Assembly (NCBI GenBank): GCA_009886125.1
Contig: VFJK01000154.1
Location: forward strand, 1-64,000
DNA: 64,000 nt
Reading direction: 5' to 3'
Source: Geobacter sp.
GTDB taxonomy: Bacteria; Desulfobacterota; Desulfuromonadia; Geobacterales; DSM-12255
Shown here: piece by piece, positions 1 through 64,000 of the stretch
Layout of the letters: every line of letters begins with the position of its first letter
Numbering within the stretch: position 1 is the first letter of the stretch
Made by a program: the position numbers and the translations under genes
Notes under the pieces: model-generated
What the model was told of the DNA's origin: nothing
Seen by the model: only the letters and a program-made list of their open reading frames with translations
The model's database searches: none

Positions 1-78
1 ACGCAGAAGTACACCCATGTGAGTATCGACCGGCTGCTGGAGGTCTACGACAAGGCGCATCCGAAAGCGAAGGGGTAA
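1..78 (+). CDS. Tyrosine recombinase (XerC/XerD type), C-terminal end only
   Basis: Only the last 25 codons and the TAA stop lie in the window. They read T-Q-K-Y-T-H-V-S followed by an amphipathic helix and a lysine-rich end (HPKAKG). The Y-T-H-V-S block is the usual surroundings of the nucleophilic tyrosine of phage-integrase/Xer family recombinases, and the HP near the C-terminus is also typical of XerC/XerD. Tyr4 of the fragment would be the catalytic residue. Whether it is the housekeeping dimer-resolution enzyme or a mobile-element integrase cannot be told from so little. It is convergent with hypD; I see no terminator in the 39 bases between them. Confidence 0.75.
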   Translation, partial: TQKYTHVSIDRLLEVYDKAHPKAKG

Positions 79-117
79 AATCAAGTACGGCAAGAGACTG
101 ATATTTAAGCTGCTTTA

Positions 118-1209
118 TTACTGTCCATACCGATAGGCAGCGGCACAGCTCCCTTCGCTCGATACCATGCAGGCGCCGACCGGATTCTCCGGAGTGCAGA
201 GCCTGCCGAAGAGCGCGCACTCCTGCGGCGCCATCTTCCCCTTGAGGATCTCCCCGCAGGAACAACCTGAGTGCTCTTTGGTCGGCTCGACCTCCAACGG
301 CAGCATCTTTTCCGCATCGAAACGACGGTACTCCTCCCGCAGCGACAGCCCGCTGCCAGGAATGACCCCGACCCCGCGCCAAGCGACATCTGACGGGGTG
401 AACAGCTGCGCCAGCATCGCCTGCGCCTTCAGGTTTCCTTCAGGACGGACGACCCGGCTGTACTGGATCTCGACCCTACTCTCCCCCTTCAACGCCTGTT
501 CTGCAAGCATCAGTATCCCCTGCAGCATGTCCGCCGGTTCGAAGCCGGTAATGACACAGGGGGTATGGTACTCTTCCGCCAGCGGACGATAGGCCTCGGC
601 GCCGATAATGGCACTGACATGAGCCGGACAGATGTAGCCGTCTATGCCGATCTCCGGGTCGGAAGCAAGCAGCTGCATCGGGATCGGGATCGTCTTGTGC
701 GATGCAAGCACTAAGTAGTTCGTAAGCCCCTGCGCTTCTGCAGCCAGGATGCTCCCGGCAACGGTCGGCGCAGTCGTCTCGAAGCCGACGCCGAGAAATA
801 CAACCTTTTTGTCGCGGTTTCTGATCGCTATCGCCACCGCATCCAGGGGTGAATAGACGATCCTGATATCCGCCCCCTTGGCCCGCTCCTCCATCAGCGA
901 GGAGCTCGAACCGGGAACCCGCATCATGTCGCCGAACGTCACGGTGATGACCTTTGGGAGCCGACAGATCGCAATGGCCCGGTCGAGATAGTCGTTCGGG
1001 GTGACGCAGACCGGACAGCCGGGACCCGAGATCAGCCGGATCTCCGGCGGCAGCATACTACGGAGGCCGAAGCGGTAGATCGCCATGGTATGCGTCCCGC
1101 AGACCTCCATGAAAGTCATGGTCCGACCGCAGCCGGAAACGAGTCGGCGGATGCGCCCGGCAAGACCTTGCACAAGTTCGCGATCGCGGTATTCATCCTG
1201 ATAGTTCAC
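118..1209 (-). CDS. hypD: Hydrogenase maturation protein HypD
   Basis: HypD works with HypC to assemble and carry the Fe(CN)2CO moiety of the [NiFe]-hydrogenase active site. The 363 residues match the family's usual length. Visible family blocks are CGTHT (about residue 38), GPGCPVC (about 63-69), GFETTAP (about 142) and a cysteine-rich C-terminal region (HSGCSCGEILKG, then CALFGRLC and GACMVSSEGSC) that binds a 4Fe-4S cluster in known HypD. An AGGAGG-like site (rc of cctcctt, 1214-1220) precedes the ATG. It is the last gene of a hypF-hypC-hypD transcript and is separated from hypC by the 170-nt foldable element. No hypE or hydrogenase structural gene is in the window. Confidence 0.96.
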   Translation of the reverse strand: MNYQDEYRDRELVQGLAGRIRRLVSGCGRTMTFMEVCGTHTMAIYRFGLRSMLPPEIRLISGPGCPVCVTPNDYLDRAIAICRLPKVITVTFGDMMRVPGSSSSLMEERAKGADIRIVYSPLDAVAIAIRNRDKKVVFLGVGFETTAPTVAGSILAAEAQGLTNYLVLASHKTIPIPMQLLASDPEIGIDGYICPAHVSAIIGAEAYRPLAEEYHTPCVITGFEPADMLQGILMLAEQALKGESRVEIQYSRVVRPEGNLKAQAMLAQLFTPSDVAWRGVGVIPGSGLSLREEYRRFDAEKMLPLEVEPTKEHSGCSCGEILKGKMAPQECALFGRLCTPENPVGACMVSSEGSCAAAYRYGQ

Positions 1210-1230
1210 ACAACCTCCTTAGAAACACCC

Positions 1231-1400
1231 TGAATCAGTGACAGTGAGAACCGTATCGAACGGAAACAGCCGGGGCTCATCGCCGCCTGTGCAGTATCAA
1301 TATTATCCGCCGGATAATCTGTGCCGACCAGCATGCAACCTCCAACTCCGTAAAAGCAGAGGCGCTGCAGTGAGAGACGGCTCTCACCGTCACTGATTCA
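1231..1400. repeat. 170-nt foldable element, copy A (hypC-hypD spacer)
   Basis: The ends (1231-1254 and 1377-1400) are complementary over 24 positions with only two A.C/G.U differences. The interior carries a local hairpin CCGT-ATCGA-ACGG at 1251-1263. A second copy lies at 32969-33135. The two share an identical 27-base block (1251-1277), the motif GCAGTATCA, and the right-hand AGGCG/TGCAG/GAGAGACGG series. The right arm overlaps the end of hypC, including its stop codon. It could be a structured RNA, a REP/MITE-like repeat, or both. It matches no riboswitch family I know. Confidence 0.7.
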
Positions 1401-1628
1401 CTGCATATCCTCTTCCGAGAAGACTTCCCTCATCATCCTCAACGTCTCCACTGCCTCTTCCTCATCCAACTTCGAGATCGCAAACCCGGCATGAATGATC
1501 AGATAGTCGCCGACCCTGACCTCGTCCGCCAGCATCATGATGCTGGCGCTCCTTCTGACACCGTCAACCTCGGCTACAATGTCATCCCCGTCAACACTTA
1601 TCACCTGCATCGGAACACCTACACACAT
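1398..1628 (-). CDS. hypC: Hydrogenase maturation chaperone HypC/HybG
   Basis: HypC is the small chaperone that holds the hydrogenase large subunit precursor and shuttles iron with HypD. The 76-residue product begins M-C-V-G-V-P, the hallmark of the family, in which Cys2 is exposed after Met removal and binds the iron centre and the partner. The following V-x-x-V-D-G-V and the D-Y-L-I-I-H-A-G-F-A-I block are also typical. The start overlaps the last 10 bases of hypF, indicating translational coupling. The stop codon lies in the right arm of the 170-nt foldable element, so that structure could affect the hypC-to-hypD junction. Confidence 0.95.
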   Translation of the reverse strand: MCVGVPMQVISVDGDDIVAEVDGVRRSASIMMLADEVRVGDYLIIHAGFAISKLDEEEAVETLRMMREVFSEEDMQ

Positions 1629-3889
1629 ACCTGACTCCTTCCTGCTATCATCGCCTGTCCAAGAGCAAGTCCTCCGTCATTCGGAGGGACGAGCCGGTGG
1701 GTGAATACCCTGAATCCGTCTGCTTCGAGTTGAGTGAGGATCTCCTCGCTCAGAAGCCTGTTCTGGAAGGAGCCGCCGGAAAGGACGACTCTATCAAACC
1801 CGCTTTCACTTCGTATCTCCCTGCAGACAGCCGCTGCAGCGAATGCCAGAGAGCGGTGGAATGTTGCCGCAATATCCGGCCTCATACGCCCGGCCCGATG
1901 ATCATCTACCACGCTTCTCATCATCGGCAGCCAATCGAGGATCAAACCGTCATTTCCGGGGAGGACCCCGAAATCATAAAGAGCCTCGCAAATCCCCCGC
2001 TCCGCCTCCCCTTCCAGCTCTATTGCCGCCTGCCCCTCATAACTCATTTTTCCCCTGATGTCGAGAACCCCCGCAACCGCGTCAAACAGGCGACCACAAC
2101 TCGAAGTCACGGGCGAGTTTATCCCTTTTTCCAGCATCTGCAGGAAGATTTTCTGCTCCTCCTTCCCGACTCCCCTGAGGACGTCAAGCGGCAGGTCGAA
2201 AACAGCATCACCATAGAGCTGATAGAGTAAAGAAATCGCCATCCGGTAAGGTTCTCTGGCCGCAGCATCCCCTCCAGGCAAGCGCATCTCCCGTAAGTGA
2301 CCCGCCCGCCTGAAACCTGAATAGCCGCCGACCAGAAACTCTCCCCCCCAGATACTCCCGTCAGAGCCATACCCCGCACCATCGAAGATGATCCCGATCA
2401 CCTCCCCTTCCAGCCGGTTCTCGGCCATGCAGGAGGCCATGTGGGCATGATGGTGCTGTACGGCTACTTTCGGCAGACCGGTCAAAGAGCCGGCAAGCAG
2501 GGTCGAATGGTAGTCGGGGTGAAAGTCATGAGCAACTACCCCTTCAGTTATCCCGGTAAGCTTTTTCAATTCCGAAATCGTCCCTTCGATTGACCGCATT
2601 GTTGCAGGACTCTTCAGATCGCCGATGTGACGGCTCATGAATCCCTGCTCCCCGCCGGCCAGACAGATAGCGGCCTTGAGTTCCCCTCCGAGTGCCAGAA
2701 CATCTCTGGCGATTGACGGGATCTGAACCGGGCGGGGTACATAACCGCGTGACCGACGCATCATGAGAGGATGGGTGTGGAAAACCCTGATCACCGAGTC
2801 ATCGCACGGAGCATTGATTGCACGGTCATGTGTCAGGAAGAGGTCGGCGACCCCTGAGAGTTCTTTCAATGCATCCTCATCCCGGTAGAGGATGGGATCG
2901 TCAGACAGATTAGCACTGGTCATCACCACTGCCCGCAAACTCGCCCCCAGAAGCAGATAGTGGAGAGGCGATGAAGGGAGCATTATCCCCAGGTAGTCGT
3001 TTCCCGGCGCGACTTCCCGGGCGATGTCGTTCCCGTCACGCCTTCGCAGCAGCAGTACCGGGCGCTCCGGCCCGGAGAGAAAGCGTGCTTCGATCGGACT
3101 GACATGAGCAAGATCCTCCACCCTCCGGAGTGTATCGGTCATGATCGCGAAAGGCTTTTCGTCCCGTTTCTTCCTTTTTCGCAGCTCCCGGACAGCCATG
3201 CTATTGAATGGGTCCACCGCCAGATGATAGCCGCCGATCCCCTTGACCGCGACGATCATTCCCTGCTGCAAAGCCGCTATCGCTCCGGCCAGAGGATCCG
3301 GATCAGCTATCGCACCATCAGAACCAAGCAGCTTCAGCCGCGGTCCGCAGACCGGGCATGCTATCGGCTGGGCATGGAAGCGTCTGTCGGAAGGGTCCTC
3401 ATACTCTTTCCTGCACTCCCTGCACATCAGGAAATCCGACATCGTGGTATTCGGGCGATCGTAGGGGGTATCGATGATTATGGAGTAACGCGGGCCGCAG
3501 TTGGTACAGTTGATAAAAGGGTATCTGAAGCGCCGGTCAAGCGGATCGAACAGCTCTTTCAGGCAGTCAGGACAGACATCGCAGTCAGGGGACACGAGAG
3601 TGCTGCCGCCATTGCTGCTGCTTTCGACAATGGTGAAACCGACTCCGGCGATTACCGGGACATTCGTGGTGACAATAGAGGCGATACGTGAGAGAGGCGG
3701 TGCTTCGATCTCCAGTAACTTTAAAAATACATCAAGGACTGCCCCCTCTCCTTGAGCCTCGATCAGAACACCTTCAGAGCCGTTTTGTACCCAGCCGCGC
3801 AGATGAAACCGCTCTGCCAGCCGGTAGACAAAAGGCCGGAAACCGACCCCCTGAACGATACCGCTGATTTTGATCCGGAGACGTTTAAT
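1619..3889 (-). CDS. hypF: Carbamoyltransferase HypF, apparently with ATT start
   Basis: HypF makes the cyanide ligands of [NiFe]-hydrogenase from carbamoyl phosphate and passes them to HypE. The reading frame to 3889 gives 756 residues, the family's normal size. Domains in order: acylphosphatase (GIVQGVGFRPFVYRLA near residue 9), paired zinc motifs (CDVCPDC...CTNCGPRYS and CRECRKEY...CPVCGPRL), a YrdC-like domain, and a Kae1/TobZ-like domain (HHHAHMASCMAEN, IFDGAGYG, LSGGSFQNRLL). An ATG, GTG or TTG is not seen between 3889 and the GTG at 3595. Starting at that GTG would remove the acylphosphatase domain. An AGGAG at 3896-3900 lies 6 nt before ATT at 3887-3889, so ATT is the best start. It is first in hypF-hypC-hypD. 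Confidence 0.9.
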   Translation of the reverse strand: MKRLRIKISGIVQGVGFRPFVYRLAERFHLRGWVQNGSEGVLIEAQGEGAVLDVFLKLLEIEAPPLSRIASIVTTNVPVIAGVGFTIVESSSNGGSTLVSPDCDVCPDCLKELFDPLDRRFRYPFINCTNCGPRYSIIIDTPYDRPNTTMSDFLMCRECRKEYEDPSDRRFHAQPIACPVCGPRLKLLGSDGAIADPDPLAGAIAALQQGMIVAVKGIGGYHLAVDPFNSMAVRELRKRKKRDEKPFAIMTDTLRRVEDLAHVSPIEARFLSGPERPVLLLRRRDGNDIAREVAPGNDYLGIMLPSSPLHYLLLGASLRAVVMTSANLSDDPILYRDEDALKELSGVADLFLTHDRAINAPCDDSVIRVFHTHPLMMRRSRGYVPRPVQIPSIARDVLALGGELKAAICLAGGEQGFMSRHIGDLKSPATMRSIEGTISELKKLTGITEGVVAHDFHPDYHSTLLAGSLTGLPKVAVQHHHAHMASCMAENRLEGEVIGIIFDGAGYGSDGSIWGGEFLVGGYSGFRRAGHLREMRLPGGDAAAREPYRMAISLLYQLYGDAVFDLPLDVLRGVGKEEQKIFLQMLEKGINSPVTSSCGRLFDAVAGVLDIRGKMSYEGQAAIELEGEAERGICEALYDFGVLPGNDGLILDWLPMMRSVVDDHRAGRMRPDIAATFHRSLAFAAAAVCREIRSESGFDRVVLSGGSFQNRLLSEEILTQLEADGFRVFTHRLVPPNDGGLALGQAMIAGRSQVCV

Positions 3890-3927
3890 AAGTGACTCCT
3901 GTTGCCAATTGCAGTTGAATTCTACCT

Positions 3928-4101
3928 GCAGTTGAATGCTGCCGGAATGAGTGCCTTGGAGCTGTTTCGTCGCAATTCTTGGCGAAATGAAACGTTAAGC
4001 AGACGATACTGTCTGAGCGTAGCGAGTTTATCGGCTGTAGTGAATGAGCCTAGAAGTGCAGAAATAGCTCCGCAGCACGAATGCAGGCGGCATTCAACTG
4101 C
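3928..4101. repeat. Inverted-repeat element between pyk and hypF
   Basis: Terminal arms of 16 bases (3928-3943 and 4086-4101, GCAGTTGAATGCYGCC) are complementary with one difference. A nested 11-base pair (3958-3968 and 4061-4071) matches at 10 positions. A third GCAGTTGAAT lies just outside at 3911-3920. The 174-bp unit has no coding potential and would form a long stem. A MITE-like or structured-transcript element are both possible. It fills the gap between the pyk terminator and the hypF start. Confidence 0.55.
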
Positions 4102-4112
4102 CGTCCACAGAC

Positions 4113-4137
4113 AAAAAAAGCCCTCTGTTCGAGGGCT
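4113..4137 (-). terminator. Rho-independent terminator of pyk
   Basis: On the minus strand the perfect stem AGCCCTC/GAGGGCT with a 5-nt loop is followed by a run of seven T. It lies 30 nt past the pyruvate kinase stop codon. Confidence 0.85.
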
Positions 4138-4166
4138 AGTATAAACGTTGCTCCTGATTGCTGCAA

Positions 4167-5600
4167 TCAGCTTTCATGAGAGCCGAGCGCATGTACCTTC
4201 ATAAGATTTGTCGAGCCCCTGCTTTCAAGCGGGACCCCCATGGTTATTACAATGATGTCACCGACTTTGAAGCCCGTCTCAAGCAGAGTCTCCTCAACCA
4301 GTGAGATCTGCTGGTCGGTATTGCTCATCGCACCGACAGGCTGCGTCCTGACCCCCCAGAAAAGAGACAGGCGGCGGCGGATCTCCTGGGAAGGGGCGAA
4401 GGCTATGATCGGGAGCTGCGGCCTGTTTTTGGCAATGAGCGCAGCGGTCTTCCCTGACTGGGTAAAGACGACAATTGCCTTAGCATTCACCGCAGCAGCC
4501 GCATGACATGCCGCCTCTGCAACAGCAACTGCGACAGTGCTCCCCTTACGGTTGTCAGCCGGGACTGGTTTTTGCCACAACGTGCTTCTTTCGACATCAC
4601 AGGCAATCTTGACCATCGTCCTGACTGCTTCGACAGGATAAGCACCTGAGGCCGTCTCCCCTGAGAGCATGACTGCATCCGTACCATCCATAATCGCATT
4701 GGCAACGTCAGAGGTCTCGGCACGGGTAGGACGTGGATGAAGGATCATCGACTCAAGCATCTGAGTCGCCGTGATCACCGGTTTGCCTGCTTCATTGCAG
4801 GCCCTGATGATCATTTTCTGGATCAACGGTACCTTCTCTGCATTTATCTCCACGCCAAGGTCGCCACGAGCCACCATGACCGCGTCGGTCACCTTGAGTA
4901 TCGAATCGAAATTACGGATTGCTTCCGGTTTCTCGATCTTTGCGATAACGGGAATCGAGAGACCGTTTGCATGGATTATCTCCTTCAACTCCTCAACATC
5001 TTCTGCCTTCCTGACAAATGAAAGTGCGATATAATCGACCCTTTTCTCTAGACAAAAGGCAAGGTCTTTGCGGTCTTTTTCTGTAAGTGACGGGCTGGAC
5101 ACATTGACTCCGGGGAGATTTATCCCTTTCAGGTCCTTGAGTATCCCCCCCTCCACTACCGTGCAGTTCACGGTATTGCCGCTGACAGACTTTACCTTGA
5201 ACTCGATCAACCCGTCATCAAGGAGTATCCTGGAGCCTTGCTTTACATCAGTAGGGAGCGACTTGTAGATCGTTGATATAAGCCCTTTCCGGCCGAGCAC
5301 CTCATCCGTAGTTATGGAGATGCTGTCACCTTTTCGCAGAGGAAGGGCTCCGTTCTCCATCCTCCCGGTCCTGATCTTGGGCCCTTGCAGGTCAGCAAGA
5401 ATGCCGATTGCCTTTTTCCTTCGCTCAGCAACAGCCCTGATTATTTCAATCACTCTGGCCTTATCATCATTCGATCCATGGGAAAAGTTGAGCCTGAAGA
5501 TGTCAACACCAGCATCAGCAAGCCTTGTGATCTGCTCGACGGTTGAACTGGAAGGCCCCAGTGTTGAGACTATTTTTGCTTTACGCAGTTGCTTGACCAT
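4167..5600 (-). CDS. pyk: Pyruvate kinase
   Basis: Catalyses phosphoenolpyruvate + ADP to pyruvate + ATP, the last step of glycolysis, in the cytoplasm. The 477 residues carry KIVSTLGPSS at the N-terminus, the FRLNFSHG block, the signature IPVIAKIEKPEA with its catalytic lysine, VMVARGDLGVE, and the MLESM/RPTRAETSDVANA/DGTDAVMLSGETA region that binds substrate and metal. The C-terminal allosteric domain is present (IVVFTQSGKTA...RPQLPIIAF). The ATG at 5600 is chosen because AGGAGG sits just upstream; an in-frame ATG at 5624 would add eight basic residues unlike the family. A G/C-rich palindromic repeat lies in its upstream region. Confidence 0.96.
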   Translation of the reverse strand: MVKQLRKAKIVSTLGPSSSTVEQITRLADAGVDIFRLNFSHGSNDDKARVIEIIRAVAERRKKAIGILADLQGPKIRTGRMENGALPLRKGDSISITTDEVLGRKGLISTIYKSLPTDVKQGSRILLDDGLIEFKVKSVSGNTVNCTVVEGGILKDLKGINLPGVNVSSPSLTEKDRKDLAFCLEKRVDYIALSFVRKAEDVEELKEIIHANGLSIPVIAKIEKPEAIRNFDSILKVTDAVMVARGDLGVEINAEKVPLIQKMIIRACNEAGKPVITATQMLESMILHPRPTRAETSDVANAIMDGTDAVMLSGETASGAYPVEAVRTMVKIACDVERSTLWQKPVPADNRKGSTVAVAVAEAACHAAAAVNAKAIVVFTQSGKTAALIAKNRPQLPIIAFAPSQEIRRRLSLFWGVRTQPVGAMSNTDQQISLVEETLLETGFKVGDIIVITMGVPLESRGSTNLMKVHALGSHES

Positions 5601-5630
5601 ACTCCTCCTAGTACGACGTAACATCTAAAA

Positions 5631-5706
5631 CCAACCCCCCTCAATCCCCCCTTGACAGGGGGGAAGCCTTGAAGTCTCCCCTGTCAAGGGGAGATTTAGA
5701 GGGGTT
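5631..5706. repeat. G/C-rich intergenic palindrome, copy 1
   Basis: Contains CCCCCCTTGACAGGGGGG followed by TCCCCTGTCAAGGGGA, framed by CCCCTC and GAGGGG. Similar palindromes occur at 12513-12590 and 20049-20137, all in spacers upstream of minus-strand genes. This suggests a dispersed palindromic repeat family rather than gene-specific terminators. Confidence 0.7.
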
Positions 5707-5735
5707 TGATGCGAACTGATAAGTGTTACAAGGTA

Positions 5736-6068
5736 CTAGTGGTGGAACTTCCCTTTCATGCTCTTGTGTGCAGAATCAGGCGAATTGTGGCATTCAAAAC
5801 AGGACAGCTCCTCTACTTTCTGCTTCTCCTGGATGGATGCAGGTCTCTCTGTCCGGGGCATCAGGCTCTCAGGAGTCTGGAACGACGCACCATGCAGATC
5901 ACTGGTAAGGCTTGCCGGCTTGTACGAGACCTGCCAGTTTGCAGAAATCTGGACTTTATGGCACTCGTCACAACCGCCAGGCGGGGGGATGGCACGCCAG
6001 GCGGTGAACATGGAACATGCAGTAAGCATGTAGAGCGTGATCGCCAGAAACAGGATAGAAAGCTTCAT
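5736..6068 (-). CDS. Small diheme c-type cytochrome lipoprotein
   Basis: The 110-residue product starts with a lipoprotein signal peptide (MKLSILFLAITLYMLTACS; lipobox L-T-A-C with Cys18). It then has two covalent haem attachment motifs, CDECH and CFECH, about 55 residues apart. Extra histidines (for example SDLHGAS and the terminal FHH) could be distal haem ligands. It should therefore be a periplasmic, membrane-anchored electron carrier; its partner is unknown. AGGAGA lies upstream of the ATG. The gene stands alone, bracketed by copies of the 12-mer ATAAGTGTTACA. Geobacter relatives have many such small cytochromes, so no specific name is offered. Confidence 0.85.
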   Translation of the reverse strand: MKLSILFLAITLYMLTACSMFTAWRAIPPPGGCDECHKVQISANWQVSYKPASLTSDLHGASFQTPESLMPRTERPASIQEKQKVEELSCFECHNSPDSAHKSMKGKFHH

Positions 6069-6090
6069 TGTATCTCCTGATGTATTCTTA

Positions 6091-6177
6091 GGAGGCGTTA
6101 CGAAATAAGTGTTACATTCCAGGCTATTTCGTTACGGCTCCTTATGCCGTTCTTGCCACAGCATATGTAACAGTTAT
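6091..6177. repeat. Inverted repeats upstream of the cytochrome gene
   Basis: Arms 6091-6107 and 6125-6141 (GGAGSCGTWACGAAATA) pair at 15 of 17 positions around a 17-nt loop. The 12-mer ATAAGTGTTACA at 6105-6116 recurs as a direct copy at 5719-5730 and, with one change, inverted at 6166-6177. Possible roles are regulator sites or a small palindromic insertion. Confidence 0.5.
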
Positions 6178-6191
6178 TTTATTCTGACGGC

Positions 6192-7049
6192 TTAAATTCC
6201 CCATTTGTAATCAAGATATTTCCTGGTCTGCTCGTACCCCTGAGCATATAGGAATTTTCTGTCATTCAGTGAAAGCGAGAAGGTTGAGGGAGAAATCTCC
6301 GAGCAGTATATGACTATGGTATCTTTCCACTTTCCGCCTTTCAGGAACTCTTTCTCTTGCGCGTGCATGGAAAAAGTCAGCATCTCATGGAAATATCGTG
6401 ACAAAGAAAGGCCGCCGTTCTCACTCCTCTTAAGCGTCCTTTTGGACATCATCTTCAGGACAAGCACTTTTTGATTACGATCAAGTCTACCCTCTACAAC
6501 TCCTGACATCAGAGAGCCATCTACCAGAGCATACTTTTTACCGGAATATGAAAGTTTTTTGTAGCCAAAAACTCCCGGCACCAAAGACGAAGCAGCTGCT
6601 GCAGTAGAAATCCTGAGATTCGGAAAACGATCTGCCGAGAATGTCACCGGCCGATAGTGGAGCATATCAGTAGCCACGATCTCAAGAGGTATTCTCATCC
6701 TGTCCGAGAATAAAGAGGATGAGAGCTGATCGTCTATCCACTCTTCGAGACGTTCTCCACAACAGAGACCGTACCCGCTCACCATGGACTTGAAACTTAT
6801 ATTCCTGAACTGTTTCGTATCGAGTGAGAGCGCCTTGTCCATAATTTCTTCGGGAGAACTCCCGAAAGAGTACATTGCGGAAATGATAGAGGCGGTGGAA
6901 GAAGCCATGATCTTTGTGACGTTGAGACCGATCTCTTCAATAGCCTGCAACGCACCTATAAATGCCGGAAAGCGTATCCCGCCTCCTACCAGCATCAAAG
7001 TGACCGGATCCTGAACTGAATTCAGAGGAACAGGTTTTTCGTTGAGCAT
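6192..7049 (-). CDS. Patatin-like phospholipase family protein with altered motifs
   Basis: The 285-residue product has the patatin fold order: a glycine-rich oxyanion motif GGGIRF (22-27), the nucleophile elbow region where G-x-S-x-G would lie, and a D-G-S motif in ALVDGSLMSG (about 177) matching the catalytic aspartate. The elbow here reads A-S-S-T-A-S (49-54). The Ser51-Asp dyad is conserved but both elbow glycines are replaced. No signal peptide is visible, so it is probably cytoplasmic or membrane associated. It may be a lipid acyl hydrolase of changed specificity or a non-catalytic relative; sequence alone does not decide. It is monocistronic with its own promoter (7082-7109). Confidence 0.75.
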   Translation of the reverse strand: MLNEKPVPLNSVQDPVTLMLVGGGIRFPAFIGALQAIEEIGLNVTKIMASSTASIISAMYSFGSSPEEIMDKALSLDTKQFRNISFKSMVSGYGLCCGERLEEWIDDQLSSSLFSDRMRIPLEIVATDMLHYRPVTFSADRFPNLRISTAAAASSLVPGVFGYKKLSYSGKKYALVDGSLMSGVVEGRLDRNQKVLVLKMMSKRTLKRSENGGLSLSRYFHEMLTFSMHAQEKEFLKGGKWKDTIVIYCSEISPSTFSLSLNDRKFLYAQGYEQTRKYLDYKWGI

Positions 7050-7081
7050 AAATATCCGTATATTCCGGGAGGTATTGACTC

Positions 7082-7109
7082 AGTATAAATCAGTCTTAGC
7101 CATTGTAAA
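7082..7109 (-). promoter_or_regulatory. Sigma70-like promoter of the patatin-like gene
   Basis: On the minus strand TTTACA (7104-7109) and TATACT (7082-7087) are separated by 16 nt, about 33 bases before the ATG at 7049. Confidence 0.5.
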
Positions 7110-7280
7110 GCTCGCCTAATGGGAGAAATCGTCGCATTTACAGAACCTGATTCTCAATCATCAGGATCAACACGTAATAAAAAACGCTACCCCGGAACAA
7201 TACATGAAGCGGCTATCAAGCCAATTTTTACTTTGATTAGAATTATTCTATTTACCGCCTCGAAAGCCTGCCTGTCAAAC

Positions 7281-7312
7281 AAAAAGGGCGGACTTTGCGG
7301 TACGCCCTTTTT
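7281..7312 (-). terminator. Terminator after the exported repeat protein gene
   Basis: AAAAAGGGCG pairs with CGCCCTTTTT across a 12-nt loop, giving T-runs on both strands. It lies 60 nt past the stop of the minus-strand gene at 7372. Nothing else was found between 7110 and 7281. Confidence 0.75.
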
Positions 7313-7371
7313 ACTTTGGAAACGAGCTCAACACGAATTAGAGTTCTGATTCTTCTACAAAACCGGTGCTT

Positions 7372-8802
7372 TCAGTCGACTTTCTTGATAACAATCCTGC
7401 TTGCACCCGCGTCAAAAATACCATCTTCCTTGCTGACAACTTCAAGGAGCAGCACTTCATGAGCAGCGTCGTCGTATGCAAAGTCTGACAGATAAAAACC
7501 ACTCTGAGACGTATGCCACTTTTCATCAAGGCTTGTACCGTTCCAGGCAAAACAGAACAGGCTGTTTTTATTGTAGGTATGTTTGTTGAGTGTGTACCAG
7601 GACCCTGAATTCTTTGGCACAAGTAGTTCGCCATCAGCTTTTACGACTGTCCTCTGGTCCAAAAACACCTTGCGATAGCCACTGCCGCTGCTGTTTGTGC
7701 TGTCGAGATCGGTCCTTTTGAAGCTGGTCTCACTGCCGCCGTACTCTTCGCTGCTCTTCAGGAGTTCATCGCCTGCCGGGTTAAAGACCCTCAGGTTTCC
7801 GCTCCGGTCTGTAATTATGGTATCCGGCTCCCCCTTGGCACTTTTAAGAAGATTAAAATTATACAGATACCCCTGCTTAGGAAGCTTGACCGGATTGGTT
7901 AACGTATAACTTTCACCTGACTTTACCAGCTCCGCTACTTGCCCGTCAAAATCAGATAATCCGGATATTTTCTGTGCATACAGCTTCTTTTTGCCATTAA
8001 GAGCTGAGAGTGCTCTGAAAAAATAGGGCAAAGGTCCGGCAATCTGTTTCATGGAGACGCCATCAACCGTCCAGACCTGAGAAACCAGAGTTTCACCCTT
8101 CATGACTGTCACATAGATTTCAGGGATTGAGTCATTATCGAGGTCGGCGGTATCCACCGCAAGGACATTCTCATAGACTTTATACGGGATCTCCGTCAGC
8201 AGTTTCATCTCGGCTCCCTGACGGTAATACCTGAGCGTATGAGTTCCGATGACAAAAAGCTCTCGCTCTCCACCAGGGAATGTCCGGCCGACAGCGATTC
8301 CTGACAAGACGCCTTCGAGTCTGTAGATGCCCTGCAAAGCAGCTGGCACTGTCGGCATTGGTCTCACCACTTCTGCTTGCACTACAGCAGCCTTTGATGG
8401 GACTGAGGAAACGGTCCCCTTTTCGATCCCTTCGGCAAGTGATTTGGCGAGGGCAGCAACTGCCGGGATTAATTCATCCGGATCCTTCCCCTGTGCAAAT
8501 GAGCGAGCTACAACACCACCGGAGGCATTGACCGCCAAGGCGTCAAGGCTGAACAGACTCCCGCTCAGGATGTAACTTCCTGACACCTTGATCTCTGCAC
8601 CTTCCTGTTTGCCGGTTGTCGTGATCTTTTCATTGGACAATCTCGACAATAACAGTGTCTGGATGGTCGACTTCATTTCATCAGGTTTGCTCGCACCACT
8701 CATGCTGAACTCGGCTACATACGTAGTGACCGGAGCAGCCCAGGCAATCGTACACCATGTGATAACAAACAGTAGAACAGTAAGTATTGTCTGGACATTC
8801 AT
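7372..8802 (-). CDS. Exported protein with VCBS/FG-GAP-like repeats
   Basis: The 476-residue product has a cleavable signal peptide (hydrophobic core ILTVLLFVITWCTIAWA, cleavage near AWA-AP). Residues about 20-150 form an alpha/beta domain recalling a short lipoprotein-like sensor. The rest looks like a beta-propeller with FG-GAP/VCBS-type blocks, for example D-T-A-D-L-D-N-D-S-I-P-E-I-Y-V-T and NLRVFNPAGDELLKSS. Such proteins are usually periplasmic or surface located; the function here is unknown. The ATG at 8802 follows GGAG at 7-nt spacing, while a start at 8826 would place charged residues before the signal. Terminators lie on both sides, so it is monocistronic. Confidence 0.7.
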   Translation of the reverse strand: MNVQTILTVLLFVITWCTIAWAAPVTTYVAEFSMSGASKPDEMKSTIQTLLLSRLSNEKITTTGKQEGAEIKVSGSYILSGSLFSLDALAVNASGGVVARSFAQGKDPDELIPAVAALAKSLAEGIEKGTVSSVPSKAAVVQAEVVRPMPTVPAALQGIYRLEGVLSGIAVGRTFPGGERELFVIGTHTLRYYRQGAEMKLLTEIPYKVYENVLAVDTADLDNDSIPEIYVTVMKGETLVSQVWTVDGVSMKQIAGPLPYFFRALSALNGKKKLYAQKISGLSDFDGQVAELVKSGESYTLTNPVKLPKQGYLYNFNLLKSAKGEPDTIITDRSGNLRVFNPAGDELLKSSEEYGGSETSFKRTDLDSTNSSGSGYRKVFLDQRTVVKADGELLVPKNSGSWYTLNKHTYNKNSLFCFAWNGTSLDEKWHTSQSGFYLSDFAYDDAAHEVLLLEVVSKEDGIFDAGASRIVIKKVD

Positions 8803-8837
8803 ATTTTTCTCCGAAGATCGGAACAACAGTCCGAAAT

Positions 8838-8866
8838 AAAAAAACCCCGGGCGAGCCCGGGGTTTT
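8838..8866 (-). terminator. Rho-independent terminator of the porin gene
   Basis: Perfect stem CCCCGGGC/GCCCGGGG with a 3-nt loop. On the minus strand it is followed by seven T. It lies 25 nt past the porin stop. Confidence 0.88.
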
Positions 8867-8891
8867 AGGGTACTGACCTGTCAAGCAGGGA

Positions 8892-9989
8892 TTAGAAATC
8901 CATCTGCCATTTTGCGCCATAAATGAAATCTCTGGTTTCATGAGCGCCAGTAGACGATTTCATCTGATCCTGATAGGTGAACTCAGGAACGACAGTAACG
9001 CCCTTTGCAAGCATGATCGGTGCATTCACATAAGCAGACATTTTCGTGTCAGCATTTGCGAAATCAGCACCGGTAGCACCGGTTTTCCCGTCAGTTGATA
9101 CAAAACCAACACCGGCATTGACCGAAAGCATATCAGCGGCTTTGAATCCGGCCGTTGCAAGAATGGAGAAGGTGAGGTTATTGTTGACTTTCGTACCGGT
9201 TACATTAGCAGACAGACCTTCTGCAATCCCCATGTCGCCAAGGTTCTGGCCTACACCAAGATTGAGGCCTACGGTAGCAGGACCGGCTGCAAATTTACCA
9301 TGGGCATAGCCAAGGAACGAGTTAACCTGCTTGTCAGCTGCAGATAGTTTATACGTTTGGCCAGCGACACCGCCGCCAATAGCCAGATTCCCGAATTTGC
9401 CATCATAACCAACTGCAATTTTAGGCATTAATGTCTCTGTGGTAGCAAAGGCATTGGCATTTGCACCTGGACGGATGAGGTCTACGTACACACCATTGTT
9501 CATAGTGAACTTGATCTGAGGTGAGCGACCATCATAGATAGAACCGAAGCCGTTGCTGACATTGTCTTCATTGATAACCTGATCAGAAGGCATCCAGTAT
9601 GGGGCATAGGTCTGTCCAACAAGCAGCGTTCCAGCGTCAAACTTGTAGGTACCATAAATGAGACGAGTGTACACTGTTGTATTCCCACCACTACCGACTG
9701 AAGCACCGGATGGATTAATCCCAGCAGTAACCCCGCCAAGGCCGAGTTCTACCTTACCGCCGAGAGCTCCGTTCGTTGCAGTAGCGCCAAAACGGCTGGT
9801 AGCCTGATTACGCATGTCAAAATCGGTATTGCCCTCTGGAGCAGATGCTGTTGCGCTGTATGCTGCCCTGTTGGTATCCCAGAATGTTCCCACGCGGGCA
9901 GAACCGTACAGAGTTGTCTCAGCCATTGCCGGAACTGCTACAGCAGCTACCAATGCTACTGCACCTAAAACTAGTAAACTTTTCTTCAT
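8892..9989 (-). CDS. Outer-membrane porin
   Basis: The 365-residue product has a textbook signal peptide (MKKSLLVLGAVALVAAVAVPAMA, cleavage AMA-ETT). The mature part is made of alternating amphipathic beta strands beginning ETTLYGSARVGTFWD and ends in a C-terminal phenylalanine (GAKWQMDF), the signal recognised by the BAM machinery. This fits a general trimeric porin of 16 or so strands; substrate cannot be inferred. An AGGAGG site lies before the ATG. The strong terminator and the isolated position suggest a highly expressed single gene. The 410 bases upstream are AT-rich and hold only the terminator of the propionate operon. Confidence 0.85.
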   Translation of the reverse strand: MKKSLLVLGAVALVAAVAVPAMAETTLYGSARVGTFWDTNRAAYSATASAPEGNTDFDMRNQATSRFGATATNGALGGKVELGLGGVTAGINPSGASVGSGGNTTVYTRLIYGTYKFDAGTLLVGQTYAPYWMPSDQVINEDNVSNGFGSIYDGRSPQIKFTMNNGVYVDLIRPGANANAFATTETLMPKIAVGYDGKFGNLAIGGGVAGQTYKLSAADKQVNSFLGYAHGKFAAGPATVGLNLGVGQNLGDMGIAEGLSANVTGTKVNNNLTFSILATAGFKAADMLSVNAGVGFVSTDGKTGATGADFANADTKMSAYVNAPIMLAKGVTVVPEFTYQDQMKSSTGAHETRDFIYGAKWQMDF

Positions 9990-10112
9990 TGTGCTTCCTC
10001 CTCTTATGGTTGATGTAAACTACCTGAATTAATAATCTGTTTAATCTGTATCAACTACGGTCTCATCACCACCTTTCACATAGATTTGAACTCCAAAGAA
10101 CAGTGCTAAAAG

Positions 10113-10160
10113 AGAAAAAACCCTGAAAGCCCGCTCAAAAAAGAGCAGACTCATCAGGGT
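10113..10160 (-). terminator. Terminator of the propionate operon
   Basis: ACCCTGA pairs with TCAGGGT, with an inner GCTC/GAGC stem. On the minus strand it is followed by TTTTTTCTC. It lies 240 nt past the epimerase stop, so the transcript has a long 3' tail. Confidence 0.7.
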
Positions 10161-10400
10161 CTTAATTTAATCTTCAGATTGTCACCTGCTGCAACTTTAA
10201 GCATTGACATCCTTTAAGAAATTTTGGAGTAAACTACTATACGAATCAAACTATTGTCAAGTTATAAACGTGAAGCTAAAAACTCCAGTCCTCATAACCC
10301 CTCTAGTAAAACATTCAGGCAGGGGTTGTTTTAAAAGTATGTCTTATAATATGAATTTTCAAAATGATGTCAAGTTTTTTTTCAAACGGCGTTACAAAAA
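10161..10400. other. AT-rich spacer without a gene
   Basis: Between the terminator and the epimerase stop the sequence is AT-rich. The only plus-strand frame (66 codons from 10204) lacks a ribosome site and any family resemblance. I see no gene here. Confidence 0.6.
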
Positions 10401-10805
10401 TTAATCCGCTGACTGACAAAGCTCGGTCAGCACCCCTTGACTGCTTTTGGGGTGCACAAAAGCGATGAGTGTTCCATGTGCGCCATGACGTGGTTTTTCA
10501 TCAATCATCCGTGCTCCATCACTGACAAGTTTTGCAATAGCCGAGTTTATATCTTCGACTTCATATGCTATGTGGTGAATCCCCTGTCCGCTCTTCTCCA
10601 GGAACCTGGCAACCGGGCTGTCCGGAGAGGTAGGCTCGAGAAGTTCGATCTTTGACTCGCCTACACAAAGCATCGCCACTCGCACCTTCTGCTCTGCAAC
10701 TTCTTCACTTCCCAGGAACTTCATTCCAAGCTGGTCCCGGTAGAAAGGGATTACAGCATCTATTGACTGCACTGCTATGCCGATATGGTCAATTTTGTGC
10801 AACAC
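10401..10805 (-). CDS. mce: Methylmalonyl-CoA epimerase
   Basis: Interconverts (2S)- and (2R)-methylmalonyl-CoA, linking propionyl-CoA carboxylase to the mutase. The 134-residue protein is a glyoxalase/VOC fold. It begins KIDHIGIAV with the first metal-ligand histidine, has the second repeat GIHHIAYEV and ends VLTELCQ with the glutamate ligand. Length and motif spacing are those of bacterial epimerases. It follows the mutase by 12 nt and is the last gene of the propionate operon. Confidence 0.93.
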   Translation of the reverse strand: MLHKIDHIGIAVQSIDAVIPFYRDQLGMKFLGSEEVAEQKVRVAMLCVGESKIELLEPTSPDSPVARFLEKSGQGIHHIAYEVEDINSAIAKLVSDGARMIDEKPRHGAHGTLIAFVHPKSSQGVLTELCQSAD

Positions 10806-10817
10806 TATTGGCTCCTT

Positions 10818-12470
10818 TTACAGCACCACCGTCTCCTGATGTTTGCCGAACACCCCTCTGAACACATCCGCTATCTCGCCAAGGGTCGCATAGGTCTTGA
10901 CTGCTGCAAGGATGTGCGGCATCAGGTTGTCGTTCCCTTTGGCGACTTCCTTGAGCTTTTCCAGAGTCTCTTTCACGGCTGCTTCGTTCCTTCCTGCTTT
11001 CATAGCGGCAAGGCTCTTCTTCTGGGAGATCTCGACCTCTTCCTTGACCTTCAGCAGGCCGGTTGGTGGCGGCTCTTTGACGGTGAACTTGTTGACGCCG
11101 ACGATTATCAGTTCGTCCTTCTCGATCGATTTCTGATAGGCATAGGCTGAGTCCTGGATCTCTTTCTGCTGGAAACCTCTGGAGATGGCTTCTACGGCTC
11201 CGCCGAGTGTGTCGATCTTCTCGATGTAGTCGGTGGCTGCCTTTTCGATCTGGTCGGTGAGTGATTCGATCAGGAAGGAGCCGGCAAGGGGGTCGATGGA
11301 GTCAGCTGCCCCTGATTCGTAGGCGATGACCTGCTGGGTCCTGAGGGCTATCCGGACGGAGTCTTCTGTGGGGAGGGCGAGTGCTTCGTCACGGGAGTTG
11401 GTGTGGAGTGACTGGGTGCCGCCGAGTACGGCTGCCAGTGCCTGCATGGTGACCCGCATGATGTTGTTGTCGGGCTGCTGGGCGGTGAGGGTGCAGCCGG
11501 CGGTCTGGGTGTGGAAGCGGAGCATCTGCGATTTGGGGTCTTTGGCGCCAAACCGCTCCTTCATGATCTTTGCCCACATCCGGCGGGCTGCCCTGAATTT
11601 GGCGACTTCTTCGAAGAGGTTGTTGTGGGCGTTGAAGAAGAAGGCGAGCCGGGGAGCGAATTCATCGACATCGAGTCCGGCCTTGATAGCGGCATCGACG
11701 TAGGCTATGCCGTCAGCAAGGGTGAAGGCGACTTCCTGGACGGCGCTGGAGCCTGCTTCACGGATATGGTAGCCGGAGATGGAGATGGTGTTCCACTTGG
11801 GGACGTTGTCTTTGCAGTAGGCAAAAATGTCGGTGATGATCCGCATGGACTCTTTGGGGGGGTAGATGTAGGTGCCCCGTGCCATGTACTCTTTGAGGAT
11901 GTCGTTCTGGATGGTACCGGAGATCTGGTCAGCTGAGAACCCCTGTTTTTCAGCGACGGCTATGTACATACAGAGAAGGATGGCTGCGGTGGAATTGATG
12001 GTCATGGAGGTGGATACCTTGTCGAGCGGGATGCCGCCGAAGAGTATCTCCATGTCTGCAAGGGAGTCGATGGCGACGCCGACTTTACCGACTTCTCCCT
12101 GGCTCATGCCATGGTCGGAGTCGTACCCCATCTGGGTGGGGAGATCGAAGGCGACGGAGAGCCCGGTCTGACCGGCTGACAGCAGATACTTGTAGCGCTC
12201 GTTAGACTCTTTGGCGGTGCCGAAGCCGGCATACTGACGCATGGTCCAGAAGCGGCCCCGATACATGGTGGGCTGGACGCCGCGGGTGTAGGGGTAGTCG
12301 CCGGGGAGGCCGAGCTCTTCTTCGTAGCCGGGGTAGTCGAAGCCGGGGGTGAAGCAGCGCTCCATCTCTATATTCGAACTGGTCAGAAATTCTTTTCTGC
12401 GTTCAGGGGATCTGGCTATGTTTTTGGCAACTGTTTCATTCCAGTTTTTTTTGCGGTCGCTGATGCTCAT
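10818..12470 (-). CDS. Methylmalonyl-CoA mutase, catalytic subunit without B12 domain
   Basis: Carries out the radical rearrangement between succinyl-CoA and methylmalonyl-CoA. The 550-residue product contains only the substrate-binding TIM-barrel part. Visible motifs include [50 protein letters not shown] and [10 protein letters not shown]. The C-terminal cobalamin-binding domain with DxHxxG, present in about 700-residue single-chain mutases, is absent. A separate B12-binding subunit must therefore be supplied from elsewhere; none is in the window. The ATG at 12470 follows AGGAGAG; the upstream in-frame start at 12509 would add an unsupported tail. It lies between the thymidylate-kinase-like gene and the epimerase. 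Confidence 0.92.
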
Positions 12471-12512
12471 TTTTACGCTCTCCTTGCGTGTATCCAAAGT
12501 TGCAATCAAAAA

Positions 12513-12590
12513 CCAACCACCCCCAACCCCTCCTTATCAAGGAGGGGAGCTTAAAATCCCCCTCCTGTTTCAGGAGGGGCTAGGGGTGGT
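12513..12590. repeat. G/C-rich intergenic palindrome, copy 2
   Basis: Two back-to-back stems, CCCCTCCTTATCAAGGAGGGG and CCCCTCCTGTTTCAGGAGGGG without the flanks, bounded by CCACCCC and GGGGTGG. It resembles the repeats at 5631 and 20049 in layout and composition and sits upstream of the mutase gene. Confidence 0.7.
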
Positions 12591-12604
12591 AAGGTGCCTG
12601 CTTT

Positions 12605-13240
12605 TCAGAGAATCGCCTTTACCATTGCCAGCACCTCTGCATTGATCTGCTCCTCAGACCTGCCTGCAGAGGCATCTACACACTTTCCGTTCCAGCGATG
12701 AAGCTCTTTGATATAGAAATCCCTCACCTTGGTATAGTAGTCGATCCCCCCTTCATGGTGGATCTGGAGGATATCCTCGATACGCTCGCACGCCTCTACA
12801 GCAGGGACATCGAAGAAAATGGTGAGATCCGGGAAGATCTCGTCTCCGAAAAGAAAACCTCTGGAAATCTTTTCCAGGTGACGGAGCACGTCAAACTGGC
12901 GTGTTGAGCCGTTTACCCACGCATTTGCCAGAGAAGAGATGCTGGACTGCTTGCAGAGAACAATCTTGTCATCATCAAGAGCAGGCCGGACTATTTTCTG
13001 GAAAATCTCTGAACGGACAGCTCCTTCGAAAAAAAAGTCTGCGCGGGAATCTTCACCGAACGGCCAGTTGAGAAGATTCGCTATCCCAAGCTCCTGTGCA
13101 CGGCCGGAATCCGGATTCGCACATTCGACAACGTTATAACCAAGATCGGCAAGTTCCTTATGGAGAGCCACTATCCCGGCCTTTACCTGAGGACCGGAAC
13201 CGTTGATCCCTTCAATGACGATAAATTTCCCTTTTCTCAC
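12605..13240 (-). CDS. Thymidylate kinase-like protein with lost catalytic residues
   Basis: The 211-residue product aligns by eye with thymidylate kinases from start to end (FIVIEG at the start; IFFDVP in the core; C-terminal lid and helix). The P-loop reads EGINGSGPQ, so the invariant Lys of GxxxxGK[ST] is Pro17. The usual DR pair in VVLCDRY is K-Q at about 97-98 (IVLCKQSS). Both changes argue against ordinary dTMP kinase activity. GTG at 13240 is chosen because GGAGG lies 5 nt upstream. It sits inside the propionate operon between the biotin carboxylase and the mutase. A role linked to CoA or cobalamin metabolism is only a guess from position. Confidence 0.7.
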   Translation of the reverse strand: MRKGKFIVIEGINGSGPQVKAGIVALHKELADLGYNVVECANPDSGRAQELGIANLLNWPFGEDSRADFFFEGAVRSEIFQKIVRPALDDDKIVLCKQSSISSLANAWVNGSTRQFDVLRHLEKISRGFLFGDEIFPDLTIFFDVPAVEACERIEDILQIHHEGGIDYYTKVRDFYIKELHRWNGKCVDASAGRSEEQINAEVLAMVKAIL

Positions 13241-13289
13241 AGCATCCTCCTGTTCAATAGTATTTTTTGACCATAACTCCAACATAGAT

Positions 13290-13315
13290 TGACCCCGCCT
13301 TTTCAGGCAGGGTCA
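13290..13315. other. Hairpin between biotin carboxylase and kinase-like gene
   Basis: TGACCCCGCC and GGCAGGGTCA pair with one mismatch around a 6-nt loop. There is no T-run, so it is more likely a processing or stability hairpin, or a weak attenuator, than a full terminator. Confidence 0.45.
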
Positions 13316-13356
13316 GTCGGCACAACGTCAGTCTGTAGCGGCTGGAGCCCTGTATT

Positions 13357-16236
13357 TTATATGACTGCTTTGAGATACTCGGCGGTCTTCTCTCTCTTCT
13401 CTTTTTCAATCTCGTTCGAATCGACTTCAACAAATTTCTCATCAGGGGTGACCTTGAAGAGCGTCTGCCCTTTCTGGACTATGGAACCGTCAGCACCCTG
13501 CATGATAATCTTGTCGATTGTTCCGGAGAATGTAGCCCGGACGGTATTGAACATTTTCATTACTTCGATGATGTAAAGCGCCTGCCCCTTTTCGAAGTGC
13601 ATCCCTTCCGAGATAAACGGCGGCAGGCCTGGACCTTCCTGGCCGTAGTACATACCTCCGCAGATGGAAACCACTTCGTCCGCCTTGGTTGTCGGCGGCG
13701 GAACCAGCACCTTTTTCATCCTCGCATGCAGCTCGGTATCGTGGAGATAATCGGGGATGGTGACCTCAAGATCTTCTTCTATCTTGAAGTCCCAGAACTT
13801 GAGGTTGCAGGCCAGCACGTAGAGGATCCCCAGCAGCTCAAGACCGGCTTCAAAACCTACATGGGCAGACTGGATCTCGGCCCAATGGTCTGCACTGAAC
13901 CCGCCCTGCGGCTTCTCCTTGACAAGAACAGCCGACAGTGCGTCAAATTCGTGCATACCGAGCTTGAACTTCTCTGCAAGTGTCGAGTAGAAGCGCAGAC
14001 CTCTCTGGAGCAGTTCGTTATCATGATCCCAGATCACCTCCGCAGCCGGCGCTGAGGGGTCAAAGGTCATGTTCAGGTACTCGTAGGTATCCGCAAGGAT
14101 GACAAAAGGATTATCATGCAGAACTATTTTCCCCTTTTCAACAGCAAAATTGTTTCTGTTCAGAGAAAGCCAGCCGGAAAGGAGATGCGGATCTTCCAGG
14201 AGTTTGTCCAAAACGCGGGTAACCAGAGTCCCCTTGCGGTCGAGTATCGCCGACATATCCTTGCCTACTTTCGGATCATCCGGGAACTGCTCTGCCATCC
14301 TCTTGGCATAGGCTTTCTTCATCTGAAAGAATGCGTACACGGTATCTATTTTCGAAGCCTCTTCCTTGAGAAGGCCCATCAGGCTCAGATAAGGGACTAC
14401 AAAACGGGTTGTCGGCTTTGCCATGACATTCTGGCCGATGAACCAGTTGACCAGGCCGTAGTGAAATTCAAGGTTGGTGGCCATGTCAACGCCGCGAAGA
14501 GTCGTCTTGCCGAGCACTTTTGAAAGGTGCAGGTAGCTGGCAAGCCGGTCGTCACCCTTTGTCAGAAGCAGGGCAATGTTGGAGTCATAGGCGCCGGCAA
14601 CCTTGTAGCGCATGAACATGCCGGTATCAGGATTGACCAGGCTGATCCCCTGATCGTCTCGAATCTCTCCCTCAATCGGCTTGGACCAGAAACGGATCAT
14701 CCCGCCGGCGTGCGGTGACAGTGAACTGTCGGTCGCATTGAGGCGCGCCTCTGCGGCAGCACCGAAGCGGGGGATTCTCTCCGGTTTCGGCAGGAGTTTC
14801 TTATGGCGGGCGAGAAGCGCCATCGCCTCAACCAGTGATTCGACGATAAAGAAATCGTTCTTGTCCTTCGGATTGGTGAACTTGAGGGAGTAGCAGAGTT
14901 CGGAAACACGATGCTCGACCTGGATCCGGGTGTTCACTTCCATAAAGAAGTAGCGGTCACGGTCGACGATGCACTCAAACGTTGAAGCAGAGTCAAGGCC
15001 GACGGCAACGCCGAACTTGGTGGAATCCTCTTCCATTCTTTTCAGAACCTTGAGATCGCTCTCAAGCGCCTTTACTTCCGACTTTTTCCCTGCTTTTTTA
15101 GCACTCTCGATGGCAAGAGCAAGGCTTTCCTGGGTGACAGATATTTCCAGCAGTTTCTGCTCGTGCATCTGCAGAGAGCAGTCACGGCCGCCGAGCGATA
15201 CGCACCAATCTCCATTGCCGAGCAGCTGAATCTCGTTGTGACGGGTCTGCTCAATATTCAGTTCAACAAGAACGTTCTTGTTGTCGCCAACGCCGTTCGC
15301 CTTAACCTCGTTCAGAATCTCGCGAACAAGGGTCGGGGTTTCTACGGCAGCTTCCTTTACCTGCTTTTCGGTCGCATTTTTGAGGGGAAGCAGAGAAGCT
15401 CCGAGGATTCTCTGCCCTTTGCCGCCACCGCCACCGATCGCCTTCAGACGGATGCGGCTCTGCGGATACTCCTTGAACATGGCAATAACTTCTACCTCAA
15501 CCTGAGCGGAAAGCTCTTCGATGGTGTAGAGGTCAAGCCCTTTTTCGTACGAAGCGTAAAGGATCTTATCTGCCAGATCCTCAAGAGAGAGTTTTTTGTC
15601 ATCGAGAATTTTTGCAGCGACTGCTATCCCGTGAGTTTTTACAAGTCCGAGAAGCTTTTCGCGGCTGTCGAACTTCTTGACCATTGTCCTGGCGGTGACG
15701 TTGTTGATACCAGGTGTCACGCTGACCCCTACCTGAAGAGCGGTACGTTTAGCTTCATCCTTCTTGCCGGCATCTGCCTGGGTGCGTGAATTCGGTCCGA
15801 TAAATTTTAGCCCGGCCTTCTCGATCGAAGCAACGAACTCTTCGTCTTCAGCCATAAAGCCGTAACCGGCAAAGATTGAATCATAGCCGTTATCATGAGC
15901 TATCTGGATGATCTGGCCGATCCGCTCGACCCGCTCTTCCTTGCTGGCGCCGGTATAATCGGGCACACGGTGAACACGGGTCGAGTCTGTCAGCTGGCGC
16001 AGTTCAGGAGCAAGAGCATTTGCATACACAATGGAATCTTTCTCCGAGAGAAGGATTCCGAAATGGCTCATCCCCATCTCTTCAAATACATCCATCGCCT
16101 CTTTTCTGATCGGGCCGCGGCAGACTATCAACGGCTTGAGATCCTCGCTGGCAAAGGAGCGGACCCACTCGGAGCCGGACTTCCCCAGCCTGCGGTCACG
16201 GTGAATCAGTGGATTATTCATGTAGAGGTCGTTCAT
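13357..16236 (-). CDS. Acyl-CoA carboxylase, biotin carboxylase + biotin carrier subunit
   Basis: Carboxylates its own biotin with bicarbonate and ATP for transfer to an acyl-CoA by the carboxyltransferase encoded next door. The 959 residues hold a biotin carboxylase N-terminal domain (GYGFMAEDEEF near 124), an ATP-grasp domain (GGGGGKGQR at 268-276; EVNTRIQVEH near 440), a long middle region without clear family resemblance, and a C-terminal biotinyl domain with E-V-M-K-M-F-N-T-V in which Lys894 should carry biotin. It is longer than the usual 600-670-residue alpha subunits. Position with mutase and epimerase points to propionyl-CoA as substrate. It starts 34 nt after the carboxyltransferase. 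Confidence 0.88.
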   Translation of the reverse strand: MNDLYMNNPLIHRDRRLGKSGSEWVRSFASEDLKPLIVCRGPIRKEAMDVFEEMGMSHFGILLSEKDSIVYANALAPELRQLTDSTRVHRVPDYTGASKEERVERIGQIIQIAHDNGYDSIFAGYGFMAEDEEFVASIEKAGLKFIGPNSRTQADAGKKDEAKRTALQVGVSVTPGINNVTARTMVKKFDSREKLLGLVKTHGIAVAAKILDDKKLSLEDLADKILYASYEKGLDLYTIEELSAQVEVEVIAMFKEYPQSRIRLKAIGGGGGKGQRILGASLLPLKNATEKQVKEAAVETPTLVREILNEVKANGVGDNKNVLVELNIEQTRHNEIQLLGNGDWCVSLGGRDCSLQMHEQKLLEISVTQESLALAIESAKKAGKKSEVKALESDLKVLKRMEEDSTKFGVAVGLDSASTFECIVDRDRYFFMEVNTRIQVEHRVSELCYSLKFTNPKDKNDFFIVESLVEAMALLARHKKLLPKPERIPRFGAAAEARLNATDSSLSPHAGGMIRFWSKPIEGEIRDDQGISLVNPDTGMFMRYKVAGAYDSNIALLLTKGDDRLASYLHLSKVLGKTTLRGVDMATNLEFHYGLVNWFIGQNVMAKPTTRFVVPYLSLMGLLKEEASKIDTVYAFFQMKKAYAKRMAEQFPDDPKVGKDMSAILDRKGTLVTRVLDKLLEDPHLLSGWLSLNRNNFAVEKGKIVLHDNPFVILADTYEYLNMTFDPSAPAAEVIWDHDNELLQRGLRFYSTLAEKFKLGMHEFDALSAVLVKEKPQGGFSADHWAEIQSAHVGFEAGLELLGILYVLACNLKFWDFKIEEDLEVTIPDYLHDTELHARMKKVLVPPPTTKADEVVSICGGMYYGQEGPGLPPFISEGMHFEKGQALYIIEVMKMFNTVRATFSGTIDKIIMQGADGSIVQKGQTLFKVTPDEKFVEVDSNEIEKEKREKTAEYLKAVI

Positions 16237-16270
16237 TGGTCTCTATCTCCAATTCGTTCGAATTAATTTA

Positions 16271-17995
16271 TTAATGGAATTCTCTCTGCACCCCGCCCAT
16301 CGGACCGGGCTTGTAGTGGCGGAGCAGGAAGCTCATGTTCTCGCCAAGGACCTTGCGCAGGTCCGTCGGCATGACAATCGAAGAGATTGAACCGAGGGCA
16401 AGCCCCTCTTTAGGGTTCATAAGCTCTTTTTCATAGCGAAGATTCAGCGCGCCTTCCTGAGCCTTAAGCCACTCTGCCGCCTCTTTTTCTGCATCCTTTT
16501 TGGCAGCAGCTCCGTCCTGACCTGCGGCGATCCGCTCCGCAGCGCCTTTCTTGACCATATCAGCGGCAGTAGCACGCATCTTGCGCACTTCATCCTTGTA
16601 GACGAACTCTTTACCGGCAGGTCCCATAACAGCAAGGCGGGTCGTCGGCAGGGCAAGGACAAGGTCTGCACCGGTCGGATAGTTATTGTAGGAGGCATAC
16701 GCACCGCCGTAGGCGTTGCGGAGGATCAGGAGTATCCGCGGGGTGCGGACATCGACTATGGAATCAAGCATCGAGCGGCCTGCCTGAACAATGCCGCGTG
16801 CTTCCTGCTCGCGTCCCGGAAGGAATCCGGTCGTGTCCTCCATGAAGATGATCGGGATGTTATAAATGTTGCAGAAGCGGACAAAACGGGCGATTTTGAC
16901 CGCAGAATCGCAATCTATCTGCCCCGAAGAAACGGCAGAGTTATTGGCAACAAAGCCGACGACATTGCCCCCCAGACGACCGAAGGCAGTGACAACCTCT
17001 TTAGCCCGCTCCGGCTGAAGTTCGAAGTAATCGCCATGGTCACAGATCTGCTGAATTATGATGGAAACGTCAAAAGGAGTATTGAAACCTGTCGGCGAGT
17101 TGAATGCTTTTTTAAGAAGGGTGTTGATCTCCCAGGTCTTACGGTCGAGAGGATCACTGGTCTCCTGAAAGGGAGCGGCAACACTGTTGTTGTCAGGCAG
17201 GTAGGAGAGAAGACGGACTGCGGTACGCAGTGCGGCAACCTCATCGGTAACGGTAATGTCGGCAACGCCTGATTTACCGTGGACTTTCGGTCCACCGAGC
17301 TCTTCCGGAGTTACATCCTCGCCCAGAACCGATTTTACAACACCCGGACCGGTAAGACCGAAGAACGTGTCGTTCGGCTGAATGACGAAGCTCCCCTGAC
17401 GGGGCAGATAACTTCCGCCGCCGGCATTGAACCCGAACATGCACATGATCGAGGGAACCACACCACTCATCTTGCGCAGTGCAGTGAACGCCTCGGCATA
17501 ACCGTCAAGACCTCCGACTCCAGCAGGCACAAAAGCCCCGGCCGAGTCGTTCATCCCTATGACCGGGATACCCTTGGCAGCTGCCAGGTTAAAGAGCCTT
17601 GCCAGTTTATTGCCGTTGGTGGCATCGATAGAGCCGGCACGGACCGTGAAATCATGCCCGTACACCGCGACATCACGTCCACCGATAGTGAGAATCGCGG
17701 TAACAAGAGATGCGCCGTCAAGATTCTTCCCCCAGTTCTGATAGAGGACATTGGGAGATTCCCCGGAAAGGACCGAAAGACGCTCCCAGACGGTCATACG
17801 TTTCTTGAAGTGCTGCTTCTCGATCTGCTCGATCTTGACCGACTTGATCGGGCGCTGGATGAGGTCGTAACCTTCCTTCATCGCCTCTTCATAACCGCCG
17901 GTTATCCGGGATATTTCCCCCGGAATCGTGAACTCTACCTTCTCGGGTGGATCAAAAGGGTTCTTCAGTAATGGCTTGATAGCTGCTTTGGACAT
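16271..17995 (-). CDS. Acyl-CoA (probably propionyl-CoA) carboxylase carboxyltransferase
   Basis: Transfers CO2 from carboxybiotin to the acyl-CoA. The 574-residue product has both crotonase-like halves of the family. The first includes [30 protein letters not shown] and [14 protein letters not shown]. The second includes [30 protein letters not shown] and [12 protein letters not shown], with the oxyanion-forming glycines. An insertion rich in alanine and lysine (about 480-515) interrupts the second half. AAGGA precedes the ATG. It is the first enzyme gene after the XRE-cupin regulator and is followed at 34 nt by the biotin carboxylase subunit, so the two should form one complex. Confidence 0.93.
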
Positions 17996-18050
17996 CTCTC
18001 ATCCTTCCATGAATTGGATTAGTTGCTATTGTTGCTATGCTAGGAGTCTG

Positions 18051-18614
18051 TCAACGGGTTACTACAGCAAGGACTCTGACCTCTTCCCCATCTTTTGAAA
18101 GCAGGCGGTGACGGAGAGATGAGTCAAAGTAGACGCAGTCCTCTTCTCCAAGGATGATGCGTTCGTCTTCAAGCAGAAGTTCTGCAACCCCTTTCATGAC
18201 ATAGAGGAACTCCTCGCCGTCATGACTGTAAGTGTTCTCCTCGGAAACCCTCTCTGTAACTGATAAAAGAAAAGGCTCCATCTTCTTGTTCTGCTTTCGG
18301 AATGAAAGAGATTCGTAAGAGTAGCCCTGGCTTGTGCCGGCGCGGGAGATGACCCGTGGGATCAGCTTACGCTCTGCTTTTCGGACAACTTCGTAGCGAC
18401 ACTCCTCTTCCTCTTCATTGAAGAAGATCCCGATCTTCACATCAAAGAATTTGGCAATTTTGGAGAGAGTCGCAATAGGAGGCGAAACATTATTATTTTC
18501 AATCTGGGAAATGAGGGCAGGAGAAAAGCCTGTCTCCCTGGCAACAGCCTGCAGGGTAAGCTTTTTCGCAAGACGAAGTTTCTTGATTTTTGCGCCGATA
18601 TTGTATTCGGACAT
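18051..18614 (-). CDS. XRE-family regulator with C-terminal cupin sensor
   Basis: Residues about 6-62 form an XRE helix-turn-helix (IGAKIKKLRLAKKLTLQAVA, GFSPALISQIENN). Residues about 115-185 form a cupin_2 barrel (HDGEEFLYVMKGVAELLLEDE, DCVYFDSSLRHRLLS) likely to bind a small ligand. This DNA-binding plus cupin layout is common in local regulators of acyl-CoA, sugar or amino acid catabolism. It lies 55 nt before the carboxyltransferase gene on the same strand and heads the propionate cluster, so it probably controls that cluster and itself. The spacer upstream has a clear promoter with two CCGTATACA sites around it. Confidence 0.88.
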   Translation of the reverse strand: MSEYNIGAKIKKLRLAKKLTLQAVARETGFSPALISQIENNNVSPPIATLSKIAKFFDVKIGIFFNEEEEECRYEVVRKAERKLIPRVISRAGTSQGYSYESLSFRKQNKKMEPFLLSVTERVSEENTYSHDGEEFLYVMKGVAELLLEDERIILGEEDCVYFDSSLRHRLLSKDGEEVRVLAVVTR

Positions 18615-18629
18615 ATATTGGCAATCCCA

Positions 18630-18715
18630 CCGTATACACTAAGAATAAAACCAGTTTTTATCGCGGCTAAAAATACTGATTTAGGGGGGAACTGTCAATA
18701 GTTATTTGTATACGG
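18630..18715 (-). promoter_or_regulatory. Promoter of the XRE-cupin gene with flanking GTATAC sites
   Basis: On the minus strand TTGACA (18693-18698) and TATTTT (18670-18675) are 17 nt apart. CCGTATACA at 18630-18638 and its exact inverse TGTATACGG at 18707-18715 bracket them, one upstream of -35 and one in the leader. The palindromic core GTATAC makes each a plausible regulator site. Confidence 0.6.
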
Positions 18716-18746
18716 GGAATTGAACGGAGAAAACCGTGTAAATATG

Positions 18747-20021
18747 CTAGCTGCGCAGCTTTCTGGCAAGCACCTCCAGCGTATGAATCACCTTAATGGC
18801 ACTGCCGTTCTGTTTCAGACCATCGGAGAGCTGCATCATGCAGCCGGGGCAACCGGTGGCGACCGCTTCGGCACCTGTTCGTATGATCGCGGCGCTCTTG
18901 ACGGCATTTATCTTCATGGATGACTCGTAATGATAGACATTGAAGGTCCCGCCGAGACCACAGCAGAGGTCTGCGCCTTCCATCTCCGCAAGGTCCACTC
19001 CTGGAGTGGCGCGGAGAAGCTCGCGCGGCTGGCTGGTGATCGCCCGGGTCTTGAGGTGGCACGGGTCATGGTAGGTTATCTTCACCTCACGCCCCCCACC
19101 GGTCTCTTCAGGGTTCAGCCCCAGCTTATGGAGCAGCTGTGAGGCATCGACCGTTTTGTCCGCGATCGCCTTGAGGCGTGCAGCAAGATCGGGATGACGC
19201 TTTCCTATCAGATTCGGATAGAACTTGTGCAGTGCGCCGCCGCAGGTCGCACAGGCGCTCATGATGTAGTCGGCTTCGTAGCGTTCCAGCTCGATAAGGT
19301 TCTTCTCAGCCAGATCACGAACAGTATCCAGATCCCCGCCGGACATGCCCGGCAGACCGCAGCACTGCTGTCCCTTTGGGATGATGACCGTACAGCCGAG
19401 ATGTCTGAAGAGCGCCAGCGCTGCTTCCCCGATCTGCGGATAGCAGAAATTGGTCATACAGCCGACAAAGAAGACGATCCGGGGTTTACCCGGCTCACCC
19501 GGAATGACTTCAGGATGCCGCTCAAGGAACGGCTTTTTAGTAAGCAGCGGGATATGGCGCTTCCCGCCGATGAAGGGCAGCGGAAAGCGCAGGCGCAGCC
19601 CCGAGGTCTCAGGAACTTTGCGGAAAAAGAGCGGTCCGAGAATCCTTCCGGCTGCCGCACCGAACTTCATCAGGCTCCGGTTCTGGATAACCCTGCCGAC
19701 AGCCGCATGGAAGGTCGTCAGGCCGCGCTGTTTCGCAAGAGCCTCCCGCGCGACCATGACGATCTCATCGGTCGGCACGTTGTTCGGACACTTGTCCACA
19801 CAGTTTCCGCAGAGCAGGCACTTCGACAGAGCAGCATAGGTCGCATCGTCAAGCGTTATATCACCTTTCAGCAGGTGCTGACAAAGAGCGATCTTGCCGC
19901 GGGCAGTTGACGGCTCCTTGCCGAAAACCGAGAATGCCGGGCAGTGGGCCCGGCAGGCTCCGCACTTGACACATTTTTTGAGTTCCTGTTCGACACGCTT
20001 AAGTGCTTCCGTATTTTTCAT
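18747..20021 (-). CDS. glcF: Iron-sulfur subunit of a glycolate/D-lactate dehydrogenase (GlcF-like)
   Basis: Passes electrons from the flavin subunit to the respiratory chain. It begins with two 4Fe-4S motifs (CVKCGACRAHCP and CLLCGNCVDKCP). Two CCG domains follow, each ending in a cysteine pair (FFVGCMTNFCYP with QQCCGLPG; YHDPCHLK with LCCGLGG). The 424-residue length fits GlcF and D-lactate dehydrogenase iron-sulfur proteins. ATG at 20021 is preferred; an in-frame GTG lies at 20036. It follows the flavin subunit across a spacer holding a G/C-rich palindrome, in the order larA-glcD-glcF. That context favours lactate over glycolate as the substrate. Confidence 0.88.
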   Translation of the reverse strand: MKNTEALKRVEQELKKCVKCGACRAHCPAFSVFGKEPSTARGKIALCQHLLKGDITLDDATYAALSKCLLCGNCVDKCPNNVPTDEIVMVAREALAKQRGLTTFHAAVGRVIQNRSLMKFGAAAGRILGPLFFRKVPETSGLRLRFPLPFIGGKRHIPLLTKKPFLERHPEVIPGEPGKPRIVFFVGCMTNFCYPQIGEAALALFRHLGCTVIIPKGQQCCGLPGMSGGDLDTVRDLAEKNLIELERYEADYIMSACATCGGALHKFYPNLIGKRHPDLAARLKAIADKTVDASQLLHKLGLNPEETGGGREVKITYHDPCHLKTRAITSQPRELLRATPGVDLAEMEGADLCCGLGGTFNVYHYESSMKINAVKSAAIIRTGAEAVATGCPGCMMQLSDGLKQNGSAIKVIHTLEVLARKLRS

Positions 20022-20048
20022 ATCTGTTCCATTCACCTATTTATCAAA

Positions 20049-20137
20049 ACCCCTCCAAACCTCCCCTTATCAGGGGAGGCTTAACTTCCCCCCTGACAAG
20101 TACCCTCTGGGGCATAAAGGGGGATTGAGGGGGGTTG
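20049..20137. repeat. G/C-rich intergenic palindrome, copy 3
   Basis: Includes CCTCCCCTTATCAGGGGAGG and then CCCCCCTGACAAG...GGGGGATTGAGGGGGG, bounded by CCCCTCC and GAGGGGGG. Same family style as the repeats at 5631 and 12513. It lies between glcD and glcF and could lower glcF expression or stabilise the upstream message. Confidence 0.7.
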
Positions 20138-20147
20138 TGCATCCGCT

Positions 20148-21527
20148 CTACAAAGGAAACATTTTCCCTGGGTTTAAAATATTATTGGGATCCAAGGCAT
20201 GCTTGATCGCCTTCATAGCTGCTACCTGTGCCGGCTTCAGTTCAAGATGGATGAACGGCTGTTTTGCGAGCCCGACCCCGTGTTCACCGGACATGGTGCC
20301 ATTGAGATCAAGTGCTGCCTGAAACACTTCCGCAATCGCTGCATGGGCTTTTTCCTCCATTCCCGCTACGGACTTGTCGATCATGATATTCACATGGATA
20401 TTGCCGTCTCCCGCATGACCGAAATTGACAATCGGGATATCGTACTTCTGCTTGATCTTTTCAATGGTCCGTATAACTTCCGGCACCTTGCTGCGGGGGA
20501 CAACGATATCCTCATTGAACTTGTCCGGATTGACATCGCGCAGGGACGGAGAGACCAGGCGGCGCACTTTCCAGAGGGCTTCGGACTCTGCGGCATCCTT
20601 GGCGACCTTGCACTCAACCAGGCCGAGCGGGGCGATAAGCTCCTGGATCTGTGCAGCCTGTCGCTCGATCAGCTCACGGTCACCATCGACCTCGATCAGC
20701 AGAACTGCCCGCCCGTTTGCAGGGATACCAAGAGTGAAGCGTTTTTCAACACACTGCAGTGTACCGTAATCCATAAACTCGAGCGTCGTCGGAATGATCT
20801 TGTTGCCAATGATAGTTGAAACAGCCTTTGCAGCTCCGTCAATCGAATCGAAAATCGTCAGCATCGTTTTCTTTGCTTCGGGAAGCGGCAGCAGCTTGAA
20901 GATTATCTTGGTGATGACCCCGAGTGTCCCTTCGGAACCGCACATCAGCCTGGTCATGTCATACCCGACAACACCCTTGTACGTCTCACCGCCGGTACGG
21001 ATGATCTCGCCGGTCGGCAGCACGACTTCAAGCCCCATGACAAAATCCCTGGTGACACCGTATTTCACGCAGCGGGGGCCACCGGCATTCTCCGCGACAT
21101 TCCCTCCCAAAGTAGAGAACTTGAGCGAAGCAGGATCCGGCGGGTAGAAGAGTCCGAGTTTTTCAACAGCTATCTGGAACTGCTCGGTGACGACTCCCGG
21201 TTCGACCTCGGCGATAAGGTTCTCGGTATCGATCCTGAGAATTTTGTCGAGTCGTGTCACAACGAGTACGACACCGCCGCCCTTCGGCAGAGAGCCTCCG
21301 GTAAAGCCGCTCCCGGCGCCGCGGGGGAATACCGGGAAATTTTCAGCATTCGCCAGCTTGAGGACAGCCGAGACCTCTTCAGGCGAACCGGGATGAACGA
21401 CCGCATCAGGAAGGAACTCCATCTGGGTCGCATCGTAGCCGTAGCAGATGAGATCCTGACGATCGGTCGCGACCTGATCATCGCCAACAATATTCTTCAA
21501 CTCTTCGATAATCCGCTTATCAAGCAT
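20148..21527 (-). CDS. glcD: FAD-linked D-lactate/glycolate dehydrogenase subunit (GlcD-like)
   Basis: Oxidises a 2-hydroxy acid (probably D-lactate) using FAD. The 459 residues show the PCMH/VAO FAD-binding domain: VVHPGSPEEVSAVLKLAN, the pyrophosphate loop PRGAGSGFTGGSLP, PPDPASLKFSTLGGNVAENAGG, and YGVTRDFVMGLEVVLPTGE. The C-terminal substrate domain holds VNFGHAGDGNIHVNI and SGEHGVGLAKQPF with the conserved histidines. GAGG lies before the ATG, 18 nt after the larA stop. The pair with GlcF-like protein and LarA is a lactate-use unit by context; glycolate cannot be excluded from sequence. Confidence 0.9.
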   Translation of the reverse strand: MLDKRIIEELKNIVGDDQVATDRQDLICYGYDATQMEFLPDAVVHPGSPEEVSAVLKLANAENFPVFPRGAGSGFTGGSLPKGGGVVLVVTRLDKILRIDTENLIAEVEPGVVTEQFQIAVEKLGLFYPPDPASLKFSTLGGNVAENAGGPRCVKYGVTRDFVMGLEVVLPTGEIIRTGGETYKGVVGYDMTRLMCGSEGTLGVITKIIFKLLPLPEAKKTMLTIFDSIDGAAKAVSTIIGNKIIPTTLEFMDYGTLQCVEKRFTLGIPANGRAVLLIEVDGDRELIERQAAQIQELIAPLGLVECKVAKDAAESEALWKVRRLVSPSLRDVNPDKFNEDIVVPRSKVPEVIRTIEKIKQKYDIPIVNFGHAGDGNIHVNIMIDKSVAGMEEKAHAAIAEVFQAALDLNGTMSGEHGVGLAKQPFIHLELKPAQVAAMKAIKHALDPNNILNPGKMFPL

Positions 21528-21545
21528 AAATCCTCAACTCGATGT

Positions 21546-22808
21546 TCATTTTTTCAGGCTCGGCAGCACCGTACCACCTTCAGGGATTACATATGCCTTG
21601 AAATTATCCGGAAGCATGTCGTGAGCTATCTTCAACGCCTCTTCGAGGCTTGTTGCAGGCATTAGCCCCATTGTCCGGACTTCCTCGGGAGGGAGGCCGG
21701 AGACTAGGATTATGCGGAAGCGAAGAGCCTTCTGCAGGAGTGAGTATGCAGTCTGCCCGTTAATCTCGTAATTGCTCCGTAGTCCGGCTTCAAAAGCATC
21801 AAGATCGCGAAAGCGGAACCAGTCAAAAAAGGTGGCATTACCATACCCGTCACGGCACTCGGCAAGGAGGATCATGACTCCCCCCTCCTTGAGCGCCTGA
21901 CCGGCGTACTCCATCGATTTGTGGGACTGTATCACGTTTATGTCTTTGGGGAAACCGCCGCACGACACGATTACCAGGTCGGCACACTCCTTGAGCGGAA
22001 AGGCAAAATTATCCGCATAGAAACTGCAGCCATCCCTGTGCGTCCCTTGCCAGTCACCTGCGAATGCCGCGATTATCCTCTTTTGGGGAGAAAGGACTGT
22101 ATTCAGAATGAAATCAGGCGGCTCCATGGCGCAGGCTTCATCCATAGCTTCATGCACCGGATTGTTATCCAGGTTGCCGGTAGTCGCAGAGCAGTTCTTG
22201 CCGTTACCCTCGCCCGGATTAAGCACATTGAAATGACTTGCCATGCAGGCAGCGCGACTGGCTACCCCGGGAAGGATGCTTTTTCTCCCGCCACCGAACC
22301 CGGCAAAGTAGTGAAATCCAATCGTGCCGGTCAGGATCAGATGGTCGGCTTCCGCAACCGTCCTGTTGATTGACACCTCTATCCCGCCGGAAGTGAATCC
22401 GACCGTCACCAGTTTTCCGGGGTCGTCGCACTCGTGATCAACGACTCGTACCCTGCCGAAAAGTGATCCGGTTATTTTTCGATGTTCCGCTTCACTCTGT
22501 TTCCGGTGGATCCCGAGAGCAATCACAATCGTGATCCTGTCATCAGCTATACCTGCTGCGTTGAGCCTTTCCACCAGCATCGGCAGGTAGATTTCGCTGC
22601 CGGTATAGCGGGTGATATCGGAGGTGACAATTACCACTTTTCCGGATGGACGCATGGCAGAAATCTGCGCTTCGCAGCGATTCAGTGCAGCAGCAATAAT
22701 CTCCTCAGGTGAATGATCCACTACCTTCGGATTCGCCTGGATCACACCGAGAAGATTCTTCTCCGGAAGCCCAAGCAAGAAAGATGTTTCGCCGTATTTC
22801 AATTCCAT
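21546..22808 (-). CDS. larA: Nickel-pincer lactate racemase family protein LarA
   Basis: LarA interconverts L- and D-lactate using a nickel pincer nucleotide attached to an active-site lysine. The 420-residue product shows SDITRYT (a variant of D-x-T-R-P), GIHRKQS with the catalytic histidine region, FHYFAGFGGGRKSILPG with the cofactor lysine, and ASHFNVLNPG with another active-site histidine. Start at ATG 22808 follows AGGA; 22835 would extend past the terminator. It heads larA-glcD-glcF, which suggests that either lactate isomer can be fed to one dehydrogenase. Cofactor genes larB/C/E are not in the window. Some LarA homologues act on other 2-hydroxy acids, so substrate is inferred from context. 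Confidence 0.85.
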   Translation of the reverse strand: MELKYGETSFLLGLPEKNLLGVIQANPKVVDHSPEEIIAAALNRCEAQISAMRPSGKVVIVTSDITRYTGSEIYLPMLVERLNAAGIADDRITIVIALGIHRKQSEAEHRKITGSLFGRVRVVDHECDDPGKLVTVGFTSGGIEVSINRTVAEADHLILTGTIGFHYFAGFGGGRKSILPGVASRAACMASHFNVLNPGEGNGKNCSATTGNLDNNPVHEAMDEACAMEPPDFILNTVLSPQKRIIAAFAGDWQGTHRDGCSFYADNFAFPLKECADLVIVSCGGFPKDINVIQSHKSMEYAGQALKEGGVMILLAECRDGYGNATFFDWFRFRDLDAFEAGLRSNYEINGQTAYSLLQKALRFRIILVSGLPPEEVRTMGLMPATSLEEALKIAHDMLPDNFKAYVIPEGGTVLPSLKK

Positions 22809-22833
22809 ATCAGTATCCTGACTCAACTGCCTC

Positions 22834-22863
22834 AAAAAAACAAGGGGGGCAAATTAGCCCCCC
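22834..22863 (-). terminator. Terminator of the perR-dfx operon
   Basis: Minus-strand stem GGGGGGC/GCCCCCC with a 6-nt loop followed by TTGTTTTTTT. It lies just upstream of larA and downstream of dfx, insulating the two units. Confidence 0.85.
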
Positions 22864-22883
22864 TCTCTTTTCTCATCCCAATC

Positions 22884-23003
22884 GGAAACGTGATTTTTGT
22901 CCGCGAGCAAGGCTGTCGAGCCGACCTGCGGAGGCGTAGCAACGCTACGCCGCACAAAGGGAGGCGAAGACTTACGCAACTCCCGGGCAAAAGGCGCGTT
23001 TCC
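22884..23003. repeat. 120-nt multi-hairpin element after dfx
   Basis: Ends GGAAACG (22884) and CGTTTCC (to 23003) pair. Next to them TTTTGTCCGCGAG pairs with CTCCCGGGCAAAA at 11 of 13 positions. Inside are three local hairpins: GGCT-GTCG-AGCC, GGCGTAGC-AAC-GCTACGCC, and GGGAG/CTCCC. The layout is a closed multi-branch structure in the 3' untranslated part of the dfx message. It may be a structured RNA or a MITE-like repeat; no known family was recognised. Confidence 0.5.
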
Positions 23004-23006
23004 TAC

Positions 23007-23387
23007 CTACCCTTCGGCTTTCCAGTGGCCGTGGAGATTGCAGAACTCCCTCGCTACAATCTTGTCCGACTTGACACAGAAGGTTGCTTCCGCAGCCTGG
23101 CCGGGTTTGAGCATCTTGCGGGAGATCTTGTCGCCGTCAATCACTTCTATCCACTGGATGTAATGAGCATCTTCCATCGGATGAGGGATGGAGCCGACCT
23201 TTACGATCACCTTACCATCGCCCTTTTCAATCACCGGGACATGCTTCTCCTGAGAAGCATCGACACTGTTCTCGACCAGAAGCTGCATGGCTTCGCCGCA
23301 GCATGCCAAAGGGCCGCCGCCCGAAATGAATAGTTCGACGATATTGCCGCAGACATTGCATTTGTAAACTTCAAGCACTTTTGCCAT
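23007..23387 (-). CDS. dfx: Desulfoferrodoxin (superoxide reductase)
   Basis: Reduces superoxide to hydrogen peroxide without making O2, a defence typical of anaerobes. The 126-residue two-domain protein has an N-terminal desulforedoxin domain with four cysteine ligands (YKCNVCGN and ACCGE). Its C-terminal superoxide reductase centre has histidine ligands in KHVPVIE, SIPHPME and HYIQWIEV, and the Cys/His pair in FCNLHGHW. AGGAGAG lies before the ATG at 23387; the longer frame to 23471 overlaps fprA and lacks support. It is last in perR-rubredoxin-fprA-dfx. Confidence 0.95.
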   Translation of the reverse strand: MAKVLEVYKCNVCGNIVELFISGGGPLACCGEAMQLLVENSVDASQEKHVPVIEKGDGKVIVKVGSIPHPMEDAHYIQWIEVIDGDKISRKMLKPGQAAEATFCVKSDKIVAREFCNLHGHWKAEG

Positions 23388-23410
23388 GATCTTTCTCTCC
23401 TTTAGTAAGG

Positions 23411-24625
23411 TCAGAACTTCTGGTGGTATTCGGCTACCTTCTGCGCAAACTCTTTTCCAAACTGAAAACAACTCTTCTCATCTTCAGGTGAAGGTTTGTA
23501 AAGTATCTGAAGCCCCGGCTCCACAGTATCGAGAGTCATGCGTTTGAACTCATCATAGATCTCTTTAACTGCCCCGCCGCCCCAGCCGTAACTTCCAAAG
23601 GCCCCTACCAGACGGTTTTTCGGACGAAGGCCCCGCAGGTGGGTCATGAACTCCGCAACAGTCGGGAAGGTAATATTGTTCAGCGTCGGAGAACCGATCA
23701 GTGCCCCTCTAGATTTCCAGAACTCCTTGATCGCGACGCTCATCGGAGTAGCCCTGAGCTTGATGACCCGAACGCCTACGCCCTCGTCCCGTATACCCTC
23801 TGTTATCGGGACAATCATCTTTTCGGTGCTCTGCCACATCGTATCGTAAATGACGGCAATGGAAAGATTCGCTTTTCCGTTCGCAATATCCAGATACATC
23901 CTGAATACCTTGCCTGGGTCCTTCCGCCAGATTATCCCATGGTCAGGAGCCACGATATCGACAACAAGCCCGAGTTTTTCGATCTCGGCAATCTTGGCTT
24001 TTATCACCGGCCCGAACGGCATGAGAATGTTCGCGTAATAATCGATGACCGCATCGTCCAGCGCAGACTCAGAATATTCAGCCATGAAATCATCATCAAA
24101 GCGGCTGTTAGAGGCTATGTGCTGGCCGAATGCATCCTGAGTGAAAAGGATGTTCTCCCCGGCAAGATACGTTATCATCGAATCAGGCCAGTGAAGCATG
24201 GGAGTCTCTATGAACGTGAACGTCTTCTTACCGGTACAGAGCGTATCGCCGCTCTTCACGACCTTGATTTTCCAGCGGTCCAGGTTAAAAAACCTTTCGA
24301 GCCCTTTCTTCCCCTTGTCAGTTATGTAGATAGTCGCGTCAGGCGCAAGAGACATGATCCTGTCAAGGCTTGTGACATGATCGTTCTCGATGTGATTGAT
24401 GATAACGTTCTTGATCTTCGAAGGATCGACAACTTCGACAATGTTCTTGATCGTTATATCGGCAAAGTCATATTTAACCGTGTCGATGAGAGTGACTTCG
24501 TCATCCAGAACCAGATAGTTATTGTACGATGTGCCCAGGGGGGTCGTATAACCGTGGAAATCCCTCATCGCCCAATCGAGCGCTCCGACCCAGTAGACAT
24601 CCTTCTTAAGCTCGACAGCCTTCAT
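23411..24625 (-). CDS. fprA: Flavodiiron protein (FprA-type O2/NO reductase)
   Basis: Cytoplasmic enzyme reducing O2 to water (or NO to N2O) with electrons from rubredoxin. The 404 residues comprise a metallo-beta-lactamase diiron domain followed by a flavodoxin domain. Diiron ligands are visible as HIENDH (78-83), MLHWPDS, FTQDAFG and PDHGIIW. The FMN domain contains IAVIYDTMWQSTEKM and GSYGWGGGAV. A tiny rubredoxin-like gene immediately upstream is the likely electron donor, and dfx downstream completes an oxygen-detoxification operon. Confidence 0.95.
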   Translation of the reverse strand: MKAVELKKDVYWVGALDWAMRDFHGYTTPLGTSYNNYLVLDDEVTLIDTVKYDFADITIKNIVEVVDPSKIKNVIINHIENDHVTSLDRIMSLAPDATIYITDKGKKGLERFFNLDRWKIKVVKSGDTLCTGKKTFTFIETPMLHWPDSMITYLAGENILFTQDAFGQHIASNSRFDDDFMAEYSESALDDAVIDYYANILMPFGPVIKAKIAEIEKLGLVVDIVAPDHGIIWRKDPGKVFRMYLDIANGKANLSIAVIYDTMWQSTEKMIVPITEGIRDEGVGVRVIKLRATPMSVAIKEFWKSRGALIGSPTLNNITFPTVAEFMTHLRGLRPKNRLVGAFGSYGWGGGAVKEIYDEFKRMTLDTVEPGLQILYKPSPEDEKSCFQFGKEFAQKVAEYHQKF

Positions 24626-24668
24626 CCGGTAATCCTTTCAATCCATTCAATTAATCATCAAATCAAAA

Positions 24669-24779
24669 TCATTCGATCTCTTCGAACTGGTCGCTTCCGA
24701 CCCCGCAAACCGGACAGGTCTCGGGCGGCTCATCGCCTTCATGTATATAATCACAGACAACGCATCTCCATTTTTTCAT
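24669..24779 (-). CDS. Mini-rubredoxin (36 residues)
   Basis: The 36-codon frame encodes two knuckles, C-V-V-C and C-P-V-C, spaced as in rubredoxin or the C-terminal domain of rubrerythrin ([11 protein letters not shown], then [18 protein letters not shown]). AAGGGG lies 6 nt before the ATG. It is shorter than the usual 52-54 residues, keeping essentially only the Fe(Cys)4 site. It sits 14 nt after perR and 43 nt before fprA, which strongly suggests it is the electron carrier for the flavodiiron protein. Confidence 0.88.
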
Positions 24780-24793
24780 TTAAGCACCCCTTT

Positions 24794-25282
24794 TCAGTTA
24801 TATTTGAACGTACGGGCAACACCGTCTGTACTGAGGCACTCCTTGCAGAGCCCGACAACAACAAAAGAGCTGTCGAAAACCTCAAACCCGTCAATATCGT
24901 TTTTTTTCAGATGTACATCCGGCAATAGAGTTGCATCAATATCGATGACCTTTTCACAGGAGAGGCACGAAGCGTGATGATGCCTGCTTGTGTCGGCATC
25001 GAACCGCGCCTTTGCCTCAGGACTGCTTATCTTCTGAGCGATCCTGAGCTGTACAAAAGTCTCAAGCACCCTGTAGACTGTTGTTCTCGACACCCCGGTC
25101 ATCCGGTCCTGGATTGATGCATAGATATGATCAGCAGTCGGGTGGTCAGTTCTGGAAGAGAGGTTTTCCAGAATCGCCCGTCTCTGGGAAGTGAGTGAAA
25201 GCCTGCTCTTGCGGCAGCGATCTTCCATCAGCTTCAGCTTTGATGATATGAATTCCTGCCTGTCATGCTGTTTTTCATTCAT
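24794..25282 (-). CDS. perR: Fur-family peroxide/iron regulator (PerR-like)
   Basis: The 162-residue protein has a winged-helix domain (LTSQRRAILENL, VSRTTVYRVLETF), the metal-site block HHHASCLSCEKVIDID and a second cysteine pair in GLCKEC, giving the structural zinc site C-x2-C...C-x2-C of PerR/Fur proteins. An N-terminal extension of about 20 charged residues precedes the core; ATG at 25282 is taken. As first gene of a superoxide/O2 defence operon it is named PerR-like, although Fur or Zur specificity cannot be excluded from sequence. A near-palindromic site overlaps its promoter, consistent with self-control. Confidence 0.85.
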   Translation of the reverse strand: MNEKQHDRQEFISSKLKLMEDRCRKSRLSLTSQRRAILENLSSRTDHPTADHIYASIQDRMTGVSRTTVYRVLETFVQLRIAQKISSPEAKARFDADTSRHHHASCLSCEKVIDIDATLLPDVHLKKNDIDGFEVFDSSFVVVGLCKECLSTDGVARTFKYN

Positions 25283-25288
25283 TTTGAA

Positions 25289-25318
25289 ACCTTATTGCAA
25301 AATATTACTATTGTCAAT
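25289..25318 (-). promoter_or_regulatory. Promoter and possible PerR-type operator
   Basis: TTGACA (minus strand, 25312-25317) and TAAGGT (25289-25294) are 17 nt apart. The AT-rich stretch 25294-25318 begins and ends ATTG/CAAT. The -10 ends only 7 nt before the ATG, so this promoter implies a nearly leaderless message or translation from a downstream codon. Confidence 0.45.
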
Positions 25319-25493
25319 TATTTTCCCATCTTTCGAGGCAGTATAAAAATAGAAACCGGCTGTACTTCAGAGTGGTTACAGCTCGACGAGCAGTATACCC
25401 TTAAAAAGTTCAAAGATTATATCAGAGAATTTTAAGTATACAAGATACTTTGAGCCCCAATTATTAAAAAAGGACCTCAAGAGTATTAACGTA

Positions 25494-25528
25494 TTGACAA
25501 GGAAGCATAATTCCATTAACAATTATGC
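25494..25528 (+). promoter_or_regulatory. hppA promoter with palindrome over the -10
   Basis: TTGACA (25494-25499), 17-nt spacer, then TAACAA (25517-25522). A perfect inverted repeat GCATAATT-N8-AATTATGC (25505-25528) spans the -10 and probable start of transcription, as expected of a repressor site. Confidence 0.55.
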
Positions 25529-25581
25529 GTTTTTGCTTACAAGCCTTATGCAAGGCGCTCAATAAAGGAGGATTTTTTGAA

Positions 25582-27630
25582 ATGGAACAGTACGCCATCT
25601 ACTTTGCTCTGGTCTGCGCCGCTGCAGCGGTAGCTTACGGCCTCATCTCGGCAAACTGGATTCTGGCTCTCCCTCAGGGAAATGACCGGATGCGCCAGAT
25701 TGCAGCTGCGATTCAGGAAGGGGCAGGCGCTTACATGAAGCGTCAGTACACGATCATTGCTGTTGTCGGAGCAATTATTTTCGTGATCCTGCTCATCCTG
25801 CCGGCACCACTCGGAGCCAAAACCGCTGTCGGTTTTGCTATCGGGGCAATCTTCTCCGGCCTGACCGGTTTTATCGGTATGTTTGTTTCAGTCCGGGCCA
25901 ATGTCCGCACTACTGAAGCAGCCAAAAGCGGTATAAAAAAAGCTCTTGACGTCGCCTTCAAAGGTGGCGCCATCACCGGCATGCTGGTCGTTGGACTCGG
26001 CCTGCTCGGCGTTGCCGGCTACTATCTCGTCCTGCTCAAACTTATGCCCGGTGCCCCGATAAAAGAAGTCGTCAGCCAACTGGTCGGCCTCGGCTTCGGT
26101 GGTTCTCTGATCTCCATTTTTGCCCGCCTTGGCGGCGGCATCTTCACCAAAGGTGCAGACGTCGGTGCCGACCTGGTCGGCAAGGTGGAAGCAGGCATCC
26201 CTGAAGACGACCCGCGCAATCCGGCTGTTATCGCCGACAACGTCGGTGACAACGTCGGTGACTGTGCCGGCATGGCCGCCGACCTGTTCGAGACCTATGC
26301 AGTGACCCTGATAGCTTCCATGCTGCTGGGAGCAATGGCCTTCAACAATTTCAGCGCTGCGGTCAATTATCCGCTCATCCTCGGCGGCATCTCCATCATC
26401 GCCTCTATAATCGGTACTTTTTTCGTCAAACTTGATGCCAGCGAGAAAATAATGCGTGCCCTGTACAAAGGCCTTATCTCCTCCGGCGTCATCGCCAGTA
26501 TCGCCTTCTACTTTGTCACGGTGCGGATGTTCCCGGCAGGCAATCCGACCGGCTATTCCGCTAACAATATCTTCATCTGCACAATTGTCGGTCTGGTAGT
26601 AACCGGTGCCATCTTCTGGATTACCGAGTACTATACCTCTACCGAATACGCTCCGGTACAGCATATTGCCCAGGCATCCACCACCGGTCACGGCACGAAT
26701 GTCATTGCCGGACTCGGAATATCGATGAAATCAACTGCTGCTCCAGTAATTGTCATTGCCGCCGGGATTATCGTTTCATTCCATTACGCCGGTGTTTACG
26801 GCATAGCCATTGCGGCTGTTTCCATGCTGTCTCTGACCGGCATAGTCGTCGCCATGGACGCCTACGGTCCGATCACCGACAATGCCGGCGGTATTGCCGA
26901 GATGGCAGAGCTTGACGACTCGGTTCGCGCTGTCACCGACCCCCTGGATGCTGTCGGCAACACTACCAAGGCTGTTACCAAAGGGTACGCCATCGGCTCC
27001 GCCGGTCTGGCCGCAGTCATCCTCTTCACCTCCTACGTCGATGAACTGAAACTGGCCGGCAAAGCCATCACCTTCGACCTGTCCGACCCCTACATCATCG
27101 TCGGCCTCTTTATCGGCGGCATGCTCCCTTACTATTTCGGCGCCCTCTGCATGGAAGCAGTCGGCAAGGCTGGCGGGGCGGTTGTTGTCGAAGTCCGTCG
27201 CCAGTTCCGCGAGATCAAGGGAATCATGGAAGGGACCGGCAAACCGGACTACGCAGCCTGTGTTGACATCGTTACCAAAACCGCTCTTAAGGAGATGGTC
27301 ATTCCCGCGCTGATCCCGATTCTGGCACCGATCATCGTCGGCTTTACCCTCGGGCCCAAAGCACTCGGCGGCGTGATCGTCGGCACAATCGTCACCGGCA
27401 TCTTCGTCGCCATCTCTATGACGACCGGCGGCGGCGCCTGGGATAATGCCAAGAAATACATCGAAGACGGCCACCACGGCGGCAAGGGCGGCGACGCACA
27501 CAAAGCTGCCGTTACCGGCGACACCGTCGGCGACCCCTACAAGGATACAGCCGGCCCGGCGATCAATCCGATGATCAAGATCATCAACATCGTCTCACTA
27601 CTGATCGTACCGCTCCTCAGCAAGATGTAA
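25582..27630 (+). CDS. hppA: Membrane-bound proton-translocating pyrophosphatase
   Basis: Couples hydrolysis of pyrophosphate to ion transport across the inner membrane. The 682-residue protein has about 16 hydrophobic helices. It carries the substrate-site acidic motifs [39 protein letters not shown], and the C-terminal [13 protein letters not shown](A)INP. In the motif [10 protein letters not shown] the residue after GNTT is lysine, the state known for potassium-independent H+-pumping enzymes (alanine marks the K+-dependent class). AGGAGG at 25566 precedes ATG 25582; the longer frame from 25525 is not needed. It recovers energy from PPi made in acyl-CoA activation and biosynthesis. Confidence 0.95.
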
Positions 27631-27650
27631 TATAATTCTGCTGCATTCTG

Positions 27651-27696
27651 TAATAAGAAAAGGCGCTGTCCGGATGGGCAGCGCCTTTTCTTATTA
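27651..27696. terminator. Bidirectional terminator between hppA and vapC
   Basis: Perfect 18-bp stem TAATAAGAAAAGGCGCTG with its complement, 10-nt loop, T-rich on both sides. It serves the convergent hppA and vapBC transcripts. Confidence 0.88.
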
Positions 27697-27741
27697 CGGG
27701 TTAATTCCTTGATAGCAACCTAATATTGAACAGGCATCCGG

Positions 27742-28185
27742 TCAGAGCAGAATGGAAGATAATAACGGATGTCTTGGAATACAATACGGATTCACCACCG
27801 TAACACCTCGCCAGGTAAAACCATGCTGCATATCTTCGGTAAGCAACAAGCGGCAATGGTTTTCGGCGGTAACTGCCAGAATCAGCGCATCCCAAATCTG
27901 AAGGCTGTGATCAGCCGTAAGGTCGAAGGCCGATTGAAAAGCCGACCAAGTCGAATCACCGACTTCAAAGCTATCGGCCCATTGCAAGACACGAGTGCGA
28001 GCCTCGTCCGGAGTGCACCCGGCTTTCCCGGTCAAGACACGAAACAGTTCGCCCAGCACCTGAACCGGAATCAGGACAGATTCAGGTGATAGACGTGAAA
28101 GCAGCTCCATGGCAACATCACGACGGGCAGTATCGCCAATCCCTTCAGCATAGGCAAGAATATTGGTATCAATGGCGACCCTCAT
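27742..28185 (-). CDS. vapC: PIN-domain ribonuclease toxin (VapC)
   Basis: The 147-residue product begins MRVAIDTNILAYAEG with the first PIN aspartate (Asp6). It has the conserved glutamate in QVLGELFRVL and further acidic residues in IWDALILAV and LLTEDMQHG, forming the Mg-dependent nuclease site. VapC-type toxins cut specific RNAs when the antitoxin is lost. Its start overlaps the antitoxin stop by 4 bases (ATGA), the usual coupling. It is convergent with hppA. Confidence 0.9.
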   Translation of the reverse strand: MRVAIDTNILAYAEGIGDTARRDVAMELLSRLSPESVLIPVQVLGELFRVLTGKAGCTPDEARTRVLQWADSFEVGDSTWSAFQSAFDLTADHSLQIWDALILAVTAENHCRLLLTEDMQHGFTWRGVTVVNPYCIPRHPLLSSILL

Positions 28186-28424
28186 GACGTGCGCTCGTAC
28201 AACTCATCGCGGGTCCAGTTCCTGACGCCAGTAAGCTCCTGGTGACGCAGGCGCTCAAGAAGCAGCTCACGCGCCGCAACATGGGCGTTGTCAGCTTTTC
28301 TGACCGGCGAAATGGTTGCAACTGGTTTTCCCCGTGAGATAACGAGAAACTCTTCGCCCTGCGATACCTGCTTCAGGACGTTCGAGAATTGCCGGTTAGC
28401 ATCAACTGCCCGTACTGTCTGCAT
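28182..28424 (-). CDS. vapB: Phd/YefM-type antitoxin (VapB role)
   Basis: The 80-residue protein starts MQTVRAVDANRQFSNVLKQV and continues GEEFLVISRGKPVATISPV, the Phd/YefM fold that binds DNA with its N-terminal half. The charged C-terminal tail (WTRDELYERTS) should bind and block the PIN toxin. It is encoded first, with GGAGGG before the ATG. A 17-bp palindrome in its promoter is a likely autoregulation site. Confidence 0.88.
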   Translation of the reverse strand: MQTVRAVDANRQFSNVLKQVSQGEEFLVISRGKPVATISPVRKADNAHVAARELLLERLRHQELTGVRNWTRDELYERTS

Positions 28425-28436
28425 AATCCCTCCAAG

Positions 28437-28480
28437 GTAGTGTTGATAACTACATTATGCCGAGTCCAGGTCGATGTCAA
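28437..28480 (-). promoter_or_regulatory. vapBC promoter and palindromic operator
   Basis: TTGACA (minus strand, 28475-28480), 15-nt spacer, CATAAT (28454-28459). The palindrome GTAGT-N7-ACTAC (28437-28453) covers the expected transcription start, directly before the GGAGGG ribosome site of vapB. Confidence 0.55.
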
Positions 28481-28500
28481 GATCTGAACTTTATGGATAA

Positions 28501-28623
28501 TCACTCTTTGCCCGTACCTCTGCAGGTAAAGTTGATGTAGAAGCCCATACACACCTCTATTCCCTGCTGAAGGCGCGGGTTTGCGATCCGGAGCGGTATC
28601 TATCGAATATTGAAAGCAGGTAA
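28501..28623 (+). pseudogene. Possible coding remnant ending in a stop
   Basis: An open 40-codon plus-strand stretch with no start codon reads protein-like near its end (HTHLYSLLKARVCDPERYLS) and stops at 28621. It looks like the 3' end of a lost gene. I do not recognise the family, and chance cannot be excluded. Nothing else was found between 28481 and 28707. Confidence 0.25.
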
Positions 28624-28707
28624 GCTGTTAAGTTCGGCTCTTATTAAAACCTCTACAGCAGTCCTTGGACTCTCACGGAACTTCTCATCTGTCATTTTCC
28701 ACCCGAG

Positions 28708-29184
28708 TTACAAATAAAGTCGGAACAGCTGCTCCGCCACACAGGCCGGTTTTGCTCCGCCTTCGATCTCAACCGTGATCCGGTAGGCAATCTGTACCCC
28801 GCCTGAGACCTCTTCGACTCCCGTCACCACACTTCTTGCCCTGACCCTCGCACCGGTCACCACCGGAGCCGGGAAACGGACCTTCTCAAGACCGTAGTTC
28901 ACTCTGAGCCGCATTCCCGGATAGTTTCTTTCAAACATCCCCGGAGCATTGCTTTCCGTCAGGAAAGGGAGCAGTGAGAGGGTAAGAAAACCGTGGGCAA
29001 TAGTCCCTCCGAATGGAGACTCTTTTGCCGCTCTTTCAGGATCGATATGAATCCACTGCAGATCACCGGTAGCCCTGGCAAAAGCATCGATCCGCGCCTG
29101 CTCGACCTTCAGCCATTCGCCGATATGGACCTCACTGCCGATCTTTTTCTGATACAGCTCAAGGAGACTCCTTACTGCGCTCAT
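28708..29184 (-). CDS. MaoC-like (R)-enoyl-CoA hydratase
   Basis: The 158-residue hot-dog-fold protein has the catalytic region ATGDLQWIHIDPERA (Asp/His pair) followed by PFGGTIAHGFLTLSLL, typical of MaoC and R-specific enoyl-CoA hydratases. The C-terminal strands contain VVTGARVRARSVV. It probably hydrates trans-2-enoyl-CoA, but substrate is unknown. Its start overlaps the upstream S4-domain gene by 4 bases, so the two are co-transcribed; a functional link is not evident. Confidence 0.87.
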   Translation of the reverse strand: MSAVRSLLELYQKKIGSEVHIGEWLKVEQARIDAFARATGDLQWIHIDPERAAKESPFGGTIAHGFLTLSLLPFLTESNAPGMFERNYPGMRLRVNYGLEKVRFPAPVVTGARVRARSVVTGVEEVSGGVQIAYRITVEIEGGAKPACVAEQLFRLYL

Positions 29185-29390
29185 TCTTCTCCCTGCTCGA
29201 CTGTGTAGCCTCTTCCACCGGTCTCTACAATATCCCCGGGACGAAGCTTCCGCCCCCGCCTCAGCTCGACTTCGCCGTTTACTGACGCAAGACCTTCAGC
29301 TATCAGGACCTTTGCCTCACCACCGGAAGACGCTTCGTTGACCGCTTTCAGAAAACTGTCCAGCTTGATGTATTCGCCGCTTATTTGCAT
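29181..29390 (-). CDS. S4-domain RNA-binding protein (YbcJ-like)
   Basis: A 69-residue protein that is almost entirely an S4 RNA-binding fold: YIKLDSFLKAV, then EAKVLIAEGLASVNGEVELRRGRKLRPGD. These match the YbcJ/RlbA group of single-domain S4 proteins, which associate with ribosomal or structured RNA. The RRGRKLRPGD loop is the RNA contact region in the family. It precedes the MaoC gene with a 4-base overlap. Confidence 0.9.
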   Translation of the reverse strand: MQISGEYIKLDSFLKAVNEASSGGEAKVLIAEGLASVNGEVELRRGRKLRPGDIVETGGRGYTVEQGEE

Positions 29391-29509
29391 AAATCAACCT
29401 TATGAACTAAACTTGGATTAAAAGAGTATAGTTTGAAAGGTAAGTCGAATCAATACCTGATGTCCTGGCTGTAGCAGCGGCTGTCAATATAGCCGGAGAG
29501 TGAGCGTAT

Positions 29510-31630
29510 ATGAGCTTTGCAATAAATCCCTCCATGAATCATATCAACCTCCCTGAAGCTTATATAGAGGCGCTCTATCGTTCATCGGCAGAAGTCTCCC
29601 TCCCTGATGCACGGTTCAGAGGTCACCCCTGTGAAGCATTTATCTGTATCTCTAAAATAGAGAAGACGATGAATGCCTATGTCGGCATACTTGACATGGG
29701 CCTGAAGAGCGTTCTCGTCTATACATCGGAATTTGAGGCAGACAATCCGGCTGACTATCCTGAGGTCTTTCTTCAGGCTGAAGAGTTCGTCAATGCCATG
29801 GGTTTCACTATGGAGCGGGTAAACCTCGACTTCAGCCCGGCAATGCGTGAGGTCATTATCAAGGGGTTTCGGGTCATGCGTCCCCCGCCTCCCCCCAAGA
29901 AACAGGGCAGATATCCGAAAATAGATCATTCTGTCGAATATCAACTACCTGACATGCCGTCTCCAGTTGACAACTCTCTCCAGCTGGATATCCAGGGGGA
30001 GGAGCTGGAAGCAGAACTTGGAAGCCTCAGGGCGGAAATCACTTCTGCACGGGCGGTAATCGAAAAACTCACCAGAGAAAAAGTCTCTGCTGAGCAGAGC
30101 GCTCTCATCGAGATCGCTTCACTGAAATCAGTTGCTGAACAGGCGATCGACGCCAGAAGGAAAAGCGAAGAGAAAGCTGTTCAAGAGATCCAGTCGCTGA
30201 AAGAGCAGCTGAGCACCTCGATCCCCCGGGTTGAAGAAGAAGAGAGAACCGGACTTATTGCTCGACTCCGGAATGAGGCAGACAAGGCTCAATCCCTTGA
30301 AAATCAGCTCCGCAAGGATTTAACGGAACTGCAGGAGAAGAACCGCCGCCTTGAAGGCGAGCGGAATGAAATTGAAAAACAGCTCTCTTCAGACACGGTT
30401 TCCCTGGACGAGAAAATCTCTGCTCTGACTGCCGAGAATGAATCCCTGCAGACAAGGCTCTCTGAAGAACAGGCTGCTAACAGTGCCGCTTCAGACAAGA
30501 TGACCGCTCTTGCACTCTTTGAAGTATCCTGGAGAGAGGGGCTGCAACGCGAGGAAGACCTCTGCAGGGATATTGACACAATGAAGCTGCAGCTCGAAGC
30601 CATGGAATCAGAACTGCAGAGTCATCGCGACACGGGAAACAGGGAAGAGACGTTGATCCGGAAAATCACCGGGCTTGAAGCCGCAGCTGCGGAAATACAA
30701 ACAGAGATCGATCAGCTCCGCATAAATGCTTTCGACGCCGGGAAACAGGCGCCGGGACTTAAAGCGCTTGAAGAAGGGAAGAGGGTCATCGAGTCAGAGT
30801 ATGTGAGACTTGCCAACGAGAGCAGGGAAAAAGAGATCGAACTCGTTGACGCCCTGTCTGCGGCAGAGGCCGAAATCCAACGGCTCTCCAAAGAGATCGA
30901 GATCCAGGTCCAGGTAGCAGCCATGGAACAGGCAGCACTACGGGCCGAACTGAAGCGGATCGTTATGAGCGCGGGTGCTGCTCCCCAGGACTCAGTTACT
31001 GTCCCGTTGGAGTCCGTGAAGAGTGCTGAACTCTCCACCGGAGAGCTGATCGTCAAAGCTGAAGCCGCTCATGCGGCAGCGACTGTGAAACCTGACGATA
31101 CAGCAGGCTCTCAGCAGCTTCCGCATATGGCCAGCAGTGAAGACGACCCGGATCTGCCTGTCCAGAAAGACCAGGAACTATTAAGAGGACTGGTTAACGA
31201 ACTCGGGAATTTCTACTCGGAACCCGGGTACTCCTCAACCGAATTCAGCATCGATCCGTCCATCACCTCTCTGGAGTACTCCGACCCGTCCGAGATTGTC
31301 GCCCTGTTCTACTCAAGCAACAGTGTACAGGCAGTACCTGTAGGGAGCAGCATTCAGAGATGCAAAAGCTTTGTTATCGGCATGAAAAAATCCGGCAGGT
31401 ATCTGACCTATATCATCTGGTATCTGACCGAGGGCAAAGAAGTCGTCATCTGCACGCCGCAGCAGCAGCCTGCAGACAGCACTGAATGCATCCGGATACT
31501 TCAGGATGCAGTAGCCTATTTCGAGATCGTCGGCTTCATGATGGAGTTCGAAGAGCTCGGCAGCAGTACAAAAAGCTATACAACCGCTCTGAAGAAAGTA
31601 CCTGCGCTCCGAAAGGCAATAAACGGCTGA
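29510..31630 (+). CDS. Coiled-coil protein with two similar terminal domains, unknown function
   Basis: The 706-residue product was not recognised. Residues about 1-125 form an alpha/beta domain, 165-500 a long heptad-rich coiled coil, and 585-705 a second globular domain. The two ends resemble each other: F-x-I-x-P-S, then AL(Y/F)xSS, a C-x-(A/S)-F-x-I strand, a hydrophobic strand, and (A/V)-x-GF-x-ME near the end. This suggests duplication of one domain at both ends of a rod. A proline run (PPPPPKK) follows the first domain. There is no signal peptide or membrane helix, so it should be cytoplasmic. The gene is alone on its strand, convergent with the CCA enzyme four bases away. Confidence 0.8.
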   Translation: MSFAINPSMNHINLPEAYIEALYRSSAEVSLPDARFRGHPCEAFICISKIEKTMNAYVGILDMGLKSVLVYTSEFEADNPADYPEVFLQAEEFVNAMGFTMERVNLDFSPAMREVIIKGFRVMRPPPPPKKQGRYPKIDHSVEYQLPDMPSPVDNSLQLDIQGEELEAELGSLRAEITSARAVIEKLTREKVSAEQSALIEIASLKSVAEQAIDARRKSEEKAVQEIQSLKEQLSTSIPRVEEEERTGLIARLRNEADKAQSLENQLRKDLTELQEKNRRLEGERNEIEKQLSSDTVSLDEKISALTAENESLQTRLSEEQAANSAASDKMTALALFEVSWREGLQREEDLCRDIDTMKLQLEAMESELQSHRDTGNREETLIRKITGLEAAAAEIQTEIDQLRINAFDAGKQAPGLKALEEGKRVIESEYVRLANESREKEIELVDALSAAEAEIQRLSKEIEIQVQVAAMEQAALRAELKRIVMSAGAAPQDSVTVPLESVKSAELSTGELIVKAEAAHAAATVKPDDTAGSQQLPHMASSEDDPDLPVQKDQELLRGLVNELGNFYSEPGYSSTEFSIDPSITSLEYSDPSEIVALFYSSNSVQAVPVGSSIQRCKSFVIGMKKSGRYLTYIIWYLTEGKEVVICTPQQQPADSTECIRILQDAVAYFEIVGFMMEFEELGSSTKSYTTALKKVPALRKAING

Positions 31631-31633
31631 ATC

Positions 31634-32899
31634 TCAGGAGGATTTCAGGGCTTCGACCCTTTTCTGGAGAACAAACTCCGATCTTTTTGACGGCTTCATC
31701 ATTTCAATTGTCAGAGGGTCGATACCAAGATCAGCCGTATTCATCCCCGCAACCGCCACTGCCCGTTCCCACCCCTCCATGCAGTTATTTCCCGGCTTGT
31801 CAGCCCCTGAGATCAAGGGGACGAGATCAGTGATGCCGGCCCTGATCGCCTGCTGTGCCATCCGTATCCTCGTTGACTGTCTCAGCTCATCAAGCCTGTT
31901 TGCATTGCCATGAAGGCGGCTGATAGCGGCAAGCGCCCGACCATAATCAGCAGGGAGTGAAAGCCGCCTGCAAAAATCTTCAGCGACCCTGAAACCGGCT
32001 TCATCATGACCATGATGCTTCGGGTATAGAGACGGGTCAGTAGAGAGTTTCCCGATATCGTGAAAAAATGCGCAGAACCTGGCCAGCGGGGAAGAGGAGA
32101 GAGAGGTAACCCTTTCGAGAACTTGCAGTGAGTGGCTCAGCAGGTCTCCTTCGGGATGGTACACCAAAGGGCCGGCCGGTATCTCCGGCATCCGGAACAG
32201 CTCGGGCAACCAGAGACGTCCGACATCAAACTCCAGCATTTTCTGAAAGAAACGCCCCGGTTCCGGAGCTGAAAATGACTTCAGCATCTCCCGGGCGAAA
32301 CGCTCGGCAGGAATACGCATCAAATCTTCATCCCAGTTTTTTGCACGAACGATCTGCCCTGCTTCAGATGCAATTCGAAAGCCTTCCGATTCCAGGCGCA
32401 AAGCTCTGAAAATACGGAGAGGATCGTCGGAAAACGAGTTTTCGCTGCAACAGCGTAAGGAGAGGTTTTTAAGATCGCCCTCTCCCTGAAGCGGATCAAT
32501 AAGGAGCCCGTCAATTGTCATGAGCATTGCGTTGACCGTGAAATCCCTTCGTCTCAGGTCGTTCACCAGACCATCTTCATGGTCTATCAGGGTTATCTCG
32601 ACATTACCGAACCCGCTGAAATGCCTGAACCAGACTGCAACTGCATTCCGGGAGATGACCTGACTGAAGCCCTTTGATTCGAGCAGAGCCGCAGGAAGAG
32701 CAGCGACCAGATCGATATCCCTGATCTCCCTCCCCAGAAGCGTGTCTCTGACGCTCCCGCCGACAAGCCAGACCTTTCCGATCAACTCTGCCGGAAAGAG
32801 CTGCCTGAGAAAGCTGCCGACCACCTCTATGCTGTAGTCCCGCCTGTTTTTAGTGACCACTGATACTCCGTTCAGCAATTTATGCAACTGTACCATCAT
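31634..32899 (-). CDS. CCA tRNA nucleotidyltransferase / poly(A) polymerase family with HD domain
   Basis: Adds or repairs the 3'-CCA of tRNA, or adds A residues. The 421-residue protein has the class II nucleotidyltransferase head (WLVGGSVRDTLLGREIRDIDLV with the G-S and D-x-D metal motifs), the neck motif LRRRDFTVNAM, the DPLRIFRALRLES motif, and a C-terminal HD domain (FFHDIGKL). CCA-adding, A-adding and C-C-adding members cannot be separated confidently by reading. It ends four bases from the convergent coiled-coil gene and is divergent from uvrD. Confidence 0.9.
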   Translation of the reverse strand: MMVQLHKLLNGVSVVTKNRRDYSIEVVGSFLRQLFPAELIGKVWLVGGSVRDTLLGREIRDIDLVAALPAALLESKGFSQVISRNAVAVWFRHFSGFGNVEITLIDHEDGLVNDLRRRDFTVNAMLMTIDGLLIDPLQGEGDLKNLSLRCCSENSFSDDPLRIFRALRLESEGFRIASEAGQIVRAKNWDEDLMRIPAERFAREMLKSFSAPEPGRFFQKMLEFDVGRLWLPELFRMPEIPAGPLVYHPEGDLLSHSLQVLERVTSLSSSPLARFCAFFHDIGKLSTDPSLYPKHHGHDEAGFRVAEDFCRRLSLPADYGRALAAISRLHGNANRLDELRQSTRIRMAQQAIRAGITDLVPLISGADKPGNNCMEGWERAVAVAGMNTADLGIDPLTIEMMKPSKRSEFVLQKRVEALKSS

Positions 32900-32968
32900 G
32901 ATTCTTTAAGGCAACAGTACCACTCTTTGGGATGGAAAACAGCGCTCATATCTGCTAATACTTTTTCC

Positions 32969-33135
32969 TGAACCCGTGACGGCGAGAGCCGTATCGAACG
33001 GAAACAGCCGGGGCTTCCAACGATGGAGTTGCAGTATCAGATAATGATCCGTAGGGGCCAACCGCCGGGAATACACCTATTGGTGCAGAAGCGGAGGCGT
33101 TGCAGAGAGAGACGGTTCTCACCGTTACGGGTTCA
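32969..33135. repeat. 170-nt foldable element, copy B (cca-uvrD spacer)
   Basis: Second copy of the element at 1231-1400. Arms 32969-32992 and 33112-33135 pair over 24 positions with three wobble or mismatch sites. The 27-base block at 32989-33015 is identical to copy A. In the outer stem, T-A and A-T pairs of copy A become C-G pairs here, so pairing is kept while sequence changes. It ends about 30 nt before the uvrD start and would lie in the uvrD leader if transcription starts upstream. Confidence 0.7.
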
Positions 33136-33165
33136 GATTTTTGGAAGAAAAAAACAGGGATAATC

Positions 33166-35373
<2,208 letters not shown>

Positions 35374-35410
35374 CGGATTGGATGATAAAAGGACATAGCT
35401 TCTTTGACTC

Positions 35411-35440
35411 AGGACAGGGTTTCGACTCTGTCCTGTTTTG
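35411..35440 (+). terminator. Rho-independent terminator of the helicase gene
   Basis: AGGACAG pairs with CTGTCCT, followed by GTTTTGTT, 38 nt past the helicase stop. It separates the housekeeping gene from the defence island. Confidence 0.8.
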
Positions 35441-35545
35441 TTATCCGGCAATGATTTAATTTGTTCTTATCATTGGCACTTACGACGAAATATTGTAGAG
35501 TGAGCGCGCATTTGCTTGACCGAGACAAAATGGGGTATATAAGAC

Positions 35546-37822
35546 ATGCAAAAAAATCAGAAAGAACTGAAATCCGGAAGCATTCTCGATATCAAGCGTG
35601 ATTCATCGGGAAAAATATGGAGCCACGTTCGGCAAAAGTGGCTAATTGAAACTCCAGAAGAACGGGTACGGCAGGAATATGTTTGCTCTCTGGTCAACGA
35701 ATATGAATATTCCCTCGAACAGATGCATGAGGAAATGACGCCACCCGGCGCTCGTGGCACAGCCAATGCCCGCGCTGACATCGCAATCTGGCGCACCATT
35801 GGCGAGAAGAAGAGTCAGGAAAATCCACTTATTGTCGTTGAATGCAAGGCGAATAACGTTACCATCGAACAGGCAACCTACACGCAGGGGGGAAATTATG
35901 CCAACTTCTGCAAAGCCCGTTTCTTCGTCACGCACAACCACCGCCAGACTAAATACTGGAAGGTGGACCATTCAAAGCTCGCCCCCAACTATGCCGAAAT
36001 CAAGGATCTCCCCCATGCCGGGGCTTCCAACAAGGAAATAGAGGACATTCTCAAGAGCCTGCGCACCTTCCGCGAAGACGAGTTCGCCGACCTGCTTCAT
36101 CAATGCCACAACGTTATCCGCAACCGTGAACACCTTGATCCAGCCGCCGCTTTTGACGAGATTGCCAAGATTCTGTTTGTGAAAACCTGGTCAGAACGCC
36201 GCATGCGTGAGCGGGGGGAAAGAAAGAATCTATTTACAGTGGAAATTCTCAATCAACAACTAGTAAAAGACCCGATCAACTCTCTCTTTGACCAAACCAA
36301 GGAATCTTACAAAACCGACAAAATTTTTGATCCGGGTGAGCGCATAAACCTGCGCCCTGCCACCGTTGAAGATATCGTCAAGCGCCTGCAAGCCTACAAC
36401 CTATCCGATACCAGCGAAGACGTGAAGGGGATTGCCTTTGAGCGCTTTCTTGGCCGGACGTTTCGCGGCGAGATCGGCCAGTTCTTCACTCCGCGTAGCA
36501 TCGTCGAATTCATGATTCGCATGGTAGAGCCAAAAGAAGGTGACGTCATCTGCGACCCGGCCAGCGGCTCAGGCGGCTTTCTGATCCGGGCTTTTGAAAT
36601 CATTCGCGAGCAGATCGCCGCCGCTGTTGATCGGGAGTACCAGGAGTTTTCAGCAGAGGTGGAAGGCAAAAAACTCACTGAAGTAAAAAAGGCTGAACAG
36701 TTGCGTGAAAAGTGGGATCAACTGCAAGCTCAGCTCGATCCGGTAAGCGACACTGAACGTCCGGCAAGTGAACGGCAAGCCTCACGTATCTGGCATCTGG
36801 CCAACCGCTGCATCTACGGTACTGACGCCAACGACCGCATGGCCCGCACCAGCAAGATGAACATGATCATGCACGGCGACGGCCACGGCGGCGTGCATCA
36901 CCACAACGGCTTCCTTAATGTCAACGGTATTTTCGAAGGTCGCTTCGACATCATCGTCACCAATCCCCCTTTCGGTTCCAACGTCGAGCCGAGCGATGTT
37001 ATTCTCGAAGAGCAGGTGAAGGTGCCCAGCGCAGCCCGTGAGCGCTACCTGGGTGAGTACGGCGACCCCTATAAACAAGCGCTGGAGCGGGTAGAAAGCG
37101 CTATCGGCTCTCCAATCGGCAAACTGTTTTCACTCCCTGCCAAAAATGCCAAAGGCGAAGTGACCGGCAAGATCAAGACCGAAGTCCTTTTCATTGAGCG
37201 CTGTCTTAACCTGCTTAAGCCGGGCGGTCGGCTCGGAATCGTCCTGCCCGAGGGGATCTTCAACAACCCGTCATTGGCCGCTGTGCGGGAGTTCAGCGAG
37301 GACCGCGCCTATATCCGGGCTGTAGTCAGTCTGCCGCAAGAGACATTTAACTCTTCCGGCGCCAGCGTCAAGGCATCGCTATTGTTCATGCAGAAGTTTA
37401 CGGCAGAGGAGCAGACCCGCTTCGACAGCACGAAAGCAGAGGCTTTCCGGGAGACACGCGACAAGTACGCGGAGGAGATTAAGGCAGAAACAGTAAGGCT
37501 TGAGGCGTTGACAATAGAAACAAAACTGAAACGTAATGCTGAAGCCAGCAAGGCGGCGCAGAAGGAATTGGCTGACTTCAAGAAACGGATGGAAGAGCGG
37601 ATAAAAACCGAGTCTCGCGCCCTGCTGAAAGAGAGGTTTGCTTATCCGATCTTCCTCTACGAGGCCGAAAAAGTGGGCATCTCCGCCACCGGCGAAGAGG
37701 ATGTCAACGAGCTTTATCCGGGGAAGAACTTTCCAGCGGAACTCAGCAAGAGTTGTCTGGAGCTGTACGGAGAGTTTCGGGAAAACACGGAGGCATTTAT
37801 GCTGGCTGAGGTGGGTGCATGA
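35546..37822 (+). CDS. Nuclease-methyltransferase fusion R-M protein (HsdR-N + HsdM)
   Basis: The 758-residue protein combines a type I HsdR-like N-terminal nuclease domain with an adenine methyltransferase. A PD-(D/E)xK site is visible as Asp78 (ARADIAIW), Glu99-Cys-Lys101 (IVVECKA) and Gln114. The HsdM part has the helical N-terminal region, GQFFTPR (311-317), motif I DPASGSGGF (337-345) and motif IV NPPF (473-476), then a charged coiled coil. There is no helicase/translocase. Together with the separate specificity gene that overlaps by 4 bases, this is the BcgI-type layout in which one chain cuts and methylates. TTGACC/TATAAG lie immediately upstream with little leader, so the message may be leaderless. 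Confidence 0.85.
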   Translation: MQKNQKELKSGSILDIKRDSSGKIWSHVRQKWLIETPEERVRQEYVCSLVNEYEYSLEQMHEEMTPPGARGTANARADIAIWRTIGEKKSQENPLIVVECKANNVTIEQATYTQGGNYANFCKARFFVTHNHRQTKYWKVDHSKLAPNYAEIKDLPHAGASNKEIEDILKSLRTFREDEFADLLHQCHNVIRNREHLDPAAAFDEIAKILFVKTWSERRMRERGERKNLFTVEILNQQLVKDPINSLFDQTKESYKTDKIFDPGERINLRPATVEDIVKRLQAYNLSDTSEDVKGIAFERFLGRTFRGEIGQFFTPRSIVEFMIRMVEPKEGDVICDPASGSGGFLIRAFEIIREQIAAAVDREYQEFSAEVEGKKLTEVKKAEQLREKWDQLQAQLDPVSDTERPASERQASRIWHLANRCIYGTDANDRMARTSKMNMIMHGDGHGGVHHHNGFLNVNGIFEGRFDIIVTNPPFGSNVEPSDVILEEQVKVPSAARERYLGEYGDPYKQALERVESAIGSPIGKLFSLPAKNAKGEVTGKIKTEVLFIERCLNLLKPGGRLGIVLPEGIFNNPSLAAVREFSEDRAYIRAVVSLPQETFNSSGASVKASLLFMQKFTAEEQTRFDSTKAEAFRETRDKYAEEIKAETVRLEALTIETKLKRNAEASKAAQKELADFKKRMEERIKTESRALLKERFAYPIFLYEAEKVGISATGEEDVNELYPGKNFPAELSKSCLELYGEFRENTEAFMLAEVGA

Positions 37823-39201
37823 CAACGGCTGCAACCGCACGACCACGAGCCTTTGCAGTCTGGTTCAAAGATTTGGATCGTTGGGATACAACCTATTTTC
37901 GAGGGATCAGTTGGGCCTGGCCCAAAGAGTATTTTGTTACAATTGGTTCTGTACTCGAAGCCAAGTCTATTGCAGTAGATTCAAAGCTTCCGAATGCAGA
38001 CAAACCAATTATCGACAAAATCACTTTTGGAGGAGCCATATTCCTTACGGATACCGATGCACGTACTTTCTACAAAGGACGCCTATTTTGGGCTAATGCT
38101 GGCGATTTCATTTATAGCAAAATCAGGGTTAAACAGGGCTCCTGTGCGATCGTACCTTCTACAATCCCTGCCATTGCAGTCAGTACGGAGTATCCGGTTT
38201 ATAGGATTGCGTCAAACAAAGTATTGCCTGAATATTTTTCATTGTTGGTTCGATGTCAGCCGTTTCTGAAAATACTGGATGGCATTTCCCATGGCGGTTC
38301 AACAAAAACAAGAATTCATCCTTCGCAATTTGAGTCGATCTTAATTCCAATTCCGCCCTTGTCCATTCAACATGCAATTGTAGGCCGATGGCAGCAAGCA
38401 CAAACGGAAATTGCGGCAGCGCATACTCATTCGGACACACAGGAAAGACAGCGTAAACTCATCTTTCTTGCCGCTCTCGGTAATGCCGGGATTGCGCCAA
38501 CAGACAAGCAGCGTTGTTTCGCGCTTCCATGGTCAAAAGTTGACCGCTGGAGCATCGAATACCTACAACGAGCCTGTTTCGGCGAGGGTTCCTTCAAGTG
38601 GCGCTTTCCGTGTGAACCGTTATCAGCCCTGTGCAAAGGCCAGAGCGGCGGAACTCCTCTAACGTCGAATGCGAGACTTTGGGATGGCGCCATACCGTGG
38701 GTTTCACCAAAAGACATGAAAGTTTTCCGGATTTCAGATTCCCAAGATCACATCAGCGAAGAGGCAGTTGAATGTTCATCCGCCCCCATGATTCCGGCAA
38801 AATCTGTCTTGATTGTGGTGCGAAGTGGCATATTACAACGCTTAGTGCCGATTGCTATTAATGAAGTTTCCGTCTCAATAAATCAGGATATACGCGCCTT
38901 CACCGTGACAGATGAAAGGCTTTTGCCAGATTTTTTAGCTCACTTTCTGGAAGCCCGTTCAGACGACCTGTTAAGCTTGGTTAAATGGAGCACGACGGTG
39001 CAAAGTATCAATCGGGAAGAACTGGAAGCCTATCCAATTCCACTGCCACCAGTCAATGTTCAGCAGCGCATTGTTGAAGAAGCAGAGAAGATGCGCGCCG
39101 AGGTTACAGGGAAGCGAGATACTGCAAAGCTGCTTTCTGAGAGCATCAAGTCCGAAATCGAGGCGATGATTTTGGGGACAAAGACGGTCGATACACAGTA
39201 A
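37819..39201 (+). CDS. hsdS: Specificity subunit HsdS of the fusion R-M system
   Basis: The 460-residue protein has two target-recognition domains, each ended by the family's spacer helix. The first half ends ESILIPIPPLSIQHAIVGRW plus a helix. The second starts near WSKVDRWSIEYL and ends YPIPLPPVNVQQRIVEEAE plus a helix. Two such halves predict a bipartite DNA target. It overlaps the nuclease-methyltransferase gene by 4 bases (ATGA) and precedes the AlbA_2 gene by 20 nt, so the three are probably co-transcribed. Confidence 0.9.
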   Translation: MTTAATARPRAFAVWFKDLDRWDTTYFRGISWAWPKEYFVTIGSVLEAKSIAVDSKLPNADKPIIDKITFGGAIFLTDTDARTFYKGRLFWANAGDFIYSKIRVKQGSCAIVPSTIPAIAVSTEYPVYRIASNKVLPEYFSLLVRCQPFLKILDGISHGGSTKTRIHPSQFESILIPIPPLSIQHAIVGRWQQAQTEIAAAHTHSDTQERQRKLIFLAALGNAGIAPTDKQRCFALPWSKVDRWSIEYLQRACFGEGSFKWRFPCEPLSALCKGQSGGTPLTSNARLWDGAIPWVSPKDMKVFRISDSQDHISEEAVECSSAPMIPAKSVLIVVRSGILQRLVPIAINEVSVSINQDIRAFTVTDERLLPDFLAHFLEARSDDLLSLVKWSTTVQSINREELEAYPIPLPPVNVQQRIVEEAEKMRAEVTGKRDTAKLLSESIKSEIEAMILGTKTVDTQ

Positions 39202-39221
39202 ACGCATGGAGTGATCAGAGC

Positions 39222-40898
39222 ATGACCGAAAAAGAACTGCGCGAACACTTGCAACGCCAGTATCCCATTGAAAACGAGAGCTGCGAGTGGAAGGAGTTCA
39301 AGAGCCTGTCCCATGCCGTTTCAGGCGACAAGGGCAAGGACATCATTTCGTACATCTCGGCGCTTGCCAATATGGATGGTGGCGAGCTGATAATCGGTGT
39401 CATGGACAAGACTCTTGACATTGTTGGCATTGAAAATCTGCACTCCTACACTCCGGAAAACATTCGTCTACGCATCCTCAACAAATGTCCAAACCTCGAT
39501 TCGGAGGGGTTCCGTGTGGAGCAATTCATTACCTCCGATACTGCCAAGCGCGTATGGGTCTTCCATGTTTCCTGCCATAAACCACGTCTGCCGGTTTACG
39601 CCCATGACAAGGCATGGCAGCGCATCGACGACAGTTTGGTAGAACTTCGCCCCGAACGGTTGGCAAGCATTCTCGCTGAGCCGATTGAAGTGGTGGATTG
39701 GACAGCTCAGATTGTGCAGGACGCATCAATCGATGATCTCGACCCGGCTGCATTGGCTTTGGCACTGGACAAATTCAGTGAGAAAAATAAGAACTCATCG
39801 TTTGCGGACGAGATTGCCGGATGGGATACGCGAACATTCCTGGACAAGGCGAAGGTTACCATTCAGGGGAACATAACCCGCTCCGCATTGATACTGCTTG
39901 GCAAGCCCGAATCCGTGCACTTTCTTTCTCCTGCCATGACACAGATTACCTGGAAGCTTGAGGGCGAAGAGCGCGCCTATGAACATTTCGATCCTCCCTT
40001 TCTTTTAGCCACAACTGCCGTCCTGCACCGTATCCGCAACATCAAGTACAAGATATTTCCCGACAACCAGTTACTGGCTACAGAGGTCAACAAATACGAT
40101 ACGCGGGTAATCCTTGAGGCTTTGCACAACTGCATTGCACACCAGGACTACTCATTATGCTCGCGCATCGTTGTGACCGAGAAAGTTGATCGGCTGATCT
40201 TCGAGAATGCCGGCAGCTTTTTTGACGGCAAGCCGGAGGACTATTTCATCGGGGAGCGGACGCCACAGCGCTATCGTAATCACTGGCTTGCGCAAGGCAT
40301 GGTCAACCTGAACATGATTGATACGGTTGGTCACGGCATCCATACCATGATCATAACCCAGCGCCAAAGGTACTTCCCTCTCCCTGACTACAGCAAATCC
40401 GAAAAACTAAAAGTAGTGTTGGAGATATTCGGACACCTTATAGACGAAAATTATACCAAGCTATTGTTGGAGAGACAGGATTTACCACTTTCTACGGTCA
40501 TACTGCTTGACCGTACCCAGAAGCGTCAGCCAATCACTGACGATGCGGCTACGATGCTGCGCAAGGCCGGGTTAATCGAAGGCAGAAAGCCCGGTTTCTT
40601 TGTTTCGGCGAAAGTTGCCGCTGCTACCAACACCAAGACGATTTACACTCGTAACCGCGGCATTGATAAAGCTCGCCTCAAGGAATTCGTGCTTCAGCAT
40701 ATCAAGGAATTCGGCCCTACGCCTCGCACCCAGTTTGAAGAGTTGCTGTTCTCAATGCTGCCTGCGGTTCTCAGTAATGAGAAAAAAAAGAACAAGGTGA
40801 AAAATCTTCTGACGGAGATGCGCATGACAGACAAGAGCGTTCGATGCCGAACAATAAACGGGGCTTCTCTGTGGGAACTTGAAAACAATGGCGTTTAA
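39222..40898 (+). CDS. Schlafen AlbA_2 domain ATPase-like protein, copy 1
   Basis: The 558-residue protein begins with an AlbA_2/Schlafen-type domain (ESCEWKEFKS, then DIISYISALANMDGGELIIGV, about 20-130). The middle holds a GHKL-like ATP-binding region recognisable by EALHNCIAHQDY (N-box-like) and FENAGSF. The C-terminus (about 440-558) looks like winged helices. This is the COG2865 class often found beside type I restriction genes. Molecular activity is unknown; DNA binding or a regulatory or abortive role are possible. It directly follows hsdS, and a relative sits in the second R-M locus at 57047. Confidence 0.82.
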   Translation: MTEKELREHLQRQYPIENESCEWKEFKSLSHAVSGDKGKDIISYISALANMDGGELIIGVMDKTLDIVGIENLHSYTPENIRLRILNKCPNLDSEGFRVEQFITSDTAKRVWVFHVSCHKPRLPVYAHDKAWQRIDDSLVELRPERLASILAEPIEVVDWTAQIVQDASIDDLDPAALALALDKFSEKNKNSSFADEIAGWDTRTFLDKAKVTIQGNITRSALILLGKPESVHFLSPAMTQITWKLEGEERAYEHFDPPFLLATTAVLHRIRNIKYKIFPDNQLLATEVNKYDTRVILEALHNCIAHQDYSLCSRIVVTEKVDRLIFENAGSFFDGKPEDYFIGERTPQRYRNHWLAQGMVNLNMIDTVGHGIHTMIITQRQRYFPLPDYSKSEKLKVVLEIFGHLIDENYTKLLLERQDLPLSTVILLDRTQKRQPITDDAATMLRKAGLIEGRKPGFFVSAKVAAATNTKTIYTRNRGIDKARLKEFVLQHIKEFGPTPRTQFEELLFSMLPAVLSNEKKKNKVKNLLTEMRMTDKSVRCRTINGASLWELENNGV

Positions 40899-40918
40899 AT
40901 TTTAAATTTTCTATAGAT

Positions 40919-40957
40919 TTTAAACGGGCTTTAAACGGGCTTTAAACGGGCTTTAAA
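40919..40957. repeat. Tandem 11-bp repeat TTTAAACGGGC x3
   Basis: Three exact units of TTTAAACGGGC (40919-40951) plus a partial TTTAAA follow the AlbA_2 stop, next to an AT-rich GTTTAAA...TTTAAAC inverted repeat. The remainder of the 310-bp gap to 41209 is AT-rich promoter-like DNA without a gene. Confidence 0.7.
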
Positions 40958-41208
40958 AAGTATAATCACTTTAACATGCTGAAATTATTTATGTAACTTG
41001 CTTGTAGCAGCGTTTATTTAATTCATTTATTTATTAACAAAACGCTGCATTTTCATCAGAAATCCAGACCGCACGTCTCGGCTTTCCTCCTTCACAATAT
41101 GCCCACATCTAACATATATGACTTATATATTGCATGATATTACGTATTTATGTTATATAAATATTACATACATTGTTCATCTTATCAATTGACAGAAGGG
41201 AGTATCCC

Positions 41209-42276
41209 ATGATTTTGCGCGAGGTTAGAGAGCTTGCCGGAGTGGGACAGGAATCGCTGGGCGAACAGATTGGTGTTACGCGCCAGACCATAGCTGCATG
41301 GGAGCGGGGAGACCGCGAACCTTCGATGCAGCAGGTCGTAAAACTCTGCCGGATTCTGAATGTGCCGATTGACGTTATGCTTGGCGCCGACAACGCAGCG
41401 GAACCGGTGCTGTTGTTCCGTGCCGATGCAGCAGAGACGCTTTCACCAGGCTTTAGAAAAGTTTTGACCCGCAAGGCGTGTGACTATGCGGAAATAGAGA
41501 AGCTGGCCGGTGCCCTGCCGAATCTGCCGGGCTCTCGGCCACTAACCACATTTGACCCTCACCTGGTCGAACAGGTGGCGCATGAAGTGCGGGACTGGCT
41601 GGGAGTTGAGGACGCCCCGCTCGGTGATGTCCTGTCGCTTTTGGAAGGCAAGGGGCTTAAGATTTTTCTGCAAAAACTGCCTGACTCCGTTTCCGGGTTT
41701 TCGGCCTATACAGATGAAGTCGGCGGAGCAATCTTTGTCAATGAGGGGCATCACACTGAAAGACAATATTTCACTGCGCTCCATGAGCTCTCCCACCTCA
41801 TCTTTCATCGCAAGGAGTACCAATCTCCGGCAGGAACGGCTGCGAAAGTGGGCAAGTCGGACCCGCGGGAACAGGCGGCAAACTTTCTTGCCGGGGCAGT
41901 GCTATTGCCACGGAATATGGTCGAAGCTGAGCTGCACCCCTACCGTAACCGCTGGCTGCCGTTTTCTCTGTTGGGAGACATCAAGCGGCGCTACTCGGTA
42001 AGCATGAGAACCGTGCTGGTCCGTGCCGGTCAACTCGGCATTATCTCATCCAGACAATCTTTCCAGCAGATCGCCAAGATCAATGAAAAATACGGCAAGG
42101 AAGATGAGCCGGTGGACCTGAAACACCCCGAATCACTCCGCCGCTTGAATCGATTGGTCTATCAGGCGCTGATTGAGGAAAAGATTACAACTTCCAAGGC
42201 CGCCGAGGTCCTGGGGGTGCCGGTTCACGAGGTCAGGGACGAACTTGCAAAATGGCTTTCCGAGGAACTGGTTTGA
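41209..42276 (+). CDS. XRE regulator fused to ImmA/IrrE metallopeptidase
   Basis: Residues 1-60 form an XRE helix-turn-helix (EQIGVTRQTIAAWERGDREPS). Residues about 120-260 form an ImmA/IrrE (COG2856) peptidase-like domain with the zinc motif HELSHLIFH and GGAIFVNEG before it. The C-terminal part has a further helical region (TSKAAEVLGVPVHEVRDEL). Start at 41209 follows GAAGGGAG. XRE-ImmA proteins often act as antitoxin-like or stress-relief regulators that are degraded or cut repressors. The next gene, a PIN protein, overlaps its stop codon, so the pair is a likely toxin-antitoxin unit. Confidence 0.88.
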   Translation: MILREVRELAGVGQESLGEQIGVTRQTIAAWERGDREPSMQQVVKLCRILNVPIDVMLGADNAAEPVLLFRADAAETLSPGFRKVLTRKACDYAEIEKLAGALPNLPGSRPLTTFDPHLVEQVAHEVRDWLGVEDAPLGDVLSLLEGKGLKIFLQKLPDSVSGFSAYTDEVGGAIFVNEGHHTERQYFTALHELSHLIFHRKEYQSPAGTAAKVGKSDPREQAANFLAGAVLLPRNMVEAELHPYRNRWLPFSLLGDIKRRYSVSMRTVLVRAGQLGIISSRQSFQQIAKINEKYGKEDEPVDLKHPESLRRLNRLVYQALIEEKITTSKAAEVLGVPVHEVRDELAKWLSEELV

Positions 42277-42755
42277 TCCTCCTGGCAGATACCAGCATAT
42301 TGATTGATCTAGAGCACGTTGGCGGGGTCGCAGTATTACCACGCATCGCACCCTGCGAAATACTGGACGTGGTGCTGGCTGAGTGCGAACACGCCAGTCA
42401 GCCCGAGCTGGTGCAGAACATAAAACAATCCGGAATTACCGTGGTCGAGACCTCAATTGATCTCGCCAGCAGAGCATCTAACCTGCGGCGGGGCGGAGTC
42501 AGCACCATTGACATGATGACCTTGTGCCATGCAAAAGAGCGCGGGCATGCAGTCCTCGCAGGTGATCGTCCATTGCGTGAGAGGTGCAAGGAAGAAGGAG
42601 TTGAGTTCCGTGGGAGTATCTGGATAGTTGAAGAGGCTCACCGACTTCAGATTCTTAAGGCCGCAGAACTTTTACGGTGGCTGATGGTCTGGCCGACGGT
42701 TGGCAGAAGGCTTCCTACGGATGAGCTGGAAAGATTGCGACAACTCCTCTCCTAA
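42273..42755 (+). CDS. PIN-like protein partnered with XRE-ImmA
   Basis: The 160-residue product begins LILLADTSILIDLEHV with the first PIN aspartate. It has acidic positions in DVVLAECEHA, TIDMMTLCHAKE and LAGDRPLRERC, consistent with a PIN-type RNase site. TTG at 42273 is chosen: GAGGAA lies 5 nt upstream and the codon overlaps the TGA of the upstream gene. ATG at 42252 is the alternative. Translational coupling to the XRE-ImmA gene suggests a toxin under its control; this is inference. Confidence 0.8.
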   Translation: MILLADTSILIDLEHVGGVAVLPRIAPCEILDVVLAECEHASQPELVQNIKQSGITVVETSIDLASRASNLRRGGVSTIDMMTLCHAKERGHAVLAGDRPLRERCKEEGVEFRGSIWIVEEAHRLQILKAAELLRWLMVWPTVGRRLPTDELERLRQLLS

Positions 42756-42869
42756 GTACATCTAGATTATTGCTTTTGAGCCCACCACCCCCTCCTGCCT
42801 TGCCTTTTTCTCCGGTTCGTGCTAGAAAATACCCTTCTTTCCGGACTTTACATCAGATCAGGAGTTGTT

Positions 42870-43157
42870 ATGAGGATCACCAGAAAAGAGGTGGAGCATG
42901 TCGCCACCCTTGCCCGTCTGAAGCTTGATGAGGAAGAGATTTCGACCTTCACCGGACAGATGGATGCAATTCTTTCTTATGTCGATACACTTTCGCAGTT
43001 GAACACAGACGGGATCATTCCTACTTCGCATGCTGTCCCTATGGAGAACGCTTTCCGTCCTGACGAGACCCGCCCGTCTCTCGGAACGGAAAATGCGCTG
43101 GCAAATGCACCGGAGAGAACAGATGATTTTTTCAAAGTGCCTAAAGTAATAGAATAA
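42870..43157 (+). CDS. gatC: Asp/Glu-tRNA(Asn/Gln) amidotransferase subunit C
   Basis: GatC is the small stabilising subunit of the GatCAB complex that amidates mischarged Glu-tRNA(Gln) or Asp-tRNA(Asn). The 95 residues show the family pattern: VEHVATLARLKLDEEE, QMDAILSYVDTLSQLNTDGI, and the C-terminal APERTDDFFKVPKVIE. ATG at 42870 follows AGGAG. It is followed by gatA across an 81-nt spacer filled with hairpins. Its presence implies that one or both tRNAs are charged by the indirect pathway. Confidence 0.95.
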   Translation: MRITRKEVEHVATLARLKLDEEEISTFTGQMDAILSYVDTLSQLNTDGIIPTSHAVPMENAFRPDETRPSLGTENALANAPERTDDFFKVPKVIE

Positions 43158-43160
43158 AAT

Positions 43161-43220
43161 CAGGTCTAGGTTGAGGTTGAGGTTGAGAGTTTTCTTAACC
43201 TTAACCTTAGCCTTAACCTG
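43161..43220 (+). other. gatC-gatA hairpin built of hexamer repeats
   Basis: CAGGT plus repeats of AGGTTG on the left fold back on CTTAAC repeats on the right, about 25 pairs with G.U wobbles on the plus strand and a 5-nt loop. The hexamer repetition could also expand or contract by slippage. Confidence 0.6.
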
Positions 43221-43237
43221 TGAATCGGAGATTCACA
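43219..43237 (+). promoter_or_regulatory. Hairpin enclosing the gatA ribosome-binding site
   Basis: TGTGAATC pairs perfectly with GATTCACA around the loop GGA. The ribosome site GGAG (43227-43230) is in the loop and first pair, 8 nt before the gatA ATG. Such a structure may tune gatA translation. Confidence 0.55.
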
Positions 43238-43238
43238 A

Positions 43239-44696
43239 ATGGAACTATTTGAACTTACCGTCCATGAACTGCATGAAAAGCTGAAGCGCAAAGAGGTCTC
43301 TTCTGTCGAGGTCACCAAAGCGATGCTTGCCCGGATCGCAGCGACCGACGCTACGGTGAACGCCTTCATAACCGTCTGCCCTGAAGCGGCGCTGGCAAGC
43401 GCAGCAGAGGCTGACAAGCGGATCGCTGGCAAGGAGATGGAGATCCTGACCGGCATCCCGCTGGCACTGAAAGACATCTTCCTGACCAAAGGGATGCGCA
43501 CTACCTGCGCCTCGAAGATCCTTGACTCCTTCGTCCCGCCGTATGATGCGACTTCATGGCTGAAACTGAAGAATCAAGGCGCGGTCCTGCTCGGCAAGCT
43601 GAACCAGGACGAGTTCGCCATGGGCTCATCCTGCGAATCGAGTGCTTTCGGCCCGACCCGCAACCCGTGGAACCCGGAGTGCATCCCCGGCGGCTCTTCC
43701 GGCGGTTCTGCTGCCGCGATTGCGGCGCAACAGGCGATCACCACGCTCGGGACAGACACCGGCGGCTCGATCCGCCAGCCGGCCTCGCACTGCGGCTGTG
43801 TCGGCCTGAAACCGACCTATGGCCGGGTCTCCCGCTACGGGGTCATCGCCTATGCCTCCTCGCTCGATCAGGTCGGTCCGGTGACCCGTGATGTCCGCGA
43901 TGCAGCGATCATGCTTGGCGCGGTGGCCGGTTATGATCCGCTCGACTCCACCAGCGTCGAGCGTCCCGTGCCGGATTATCTGAACTCCCTCCAGCCGGAT
44001 GTCAAAGGGCTGAAGATCGGTCTGCCGAAGGAGTATTACATCGACGGACTCCATCCTGATGTCAAAAAGGCGCTGGAGCTGGCCATCGAGACCTATCGGG
44101 GCATGGGTGCCGAATTCATCGATATCTCCCTCCCCCATACCGACTATGCCGTTGCCTGTTACTACCTGATAGCCACTGCCGAAGCGAGCTCGAACCTGGC
44201 CCGTTACGACGGCGTCCGTTTCGGTCACCGTACCAGCGAGAGCTGCGGACTGAACGAGATGATCTCCCGGAGCCGCGACGAAGGATTCGGCGCAGAAGTC
44301 AAACGACGGATCATGCTCGGCACCTATGCGCTCTCCTCAGGCTATTACGATGCCTACTATATCAAGGCGCAGAAGGTTCGGACCCTGATCATGCAGGACT
44401 TCCTCAAAGCCTTCGAAAAGGTGGACGTCATCCTCACTCCAGTGGCCCCTACCCCTGCCTTCAAAATCGGCGAAAAGAGCAGCGACCCGCTGCAGATGTA
44501 CCTTTCCGACATTTTCACCATCCCGGTAAACCTTGCCGGGACCTGCGGAATTTCGGTACCTGCCGGGATAAGCAAGGACGGCCTCCCTATAGGCCTGCAG
44601 CTGATCGGCAAGCCGTTCTGCGAAGAGACGATCATCCGCGCCGGCTATGCGTTCGAGCAGGCAACGGAGTGGCACACGAAGAAAGCAACTCTATAA
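43239..44696 (+). CDS. gatA: Asp/Glu-tRNA amidotransferase subunit A (amidase)
   Basis: GatA releases ammonia from glutamine for the amidation carried out by GatB. The 485-residue protein carries the amidase signature with the Ser-cisSer-Lys triad: the lysine in PLALKDIF, the serines in [13 protein letters not shown], and the glycine/serine stretch [13 protein letters not shown]. Further family blocks are [17 protein letters not shown] and [13 protein letters not shown]. The gene is preceded by a ribosome site held in a hairpin. gatB follows only after an inserted addiction module. Confidence 0.96.
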
Positions 44697-44770
44697 CTTT
44701 GCTGAACGTTTTGTTAACTTCAACAAAACAACCAAAGCGAGTTTGATGGAATACCAAAGGAGGTATCACC

Positions 44771-45001
44771 ATGCCAATGACAGTCCCACAACTTGAAACC
44801 GAACTGTTTAATTTGGATTTGAACACTCGGGCGCATCTGGCGGAAAAGCTGATCCTCAGCATTGATGCCCCAAGCGAAGAAGAAAACCTTAAACTTTGGG
44901 TAGATGAAGCTGAACGACGCCTTGCAGATTTACGCGCAGGCAACGCCAGAGAATATCCTGCTAATGAGGTTTTTCAGAGTCTGAGGGCTGCACTCAAGTG
45001 A
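44771..45001 (+). CDS. Addiction-module antitoxin (RelB/TIGR02574-like)
   Basis: The 76-residue product (ETELFNLDLNTRAHLAEKLI, SIDAPSEEENLKLWVDEAERR, C-terminal ANEVFQSLRAALK) has the pattern of short putative addiction-module components that pair with RelE/ParE-type toxins. AAAGGAGG lies before the ATG. Its stop overlaps the GTG start of the downstream toxin frame (GTGA). Since the toxin is broken by a stop codon, this antitoxin may be an orphan. It lies inside the gat gene series. Confidence 0.8.
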   Translation: MPMTVPQLETELFNLDLNTRAHLAEKLILSIDAPSEEENLKLWVDEAERRLADLRAGNAREYPANEVFQSLRAALK

Positions 45002-45294
45002 AACAAGTTACGTTTCATGAAGATGCCCGCGCAGAACTGGCGGAGGCTTCACATTTTTAAGAGGATCGTGTCCCTGGTCTCGGACAAGCACTGATTGACG
45101 ATGTGGAAAGTTGTGTCAACCAGATACTTGAACATCCGAGTGCATGTGAACGTGTCTCAAAAAAACTGCGTCGCAAGGTGTTAAGCAGGTTTCCTTATGG
45201 CTTGATATATGCTGTTGAGCCTGATCGTCTCAGAATCTTGGCAATTGCCCACTATAAGCGACGCCCCGAATACTGGCGTTACAGGCTTGCTTAA
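44998..45294 (+). pseudogene. RelE/ParE-type toxin, broken by a nonsense codon
   Basis: In the frame from GTG 44998 the sequence reads KQVTFHEDARAELAEASHF, a stop (TAA, 45058-45060), then EDRVPGLGQALIDDVE and on to [13 protein letters not shown], the normal C-terminus of RelE/ParE toxins. Family members have an aromatic residue (usually tyrosine) where codon 21 is TAA, so a single base change from TAC or TAT explains it. A GTG at 45103 could start a 63-residue remnant without the first helix. I call it inactive, unless the stop is read through or is a sequencing error. Confidence 0.82.
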
Positions 45295-45337
45295 ATACGC
45301 TTTAAATAATTATCTCGCAGCATTGGAGTTTATCCCC

Positions 45338-46777
45338 ATGGAATTTCAACCCGTCATCGGCCTCGAAGTCCACGTCCAACTCAAGACAAACACGAAAATT
45401 TTCTGCGGCTGCTCCACGCAGTTCGGTGCCTCCCCCAACTCCCAGACCTGTCCGGTCTGTCTTGGCCTGCCGGGCGCCTTGCCGGTGCTTAACAAGAAGG
45501 TCGTCGAGTACGCCATCAAGGCCGGCCTTGCCACACACTGCAATATCGCCCCCCGCTCGGTCTTCGCCCGGAAGAACTACTTCTATCCCGACCTCCCCAA
45601 AGGCTACCAGATCAGCCAGTATGAACTCCCGATCTGCGAGCATGGCCATCTGGATATCGAGGTCGACGGCATCGGCAAGCGGATCGGTATCACGAGGATC
45701 CACATGGAAGAGGATGCCGGCAAACTGGTGCACTCTGACGTGCCAGGGCTGGGAAGCGGCTCCGGTGTCGACCTGAACCGCGCCTGCACGCCGCTGCTGG
45801 AGATCGTCTCCGAGCCGGACATCAGGACAGCTGACGAAGCAGTCGCCTACCTGAAGAAGCTGCACCAGATTGTCGTCTACCTCGGCATCTGCGACGGCAA
45901 CATGGAGGAGGGGAGCTTCCGCTGCGACGCCAACGTCTCGGTCATGCCGGTCGGCTCCGATACCTTCGGCACCCGCACTGAGACCAAGAACGTCAACTCC
46001 TTCCGCTTCGTCAAGCAGGCGATCGAGTACGAGATCGAGCGGCAGATCGAGGTCATTGAGGAGGGCGGCAAGATCGTTCAGGAAACACGCCTTTTCGACC
46101 CGGACAGCTGCACGACCCGCTCCATGCGCGGCAAGGAGGATGCCCACGACTACCGCTACTTCCCCGATCCCGATCTGGTACCGCTGGTCATCTCCAATGA
46201 CTGGGTGGAGGACACCCGTCTCGGCCTGCCGGAGCTGCCGGAAGCGAAACTTAGCCGCTATCAAGCGGAACTGGGGCTGTCACTCTACGATGCCGAAGTG
46301 CTGACCGCTTCACGCGAACTGGCTGAATACTATGAAGAGATTATCGCCGCCGGTTCGCAAGCCAAGGCTGCTGCCAACTGGGTCATGGGCGAAGTCACCC
46401 GGGGGCTGAACGACAACGGGCTTGCCATCACCGCCTGCCCGGTATCTCCCGCACTGCTTGCAGAGCTGCTGGCCCTCATCGACAAGGGAACCATCTCCAA
46501 CAAGATTGCCAAAACGGTCTTCGACGAAATGTGGCAATCGGGCAAGCGTCCTGAAGAGATCGTGGCCGAAAAAGGGCTGGTCCAGGTCTCCGACACCGGC
46601 GAGATCGAGAAAATCATCGATGAAATCATGGCTGCGAACATGGGCCAGGTGGAAGAGTTCCGCGGCGGGAAGGAGAAGGTCTTCGGCTTCTTCGTCGGCC
46701 AGGTCATGCGCGCCAGCAAGGGGAAGGCAAACCCGGCGGTGGTGAACGACCTGCTGCTGGTAAAACTGAAGGGATAG
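45338..46777 (+). CDS. gatB: Asp/Glu-tRNA amidotransferase subunit B
   Basis: GatB binds the mischarged tRNA, phosphorylates the acyl group and amidates it. The 479 residues include the start [15 protein letters not shown], the zinc-site cysteines (FCGCS and TCPVC), [35 protein letters not shown], and the C-terminal YqeY-like tail ([26 protein letters not shown]). ATG at 45338 is chosen; the longer frame from 45209 runs through the toxin remnant. It is followed by a terminator, closing the gat transcript. Confidence 0.96.
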
Positions 46778-46798
46778 ACCAGCAGGATAATCAGTTAG

Positions 46799-46839
46799 AA
46801 AGAGAGGGCACAGCCGGGACGCGGTAGTGCCCTCTCTTT
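46799..46839 (+). terminator. Rho-independent terminator of the gat genes
   Basis: AAAGAGAGGGCAC pairs perfectly with GTGCCCTCTCTTT around a 15-nt loop, 22 nt past gatB. The T-run is short. Confidence 0.75.
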
Positions 46840-46898
46840 GTATCTGAACCCAATGAAAATTCAGCTTTCAGGGTTGCATATCTGCAGTCAGCAACAGA

Positions 46899-46953
46899 TT
46901 GACCTCGATCGGCTTAATATGGTATAAGACGTTTATTGTCTTAAACCATATTA
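46899..46953 (+). promoter_or_regulatory. fic promoter with large palindromic operator
   Basis: TTGACC (46899-46904), 18-nt spacer, TATAAG (46923-46928). Arms TAATATGGTATAAGAC (46915-46930) and GTCTTAAACCATATTA (46938-46953) pair at 15 of 16 positions around GTTTATT. They cover the -10 and the likely start of transcription, 15 nt before the fic ATG. Confidence 0.7.
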
Positions 46954-46967
46954 GGGAGTGGTGCCGC

Positions 46968-47909
46968 ATGCAATACCTGCCAAAGAAAATTCAGGACCGA
47001 CTTGATGAAAAACTCGCTCTACTGAACGTCCGCCGACCAATGCCGCAGACCGCAGTACGCAAGCTGCGGGAGCAGTTCGGGCTGGAGATGACCTATAATT
47101 CCAACGCCATCGAAGGGAACAGCCTGACCCTGAAAGAGACATTTCTGGTGATTAATGAAGGCCTCACCATCAAGGGGAAGCCGCTTCGGGACCATCTTGA
47201 GGCGAAAAGCCACAGCGAAGCACTGGAGTACCTGTATGAGCTGCTGGACAGTGAAACCCGCAGCACCCTTTCCGAACGGCTGATCAGGGAACTGAACCAG
47301 ATCGTCATGCGGGAGATCGACAAGGAGTGGGCGGGACGCTACCGCACCAGCAACGTGTTCATCGCCGGTGCCGACCATACCCCGCCCGAAGCGGTCCTGG
47401 TGCCGCAGCTGATGCATGAGCTTATGGACTGGATGCGCCGGAGCAGGAAGACGATCCATACCGTGGAGCTGGCCGCGCTGTTGCACCACCGGCTGGTCAA
47501 CGTCCACCCCTTCTTCGACGGCAATGGCCGCACCGCGCGGCTGGTGATGAACGTTATCCTGATGCAGGCCGGATTTCCGTTGGCAGTCGTGCTGAAGAAT
47601 GATCGCAAACGCTATTACCGGACGCTGCAGGAGGCCGACCGGGGGGACTGCGCACCGTTCGTCCGCTTCATTGCCCAGGCGGTGAGCCGGTCGCTCGATA
47701 TCTACCTCAAGGTGCTGACCCCGGCAGATAAGAACAGGGAGCAGTTCATCTCTCTGGCAGAGCTGGCAGCAGGCTCAAGCTTCACGGCCAAGTATCTCAA
47801 CCTGCTGGCACGCAGCGGCAAGCTGGAGGCGCATAAAGAGGGACGCAACTGGCTGTCGTCGCAGGAGGCGCTCAAGAGATATCTGGATGGCAGGGAGAGA
47901 AAGAGATGA
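46968..47909 (+). CDS. Fic-domain protein with N-terminal inhibitory motif and C-terminal HTH
   Basis: Fic proteins transfer AMP (or other nucleotides) from nucleotide donors to hydroxyl groups of target proteins. The 313-residue product contains the catalytic loop HPFFDGNGRTAR (180-191). Upstream it has S-N-A-I-E-G-N (45-51), matching the inhibitory (S/T)xxxE(G/N) motif that blocks the active site in class II Fic proteins. The C-terminal 50 residues (FISLAELAAGSSFTAKYLN, KLEAHKEGRNWLSS) resemble a winged helix. The target is unknown. ATG at 46968 is chosen over TTG 46899, which lies in the promoter. The palindromic promoter suggests it represses its own gene. Confidence 0.9.
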   Translation: MQYLPKKIQDRLDEKLALLNVRRPMPQTAVRKLREQFGLEMTYNSNAIEGNSLTLKETFLVINEGLTIKGKPLRDHLEAKSHSEALEYLYELLDSETRSTLSERLIRELNQIVMREIDKEWAGRYRTSNVFIAGADHTPPEAVLVPQLMHELMDWMRRSRKTIHTVELAALLHHRLVNVHPFFDGNGRTARLVMNVILMQAGFPLAVVLKNDRKRYYRTLQEADRGDCAPFVRFIAQAVSRSLDIYLKVLTPADKNREQFISLAELAAGSSFTAKYLNLLARSGKLEAHKEGRNWLSSQEALKRYLDGRERKR

Positions 47910-48011
47910 TCCAGAAGTTACGCATAGTGCGAATAGAGAACCAACTGAACCCACGCGCCACCAGAGCAATGTCACCCATGCTGTGGGCGCAGCAGACACC
48001 AAAACCCGCCG

Positions 48012-48119
48012 ACTGCAGCCTCCTCCACCCTGGCTTCAACCAGCATCACGGTTTACGACATCCTTGGCAACCCGTTCAACTGCCTGCAGGTGGTGGTGTT
48101 CGGTGTGACGCTGCAGTGA
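48012..48119 (+). pseudogene. Possible 3' remnant of a lost gene
   Basis: A 35-codon frame reads STSITVYDILGNPFNCLQVV and then VFGVTLQ before a stop. It looks like the tail of a secreted or structural protein but has no start codon or ribosome site. The family was not recognised and chance is possible. The rest of 47910-48142 shows no gene. Confidence 0.22.
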
Positions 48120-48142
48120 CGCTGTTTTTTCGAAGAGGCTGA

Positions 48143-48628
48143 ATGCCATCCCCCTGGTGGAAAAACTCGCGCGGCGAGCTGTTCGTCATTGCCCAGTTCA
48201 TCGTCTTCGGACTGCTTGCCCTGGCCCCCCGGACACTGCCCGGCCTGCCGGAGTGGAGCAGCAGTTTCAAAACCGTAAGCACCTTTGCCGGCGGACTCCT
48301 GCTGCTTTCAGGAACAGCTCTGGCAGCAGCCGGATCCCTGAAGCTCGGGCGCAATCTCACCCCCCTCATCACCCCGAAAACAAATGCCGTCCTGCAGGAA
48401 AACGGCGCCTACGCCCTTGTCAGACACCCCATCTATGCCGGCATCCTGCAGATGGCCTTCGGATGGGGGCTCTGGATCCACGGCTGGCTGACGCTCGGCT
48501 ATGCCCTGCTCCTCTTCATAATCTTCGACCGCAAATCCCGGCGCGAAGAGGAGTACCTGCGCAAAACATTTACCGGTTACGCTTCATACTCCCGCCGCGT
48601 CAAGCGCCTCATCCCCTTCATTTACTGA
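48143..48628 (+). CDS. Isoprenylcysteine carboxyl methyltransferase (ICMT)-like membrane protein
   Basis: The 161-residue product has about four hydrophobic segments and the SAM-binding pattern of the ICMT/PEMT group: LVRHPIYAGIL in the third segment region and the C-terminal REEEYLRKTF...Y..YSRRVKRLIPF. Bacterial members methylate small molecules or lipids at the inner membrane; the substrate here is unknown. It stands alone between the fic gene and mtnA. Confidence 0.85.
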   Translation: MPSPWWKNSRGELFVIAQFIVFGLLALAPRTLPGLPEWSSSFKTVSTFAGGLLLLSGTALAAAGSLKLGRNLTPLITPKTNAVLQENGAYALVRHPIYAGILQMAFGWGLWIHGWLTLGYALLLFIIFDRKSRREEEYLRKTFTGYASYSRRVKRLIPFIY

Positions 48629-48738
48629 AGTCAGCCCCTCCATGACAAAAACAGGTTTACCTGGTTTACCCTTCTTTGTTACTATCCATACGATTTAGAT
48701 TCCACCTGCAGACAAACTCCAGAATAAAGGATCAATTC

Positions 48739-49779
48739 ATGTCTTTTCGAACCATCGAGTGGCGCAACGACAAAGTGATCATGATCGACCAGACACGGCT
48801 CCCTTCCGAAGAGATCTATAATGAATACGATGATTTCCAGGGGGTTGCCGAAGCAATAAAGGGGATGATAATCCGCGGCGCTCCGGCCATAGGGGTTGCT
48901 GCGGCAATGGGGGTCGCCCTGGGGGCACGGGATATCATCGCCGACACCCATGAATCCTTTTTCAAGCAGCTCGACAATGTCTGTGAGACCCTTGCCCGGA
49001 CCCGCCCGACCGCAGTGAACCTATTCTGGGCGATAAACCGGATGAAAAGGGTCGCCGAAGCACACCGGGACAAGACGATCAACTCCATCAGGGCTCTGCT
49101 GAAAGCGGAAGCGATCAGTATCGAACACGAAGACCTCCAGATCTGCCGCGCTATCGGCAGTCACGGCGCACCGCTGATCCGTGAAGGTTCGACGGTCCTG
49201 ACCCACTGCAATGCCGGCGGCCTGGCGACAGCCGGGTACGGCACGGCTCTCGGCGTCATACGTGCCGCCCATGACGCCGGCAAAAAGATCAAGGTCTTTG
49301 CCGATGAGACCCGCCCCTGGCTCCAGGGGGCCAGGCTTACCGCCTGGGAGCTGATGAAGGACAACATCCCGGTCACCCTGATCTCGGACAATATGGCAGG
49401 CTGGTTCATGAGCAGAGGGGAGATCGACTGCGTTGTGGTCGGGGCGGACAGGATAGCCGCAAACGGTGATACGGCAAACAAGATCGGCACCTACAGCGTT
49501 GCAGTCCTGGCAAAGGAGAACCGTATCCCGTTCTATGTCGCAGCGCCGATATCGACCCTTGACCTGACGCTTGCAACCGGCGATGAGATCCCGATAGAAG
49601 AGCGCCCCGCTCATGAAGTCACCCACATCCGTGGAGTCCCTATTGCCCCTGAAGGAGTCCCGGTCCGCAACCCCGCATTCGATGTGACTCCTGCGAAATA
49701 CATCACAGCGATCATAACCGAAAGAGGTTTTGTCAGAGGAGAGTACGGCACTGGACTGAAGGCCCTGGTGGGAAAGTGA
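48739..49779 (+). CDS. mtnA: Methylthioribose-1-phosphate isomerase
   Basis: Isomerises 5-methylthioribose 1-phosphate to the ribulose form in methionine salvage. The 346 residues carry [34 protein letters not shown] with the catalytic cysteine, [18 protein letters not shown], and SDNMAGWFM with the catalytic aspartate, followed by [13 protein letters not shown]. Some homologues are eIF2B-like or use ribose 1,5-bisphosphate, but these motifs fit MtnA. AAGGA precedes ATG 48739. The stop region overlaps the start region of glnE, so mtnA-glnE-queF form a coupled series. Confidence 0.93.
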
Positions 49780-49784
49780 GCCAT

Positions 49785-52700
49785 ATGCTCGATATTCAGG
49801 CGGCCTTGAAAACTGCTCTGACTCCGGATCTGGAGGGGGACAACGAACGGGCACTGGTCGAACTTATGGGTGGGCTCGGATTCGCCTATCCTCCCAGATC
49901 TGCAACTAATATACGGCTCCTTTCAGAACAGTTCCCCATTGAAACAGTCACGGAAATCACGGAGTCTGCTCTTGACTCTGCAATGCCTGATATGTCTCTC
50001 AACAACCTTGAGCGGATATCGTCAATCGTCCCCAAAGAGCTGCTGCAGACAACCTGCTGCGATCCGGCCAGACTGCCGATGCTTCTTGCCCTGCTCGGAT
50101 CATCCCCCTTCCTGACCAACATCATCTGCCGCGACCCGGCATCTTTCGAAGTGCTGTTCAGCTCCCTGGAGATAGACCTCGCACGAAGCGAAGCAGAAAT
50201 GCTGCATGCCCTTCGCGCAATGCTTCCGACGGATATCGACTATCAGGGGCTCTTCCCCTTCCTGCGCCGGTTCAAGTACCGTGAGATGCTCCGGATCGCT
50301 GTACGTGACCTCGGCGGACTGGCACCCCTGGAAGAGGTGACTGCCGAACTCTCCTCTCTGGCTGCAGCAACTCTGCAGGTCGCAGTTGAAGTGACCCGCC
50401 GACTCCTGATCGCCGAACACGGTGCCCCGCTTCTGGACGAAAGCCTCTTCGAAGCCGAGCTGACGATCCTCGGTATGGGCAAATTCGGTGGCCGCGAACT
50501 GAACTTCTCTTCCGACATCGATCTCATCTTTTTCTACACCTCGGATCAGGGTGAGAGTGCCGGAATCCCGGATGAGCAGGATGGGGTAAAGGGACGGATC
50601 TCGCTGCACAGCTTCTTCGTGAAACAGGCGGAGATGATCACGAAGGCGATTAATCAGGTGACTGATGAAGGCTTTGTCTTCAGGGTCGATCTGGGACTGC
50701 GGCCGGAGGGTAAAGGGGGCGACATGGCGCTCTCCCTTCGCTCCGGAGAGGTCTACTACGAACTCTGGGGGCAGTCCTGGGAGCGGGCAGCGATGCTGAA
50801 AGCACGGCCGGTCGCCGGCTCGATCCCCCTTGGCGAGGAGATGCTGAAAAGGCTCGAACCGTTCATTCACAGAAGATACCTGGACTACAACCTTATCGAA
50901 GATATGATGGCGATGAAAAAGAAAATCGATGCCTCGCTGGCCAGAGAGCTTGAAGGTGAGTACAACATCAAGCTGGGGCGTGGAGGTATCCGCGAAATAG
51001 AGTTTTTCATCCAGGCACTGCAACTGGTCTACGCCGGGAAAAACCCTCAGCTTCGCGAAAAGAACTCCTTGAAATCGCTGGCACTGCTCAAGAGTGCACA
51101 ACTGGTCAGTGAAGAAGACTGCATGCTGCTCTCCGATGCCTACCGGTTTCTCCGGACCGTCGAGCACCGGATCCAGGTCGTCCAGGAACGTCAGACTCAC
51201 AACCTCCCGAAAAAAGATGACGAATATCTGGCGCTCGCCCGGCGCTGCGGCTTCCGTTCAGTTGACGGAGCGACCCGTTTCCGTCTGCAGCTTGAAAAGC
51301 ACCGGGCCGATGTCTCCTTTATCTACGGCAACCTCTTCCTGTCTCGTGACAAGAAACTCAAGGAAGAGGTCGCTCCTGAGATCTACCTCTTTTTCGATCG
51401 CTCGGCCGACCCTGACATCCTCAAAGACATGCTGGCAGAAAGGCGCTTCAAAAATGTCGATACTGCATACGAGCATCTGCTGCTGCTGCGCGACGGCCCG
51501 CAGAGGACCAATCTTACCGAGCGTGCGCACAGGATTCTGGAAAAGATAGGCCCACCCCTGCTGCAGGAGATTTTCGCCTCCCCGGACCCGGATATGGCAA
51601 TGACAAATATGGAACGTTTTCTCTCCGCAGTTGGATCGCGTTCCACGTTTTATGCCCTCCTGGCTGAAAATCGTGAAGTACTGAAGCTGATCGTCTCTCT
51701 ATTCGGCATGTCAGAATTTCTCTCAAAGATCTTCATTGGTCATCCGGAGCTTCTCGACAGCATGGTGGCACGGACCCTTGCCTCATCATTCAAGGATTCA
51801 TCGACAATGGAGCAGGAGCTTGCCGATATTCTGGCAGAGGCTCCTGATTTTGAGGAACGCCTTGATCTGCTGCGTCGCTATCGCCACGAAGAGTTCCTCC
51901 GTATCGGCATGAACGATATCTACGGCAGAATCGGCCAGACCGAGATCGCAACCCAGCTGACAACGCTGGCGGATACCTGTCTCAAGGCTGCCTGCAGCAT
52001 TGCAAAACAGGAGCTTGCCCGATTCGGATTGCCGACATTCAAGGATTCGGCAGGAGTCGAGCATCCGGCCGATTTCGCCGTTATCGGGATGGGAAAGATG
52101 GGGGGGATGGAACTCAACTATCACTCCGATCTCGACATAATCTATATCTATGACCAGCAGGGATATACGGACGGCAGCAAGCAGATCAGCAACCACGAAT
52201 ATTTTGCAAAACTGGGGCAGAAGATCATCATGATCCTGACGACCCAGACACGGGAAGGCCATGTCTACAAGCTTGACACCCGCCTGCGCCCGTCCGGCAA
52301 TGCAGGACCGCTGGTGACCTCGCTCGATTCCTTCAAGTCCTACCACCGCGACGAATCACAGGTCTGGGAGCGCCAGGCGCTGACAAAATCGCGGGTCGTG
52401 CTGGGCGGAGAAAAGCTTACGGACGGGATAGAAGAGATCATCCGCCATACGGTCTATGGCTTCAGTGCCGATGATACGGTCCGTGCCGAGATCCATCGCC
52501 TCCGGATGAGGATGGAGAACGAGATCGCCCGTGAAAGTGAGGGGAGCTACAATATAAAGACCGGACGCGGCGGGATGGTAGATGTCGAGTTCATCGTGCA
52601 GTATCTTCTGCTGAAGCATGGGCATTCGATCCCCGAGATCAGGAGCAACAGCACACTGATCGCCCTCAAGTCGATCCGGAGCGCCGGGATCATTGCTGAG

Positions 52701-52952
52701 GACGACTGTTCGACACTGCTGGCTGGCTACAAGTTTCTTCGCAGGCTCGAAAACCGGCTCAGGATCGTTCATGACTACTCCATGAACGACCTTGGCGGTT
52801 CAAAAGAGTATCTCGACATGCTGGCCCGGCGCCTCGGCTACGACTCGAAACTCCGCCATCCGGGCGAAGCGCTTATGAAAGAGTATGAAGAGATAACCGA
52901 AGGGGTACGCGGAGTGTATGAGCGGATCCTGGGAGACGGGGGGATATCATGA
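49785..52952 (+). CDS. glnE: Glutamine synthetase adenylyltransferase/deadenylyltransferase
   Basis: Controls glutamine synthetase by adding and removing AMP in response to nitrogen status. The 1055-residue product has the expected duplicated layout: a nucleotidyltransferase domain with [19 protein letters not shown] near 230 (deadenylylation) and a second with [19 protein letters not shown] near 770 (adenylylation), each followed by a helical regulatory part ([18 protein letters not shown] and [18 protein letters not shown]). It is about 100 residues longer than the enterobacterial protein, mainly at the N-terminus. ATG 49785 is used; GTG 49776 overlapping mtnA is the alternative. Confidence 0.94.
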
Positions 52953-53380
52953 AACTGCACGAAAATCTGAAGTCATTAGGTGAGAACAAGACCGGCTACT
53001 CTTACGACAAGCCGGATGCCGGGCTGCTGGAAGCCTTCACCAGCCCCTTCGCCCTGCCGGAGTTCAATCCGTGCGGAGCAGTCGGCACGATCCATATCGA
53101 ATGTCCCGAATTCACCTGCCTCTGCCCGATGACCGGCCAGCCCGACTTTGCAACCATTATCATCGACTATCAGCCGGACAGACTCTGCGTCGAGAGCAAG
53201 AGTCTCAAACTCTATCTTGGCACATTCCGGATGTTCGGGGAGTTCCACGAAGCCGGAGTGAACCGGATCTGCAACGATCTGGTACAACTCCTGAGGCCTG
53301 TCAGCATGACTGTCAAGGGTGAGTTCACCCCCCGCGGCGGCATACCTTTCTGGCCGACAGCCGAGTACTGGCGGGGGTAG
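52949..53380 (+). CDS. queF: NADPH-dependent preQ0 reductase QueF
   Basis: Reduces 7-cyano-7-deazaguanine to 7-aminomethyl-7-deazaguanine in queuosine synthesis. The 143-residue type I protein has the catalytic cysteine in [15 protein letters not shown], the QueF signature [13 protein letters not shown] and the GEFHE that follows, and the C-terminal FTPRGGI. It overlaps glnE by 4 bases (ATGA). Confidence 0.95.
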
Positions 53381-53427
53381 TTTCACGAAAGCAAACCGCA
53401 GTAAAGCAAACAGTAAAAAGGAACTAA

Positions 53428-55854
53428 ATGGCCATAAAGAAATCCGAACTCTATTCATCCCTCTGGCAATCCTGCGACGAGCTGCGCGGCGGGATGGATG
53501 CCAGTCAATATAAAGACTACGTGCTGGTGCTGCTGTTTGTGAAATACGTCAGCGACAAATACGCCGGGGTGCCGTATGCGCCGATCACAATTCCTGATGG
53601 TGCCAGTTTCACGGATATGATCGCACTCAAGGGTAAGCCCGACATCGGCGACCAGATCAATAAGAAAATCATCGGACCGCTGGCAAATGCCAACAGGCTG
53701 TCGGACATGCCGGATTTCAATGATGCGAGTAAGCTGGGCAGCGGTTCGGAAATTGTGGAGCGGCTCACCAATCTCATCTCCATCTTTGAAAACAAGGCGC
53801 TCGACTTCAGTAAGAACCGTGCCGAGGGCGATGATATCCTTGGCGATGCCTATGAATACCTGATGCGCCACTTTGCCACCGAGAGTGGCAAGAGCAAGGG
53901 GCAGTTCTATACCCCCGCCGAAGTCAGCCGCATTATGGCGCAGATCATCGGCATTCGTAATGCACAGACGACGAACAAAACCTCTGTTTATGACCCGACG
54001 GGCGGTTCGGGATCGCTGCTGCTGAAAGTGGGCGACGAAGCTCAAACCAAGGTCACGCTCTACGGGCAGGAGAAGGACGCGGCTACCTCCGGCTTGGCAC
54101 GCATGAATATGATCCTGCACGATTACCCCACGGCCCTGATCAAGCAGGGCAATACGCTATCCAATCCGCTTTTTTTCAACGAGGACGGATCACTCAAGAC
54201 CTTCGATTATGTTGTTGCGAATCCTCCATTCAGCGACAAACGCTGGAGTACCGGCGTGGATGTGCTCAATGACCCCTACGATCGCTTCAAGCCTTTCGGC
54301 ACGCCTCCTGCCAAGCAGGGAGATTACGCCTATCTGCTGCACATCGTCCGCTCGCTCAAGAGCACCGGCAAAGGCGCCTGCATTCTACCGCACGGCGTAC
54401 TGTTTCGCGGCAATGCCGAGGCCGACATCCGCAAGAATCTCATCCGCAAGGGGTACATCAAGGGGATCATCGGCCTGCCCCCTAACTTGTTCTACGGCAC
54501 CGGCATTCCTGCCTGCATCATCGTTATCGACAAGGAAAGCGCCCACACCCGCAAGGGGATCTTCATGGTGGACGCCAGCAGCGGCTACCTCAAGGACGGC
54601 AACAAGAACCGCCTGCGCGACTGCGACCTCCACCAGATCGTCGATGTCTTCAACAAACGGCTGGAAATTCCCAAATACTCCCGCATGGTGGGTGTGGAGG
54701 AGATCGAGAAGAACGACTTCAACCTCAACATTCCGCGCTACATCGACAGCCAGCAGGCCGAGGATATTCAGGACATCGAAGGTCATCTGAAGGGGGGCAT
54801 TCCCAGTGCCGATGTGGATGCCTTGCAACCGTATTGGGACGTCTGTCCGCAACTGCGGCAGACCCTGTTCTCCCCTCGCCCTCAGGGAGAGGGGCCGGGG
54901 GTGAGGGTCGGCTACCTTGATCTGGCCGTATCCAAGCAAGCCATCAAGCCTACCATCTACGAGCATCCCGAGTTTGTTACCTTCATCGGCAGCATGAATG
55001 CCCTGTTTGCCGACTGGCAGCAGCGCAGTACCCAAACACTCAAGAGCCTGCAAGCCGGTTGTCACCCCAAGAACGTCATCGCCCTGCTTGCGGAAGAGCT
55101 GCTCGCGCACTACACCGGCAAGCCGCTGATCCATCAGTACGACGTCTATCAGCATCTGATGGATTACTGGTCCACGGTCATGCAGGACGATTGCTACCTG
55201 ATCGCCGCCGACGGCTGGCAGGCCGAGACCTACCGGGTTATCGAGAAGGACAAAAAGGGCAAGGAGAAGGATAAAGGCTGGACGTGCGACCTGGTGCCCA
55301 AACCGCTGATTGTTGATAAATACTTCGCCGCAGAGCAAACGGCCATCCGTGAGCAGGAGGCAATACTGGAGAGTGTGGCCGCCCGGATGACGGAGATGGA
55401 AGAGGAGCACGGCGGCGAGGAAGGTGCCTTTTCGGAACTGGACAAGGTGAACAAGGCCAATGTCACCGCACGGCTGAAAGAGATCAAAGGCGACAAAGAT
55501 GCCAAGGAAGAGGCCGATGTCCTGAATGCCTGGCTGAAACTGAGCACGCAGGAAGCCGATCTCAAGAAAGCCCTGAAAGAAGCCGAGGCAGCACTGGATG
55601 CGCTGGCTTATACGAAATATCCCAAGCTCACTGAGGCAGAAATCAAGACGCTGGTTGTTGAAGACAAGTGGCTGGCAACTATCTCTGCCGCCATACATGG
55701 CGAGATGGATCGTATCAGTCAGGTACTGACCCAGCGGGTGAAAGAGCTCGCAGAGCGTTATGAGACGCCACTGCCACAAGCATCAAAACAAGTTGCCGTG
55801 TTGGAGCAGACTGTGAACGCCCACTTGGCTCGGATGGGGTTCTCATGGAACTGA
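53428..55854 (+). CDS. hsdM: Type I restriction-modification methyltransferase HsdM
   Basis: Methylates adenine as part of the M2S complex. The 808-residue protein has an HsdM N-terminal helical domain (ELYSSLWQSCDELRGGMDAS, YVLVLLFVKYVSDKY), GQFYTPAEVSRIMAQI, SAM motif I YDPTGGSGSLLL (188-199) and motif IV NPPF (265-268). It is longer than the usual 500-550 residues because of a charged C-terminal region (coiled coil, about 630-790). A short palindromic repeat is inserted in frame at about residues 482-494. It overlaps hsdS by 10 bases. Confidence 0.94.
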   Translation: MAIKKSELYSSLWQSCDELRGGMDASQYKDYVLVLLFVKYVSDKYAGVPYAPITIPDGASFTDMIALKGKPDIGDQINKKIIGPLANANRLSDMPDFNDASKLGSGSEIVERLTNLISIFENKALDFSKNRAEGDDILGDAYEYLMRHFATESGKSKGQFYTPAEVSRIMAQIIGIRNAQTTNKTSVYDPTGGSGSLLLKVGDEAQTKVTLYGQEKDAATSGLARMNMILHDYPTALIKQGNTLSNPLFFNEDGSLKTFDYVVANPPFSDKRWSTGVDVLNDPYDRFKPFGTPPAKQGDYAYLLHIVRSLKSTGKGACILPHGVLFRGNAEADIRKNLIRKGYIKGIIGLPPNLFYGTGIPACIIVIDKESAHTRKGIFMVDASSGYLKDGNKNRLRDCDLHQIVDVFNKRLEIPKYSRMVGVEEIEKNDFNLNIPRYIDSQQAEDIQDIEGHLKGGIPSADVDALQPYWDVCPQLRQTLFSPRPQGEGPGVRVGYLDLAVSKQAIKPTIYEHPEFVTFIGSMNALFADWQQRSTQTLKSLQAGCHPKNVIALLAEELLAHYTGKPLIHQYDVYQHLMDYWSTVMQDDCYLIAADGWQAETYRVIEKDKKGKEKDKGWTCDLVPKPLIVDKYFAAEQTAIREQEAILESVAARMTEMEEEHGGEEGAFSELDKVNKANVTARLKEIKGDKDAKEEADVLNAWLKLSTQEADLKKALKEAEAALDALAYTKYPKLTEAEIKTLVVEDKWLATISAAIHGEMDRISQVLTQRVKELAERYETPLPQASKQVAVLEQTVNAHLARMGFSWN
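54871..54908 (+). repeat. REP-like palindrome inserted in frame inside hsdM
   Basis: The stretch CCCTCGCCCTCAGGGAGAGG and its continuation GGCCGGGGGTGAGGG form the dispersed palindrome commonly seen between genes of many proteobacteria. Here it lies inside the reading frame and encodes SPRPQGEGPGVRVG, unlike the surrounding sequence, without disturbing the frame. Confidence 0.75.
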
Positions 55855-57050
55855 GGCCGGGTTACAAGCAAACCGAAGTCGGTTTGATACCAGATGATTG
55901 GAAGGTTCGACGGATTAAAGACCTTATCACCATCAAGAGTGGATTTGCATTTAGCAGCACGTATTATGCGGACAAGGGACCGATCCTGCTGACACCTGGC
56001 AATTTCAAATTGGCAGGAGGGCTTTATTTTAATGATCGCAACACTAAACGCTATTTAGGTCCATACACGAATTCGATGGTTTTTGAGTATGGCGACCTAT
56101 TGATCGTGATGACCGATTTAACGCCAGATTGCAATCTTCTCGGTAAGCCGGCTTTTGTAAAACTTGACGAAAAAATACTCCATAACCAGCGGATCGGCAA
56201 AATTATTCCGAGTAGTAATCTTCTCTCAATGGACTTCCTATATTGGTTCTTTTCATCGGACGCTCATGCAGCAAGAATGAAGGAGACGGCTACTGGCTCA
56301 ACAGTCCGACACACGTCAAACGGAAGCATCTACGGTAGTCTGATCCCCCTCCCACCCACCAAAGCCGAACAAGAAGCTATCGCCAACGCATTGAGCGATA
56401 CAGATGCCCTCATCGAATCCTTGGAACAACTCATCACCAAAAAACGCCACATCAAACAAGGGGCCATGCAGGAATTGCTCACTGGCAAAAAGCGCCTGCC
56501 GGGGTTCAGTGGGGAGTGGATGATCGATTACATTGAAAATCTCGCCAATATCTCTACTGGTAGCAAAAACACTCAAGATCGCGTTGATGATGGTGAATTT
56601 CCGTTCTTTGTGCGGTCTCAAACTATCGAGCGTATCAATAGTTATTCATTTGATGGGGAAGCAGTTCTTACCGCAGGCGATGGCGTTGGAACTGGAAAGG
56701 TATTCCATTACATCAATGGTAAATTCGATGCACATCAACGTGTTTACCGTATCAGCGACTTCAGTGAACGTATAGATGGATATTTCTTTTACCTCTATTT
56801 CAGTAACCACTTTTATAACAGGATCATGCAGATGACAGCCAAATCATCAGTAGATTCAGTTCGGCGTGAGATGATCGCAATGATGCCCATACCGCTCCCG
56901 CCCACCAAATCCGAACAAACCGCCATAGCCACCATCCTTTCCGACATGGACGCCGAGATCACCAACCTCGAAACCAAGCTCGCCAAAACCCGGCAGCTCA
57001 AGCAAGGCATGATGCGGGAACTCCTGACCGGGAGGATACGATTGAAATGA
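55845..57050 (+). CDS. hsdS: Type I restriction specificity subunit HsdS
   Basis: The 401-residue protein has two target-recognition domains. Each half ends in the repeated motif PLPPTKAEQEAIANALSDTD / PLPPTKSEQTAIATILSDMD, followed by a helix and the tail KQGAMQELLTGKKRL / KQGMMRELLTGRIRL. This gives a bipartite target. It overlaps hsdM by 10 bases and the AlbA_2 gene by 4. A copy of the tail motif recurs after the AlbA_2 gene at 58917. Confidence 0.93.
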   Translation: MELRPGYKQTEVGLIPDDWKVRRIKDLITIKSGFAFSSTYYADKGPILLTPGNFKLAGGLYFNDRNTKRYLGPYTNSMVFEYGDLLIVMTDLTPDCNLLGKPAFVKLDEKILHNQRIGKIIPSSNLLSMDFLYWFFSSDAHAARMKETATGSTVRHTSNGSIYGSLIPLPPTKAEQEAIANALSDTDALIESLEQLITKKRHIKQGAMQELLTGKKRLPGFSGEWMIDYIENLANISTGSKNTQDRVDDGEFPFFVRSQTIERINSYSFDGEAVLTAGDGVGTGKVFHYINGKFDAHQRVYRISDFSERIDGYFFYLYFSNHFYNRIMQMTAKSSVDSVRREMIAMMPIPLPPTKSEQTAIATILSDMDAEITNLETKLAKTRQLKQGMMRELLTGRIRLK

Positions 57051-58918
57051 CCATAGATCAATTACTCGATACTCTGCAGCTTGGTGAAGACCAGGACATC
57101 GAATTCAAGGCAGCTGATGGCGGTTTGCCACGCTCTCTCTGGGACACGGTTTCTGCCTTTGCCAATACTGATGGCGGTTATATTGTGCTTGGGGTCGCAG
57201 AGCGAGACGGAGGATTTATCATTGAAGGAGTGCGTAAGCCCGAAACCCTCCTCAAGACGTTTTGGGATGGCCACAATAATCCCCAAAAGCTGAATCAGCC
57301 TGTGTGTAGTGCCTCTGATGTGGCTGTCATACCGGTGGACAAGCATCGGTTGGTGTGCATCCATGTACCCAGAGTCAGTCGTCAGCAGCGCCCGGTGTAT
57401 ATCAACGGCAATCCTCTTTTGGGTACCTACAAACGCAATTTTGAGGGTGATTACCGCTGCACAGAAGCTGAAGTACGGCAAATGCTGCGCGACGCGGGGG
57501 ATGAACCCCTGGATGGCCAGATTATGGAGGGGTTTGACCTGAGTGATCTGGATACGGAATCACTTGCCGCCTATCGCAACCGGTTTGCCTCCCGTGACCC
57601 GGACCACCCGTTTCTGGCCTTAAACGATCTGGACTTTCTTGAACGCTTGGGCGGGTTGCGTCGTGACCGGCGTAGCGGTGCAGAAGGTATTACCCTGGCC
57701 GGCATCCTGATGTTTGGTAATGAACGCTGCCTTCTTGATGCGCTTCCTCATTTTCACCTTGATTATCAGGAACAGCTGTCAAGTAACCCGGAAGAACGGT
57801 GGACCTATCGCTTGACCCTGGACGGCAAGTGGGTACCGAACCTGTTCAATTTTTACTATCGCGTCTATCCACGACTTGTAGATGGAGTTGATGTGCCTTT
57901 CAAGCTGGACAGGGCTTCCATACGGCTGGAAGAGACCCATGTGCATGAGGCGCTGCGGGAGGCGCTTGTAAACACCCTGATCCATTCCGATCATCAATCA
58001 TCCCGCCCAATCACTATCATCAAACGAAAAGACACCTTTGTCTTTGCAAATCCGGGACGTCTGCGTATTCCCAAAGAGCAGTTGTACTCCGGTGGCGTAA
58101 GCGACCCACGCAACCCGAATCTGCAGAAGATGTTCCAGATGCTGGGTCTGGGTGAGAAAGCAGGTTCCGGTTTTCAGAAGATTTTGCGTGCATGGCGAGA
58201 ACAGCATTGGATGATACCTCTGGTGGCAGAGAACCCAACTCTTGAAATGACGAGAGTTTTCCTGCCAATAGCCAGCATGATACCGGATGATGTGGAACGG
58301 GAACTTCGCTTGGTGGTTGGCGATGCTTACAGAACGCTGGATGAATTGGGACGGGTGATCTTGATGCTGGCGCACCGTTTCGGTGAAGTCGGGAACGAAG
58401 ACATCCAGCACTATCGAAAGGAGCATTCCAGAGATATTGGTACCCGTTTGGGCCAGATGGCAACATCAGGATGGCTTGAAAAAGCCGGGCATGGCCGTGG
58501 TACCCGCTATCGTTGGCCAGCGACCCGCAACTTGGGACTGTTTGATACTATTCCAAATGTTCTTGTAGGCTCCGAACATTTGCAGCCGAGCTCCGAACAT
58601 TTGAAGCTTAGCTCCGAACATTTGAAGCTTAGCTCCGAACATTTGAGCTCCGAACAAGAAGACAAATTGTTACAAATAGCAGTGGATGTGCGTGGGAAAG
58701 GCAAGGTTCCCAAGGTGTTGATGGAAGCAACCATTCTTTCTCTTTGCGAAGGGGACTGGCTTTCGCTCCGAACATTGGCTCGGGTGCTAAACCGGGAGCC
58801 CGACTCTTTGCGAAACCATTACATCACTGATATGTTACGAGATGGCCGTTTGCAGGCACGGGTGCCTGGAAAATCTAACCATCCAAATCAGGCATACCGT
58901 ACAACACCAAGTCGTTAA
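57047..58918 (+). CDS. Schlafen AlbA_2 domain ATPase-like protein, copy 2
   Basis: The 623-residue product begins with an AlbA_2 domain (EDQDIEFKAADGGLP, WDTVSAFANTDGGYIVLGV). A GHKL-like region with REALVNTLIHSDHQ and FANPGRLRIP follows near 300-345, then winged-helix-like segments. A serine-rich tandem repeat (units of SSEHLKL) joins two C-terminal domains. It belongs to the same class as the gene at 39222 but the two are not close. The start overlaps hsdS by 4 bases. Role unknown; its position inside an R-M operon suggests regulation or backup defence. Confidence 0.82.
   Translation: MTIDQLLDTLQLGEDQDIEFKAADGGLPRSLWDTVSAFANTDGGYIVLGVAERDGGFIIEGVRKPETLLKTFWDGHNNPQKLNQPVCSASDVAVIPVDKHRLVCIHVPRVSRQQRPVYINGNPLLGTYKRNFEGDYRCTEAEVRQMLRDAGDEPLDGQIMEGFDLSDLDTESLAAYRNRFASRDPDHPFLALNDLDFLERLGGLRRDRRSGAEGITLAGILMFGNERCLLDALPHFHLDYQEQLSSNPEERWTYRLTLDGKWVPNLFNFYYRVYPRLVDGVDVPFKLDRASIRLEETHVHEALREALVNTLIHSDHQSSRPITIIKRKDTFVFANPGRLRIPKEQLYSGGVSDPRNPNLQKMFQMLGLGEKAGSGFQKILRAWREQHWMIPLVAENPTLEMTRVFLPIASMIPDDVERELRLVVGDAYRTLDELGRVILMLAHRFGEVGNEDIQHYRKEHSRDIGTRLGQMATSGWLEKAGHGRGTRYRWPATRNLGLFDTIPNVLVGSEHLQPSSEHLKLSSEHLKLSSEHLSSEQEDKLLQIAVDVRGKGKVPKVLMEATILSLCEGDWLSLRTLARVLNREPDSLRNHYITDMLRDGRLQARVPGKSNHPNQAYRTTPSR
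58569..58658 (+). repeat. 21-bp tandem repeats in the AlbA_2 gene
   Basis: GCTCCGAACATT starts at 58569, 58590, 58611 and 58632, exactly 21 bp apart, with a partial unit at 58647 and another GCTCCGAACATT at 58765. Units encode SSEHLKL. The period is in frame, so repeat number can change without loss of the gene. Confidence 0.85.
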
Positions 58919-58967
58919 ACAAGGCATGATGCACAACCTGCTCACCGGAAGGATTCGACTGGTATGA
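58917..58967 (+). pseudogene. hsdS C-terminal tail remnant
   Basis: The frame KQGMMHNLLTGRIRLV followed by TGA matches the end of the hsdS gene at 55845 (KQGMMRELLTGRIRL) at 13 of 15 positions, but has no gene before it other than the AlbA_2 ORF in another frame. It is best read as the 3' end of a second or former hsdS displaced by arrival of the AlbA_2 gene. Confidence 0.75.
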
Positions 58968-58978
58968 TGTGTTTGCAG

Positions 58979-59013
58979 AAAACTAAAATAAGCAGCTACG
59001 CTATTTTAGTTTT
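58979..59013. other. AT-rich hairpin upstream of hsdR
   Basis: AAAACTAAAATA pairs perfectly with TATTTTAGTTTT around an 11-nt loop containing GC pairs. It may terminate the hsdM-hsdS-AlbA_2 transcript or serve as an operator. CTAAAATAAG recurs just downstream (59033). The remaining spacer to 59216 shows no gene. Confidence 0.5.
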
Positions 59014-59215
59014 TCAGCAAAATCTAAAATAAGGGGATGGTTAAAGCGAACATGTTGCCGCTCAATTTATAAGAAGTTATTCGGTGTTATACAAATAAGG
59101 CCCTATAACTATGAATAATTCAGTATAAATACCCACTGGAGATATTTACTGTGCCTCTATTTGATCAATTCATGCTGCGTGCTATACCTGATTTTGATTC
59201 CAAGGGGAAAAGCTC

Positions 59216-62200
59216 ATGACCACCATCGGCCAGCCAGAACGCGCCACTCAGAACCGCATCATCGCCCTATTCCGGGACGAACTCGGCTATCGCTACCTCG
59301 GCGACAAGACAGATCTCCCGAACAACAGCAACATCGAAGAAGCACTCCTCACCGCTTATCTTACCAAAAACGACTACACTCGCGCACAGATCAGCAATGC
59401 AATCTACAAACTTCGTATTGAGTCGGACAACCCGAACCGCAGCCTCTACGACAACAACAAGGAGGTTTACAAACTGTTACGCTACGGCGTACCGGTGAAG
59501 ATCGAAGCGGGCAAGGTTACTGAGACGGTCCATCTGATTAACTGGAATGAGGCGAAGAACAACGATTTTGCAATTGCCGAGGAAGTCACACTGCACGGCA
59601 ACTTCGACCGTCGTCCCGACCTGGTACTCTATGTCAACGGCATTGCCGTGGGGGTGCTGGAGCTGAAGAACAGCCGCATCTCTATTGGCGACGGAATCCG
59701 CCAAAACATCTCCAACCAGCAGCCGCAGTTCAACGAGTGGTTTTTCAGCACGGTGCAATTCATCTTTGCCGGTAACGATTCCGAGGGGCTGCAATACGGA
59801 ACGATCAAGACGGAAGAGAAGTATTTCCTGAAATGGAAGGAAGACGAGGCGGACAACAGCCGCTTCAAGCTGGATAAATACCTGCTCAAGATGTGCAACA
59901 AGGAGCGGCTGATAGAACTGATGCACGACTTCGTGCTGTTCGATGGCGGCATGAAGAAGCTGCCGCGCGTCCACCAGTATTTCGGCATCAAGGCAGCGCA
60001 GGCCCATGTCCACCGCCGTGAGGGCGGCATTATCTGGCACACCCAGGGGAGCGGCAAGAGCATCGTCATGGTGCTGCTTGCCAAGTGGATCCTGGAAAAC
60101 AAACCCAATGCCCGCGTGGTGATCGTCACCGACCGCGACGAACTGGACAAGCAGATCGAAGGCGTCTTCACCGCTGCCAGTCACCCTATGACCCGCGCCA
60201 GCAGTGGCCGCGACCTGATGACCCAACTTGGACAGGCCACACCGCGCCTGCTCTGCTCGCTGGTGCACAAGTTCGGCAGGAAGGGCGTGGATGATTTCGA
60301 GCAGTTCATCAAGGAGCTGGAAGCTCAACCCTGCCATACGGTGGGCGAGATTTTCGTATTCGTGGACGAATGTCATCGCACCCAGAGCGGCAAACTGCAC
60401 CGCACCATGAAGGCGCTGATGCCCAATGCCGTGTTCATCGGCTTTACCGGCACGCCGCTGCTCAAGCAGGACAAACAGACCAGCCTGGAGGTTTTCGGCG
60501 GCTACATCCATACCTACAAGTTCAGCGAAGGGGTGGAGGATGGGGTTGTGCTCGACCTGATATATGAGGCACGGGACATCGACCAGCGGCTCGGCTCGGA
60601 AGACAGGATCGACACCTGGTTCGACGTAAAGACCAAGGGGCTGAACGATTGGCAGAAGGCGGCCCTGCGCGAACAGTGGGGCACCATGCAGAACGTACTC
60701 AGTTCACGGTCCCGTATGGATCGAGTGGTGGAAGACATCATCTTCGACTTTAGCGTGAAGCCGCGCCTCTCAAACGAACGTGGCAATGCCATCCTGGTGG
60801 CCTCCAGCATCTTTGAAGCGTGCAAGTATTTCGAGCTGTTCCAAAAGACGCCGTTCAAAGGCAAGTGTGCGGTAGTAACCTCCTACAATCCGCTGGCGAA
60901 AGACATTACCCTGGAGGATACCGGCGCGAATACTGAGACGGACAAGGAATCCATCTATACCACTTACACGACGTTGCTGAAGAACACAGGCATGCCCAAT
61001 ACTGAGGCGTACGAGGACCAGGCCAAGAAACTGTTCAAGGAGCAACCGGTCAATATGAAACTGCTGGTGGTGGTGGATAAACTGCTGACCGGCTTTGATG
61101 CGCCCAGCTGCACCTATCTCTATATCGACAAGAAAATGCAGGACCACGGGCTGTTTCAGGCCATCTGCCGCGTTAACCGTCTGGATGGGGAGGATAAAGA
61201 CTTCGGCTATGTCGTGGACTACAAGGACCTCTTCAAGAAGGTGGAGAACGCCATTGCGGTGTATACCTCCGAGCTGGATCACAGCGCCGGTGGTGTCGAT
61301 CCCGAGATTCTGCTGCAGGACCGCCTGACCAACGGTAGGGAACGGCTGGACAATGCGTTGGAAGCAATCGCCATGCTTTGTGAACCGGTAGCACCGCCCA
61401 AAAGAGATTTGGACTATATCCATTATTTCTGCGGCAACACGGAGATCCCGTCAGACCTGAAAGAACGTGAGACACAACGTGCTGCGCTCTACAAAGCGGC
61501 GGTTGCACTGGTACGGGCATACGCCAATATAGCGGACGAACTGGGCAAGGCAGGGTATAGCGAGGCCGACATCAAGCGTATCGATCAGCAACTCAAGAAT
61601 TATCTTAATCTCCGCGAGATCATCCGCAACGCTGCCGGCGAAAACCTGGACCTGAAAGCCTATGAAGCCGACATGCGGCACCTCATCGATACCTATATCG
61701 AAGCCGATGCGCCAAGGAAAATTTCGCCCTTCGACGATATACCGCTGCTGGACCTGATCGTGAAGACCGGCATTGCTGCTGCGATCAACAGCCTTCCGTC
61801 TGGGCTCAAGGGTAACAAGACCGCAGTTGCCGAGACCATCGAGAACAACGTCCGCAGCAAGATCATCAAGGAACACCTGAATGACCCTGCTTATTACGAC
61901 AAGATGTCGGCGATTCTGGACGAGATCATCAAATTCCGCAAAGAGCAGGCGGAAGCCTACGAGGAGTACCTGAAGAAGATCGCCGAACTGGCGAAGAGGG
62001 TGGAAGCGGGACAAGCGGAAGATACGCCTGAGCAGCTGAATACACCAGGGCTGCGTGCCCTCTACAATAATCTCAGGCCTAAAGGAGCTGCCGACCCTTC
62101 ACTTGCCTATGCGGGTGCTGCGCCAGACGCAATGCTCGACCTTGCCATCAGGATCGACGAAACGGTCAAGCACATCCGATCTGACGGCTGGCGCGGCGTT

Positions 62201-62305
62201 CAGGCCAAGGAGAATGTCATCAAGCATGCCTTGTATGGGGTTTTGCAGGACGTGACCGAGGTAGAGCGAATCTTTCTTATCATTGTGAAGCAGAGGGAAT
62301 ACTGA
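59216..62305 (+). CDS. hsdR: Type I restriction endonuclease/translocase HsdR
   Basis: Cuts unmodified DNA after ATP-driven translocation by the R2M2S complex. The 1029-residue protein has an N-terminal PD-(D/E)xK nuclease (Asp135 in RRPDLVLYV, Glu149-Leu-Lys151 in VGVLELKN). It then has SF2 motor motifs: Walker A TQGSGKS (276-282), VDECHR (383-388), FTGTPLL, and motif VI QAICRVNR. The helical C-terminus binds HsdM/HsdS. AAGGGG lies before the ATG. It is separated from the hsdS/AlbA_2 group by a 250-bp spacer and may have its own promoter. Confidence 0.95.
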   Translation: MTTIGQPERATQNRIIALFRDELGYRYLGDKTDLPNNSNIEEALLTAYLTKNDYTRAQISNAIYKLRIESDNPNRSLYDNNKEVYKLLRYGVPVKIEAGKVTETVHLINWNEAKNNDFAIAEEVTLHGNFDRRPDLVLYVNGIAVGVLELKNSRISIGDGIRQNISNQQPQFNEWFFSTVQFIFAGNDSEGLQYGTIKTEEKYFLKWKEDEADNSRFKLDKYLLKMCNKERLIELMHDFVLFDGGMKKLPRVHQYFGIKAAQAHVHRREGGIIWHTQGSGKSIVMVLLAKWILENKPNARVVIVTDRDELDKQIEGVFTAASHPMTRASSGRDLMTQLGQATPRLLCSLVHKFGRKGVDDFEQFIKELEAQPCHTVGEIFVFVDECHRTQSGKLHRTMKALMPNAVFIGFTGTPLLKQDKQTSLEVFGGYIHTYKFSEGVEDGVVLDLIYEARDIDQRLGSEDRIDTWFDVKTKGLNDWQKAALREQWGTMQNVLSSRSRMDRVVEDIIFDFSVKPRLSNERGNAILVASSIFEACKYFELFQKTPFKGKCAVVTSYNPLAKDITLEDTGANTETDKESIYTTYTTLLKNTGMPNTEAYEDQAKKLFKEQPVNMKLLVVVDKLLTGFDAPSCTYLYIDKKMQDHGLFQAICRVNRLDGEDKDFGYVVDYKDLFKKVENAIAVYTSELDHSAGGVDPEILLQDRLTNGRERLDNALEAIAMLCEPVAPPKRDLDYIHYFCGNTEIPSDLKERETQRAALYKAAVALVRAYANIADELGKAGYSEADIKRIDQQLKNYLNLREIIRNAAGENLDLKAYEADMRHLIDTYIEADAPRKISPFDDIPLLDLIVKTGIAAAINSLPSGLKGNKTAVAETIENNVRSKIIKEHLNDPAYYDKMSAILDEIIKFRKEQAEAYEEYLKKIAELAKRVEAGQAEDTPEQLNTPGLRALYNNLRPKGAADPSLAYAGAAPDAMLDLAIRIDETVKHIRSDGWRGVQAKENVIKHALYGVLQDVTEVERIFLIIVKQREY

Positions 62306-63021
62306 TGACCTCGCAGATCAATCTTGGCGAAATCAGCGTTGACGTGGTGAAGAAGGACATCAAGAACATTCACCTGAGTGTCTATCCTCCGACTGGCAAG
62401 GTGCGCATCTCCGCGCCTCAGCGGATGGACCTCGACACCATTCGCGTTTTTGCCATCACCAAGCTCGGTTGGATCAAGAAGCAACAGCAAAAGCTGCGCG
62501 AGCAAGACCGTGAAACGCCGCGAGAGTGTCTTGACAGGGAAAGCCATTACCTTTGGGGGAAGCGCTACCTGCTCAAAGTAGAGCGGAGAGACACGGCATC
62601 CTTCATATCATTGCGGCACAACAAGATGGTGCTTCATATCCATCCGGATACGACTGAAGAACGGAAGCAGGCCATCCTTGCGGAGTGGTATCGCGAGCAG
62701 CTTAAAGAAGCAGTATTCCCATTGATCGCAAAATGGGAAAAGCTCATGGGTGTAAAGGTGGAGAAGTTCTTTGTACAACGAATGAAAACGAAGTGGGGCA
62801 GTTGTAACCACCGCTCCGCTAATATCCGGCTCAATACTGAATTGGCAAAGAAGCCGCCGGAATGTCTGGAATACGTTGTAGCGCATGAGATGGCGCATCT
62901 GCTGGAACCCTCTCACAATAGCCGCTTTATTGCCCTGATGGACCGGTTTATGCCATCCTGGCGGGGGCACCGGGAAGAGTTGAATCGAGCACCGTTGGGG
63001 CATGAGGAATGGGAATATTGA
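62305..63021 (+). CDS. YgjP/DUF45-type zinc metallopeptidase
   Basis: The 238-residue protein has KWGSCNHRSANIRLNTEL followed by the zinc motif AHEMAHLLEPSHNSRF (HEMAH) and a glutamate/histidine-rich end, matching the YgjP-like M48-related family. Its ATG shares the last base of the hsdR stop (TGATG), so it is translationally coupled to hsdR. Members are frequently the last gene of type I R-M operons. The substrate is unknown; a housekeeping role for the restriction complex is possible but unproven. Confidence 0.88.
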   Translation: MTSQINLGEISVDVVKKDIKNIHLSVYPPTGKVRISAPQRMDLDTIRVFAITKLGWIKKQQQKLREQDRETPRECLDRESHYLWGKRYLLKVERRDTASFISLRHNKMVLHIHPDTTEERKQAILAEWYREQLKEAVFPLIAKWEKLMGVKVEKFFVQRMKTKWGSCNHRSANIRLNTELAKKPPECLEYVVAHEMAHLLEPSHNSRFIALMDRFMPSWRGHREELNRAPLGHEEWEY

Positions 63022-63220
63022 ATGATCCCAGGTGAATACTCTGATGTTTCAACTTCAGGAGGACATATTGAGGACTACCGTTCGTCTTATTGTCCGATCT
63101 GCTCAACTATGCTCTTTCGGCACCGTCCCGTGGAGTTTCTTCCTTGATTCAACCCCCTTGGGCATGATACTTTTAATTTTTATTTCGGCACCTCTCAACT
63201 GCCAATAGGTTATAAATCTT

Positions 63221-64000
63221 ATGATACCTCTGCGCCCCAACATCGCTGCCATGGCAGGCTACGTACCCGGCTACCAGCCGCCGGACATTGCCGCATGGAT
63301 CAAGCTGAACACCAACGAGAACTCCTATCCGCCATCACCAAAAGTCGTCGAGGCCATTCTGAAAGAGCTGGGGCCTTACGGCGCCAGCCTCCATACCTAT
63401 CCCTCTGCATCCAGCGCGCATCTGCGGGAAGTCGCCGGAGAGCTGTATGGCTATGACCCCTCCTGGATCATCATGGCCAACGGCTCTGACGAAGTGCTCA
63501 ACAACCTTATCCGGGCATTTGCCGCAGAGGGGGAAGAGATTGGTTACGTCCATCCGTCCTACTCGTACTACGCGACACTCGCCGAGGTCCAGGGTGCCCG
63601 GGTGCGGACGTTCGGCCTGACTAAAGATTTCCGGATCGCCGATTTCCCGGATCGTTACGATGGGAAGATATTTTTTCTCACCACCCCCAATGCCCCGCTC
63701 GGCCCGGCTTTCCCGGTGGAGTACATCGAAGAGCTTGCAGGGCGTTGCGCCGGGATGCTGGTGCTGGACGAGACCTATGCCGACTTCGCCGATTTCAATG
63801 CCCTTGAACTGGTGAAGAAGTACGAAAATGTGGTGGTGACGCGGACACTCTCAAAAAGCTATGCACTTGCCGGGATGCGGCTCGGCCTTGCCATTGCCCG
63901 TCCGGAAGTGATCGCTTCCCTGGACAAGATCCGCGACCATTACAACCTCGACCGCCTCGCCCAGGCTGCCTGTGCCGCGGCTTTGCGTGATCAGGAGTAT
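63221..64000 (+). CDS. hisC: Histidinol-phosphate aminotransferase, N-terminal 260 residues
   Basis: PLP-dependent enzyme converting imidazole acetol phosphate to histidinol phosphate in histidine synthesis. The visible part reads [68 protein letters not shown], and [16 protein letters not shown], with the PLP-binding lysine at about residue 212. It continues beyond the window. Only a weak AGGT ribosome site precedes the ATG. The 199 bases between the peptidase gene and this start show no gene. Confidence 0.9.

Follow-up and report, generated by a model that had tools for sequence, protein, structure and literature searches.

A probable MITE-like element with a covarying hairpin fold in the genomes of Geobacter and related bacteria

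Two copies of a sequence of just over 170 bp with complementary ends lie at separate places in a 64,000-nucleotide stretch of a Geobacter genome (hereafter the window), and the question raised by this locus is whether such a sequence is a structured RNA kept by its host, a cis-acting regulator or a repeat that moves. Copy 1 occupied positions 1229–1402 (174 bp) and copy 2 positions 32967–33137 (171 bp), both on the + strand. The 24-bp complementary ends that a sequence-only reading had described in both copies were present, forming a closing stem (P1) with its arms at 1231–1254 and 1377–1400 in copy 1 and at 32969–32992 and 33112–33135 in copy 2, and the identical internal block of 27 bases was likewise real. 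Interior to P1 were a conserved internal loop, a helix P2 (AACAGCC/GGCGTT, with a bulged A), a 3 x 3 purine-rich loop (GGG/AGA) and a helix P3. In copy 1, on the + strand, the two strands of the internal loop were ATCGAACGGA (1255–1264) and GCAGTGAGAG (1367–1376); the 5' strand of P2 (AACAGCC, 1265–1271, with A1268 bulged) was partnered by 1361–1366 and the 5' strand of P3 (GCT, 1275–1277) by 1355–1357, with the AGA loop at 1358–1360 between the two 3' strands. The apical region (1278–1354) varied by subfamily. Both window copies folded far better than their shuffled counterparts, with z scores of −5.1 and −6.9.

Copy 1 was found between hypD (118–1209, − strand) and a small hypC-like gene (approximately 1405–1620, − strand), and its flanks held no target-site duplication. 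This insertion is old and predates a species split, because a genus-mate, G003, also has a copy at the identical hypC-hypD junction (L067/L053, interrupted by a contig end). In two relatives the hypC-hypD junction (L068 and L069, upstream of hypD) was occupied by an insert of another kind, carrying GAGGCGGGCGGGGGCTTTCCCGG towards one end and GGAAGTCTCCGCCCGCC towards the opposite end. This is apparently a further inverted-repeat element, and the junction resembles a hot spot. Copy 2 lay between a gene of the poly(A)-polymerase/tRNA nucleotidyltransferase type (31634–32899, − strand) and a helicase gene of the uvrD/pcrA type (+ strand). It was bordered by TTTTT on the left (32962–32966) and by a matching direct repeat on the right (33138–33142), in the register of the 5-bp target-site duplications seen elsewhere, these being homopolymers of low information. 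Elsewhere in the window a strong hairpin at 27646–27701 (+ strand) scored 23.9 bits with the element model, the interior being deleted; it probably represents either a terminator or a remnant made up of the arms alone.

Using copy 1 as the query, about 40 copies were located in the genome of origin (G000; 3.57 Mb in 192 contigs). A first covariance model, built from 39 copies, gave matches in 28 of the 141 genomes of the order Geobacterales, several of them with at least 10 copies, and a second model, built from many genera, was positive in 38 of the 141. In the full tally of 40 genomes in 16 genera, two entries were weak hits (26–27 bits) in the class outside the order, which were treated as chance; with the second model, 395 genomes from across the phylum gave no credible match in the rest of the class or phylum. 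A plasmid collection held no match to the element, and a 15-mer of its end occurred once each in 25 viral contigs, which was likewise taken as chance. Nearly all of 97 full copies were 171–176 bp in length. The outcome, many copies with covarying stems and varied neighbours, is the one that the sequence-only reading had named in advance as the mark of a repeat-type sequence.

When 51 copies were examined, 48 proved to be intergenic, and their orientation relative to the neighbouring genes was mixed. Such placement speaks against a riboswitch or other cis-regulatory RNA, which would be expected to keep one strand and one position ahead of the gene that it regulates. The earlier statement that no known riboswitch class fits held, since no family in Rfam 15, which also covers transposon-associated RNAs, reached its gathering score in the window and 16 loci gave no credible E-value even at relaxed thresholds. 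The family appears not to have been catalogued previously, although it is possible that its sequence was listed without analysis among the Geobacter multicopy families.

Evidence for movement came from the ends. Outside the element's own genus the termini were nearly invariant (CCTGAATCCGTGACG.../...CGTCACGGATTCAGG), and in G028 the pattern CTGAATCCGTGACG, allowing at most one mismatch, was found 26 + 24 times as against 0 for a reversed control pattern. An exact, in-register 5-bp target-site duplication bordered 22 of the 97 full copies (0.6 expected), and an in-register 4-mer duplication 30 of the 97 (1.2 expected); the majority of copies had no exact duplication, and within the element's own genus alone the signal was weak before the termini had been defined in other genera. 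Filled and empty orthologous sites were found twice: the site of insertion L168 in G120 (duplication ACAAT) was empty in G122 and other sister species, and that of L226 in G028 (duplication ATTTAT) was empty in G120. In G123, where the L168 site is empty, the same intergenic site (L324) was seen to carry differing repeat inserts among sister species, one of which contains GCGGCGTAGCGCTGCTACGCC, resembling the motif GRCGTAGCGCTGCTACGCC of a Geobacter short-RNA family (PMC2700814). The element is thus short and non-coding, with terminal inverted repeats, target-site duplications and both filled and empty orthologous sites, as in MITEs. Because of the 5-bp duplications and the two empty sites in sister species, it is probably a MITE-like, non-autonomous mobile element and not a riboswitch or cis-regulator. 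The original suggestion of a conserved structured RNA or mobile repeat stands insofar as the element is both conserved in structure and mobile; its cis-regulatory variant is disfavoured by the mixed orientation and by uncompensated losses of pairing.

The fold, comprising P1 and the inner helices, is strongly supported. Compensatory changes between the two window copies, noticed at the outset, were present and were far outnumbered by those among approximately 48 copies. In an alignment of 39 copies all 24 outer pairs of P1 (own genus) showed at least one two-sided change, and 27 of 33 pairs in the structure had such changes, a number reached in 0 of 500 shuffles; the whole structure held 128 two-sided cells compared with 33 in shuffles, and the covariation score of 0.351 fell to 0.160 on shuffling and below 0.10 when the partner strand was slid. 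An alignment of 45 sequences from many genera gave 93.7% paired cells, two-sided changes in 21 of 28 pairs (0 of 500 shuffles as high) and a covariation score of 0.323 as against 0.140 for shuffled data. The outer limit of P1 was sharp in the own genus: Watson-Crick pairing ran at about 0.6–0.9 to position 23, was 0.37 at position 24 and beyond it dropped to the background of about 0.27. The two short inner helices covaried across genera. In P2, GCC/GGC was replaced by GAC/GTC in L039 and single bases had been lost from both strands in L022 and L042, while other genera had different sequences that were still complementary (AATGCC/GGCATT and GGAAGAGCC/GGCCTTCC).

The sequence-only reading had also proposed two alternative folds, in which the CCGT of the identical block pairs either with a local ACGG or with the distal one. 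The short hairpin can be drawn, but it showed 0 two-sided changes and a covariation score equal to that of shuffles; where the 5' arm had changed, for example from CCGT to CCGG or CCAT, it was the distal arm that changed with it and not the local ACGG.

Across four groups G.U exceeded A.C on the + strand by 153 to 54, and in P1 alone by 116:65 (about 1.5:1), although part of the excess is one polymorphism per group, the copies are related and the set of pairs had been chosen on the + strand; among changes between orthologs the figures were 12 to 14. Like the conserved inner helices and loops, the excess favours selection acting on a single strand in its folded form, although the G.U counts are no more than suggestive.

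Changes between insertions were then set against changes within one insertion, using independent pairs with an interior identity of at least 0.75 and counting changes in P1. Copies at different sites differed by 62 paired two-sided and 143 one-sided changes (62/205), whereas orthologous copies in different species differed by 0 paired and 18 one-sided changes (0/18; Fisher p = 0.004). A stricter re-count without two mis-registered pairs gave 38/122 and 0/14 (p = 0.04). A looser comparison, of L167 with L225 and L257 (flanks 78–91% alike), did show a two-sided change; this may be a counter-example if these copies are truly a single insertion. Resident copies thus decay one side at a time, and paired changes arise as the element passes between sites: during movement either the fold is preserved or one arm serves as the template for its partner. 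The constraint could act on RNA or on single-stranded DNA, or it could reflect arm-to-arm copying. Copying, which has been documented for other hairpins (PMC8794818), is favoured by L168, where a 3-bp insertion in one arm is mirrored in the other, and by two-sided changes that are often transversions, which cannot pass through G.U. Faster evolution of the arms than of the interior between sites was hinted at by a few close pairs and was not significant overall.

Several rival explanations of the element were weighed. A dispersed structured RNA kept by the host, acting in trans or in cis (an sRNA or regulatory leader) and selected for its stems in every copy, would produce the strong covariation, the conserved loop sequences and the one-strand G.U excess, and the hypC-hypD copy older than a species split agrees with it. 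Such an RNA is improbable in view of the mixed orientation to genes, the accumulation of exclusively one-sided, pair-breaking changes in orthologous copies, the duplications and empty sites that mark insertion, the lack of an Rfam match and, as a weak test, the finding that copy 1 has neither a promoter-like nor a terminator-like site. Alternatively, the element could be a plain MITE whose inverted repeat is homogenised at any time by template switching in replication (quasi-palindrome correction), so that its covariation has no selective meaning. Template switching can fix stems in a single event (PMC8794818; assays in E. coli, PMC7202029), and would yield the mirrored insertion in L168, the many two-sided transversions and a 46-bp perfect palindrome derivative (G000:C174:18873–18918). 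It should, however, strike resident copies as well, yet none of the 18 arm changes between orthologs was two-sided and paired; it also leaves unexplained the G.U excess and the conservation of P2, P3 and loop sequences across genera, and it is regarded as possible though doubtful.

Another possibility is a REPIN-type element that a RAYT (Y1) transposase moves in the form of single-stranded DNA. The layout of inverted conserved ends, a hairpin and compensatory stem changes is shared (PMC3116915), and the order has genes of the RAYT type. No examined RAYT locus carried the termini, and the distribution of RAYT genes did not follow that of the element. Target-site duplications of 5 bp are not expected of Y1-type transposition, and with these duplications present this route is highly improbable. 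A further reading is a folded single-stranded intermediate, RNA or single-stranded DNA, in which one arm is rebuilt from the other before a transposase-like enzyme inserts it with a 5-bp duplication; this combination is put forward as an unlikely proposal. To our knowledge, foldback copying joined to DDE-type integration has not been described for bacterial MITEs.

With the element read as a MITE-like mobile repeat, a course of events can be sketched. The element, constant in length at about 174 bp, would be mobilised in trans; the enzyme responsible would recognise the CCTGAATCCGTGACG termini and cut the target with a 5-bp stagger. Mobilisation would pass through a single strand (the + strand as drawn) folded back on itself into the 24-bp closing stem P1, the purine-rich internal loops, P2 with its bulged A, P3 and a replaceable apex. 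This fold would either be needed for mobilisation or rewrite one arm from the other, which would yield paired changes between insertions, and after insertion each copy would have no selected function and would decay.

The CC...GG end and the 5-bp duplication suggest a DDE-type enzyme, and candidates for the mobilising partner were searched. A PF13701 (IS1380-type) partner was absent from nine of ten genomes searched, and PF01609 (DDE_Tnp_1) was absent from the copy-rich G028 and G120, the corresponding element in G126 having other ends. Genes for PF01797 (Y1/RAYT) occurred in bearers and non-bearers alike, with flanks that lacked the termini: a scan of 30 RAYT loci gave two hits at three mismatches, compared with 2.2 expected by chance. 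The signature of an autonomous element, a pair of termini 1–3 kb apart, was not seen in G028 or G126. A composite transposon was considered for copies lying in pairs about 1.3 kb apart in G028 and was rejected, as in the two cases whose reading frames were checked the genes between two ordinary copies were those of the host, one alcohol/quinone dehydrogenase-like and one of the radical-SAM menaquinone type, and outside the elements the segments had no sequence in common.

Derivatives of the element were observed in the genome of origin. The apical region of L016, L017 and L031 had given way to a further repeat common to all three (CAACCCCCCTCAGTCCCCC...GGGGAGATTTAGAGGGGTTTG), the point of replacement being almost identical although the remaining interiors differ; relatives of this repeat lie in the window at 5678–5704 and 20050–20076. 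The 46-bp near-perfect palindrome mentioned above (L346:273–319) consists almost only of the P1 arms and may have arisen by foldback copying or by deletion between the arms. At L041:1589–1943 two copies in opposite orientation are separated by 5 bp; one is highly diverged but has complementary arms of its own. At L045:1–1690 a truncated copy with the 5' half only lies just upstream of the start of an rnr-like (RNase R-type) gene.

The element is best placed among the small mobile hairpin-forming repeats of bacteria (PMC2229807), and the behaviour of its stem resembles that of REPINs (PMC3116915). Like ERIC/IRU of enterobacteria, it is small, intergenic and non-coding, forms a long imperfect palindrome whose transcripts are expected to fold, and occurs in several genera; ERIC measures 127 bp and has TA ends (PMC2229807), whereas the present element is about 174 bp and GC-rich, with CC...GG ends and non-TA 5-bp duplications, which sets it apart from ERIC. 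YPAL/RU-2 of Yersinia is similar in size (about 168 bp), intergenic location, lack of TA ends, target-site duplications and filled and empty sites, but has duplications of 3 to 26 bp and internal inverted repeats (PMC2229807) in place of terminal repeats with a 5-bp duplication. Correia/NEMIS of Neisseria likewise has inverted repeats at its termini, some 24 bp long, and a transcript that folds; it differs in its TA ends and AT-richness, and an inner core conserved across an order is not described there (PMC2229807). REPINs, which move with RAYT, have inverted conserved ends, a hairpin of set length and common compensatory changes, with the fold tied to mobility, and their ends match sequences beside RAYT genes (PMC3116915). 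The hairpin with compensatory changes is common to both, whereas in the present family the RAYT loci scanned lack the ends and 5-bp duplications are present. Geobacter multicopy families are likewise intergenic and palindromic and come from the same bacterial group, and in the portions of those reports consulted no analysis of fold, duplication or mobility was found (PMC2700814, PMC2996986).

The small mobile hairpin elements of bacteria thereby gain a well-delimited family that spans an order. Paired two-sided changes between but not within insertions provide an unusually clean comparison, which makes it testable whether folding, or copying from arm to arm, belongs to the act of moving. There is also a caution here, as the covariation by itself would have been accepted as proving a host RNA gene. 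In annotation, the family accounts for many of the odd palindromes between genes, and of the contig breaks, that are met in genomes of the Geobacter type.

What the first reader, a model, noticed from the sequence alone, without database searches (positions are those of the whole stretch)
35546..39201. BcgI-like restriction system: nuclease fused to methyltransferase with separate HsdS
An HsdR-type PD-(D/E)xK domain (D78, E99, K101, Q114) is joined to a full HsdM, with no translocase, and a two-domain specificity subunit overlaps by 4 bases. In BcgI-type (type IIB) enzymes this arrangement excises a short fragment around a bipartite site. The nuclease domain here resembles the type I HsdR N-terminus, so it may have arisen by fission of HsdR.
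Basis: partly seen in the sequence, partly recalled or inferred. Interest (0 to 1): 0.62.

Follow-up and report, generated by a model that had tools for sequence, protein, structure and literature searches.

The report
Two-gene type IIB-like restriction-modification system
Two neighbouring genes encode what looks like a self-contained restriction enzyme, one protein that both cuts and methylates DNA plus one that reads the target site, of a widespread but mostly mislabelled relative of the known enzyme BsaXI.

Summary
Window 35546-37822 encodes a 758-aa nuclease-methyltransferase (RM). It overlaps by 4 bases a 460-aa two-TRD specificity subunit (37819-39201). There is no translocase in either gene. 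The RM protein's best solved match is the type IIB enzyme RM.BsaXI. The four REase residues whose alanine mutants abolish BsaXI cleavage (E73, D90, E105, K107) align with E63, D78, E99 and K101 here; D78, E99 and K101 are identical in all 79 of 81 aligned rows that cover them. In 80 relatives from about 18 phyla, S follows RM directly in 72, and no HsdR was detected in any. The window's own hsdR, 20 kb away, belongs to a separate complete type I operon. Best reading: a stand-alone type IIB-like R-M system, a new member of a known kind. Origin by HsdR fission is undecided: the nuclease fold is as close to BsaXI and BpuSI as to HsdR. Two features are mildly new: a roughly 80-residue two-helix hairpin sits where BsaXI has its 'knob', with no 'paddle', and PADLOC's best model for the family calls it a type I methyltransferase. 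Cleavage and target site are untested.

The parts
35546..37822 (+). RM gene: fused PD-(D/E)xK nuclease and gamma-class N6-adenine methyltransferase, 758 aa (end includes stop)
35654..36013 (+). HSDR_N_2 nuclease domain (residues 37-156)
   Evidence: Pfam E 3.6e-22; 30 of 30 family members scanned match HSDR_N_2; model pLDDT 87.9; best structural match BsaXI Z 11.3
35732..35734 (+). codon E63, aligns with BsaXI E73
   Evidence: BsaXI mutagenesis in PMC11997821
35777..35779 (+). codon D78, aligns with BsaXI D90
   Evidence: 79 of 79 covering rows identical
35840..35848 (+). codons E99-C100-K101; E99 and K101 align with BsaXI E105 and K107
   Evidence: 79 of 79 covering rows identical at E99 and K101
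36074..36445 (+). helical connector (about residues 177-300), with H188/N189 aligned to BsaXI H221/N222, which hold the flipped methylated adenine
   Evidence: BsaXI contacts read
36446..37396 (+). methyltransferase domain (about residues 301-617) with DPASGSGGF (337-345) and NPPF (473-476)
   Evidence: Pfam N6_Mtase; folds of HsdM proteins
37397..37642 (+). long two-helix hairpin (helices 620-661 and 665-697) between the last two MTase strands, at the place of BsaXI's knob
   Evidence: AlphaFold2 model; alignment to BsaXI; insert 35-123 residues, median 82, in 73 rows
37819..39201 (+). HsdS-type specificity subunit, 460 aa, two target recognition domains with conserved PLPP..Q motifs after each
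   Evidence: starts inside the last codons of the RM gene (37819-37822)

Best explanation
A self-contained, ATP-independent restriction-modification system of the type IIB (BcgI/BsaXI) kind. Two RM subunits assemble on one S subunit. The two TRDs of S read the two halves of a bipartite DNA site. The methyltransferase domain of each RM flips out and N6-methylates one adenine in its half-site, which marks host DNA. At fully unmethylated sites the N-terminal PD-(D/E)xK domains cut both strands at a fixed distance on each side, probably after two nuclease domains pair, and release a short fragment; hemimethylated sites are spared. Shown here: gene order, domains, intact and invariant catalytic motifs, homology and fold match to BsaXI along the whole chain, absence of a linked translocase, conservation of the two-gene unit. 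Inferred from BsaXI and BcgI: stoichiometry, bipartite m6A site, double-sided fixed-distance cutting, SAM/Mg and no ATP.
For: RM.BsaXI is the top solved relative by sequence (E 3e-27 single; 1.4e-41 with the family profile) and holds the top three rows by Foldseek (E 9e-23 to 3e-22). Among the 50 rows its entries align over model residues 10-746 (Z about 22), while the type I HsdM entries start at residue 171 or later. BsaXI residues E73, D90, E105 and K107, each needed for cleavage (PMC11997821 section 25), align with E63, D78, E99 and K101, the last three identical in 79 of 79 covering rows. S lies within 300 bp downstream in 72 of 80 related loci, within 3 kb in 2, and is fused as one TRD in 1; 3 end at a contig edge and 2 lack it. 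No HsdR among 3029 ORFs of those 80 loci with six HsdR queries at E 1e-5; each of the six queries is found by at least two of the others. RM identity to the window is 61% (median, n=80) against 28% for S (n=73), as expected if specificity diversifies while the catalytic part is kept. The unit occurs in about 18 phyla and in 10 of 297 genomes of the own phylum, own genome included; 9 of the 10 are full-length.
Against: No biochemical data. The nuclease stretch alone matches BsaXI only weakly by sequence (i-Evalue 0.47; E 0.015 with the domain profile), so that part rests on colinearity, the fold and the motif. BsaXI also needs its paddle (D816, E823), which this family lacks. Of BsaXI's four residues around the methylated adenine, W225 and R350 are not conserved here (R192, G303). 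One relative (L086) has lost the nuclease core, and one distant genome has a nuclease-S fusion without the MTase. MAD2 of the multi-gene MADS system is also a relative. Ascertainment: the 80 loci are the best of 409 relatives, and one of the six search peptides overlaps E63; none overlaps D78, E99, K101 or Q114.
Confidence: 0.8

Rival explanations
1. It cuts at a fixed distance, but on one side only or as a nickase, i.e. type IIG-like rather than type IIB.
For: The nuclease fold is also close to the one-sided type IIG enzyme BpuSI (Z 10.6), and the geometry of this family was never measured. The paddle that BsaXI needs for cleavage is absent.
Against: A two-TRD S with two RM subunits places a nuclease domain on each side; the two-subunit RM+S enzymes listed in PMC3874165 Table 4 all cut on both sides (passages).
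Confidence: 0.1
2. A methylation unit that works with an HsdR supplied in trans (type I-like), the fused nuclease being accessory or vestigial.
For: The genome has at least six HsdR-type translocase genes (domains), one in the same window. PADLOC's best model for the family is named type I MTase.
Against: The window's HsdR has its own HsdM and HsdS. 0 of 80 related loci carry a detectable HsdR. Nuclease residues are as invariant as the MTase motifs, which a vestigial domain would not be.
Confidence: 0.05
3. A relative of the MAD2/MAD5 part of the multi-gene MADS defence system, acting only with further genes.
For: NCBIfam MAD2 model hits all 28 of 28 members scanned; the window protein scores 296 bits, best stretch over residues 25-370.
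Against: 296 bits is far under the curated cut-off of 720, and S scores 36 against 400. None of the three genes downstream matches a mad model in PADLOC (the HTH-IrrE gene had 26 hits, of which 25 are shown); other loci carry no shared third gene by the searches made here.
Confidence: 0.03

Closest known systems
BsaXI (type IIB; PDB 8w0p, 8w2p, 8w2q)
   Same: N-terminal PD-(D/E)xK domain, helical connector, N6-adenine MTase in one chain; separate two-TRD S; an insert between the last two MTase strands; four essential REase residues conserved
   Different: RM shorter (758 against 916 aa); a simple two-helix hairpin instead of the knob; no paddle; nuclease carries a QxxxY motif; structural alignment only 24-26% identical
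BcgI, HpyUM032XIII and other RM+S enzymes (PMC3874165, PMC4450513: passages read)
   Same: Gene organisation: RM fusion plus S. HpyUM032XIII is described as a BcgI-like RM with two half-S genes; relative L100 (Helicobacter valdiviensis) also has RM and two half-S genes
Type I HsdR N-terminal nuclease (HSDR_N_2/HSDR_N; 3h1t, EcoR124I 2w00)
   Same: PD-(D/E)xK fold; a Q-x-x-x-Y motif is visible in two HsdRs of the own genome (read by eye; the motif name is recalled)
   Different: No SWI2/SNF2 translocase here; fused to the MTase instead
MAD2/MAD5 of MADS
   Same: Homologous MTase with matching N-terminal part
   Different: Below curated cut-offs; no other MADS genes recognised at the locus
Engineered HsdR-nuclease/HsdM fusion of Bower et al. 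2018 (PMC6158711: passages read; author name recalled)
   Same: Same domain order
   Different: The engineered fusion methylated but did not cut; this is a natural, conserved fusion

Membership tests
Type IIB (BcgI/BsaXI-like, RM+S form) | One chain with N-terminal PD-(D/E)xK nuclease and gamma-class N6-adenine MTase | tested here: met
Type IIB (BcgI/BsaXI-like, RM+S form) | Separate S subunit with two TRDs | tested here: met
   two Methylase_S stretches; half-to-half match E 1e-6; a conserved PLPP motif after each TRD
Type IIB (BcgI/BsaXI-like, RM+S form) | No ATP-dependent translocase subunit in the system | tested here: met
Type IIB (BcgI/BsaXI-like, RM+S form) | Catalytic REase residues equivalent to those proven in BsaXI | tested here: met
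Type IIB (BcgI/BsaXI-like, RM+S form) | Bipartite recognition site methylated on both strands | not testable with these tools
   needs a methylome
Type IIB (BcgI/BsaXI-like, RM+S form) | Double-strand cuts at fixed distance on both sides of the site | not testable with these tools
   needs a cleavage assay
Classical type I R-M | Linked HsdR with translocase | tested here: not met
   HsdR at 59216-62305 belongs to another complete operon; 0 of 80 relatives
MADS | MAD2 and MAD5 above NCBIfam curated cut-offs | tested here: not met
   296.5 of 720 bits and 35.6 of 400 bits

The most novel reading that the evidence does not exclude
This family is a distinct and widespread branch of type IIB enzymes, largely catalogued as type I methyltransferases. 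It is a natural, working fusion of an HsdR-class nuclease to HsdM of the kind that failed to cut when engineered. Its two-helix hairpin, at the site of BsaXI's knob, takes over the docking or nuclease-pairing role, so that the BsaXI paddle is a lineage-specific add-on and not a second active site of type IIB enzymes in general.
Probability: 0.4. Interest if true: 0.5.

Novelty: new member of a known kind. Interest (0 to 1): 0.3.

Why it matters
Type IIB enzymes cut out short fragments around their site, and only 28 are listed as identified, 16 with sequence (PMC11997821 section 29). A two-gene family found across about 18 phyla with diverse S subunits would be a source of new specificities. 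It also bears on an open question in that paper: how such enzymes make two precise double-strand breaks and whether the paddle is a second active site. Here is a large set of relatives with the four REase residues and no paddle. It further offers natural junctions for the HsdR-nuclease/HsdM fusion that the authors of PMC6158711 could not make cut.

Tried and rejected
HsdR fission as a proven origin: not decided. The HSDR_N_2 match, the QxxxY motif and a weak profile match to one own HsdR (12.6 bits) favour HsdR kinship; fold scores put BsaXI and BpuSI first by a margin of about one Z unit. A tree of about 120 residues at under 20% identity was judged unresolvable and not built.

Paddle: I first thought the coiled stretch 620-697 was BsaXI's paddle. 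The alignment shows that it lies between the last two strands, the knob's place; nothing paddle-like follows. So the claim was dropped.

SLFN_AlbA_2 gene 39222-40898 as a third component: by BLAST with both window copies it was seen in 1 of 80 related loci (L030), so rejected as a core part. A defence hotspot between uvrD and gatC: rejected; a relative has what reads by eye as a peptide transporter cluster there.

The start codon overlapping the RM stop in 52 of 80 loci is not informative, as most TGA stops give it by chance. A link to a methylation-tested Helicobacter enzyme could not be made with named sequence. PDB search with the nuclease domain of the window protein alone found no relative. 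The paper searches for MADS gave only mentions; the MADS paper itself was not read. Papers read in part only: PMC11997821 outline with abstract, sections 4, 18, 24, 25, 29, 31 and passages; PMC3874165, PMC4450513, PMC6211672, PMC6158711, PMC11842806 passages; others in listings only.

Full report
Observation. Pfam finds HSDR_N_2 at residues 37-156 and N6_Mtase in the first protein, Methylase_S (two stretches) in the second, and no helicase domain. The genes lie between uvrD (33100-35373) and gatC (the ORF listed at 42819-43157; both names are my reading of the sequence) with three more genes: SLFN_AlbA_2/HATPase_c_4 (39222-40898), HTH-IrrE-like (41173-42276) and PIN (42252-42755). In four of seven stretches taken from related genomes uvrD and gatC are adjacent (aligned ends 76-171 bp apart); one has about 8 kb of other genes there, and two are uninformative because uvrD is not in the stretch. 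So the block is probably an insertion.

Family. A scan of genome contigs gave 409 relatives among 451 pattern matches; the best 80 were kept. In these, S follows RM within 300 bp in 72, within 3 kb in 2 (L100, L101), is fused to RM as a single TRD in 1 (L067), is beyond a contig end in 3, and is missing in 2 (L087, L096), both with an RM frame that departs from the others near its end. RM is 61% identical to the window (median of 80), S 28% (median of 73). A tree of 75 of the 81 rows (six partial or broken ones left out) mixes 18 phylum labels: 35 changes against a minimum of 17 and a shuffled mean of 51.5. This fits horizontal spread on top of some lineage clustering, with the caution that most records are metagenome bins. 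In the own phylum 10 of 297 genomes have a match at E 1e-60, own genome included, 9 of them full-length.

No translocase partner. Six HsdR-type proteins of the own genome (domains confirmed) were used as queries against 3029 ORFs of the 80 loci: none at E 1e-5, the best being 3.9e-5 for an ORF over 4 kb from the RM gene of L038. Of the 80 loci, 65 have at least 3 kb downstream and 45 at least 5 kb on both sides. As control, each of the six queries is found by at least two of the others. The window does hold an hsdR, at 59216-62305, but with its own hsdM (53428-55854) and hsdS (55845-57050).

Nuclease. In an alignment of the window protein with the 80 relatives, D78, E99, K101 and Q114 are identical in all 79 rows that cover them, and E63 in 78 of 79; L086 and L097 lack the stretch. 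L097 starts at a contig edge. L086 has sequence upstream but only a scrap of the domain, and a short S, so it looks decayed. The family profile finds RM.BsaXI first in the PDB (E 1.4e-41). The printed alignment, although weak over the nuclease part alone, sets BsaXI E73, D90, E105 and K107 against E63, D78, E99 and K101. These are the four REase positions whose alanine mutants were inactive (PMC11997821 section 25). BsaXI H221 and N222, which hold the flipped methylated adenine, align with H188 and N189; W225 and R350 do not have the same residue here.

Structure. The AlphaFold2 model of the whole protein has mean pLDDT 86.6 and pTM 0.84. Foldseek ranks three BsaXI chains first. VIA-align puts BsaXI at Z about 22 over residues 10-746; the bare methyltransferase lmo1582 ranks one Z unit higher over residues 175-746, that is without the nuclease. 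The BsaXI rmsd is large (13 to 22 A), as expected if the nuclease domain sits differently, so the full-length match is one of domain order and not of one rigid shape. The nuclease domain modelled alone (pLDDT 87.9) matches BsaXI (Z 11.3, 146 residues, 3.3 A), BpuSI (10.6, 131), a Vibrio HsdR fragment (9.9, 123), DrdV (7.9) and EcoR124I HsdR (6.9). BsaXI, BpuSI and the Vibrio HsdR are therefore near ties.

A difference from BsaXI. Residues 618-699 form two long antiparallel helices between the strands 610-617 and 703-706. The insert is 35 to 123 residues long in 73 rows, median 82. [quoted passage not shown] Here the hairpin takes the knob's place and nothing paddle-like follows. In the window's own type I HsdM the corresponding loop looks short (my reading of the sequence). 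BsaXI's paddle residues D816 and E823 thus have no counterpart. The BsaXI authors themselves doubt that the paddle is a second active site (section 31).

Naming. PADLOC's model PDLC03018, labelled type I methyltransferase, covers the window protein almost end to end (755 bits); it matches 28 of 28 members scanned and has the best E-value of all models, while MTase_II and mad2 models also match all 28, more weakly. The NCBIfam MAD2 model also hits all 28, but the window protein is far under its cut-off. So the family is in a public library, but not as a nuclease. Six searches of the paper library turned up no paper on this family; most of their hits were read only as listings, so this is weak evidence.

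Mechanism. Most likely (RM)2S binds a bipartite site, methylates one adenine per half, and cuts unmethylated sites on both sides at a fixed distance without ATP. The parts and the homology are shown; the activities are inferred from BsaXI and BcgI. I put 0.8 on this, with one-sided cutting as the main rival (0.1).

Verdict. A well-supported but largely ordinary find: a new member of the type IIB kind. It gains some interest from being widespread, labelled as something else, and lacking the paddle.

Noticed in passing
L131:4706-6640 (G122:C41): A 644-aa ORF joins the nuclease and connector of this family (window residues 23-235, 57% identical) in frame to two S-type TRDs, with the MTase missing. 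Could be a real nuclease-specificity fusion, as an evolutionary model in PMC6158711 proposes, or a deletion or misassembly in a genome with 8% contamination.
   Followed up: partly
L067:9992-12886: RM fused to a single TRD (964 aa) in a Caulobacteraceae bin, followed by a gene with a GNHR-like motif (read by eye); perhaps a half-site dimer form of the same enzyme.
   Followed up: partly
L100:9971-15070: Helicobacter valdiviensis: RM, a Fic-like gene (read by eye), two half-length S genes and a gene with a GNHR motif in a row.
   Followed up: no
53428-62305: Complete classical type I operon hsdM, hsdS, SLFN_AlbA_2, hsdR about 14 kb downstream of the reported system.
   Followed up: yes
39222-40898 and 57047-58918: Both R-M loci of the window have an SLFN_AlbA_2 plus HATPase_c_4 gene directly after hsdS, although this neighbour is rare in relatives of the RM (1 of 80).
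   Followed up: partly
41173-42755: HTH-IrrE-like gene (PADLOC RmrA, E 6.8e-41) overlapping a PIN-domain gene by 25 bases, perhaps a toxin-antitoxin-like pair.
   Followed up: no
own genome, contigs C80, C83, C104, C140, C142, C154: At least six HsdR-type translocase genes in a 3.6-Mb genome, five of them with an HsdM on the same contig within about 6 kb.
   Followed up: partly
G319:C5:17277-19013 (genome of L098): A second 767-aa RM-like frame whose MTase part matches the family but whose N-terminal part does not; possibly another type IIB class with a different nuclease.
   Followed up: no
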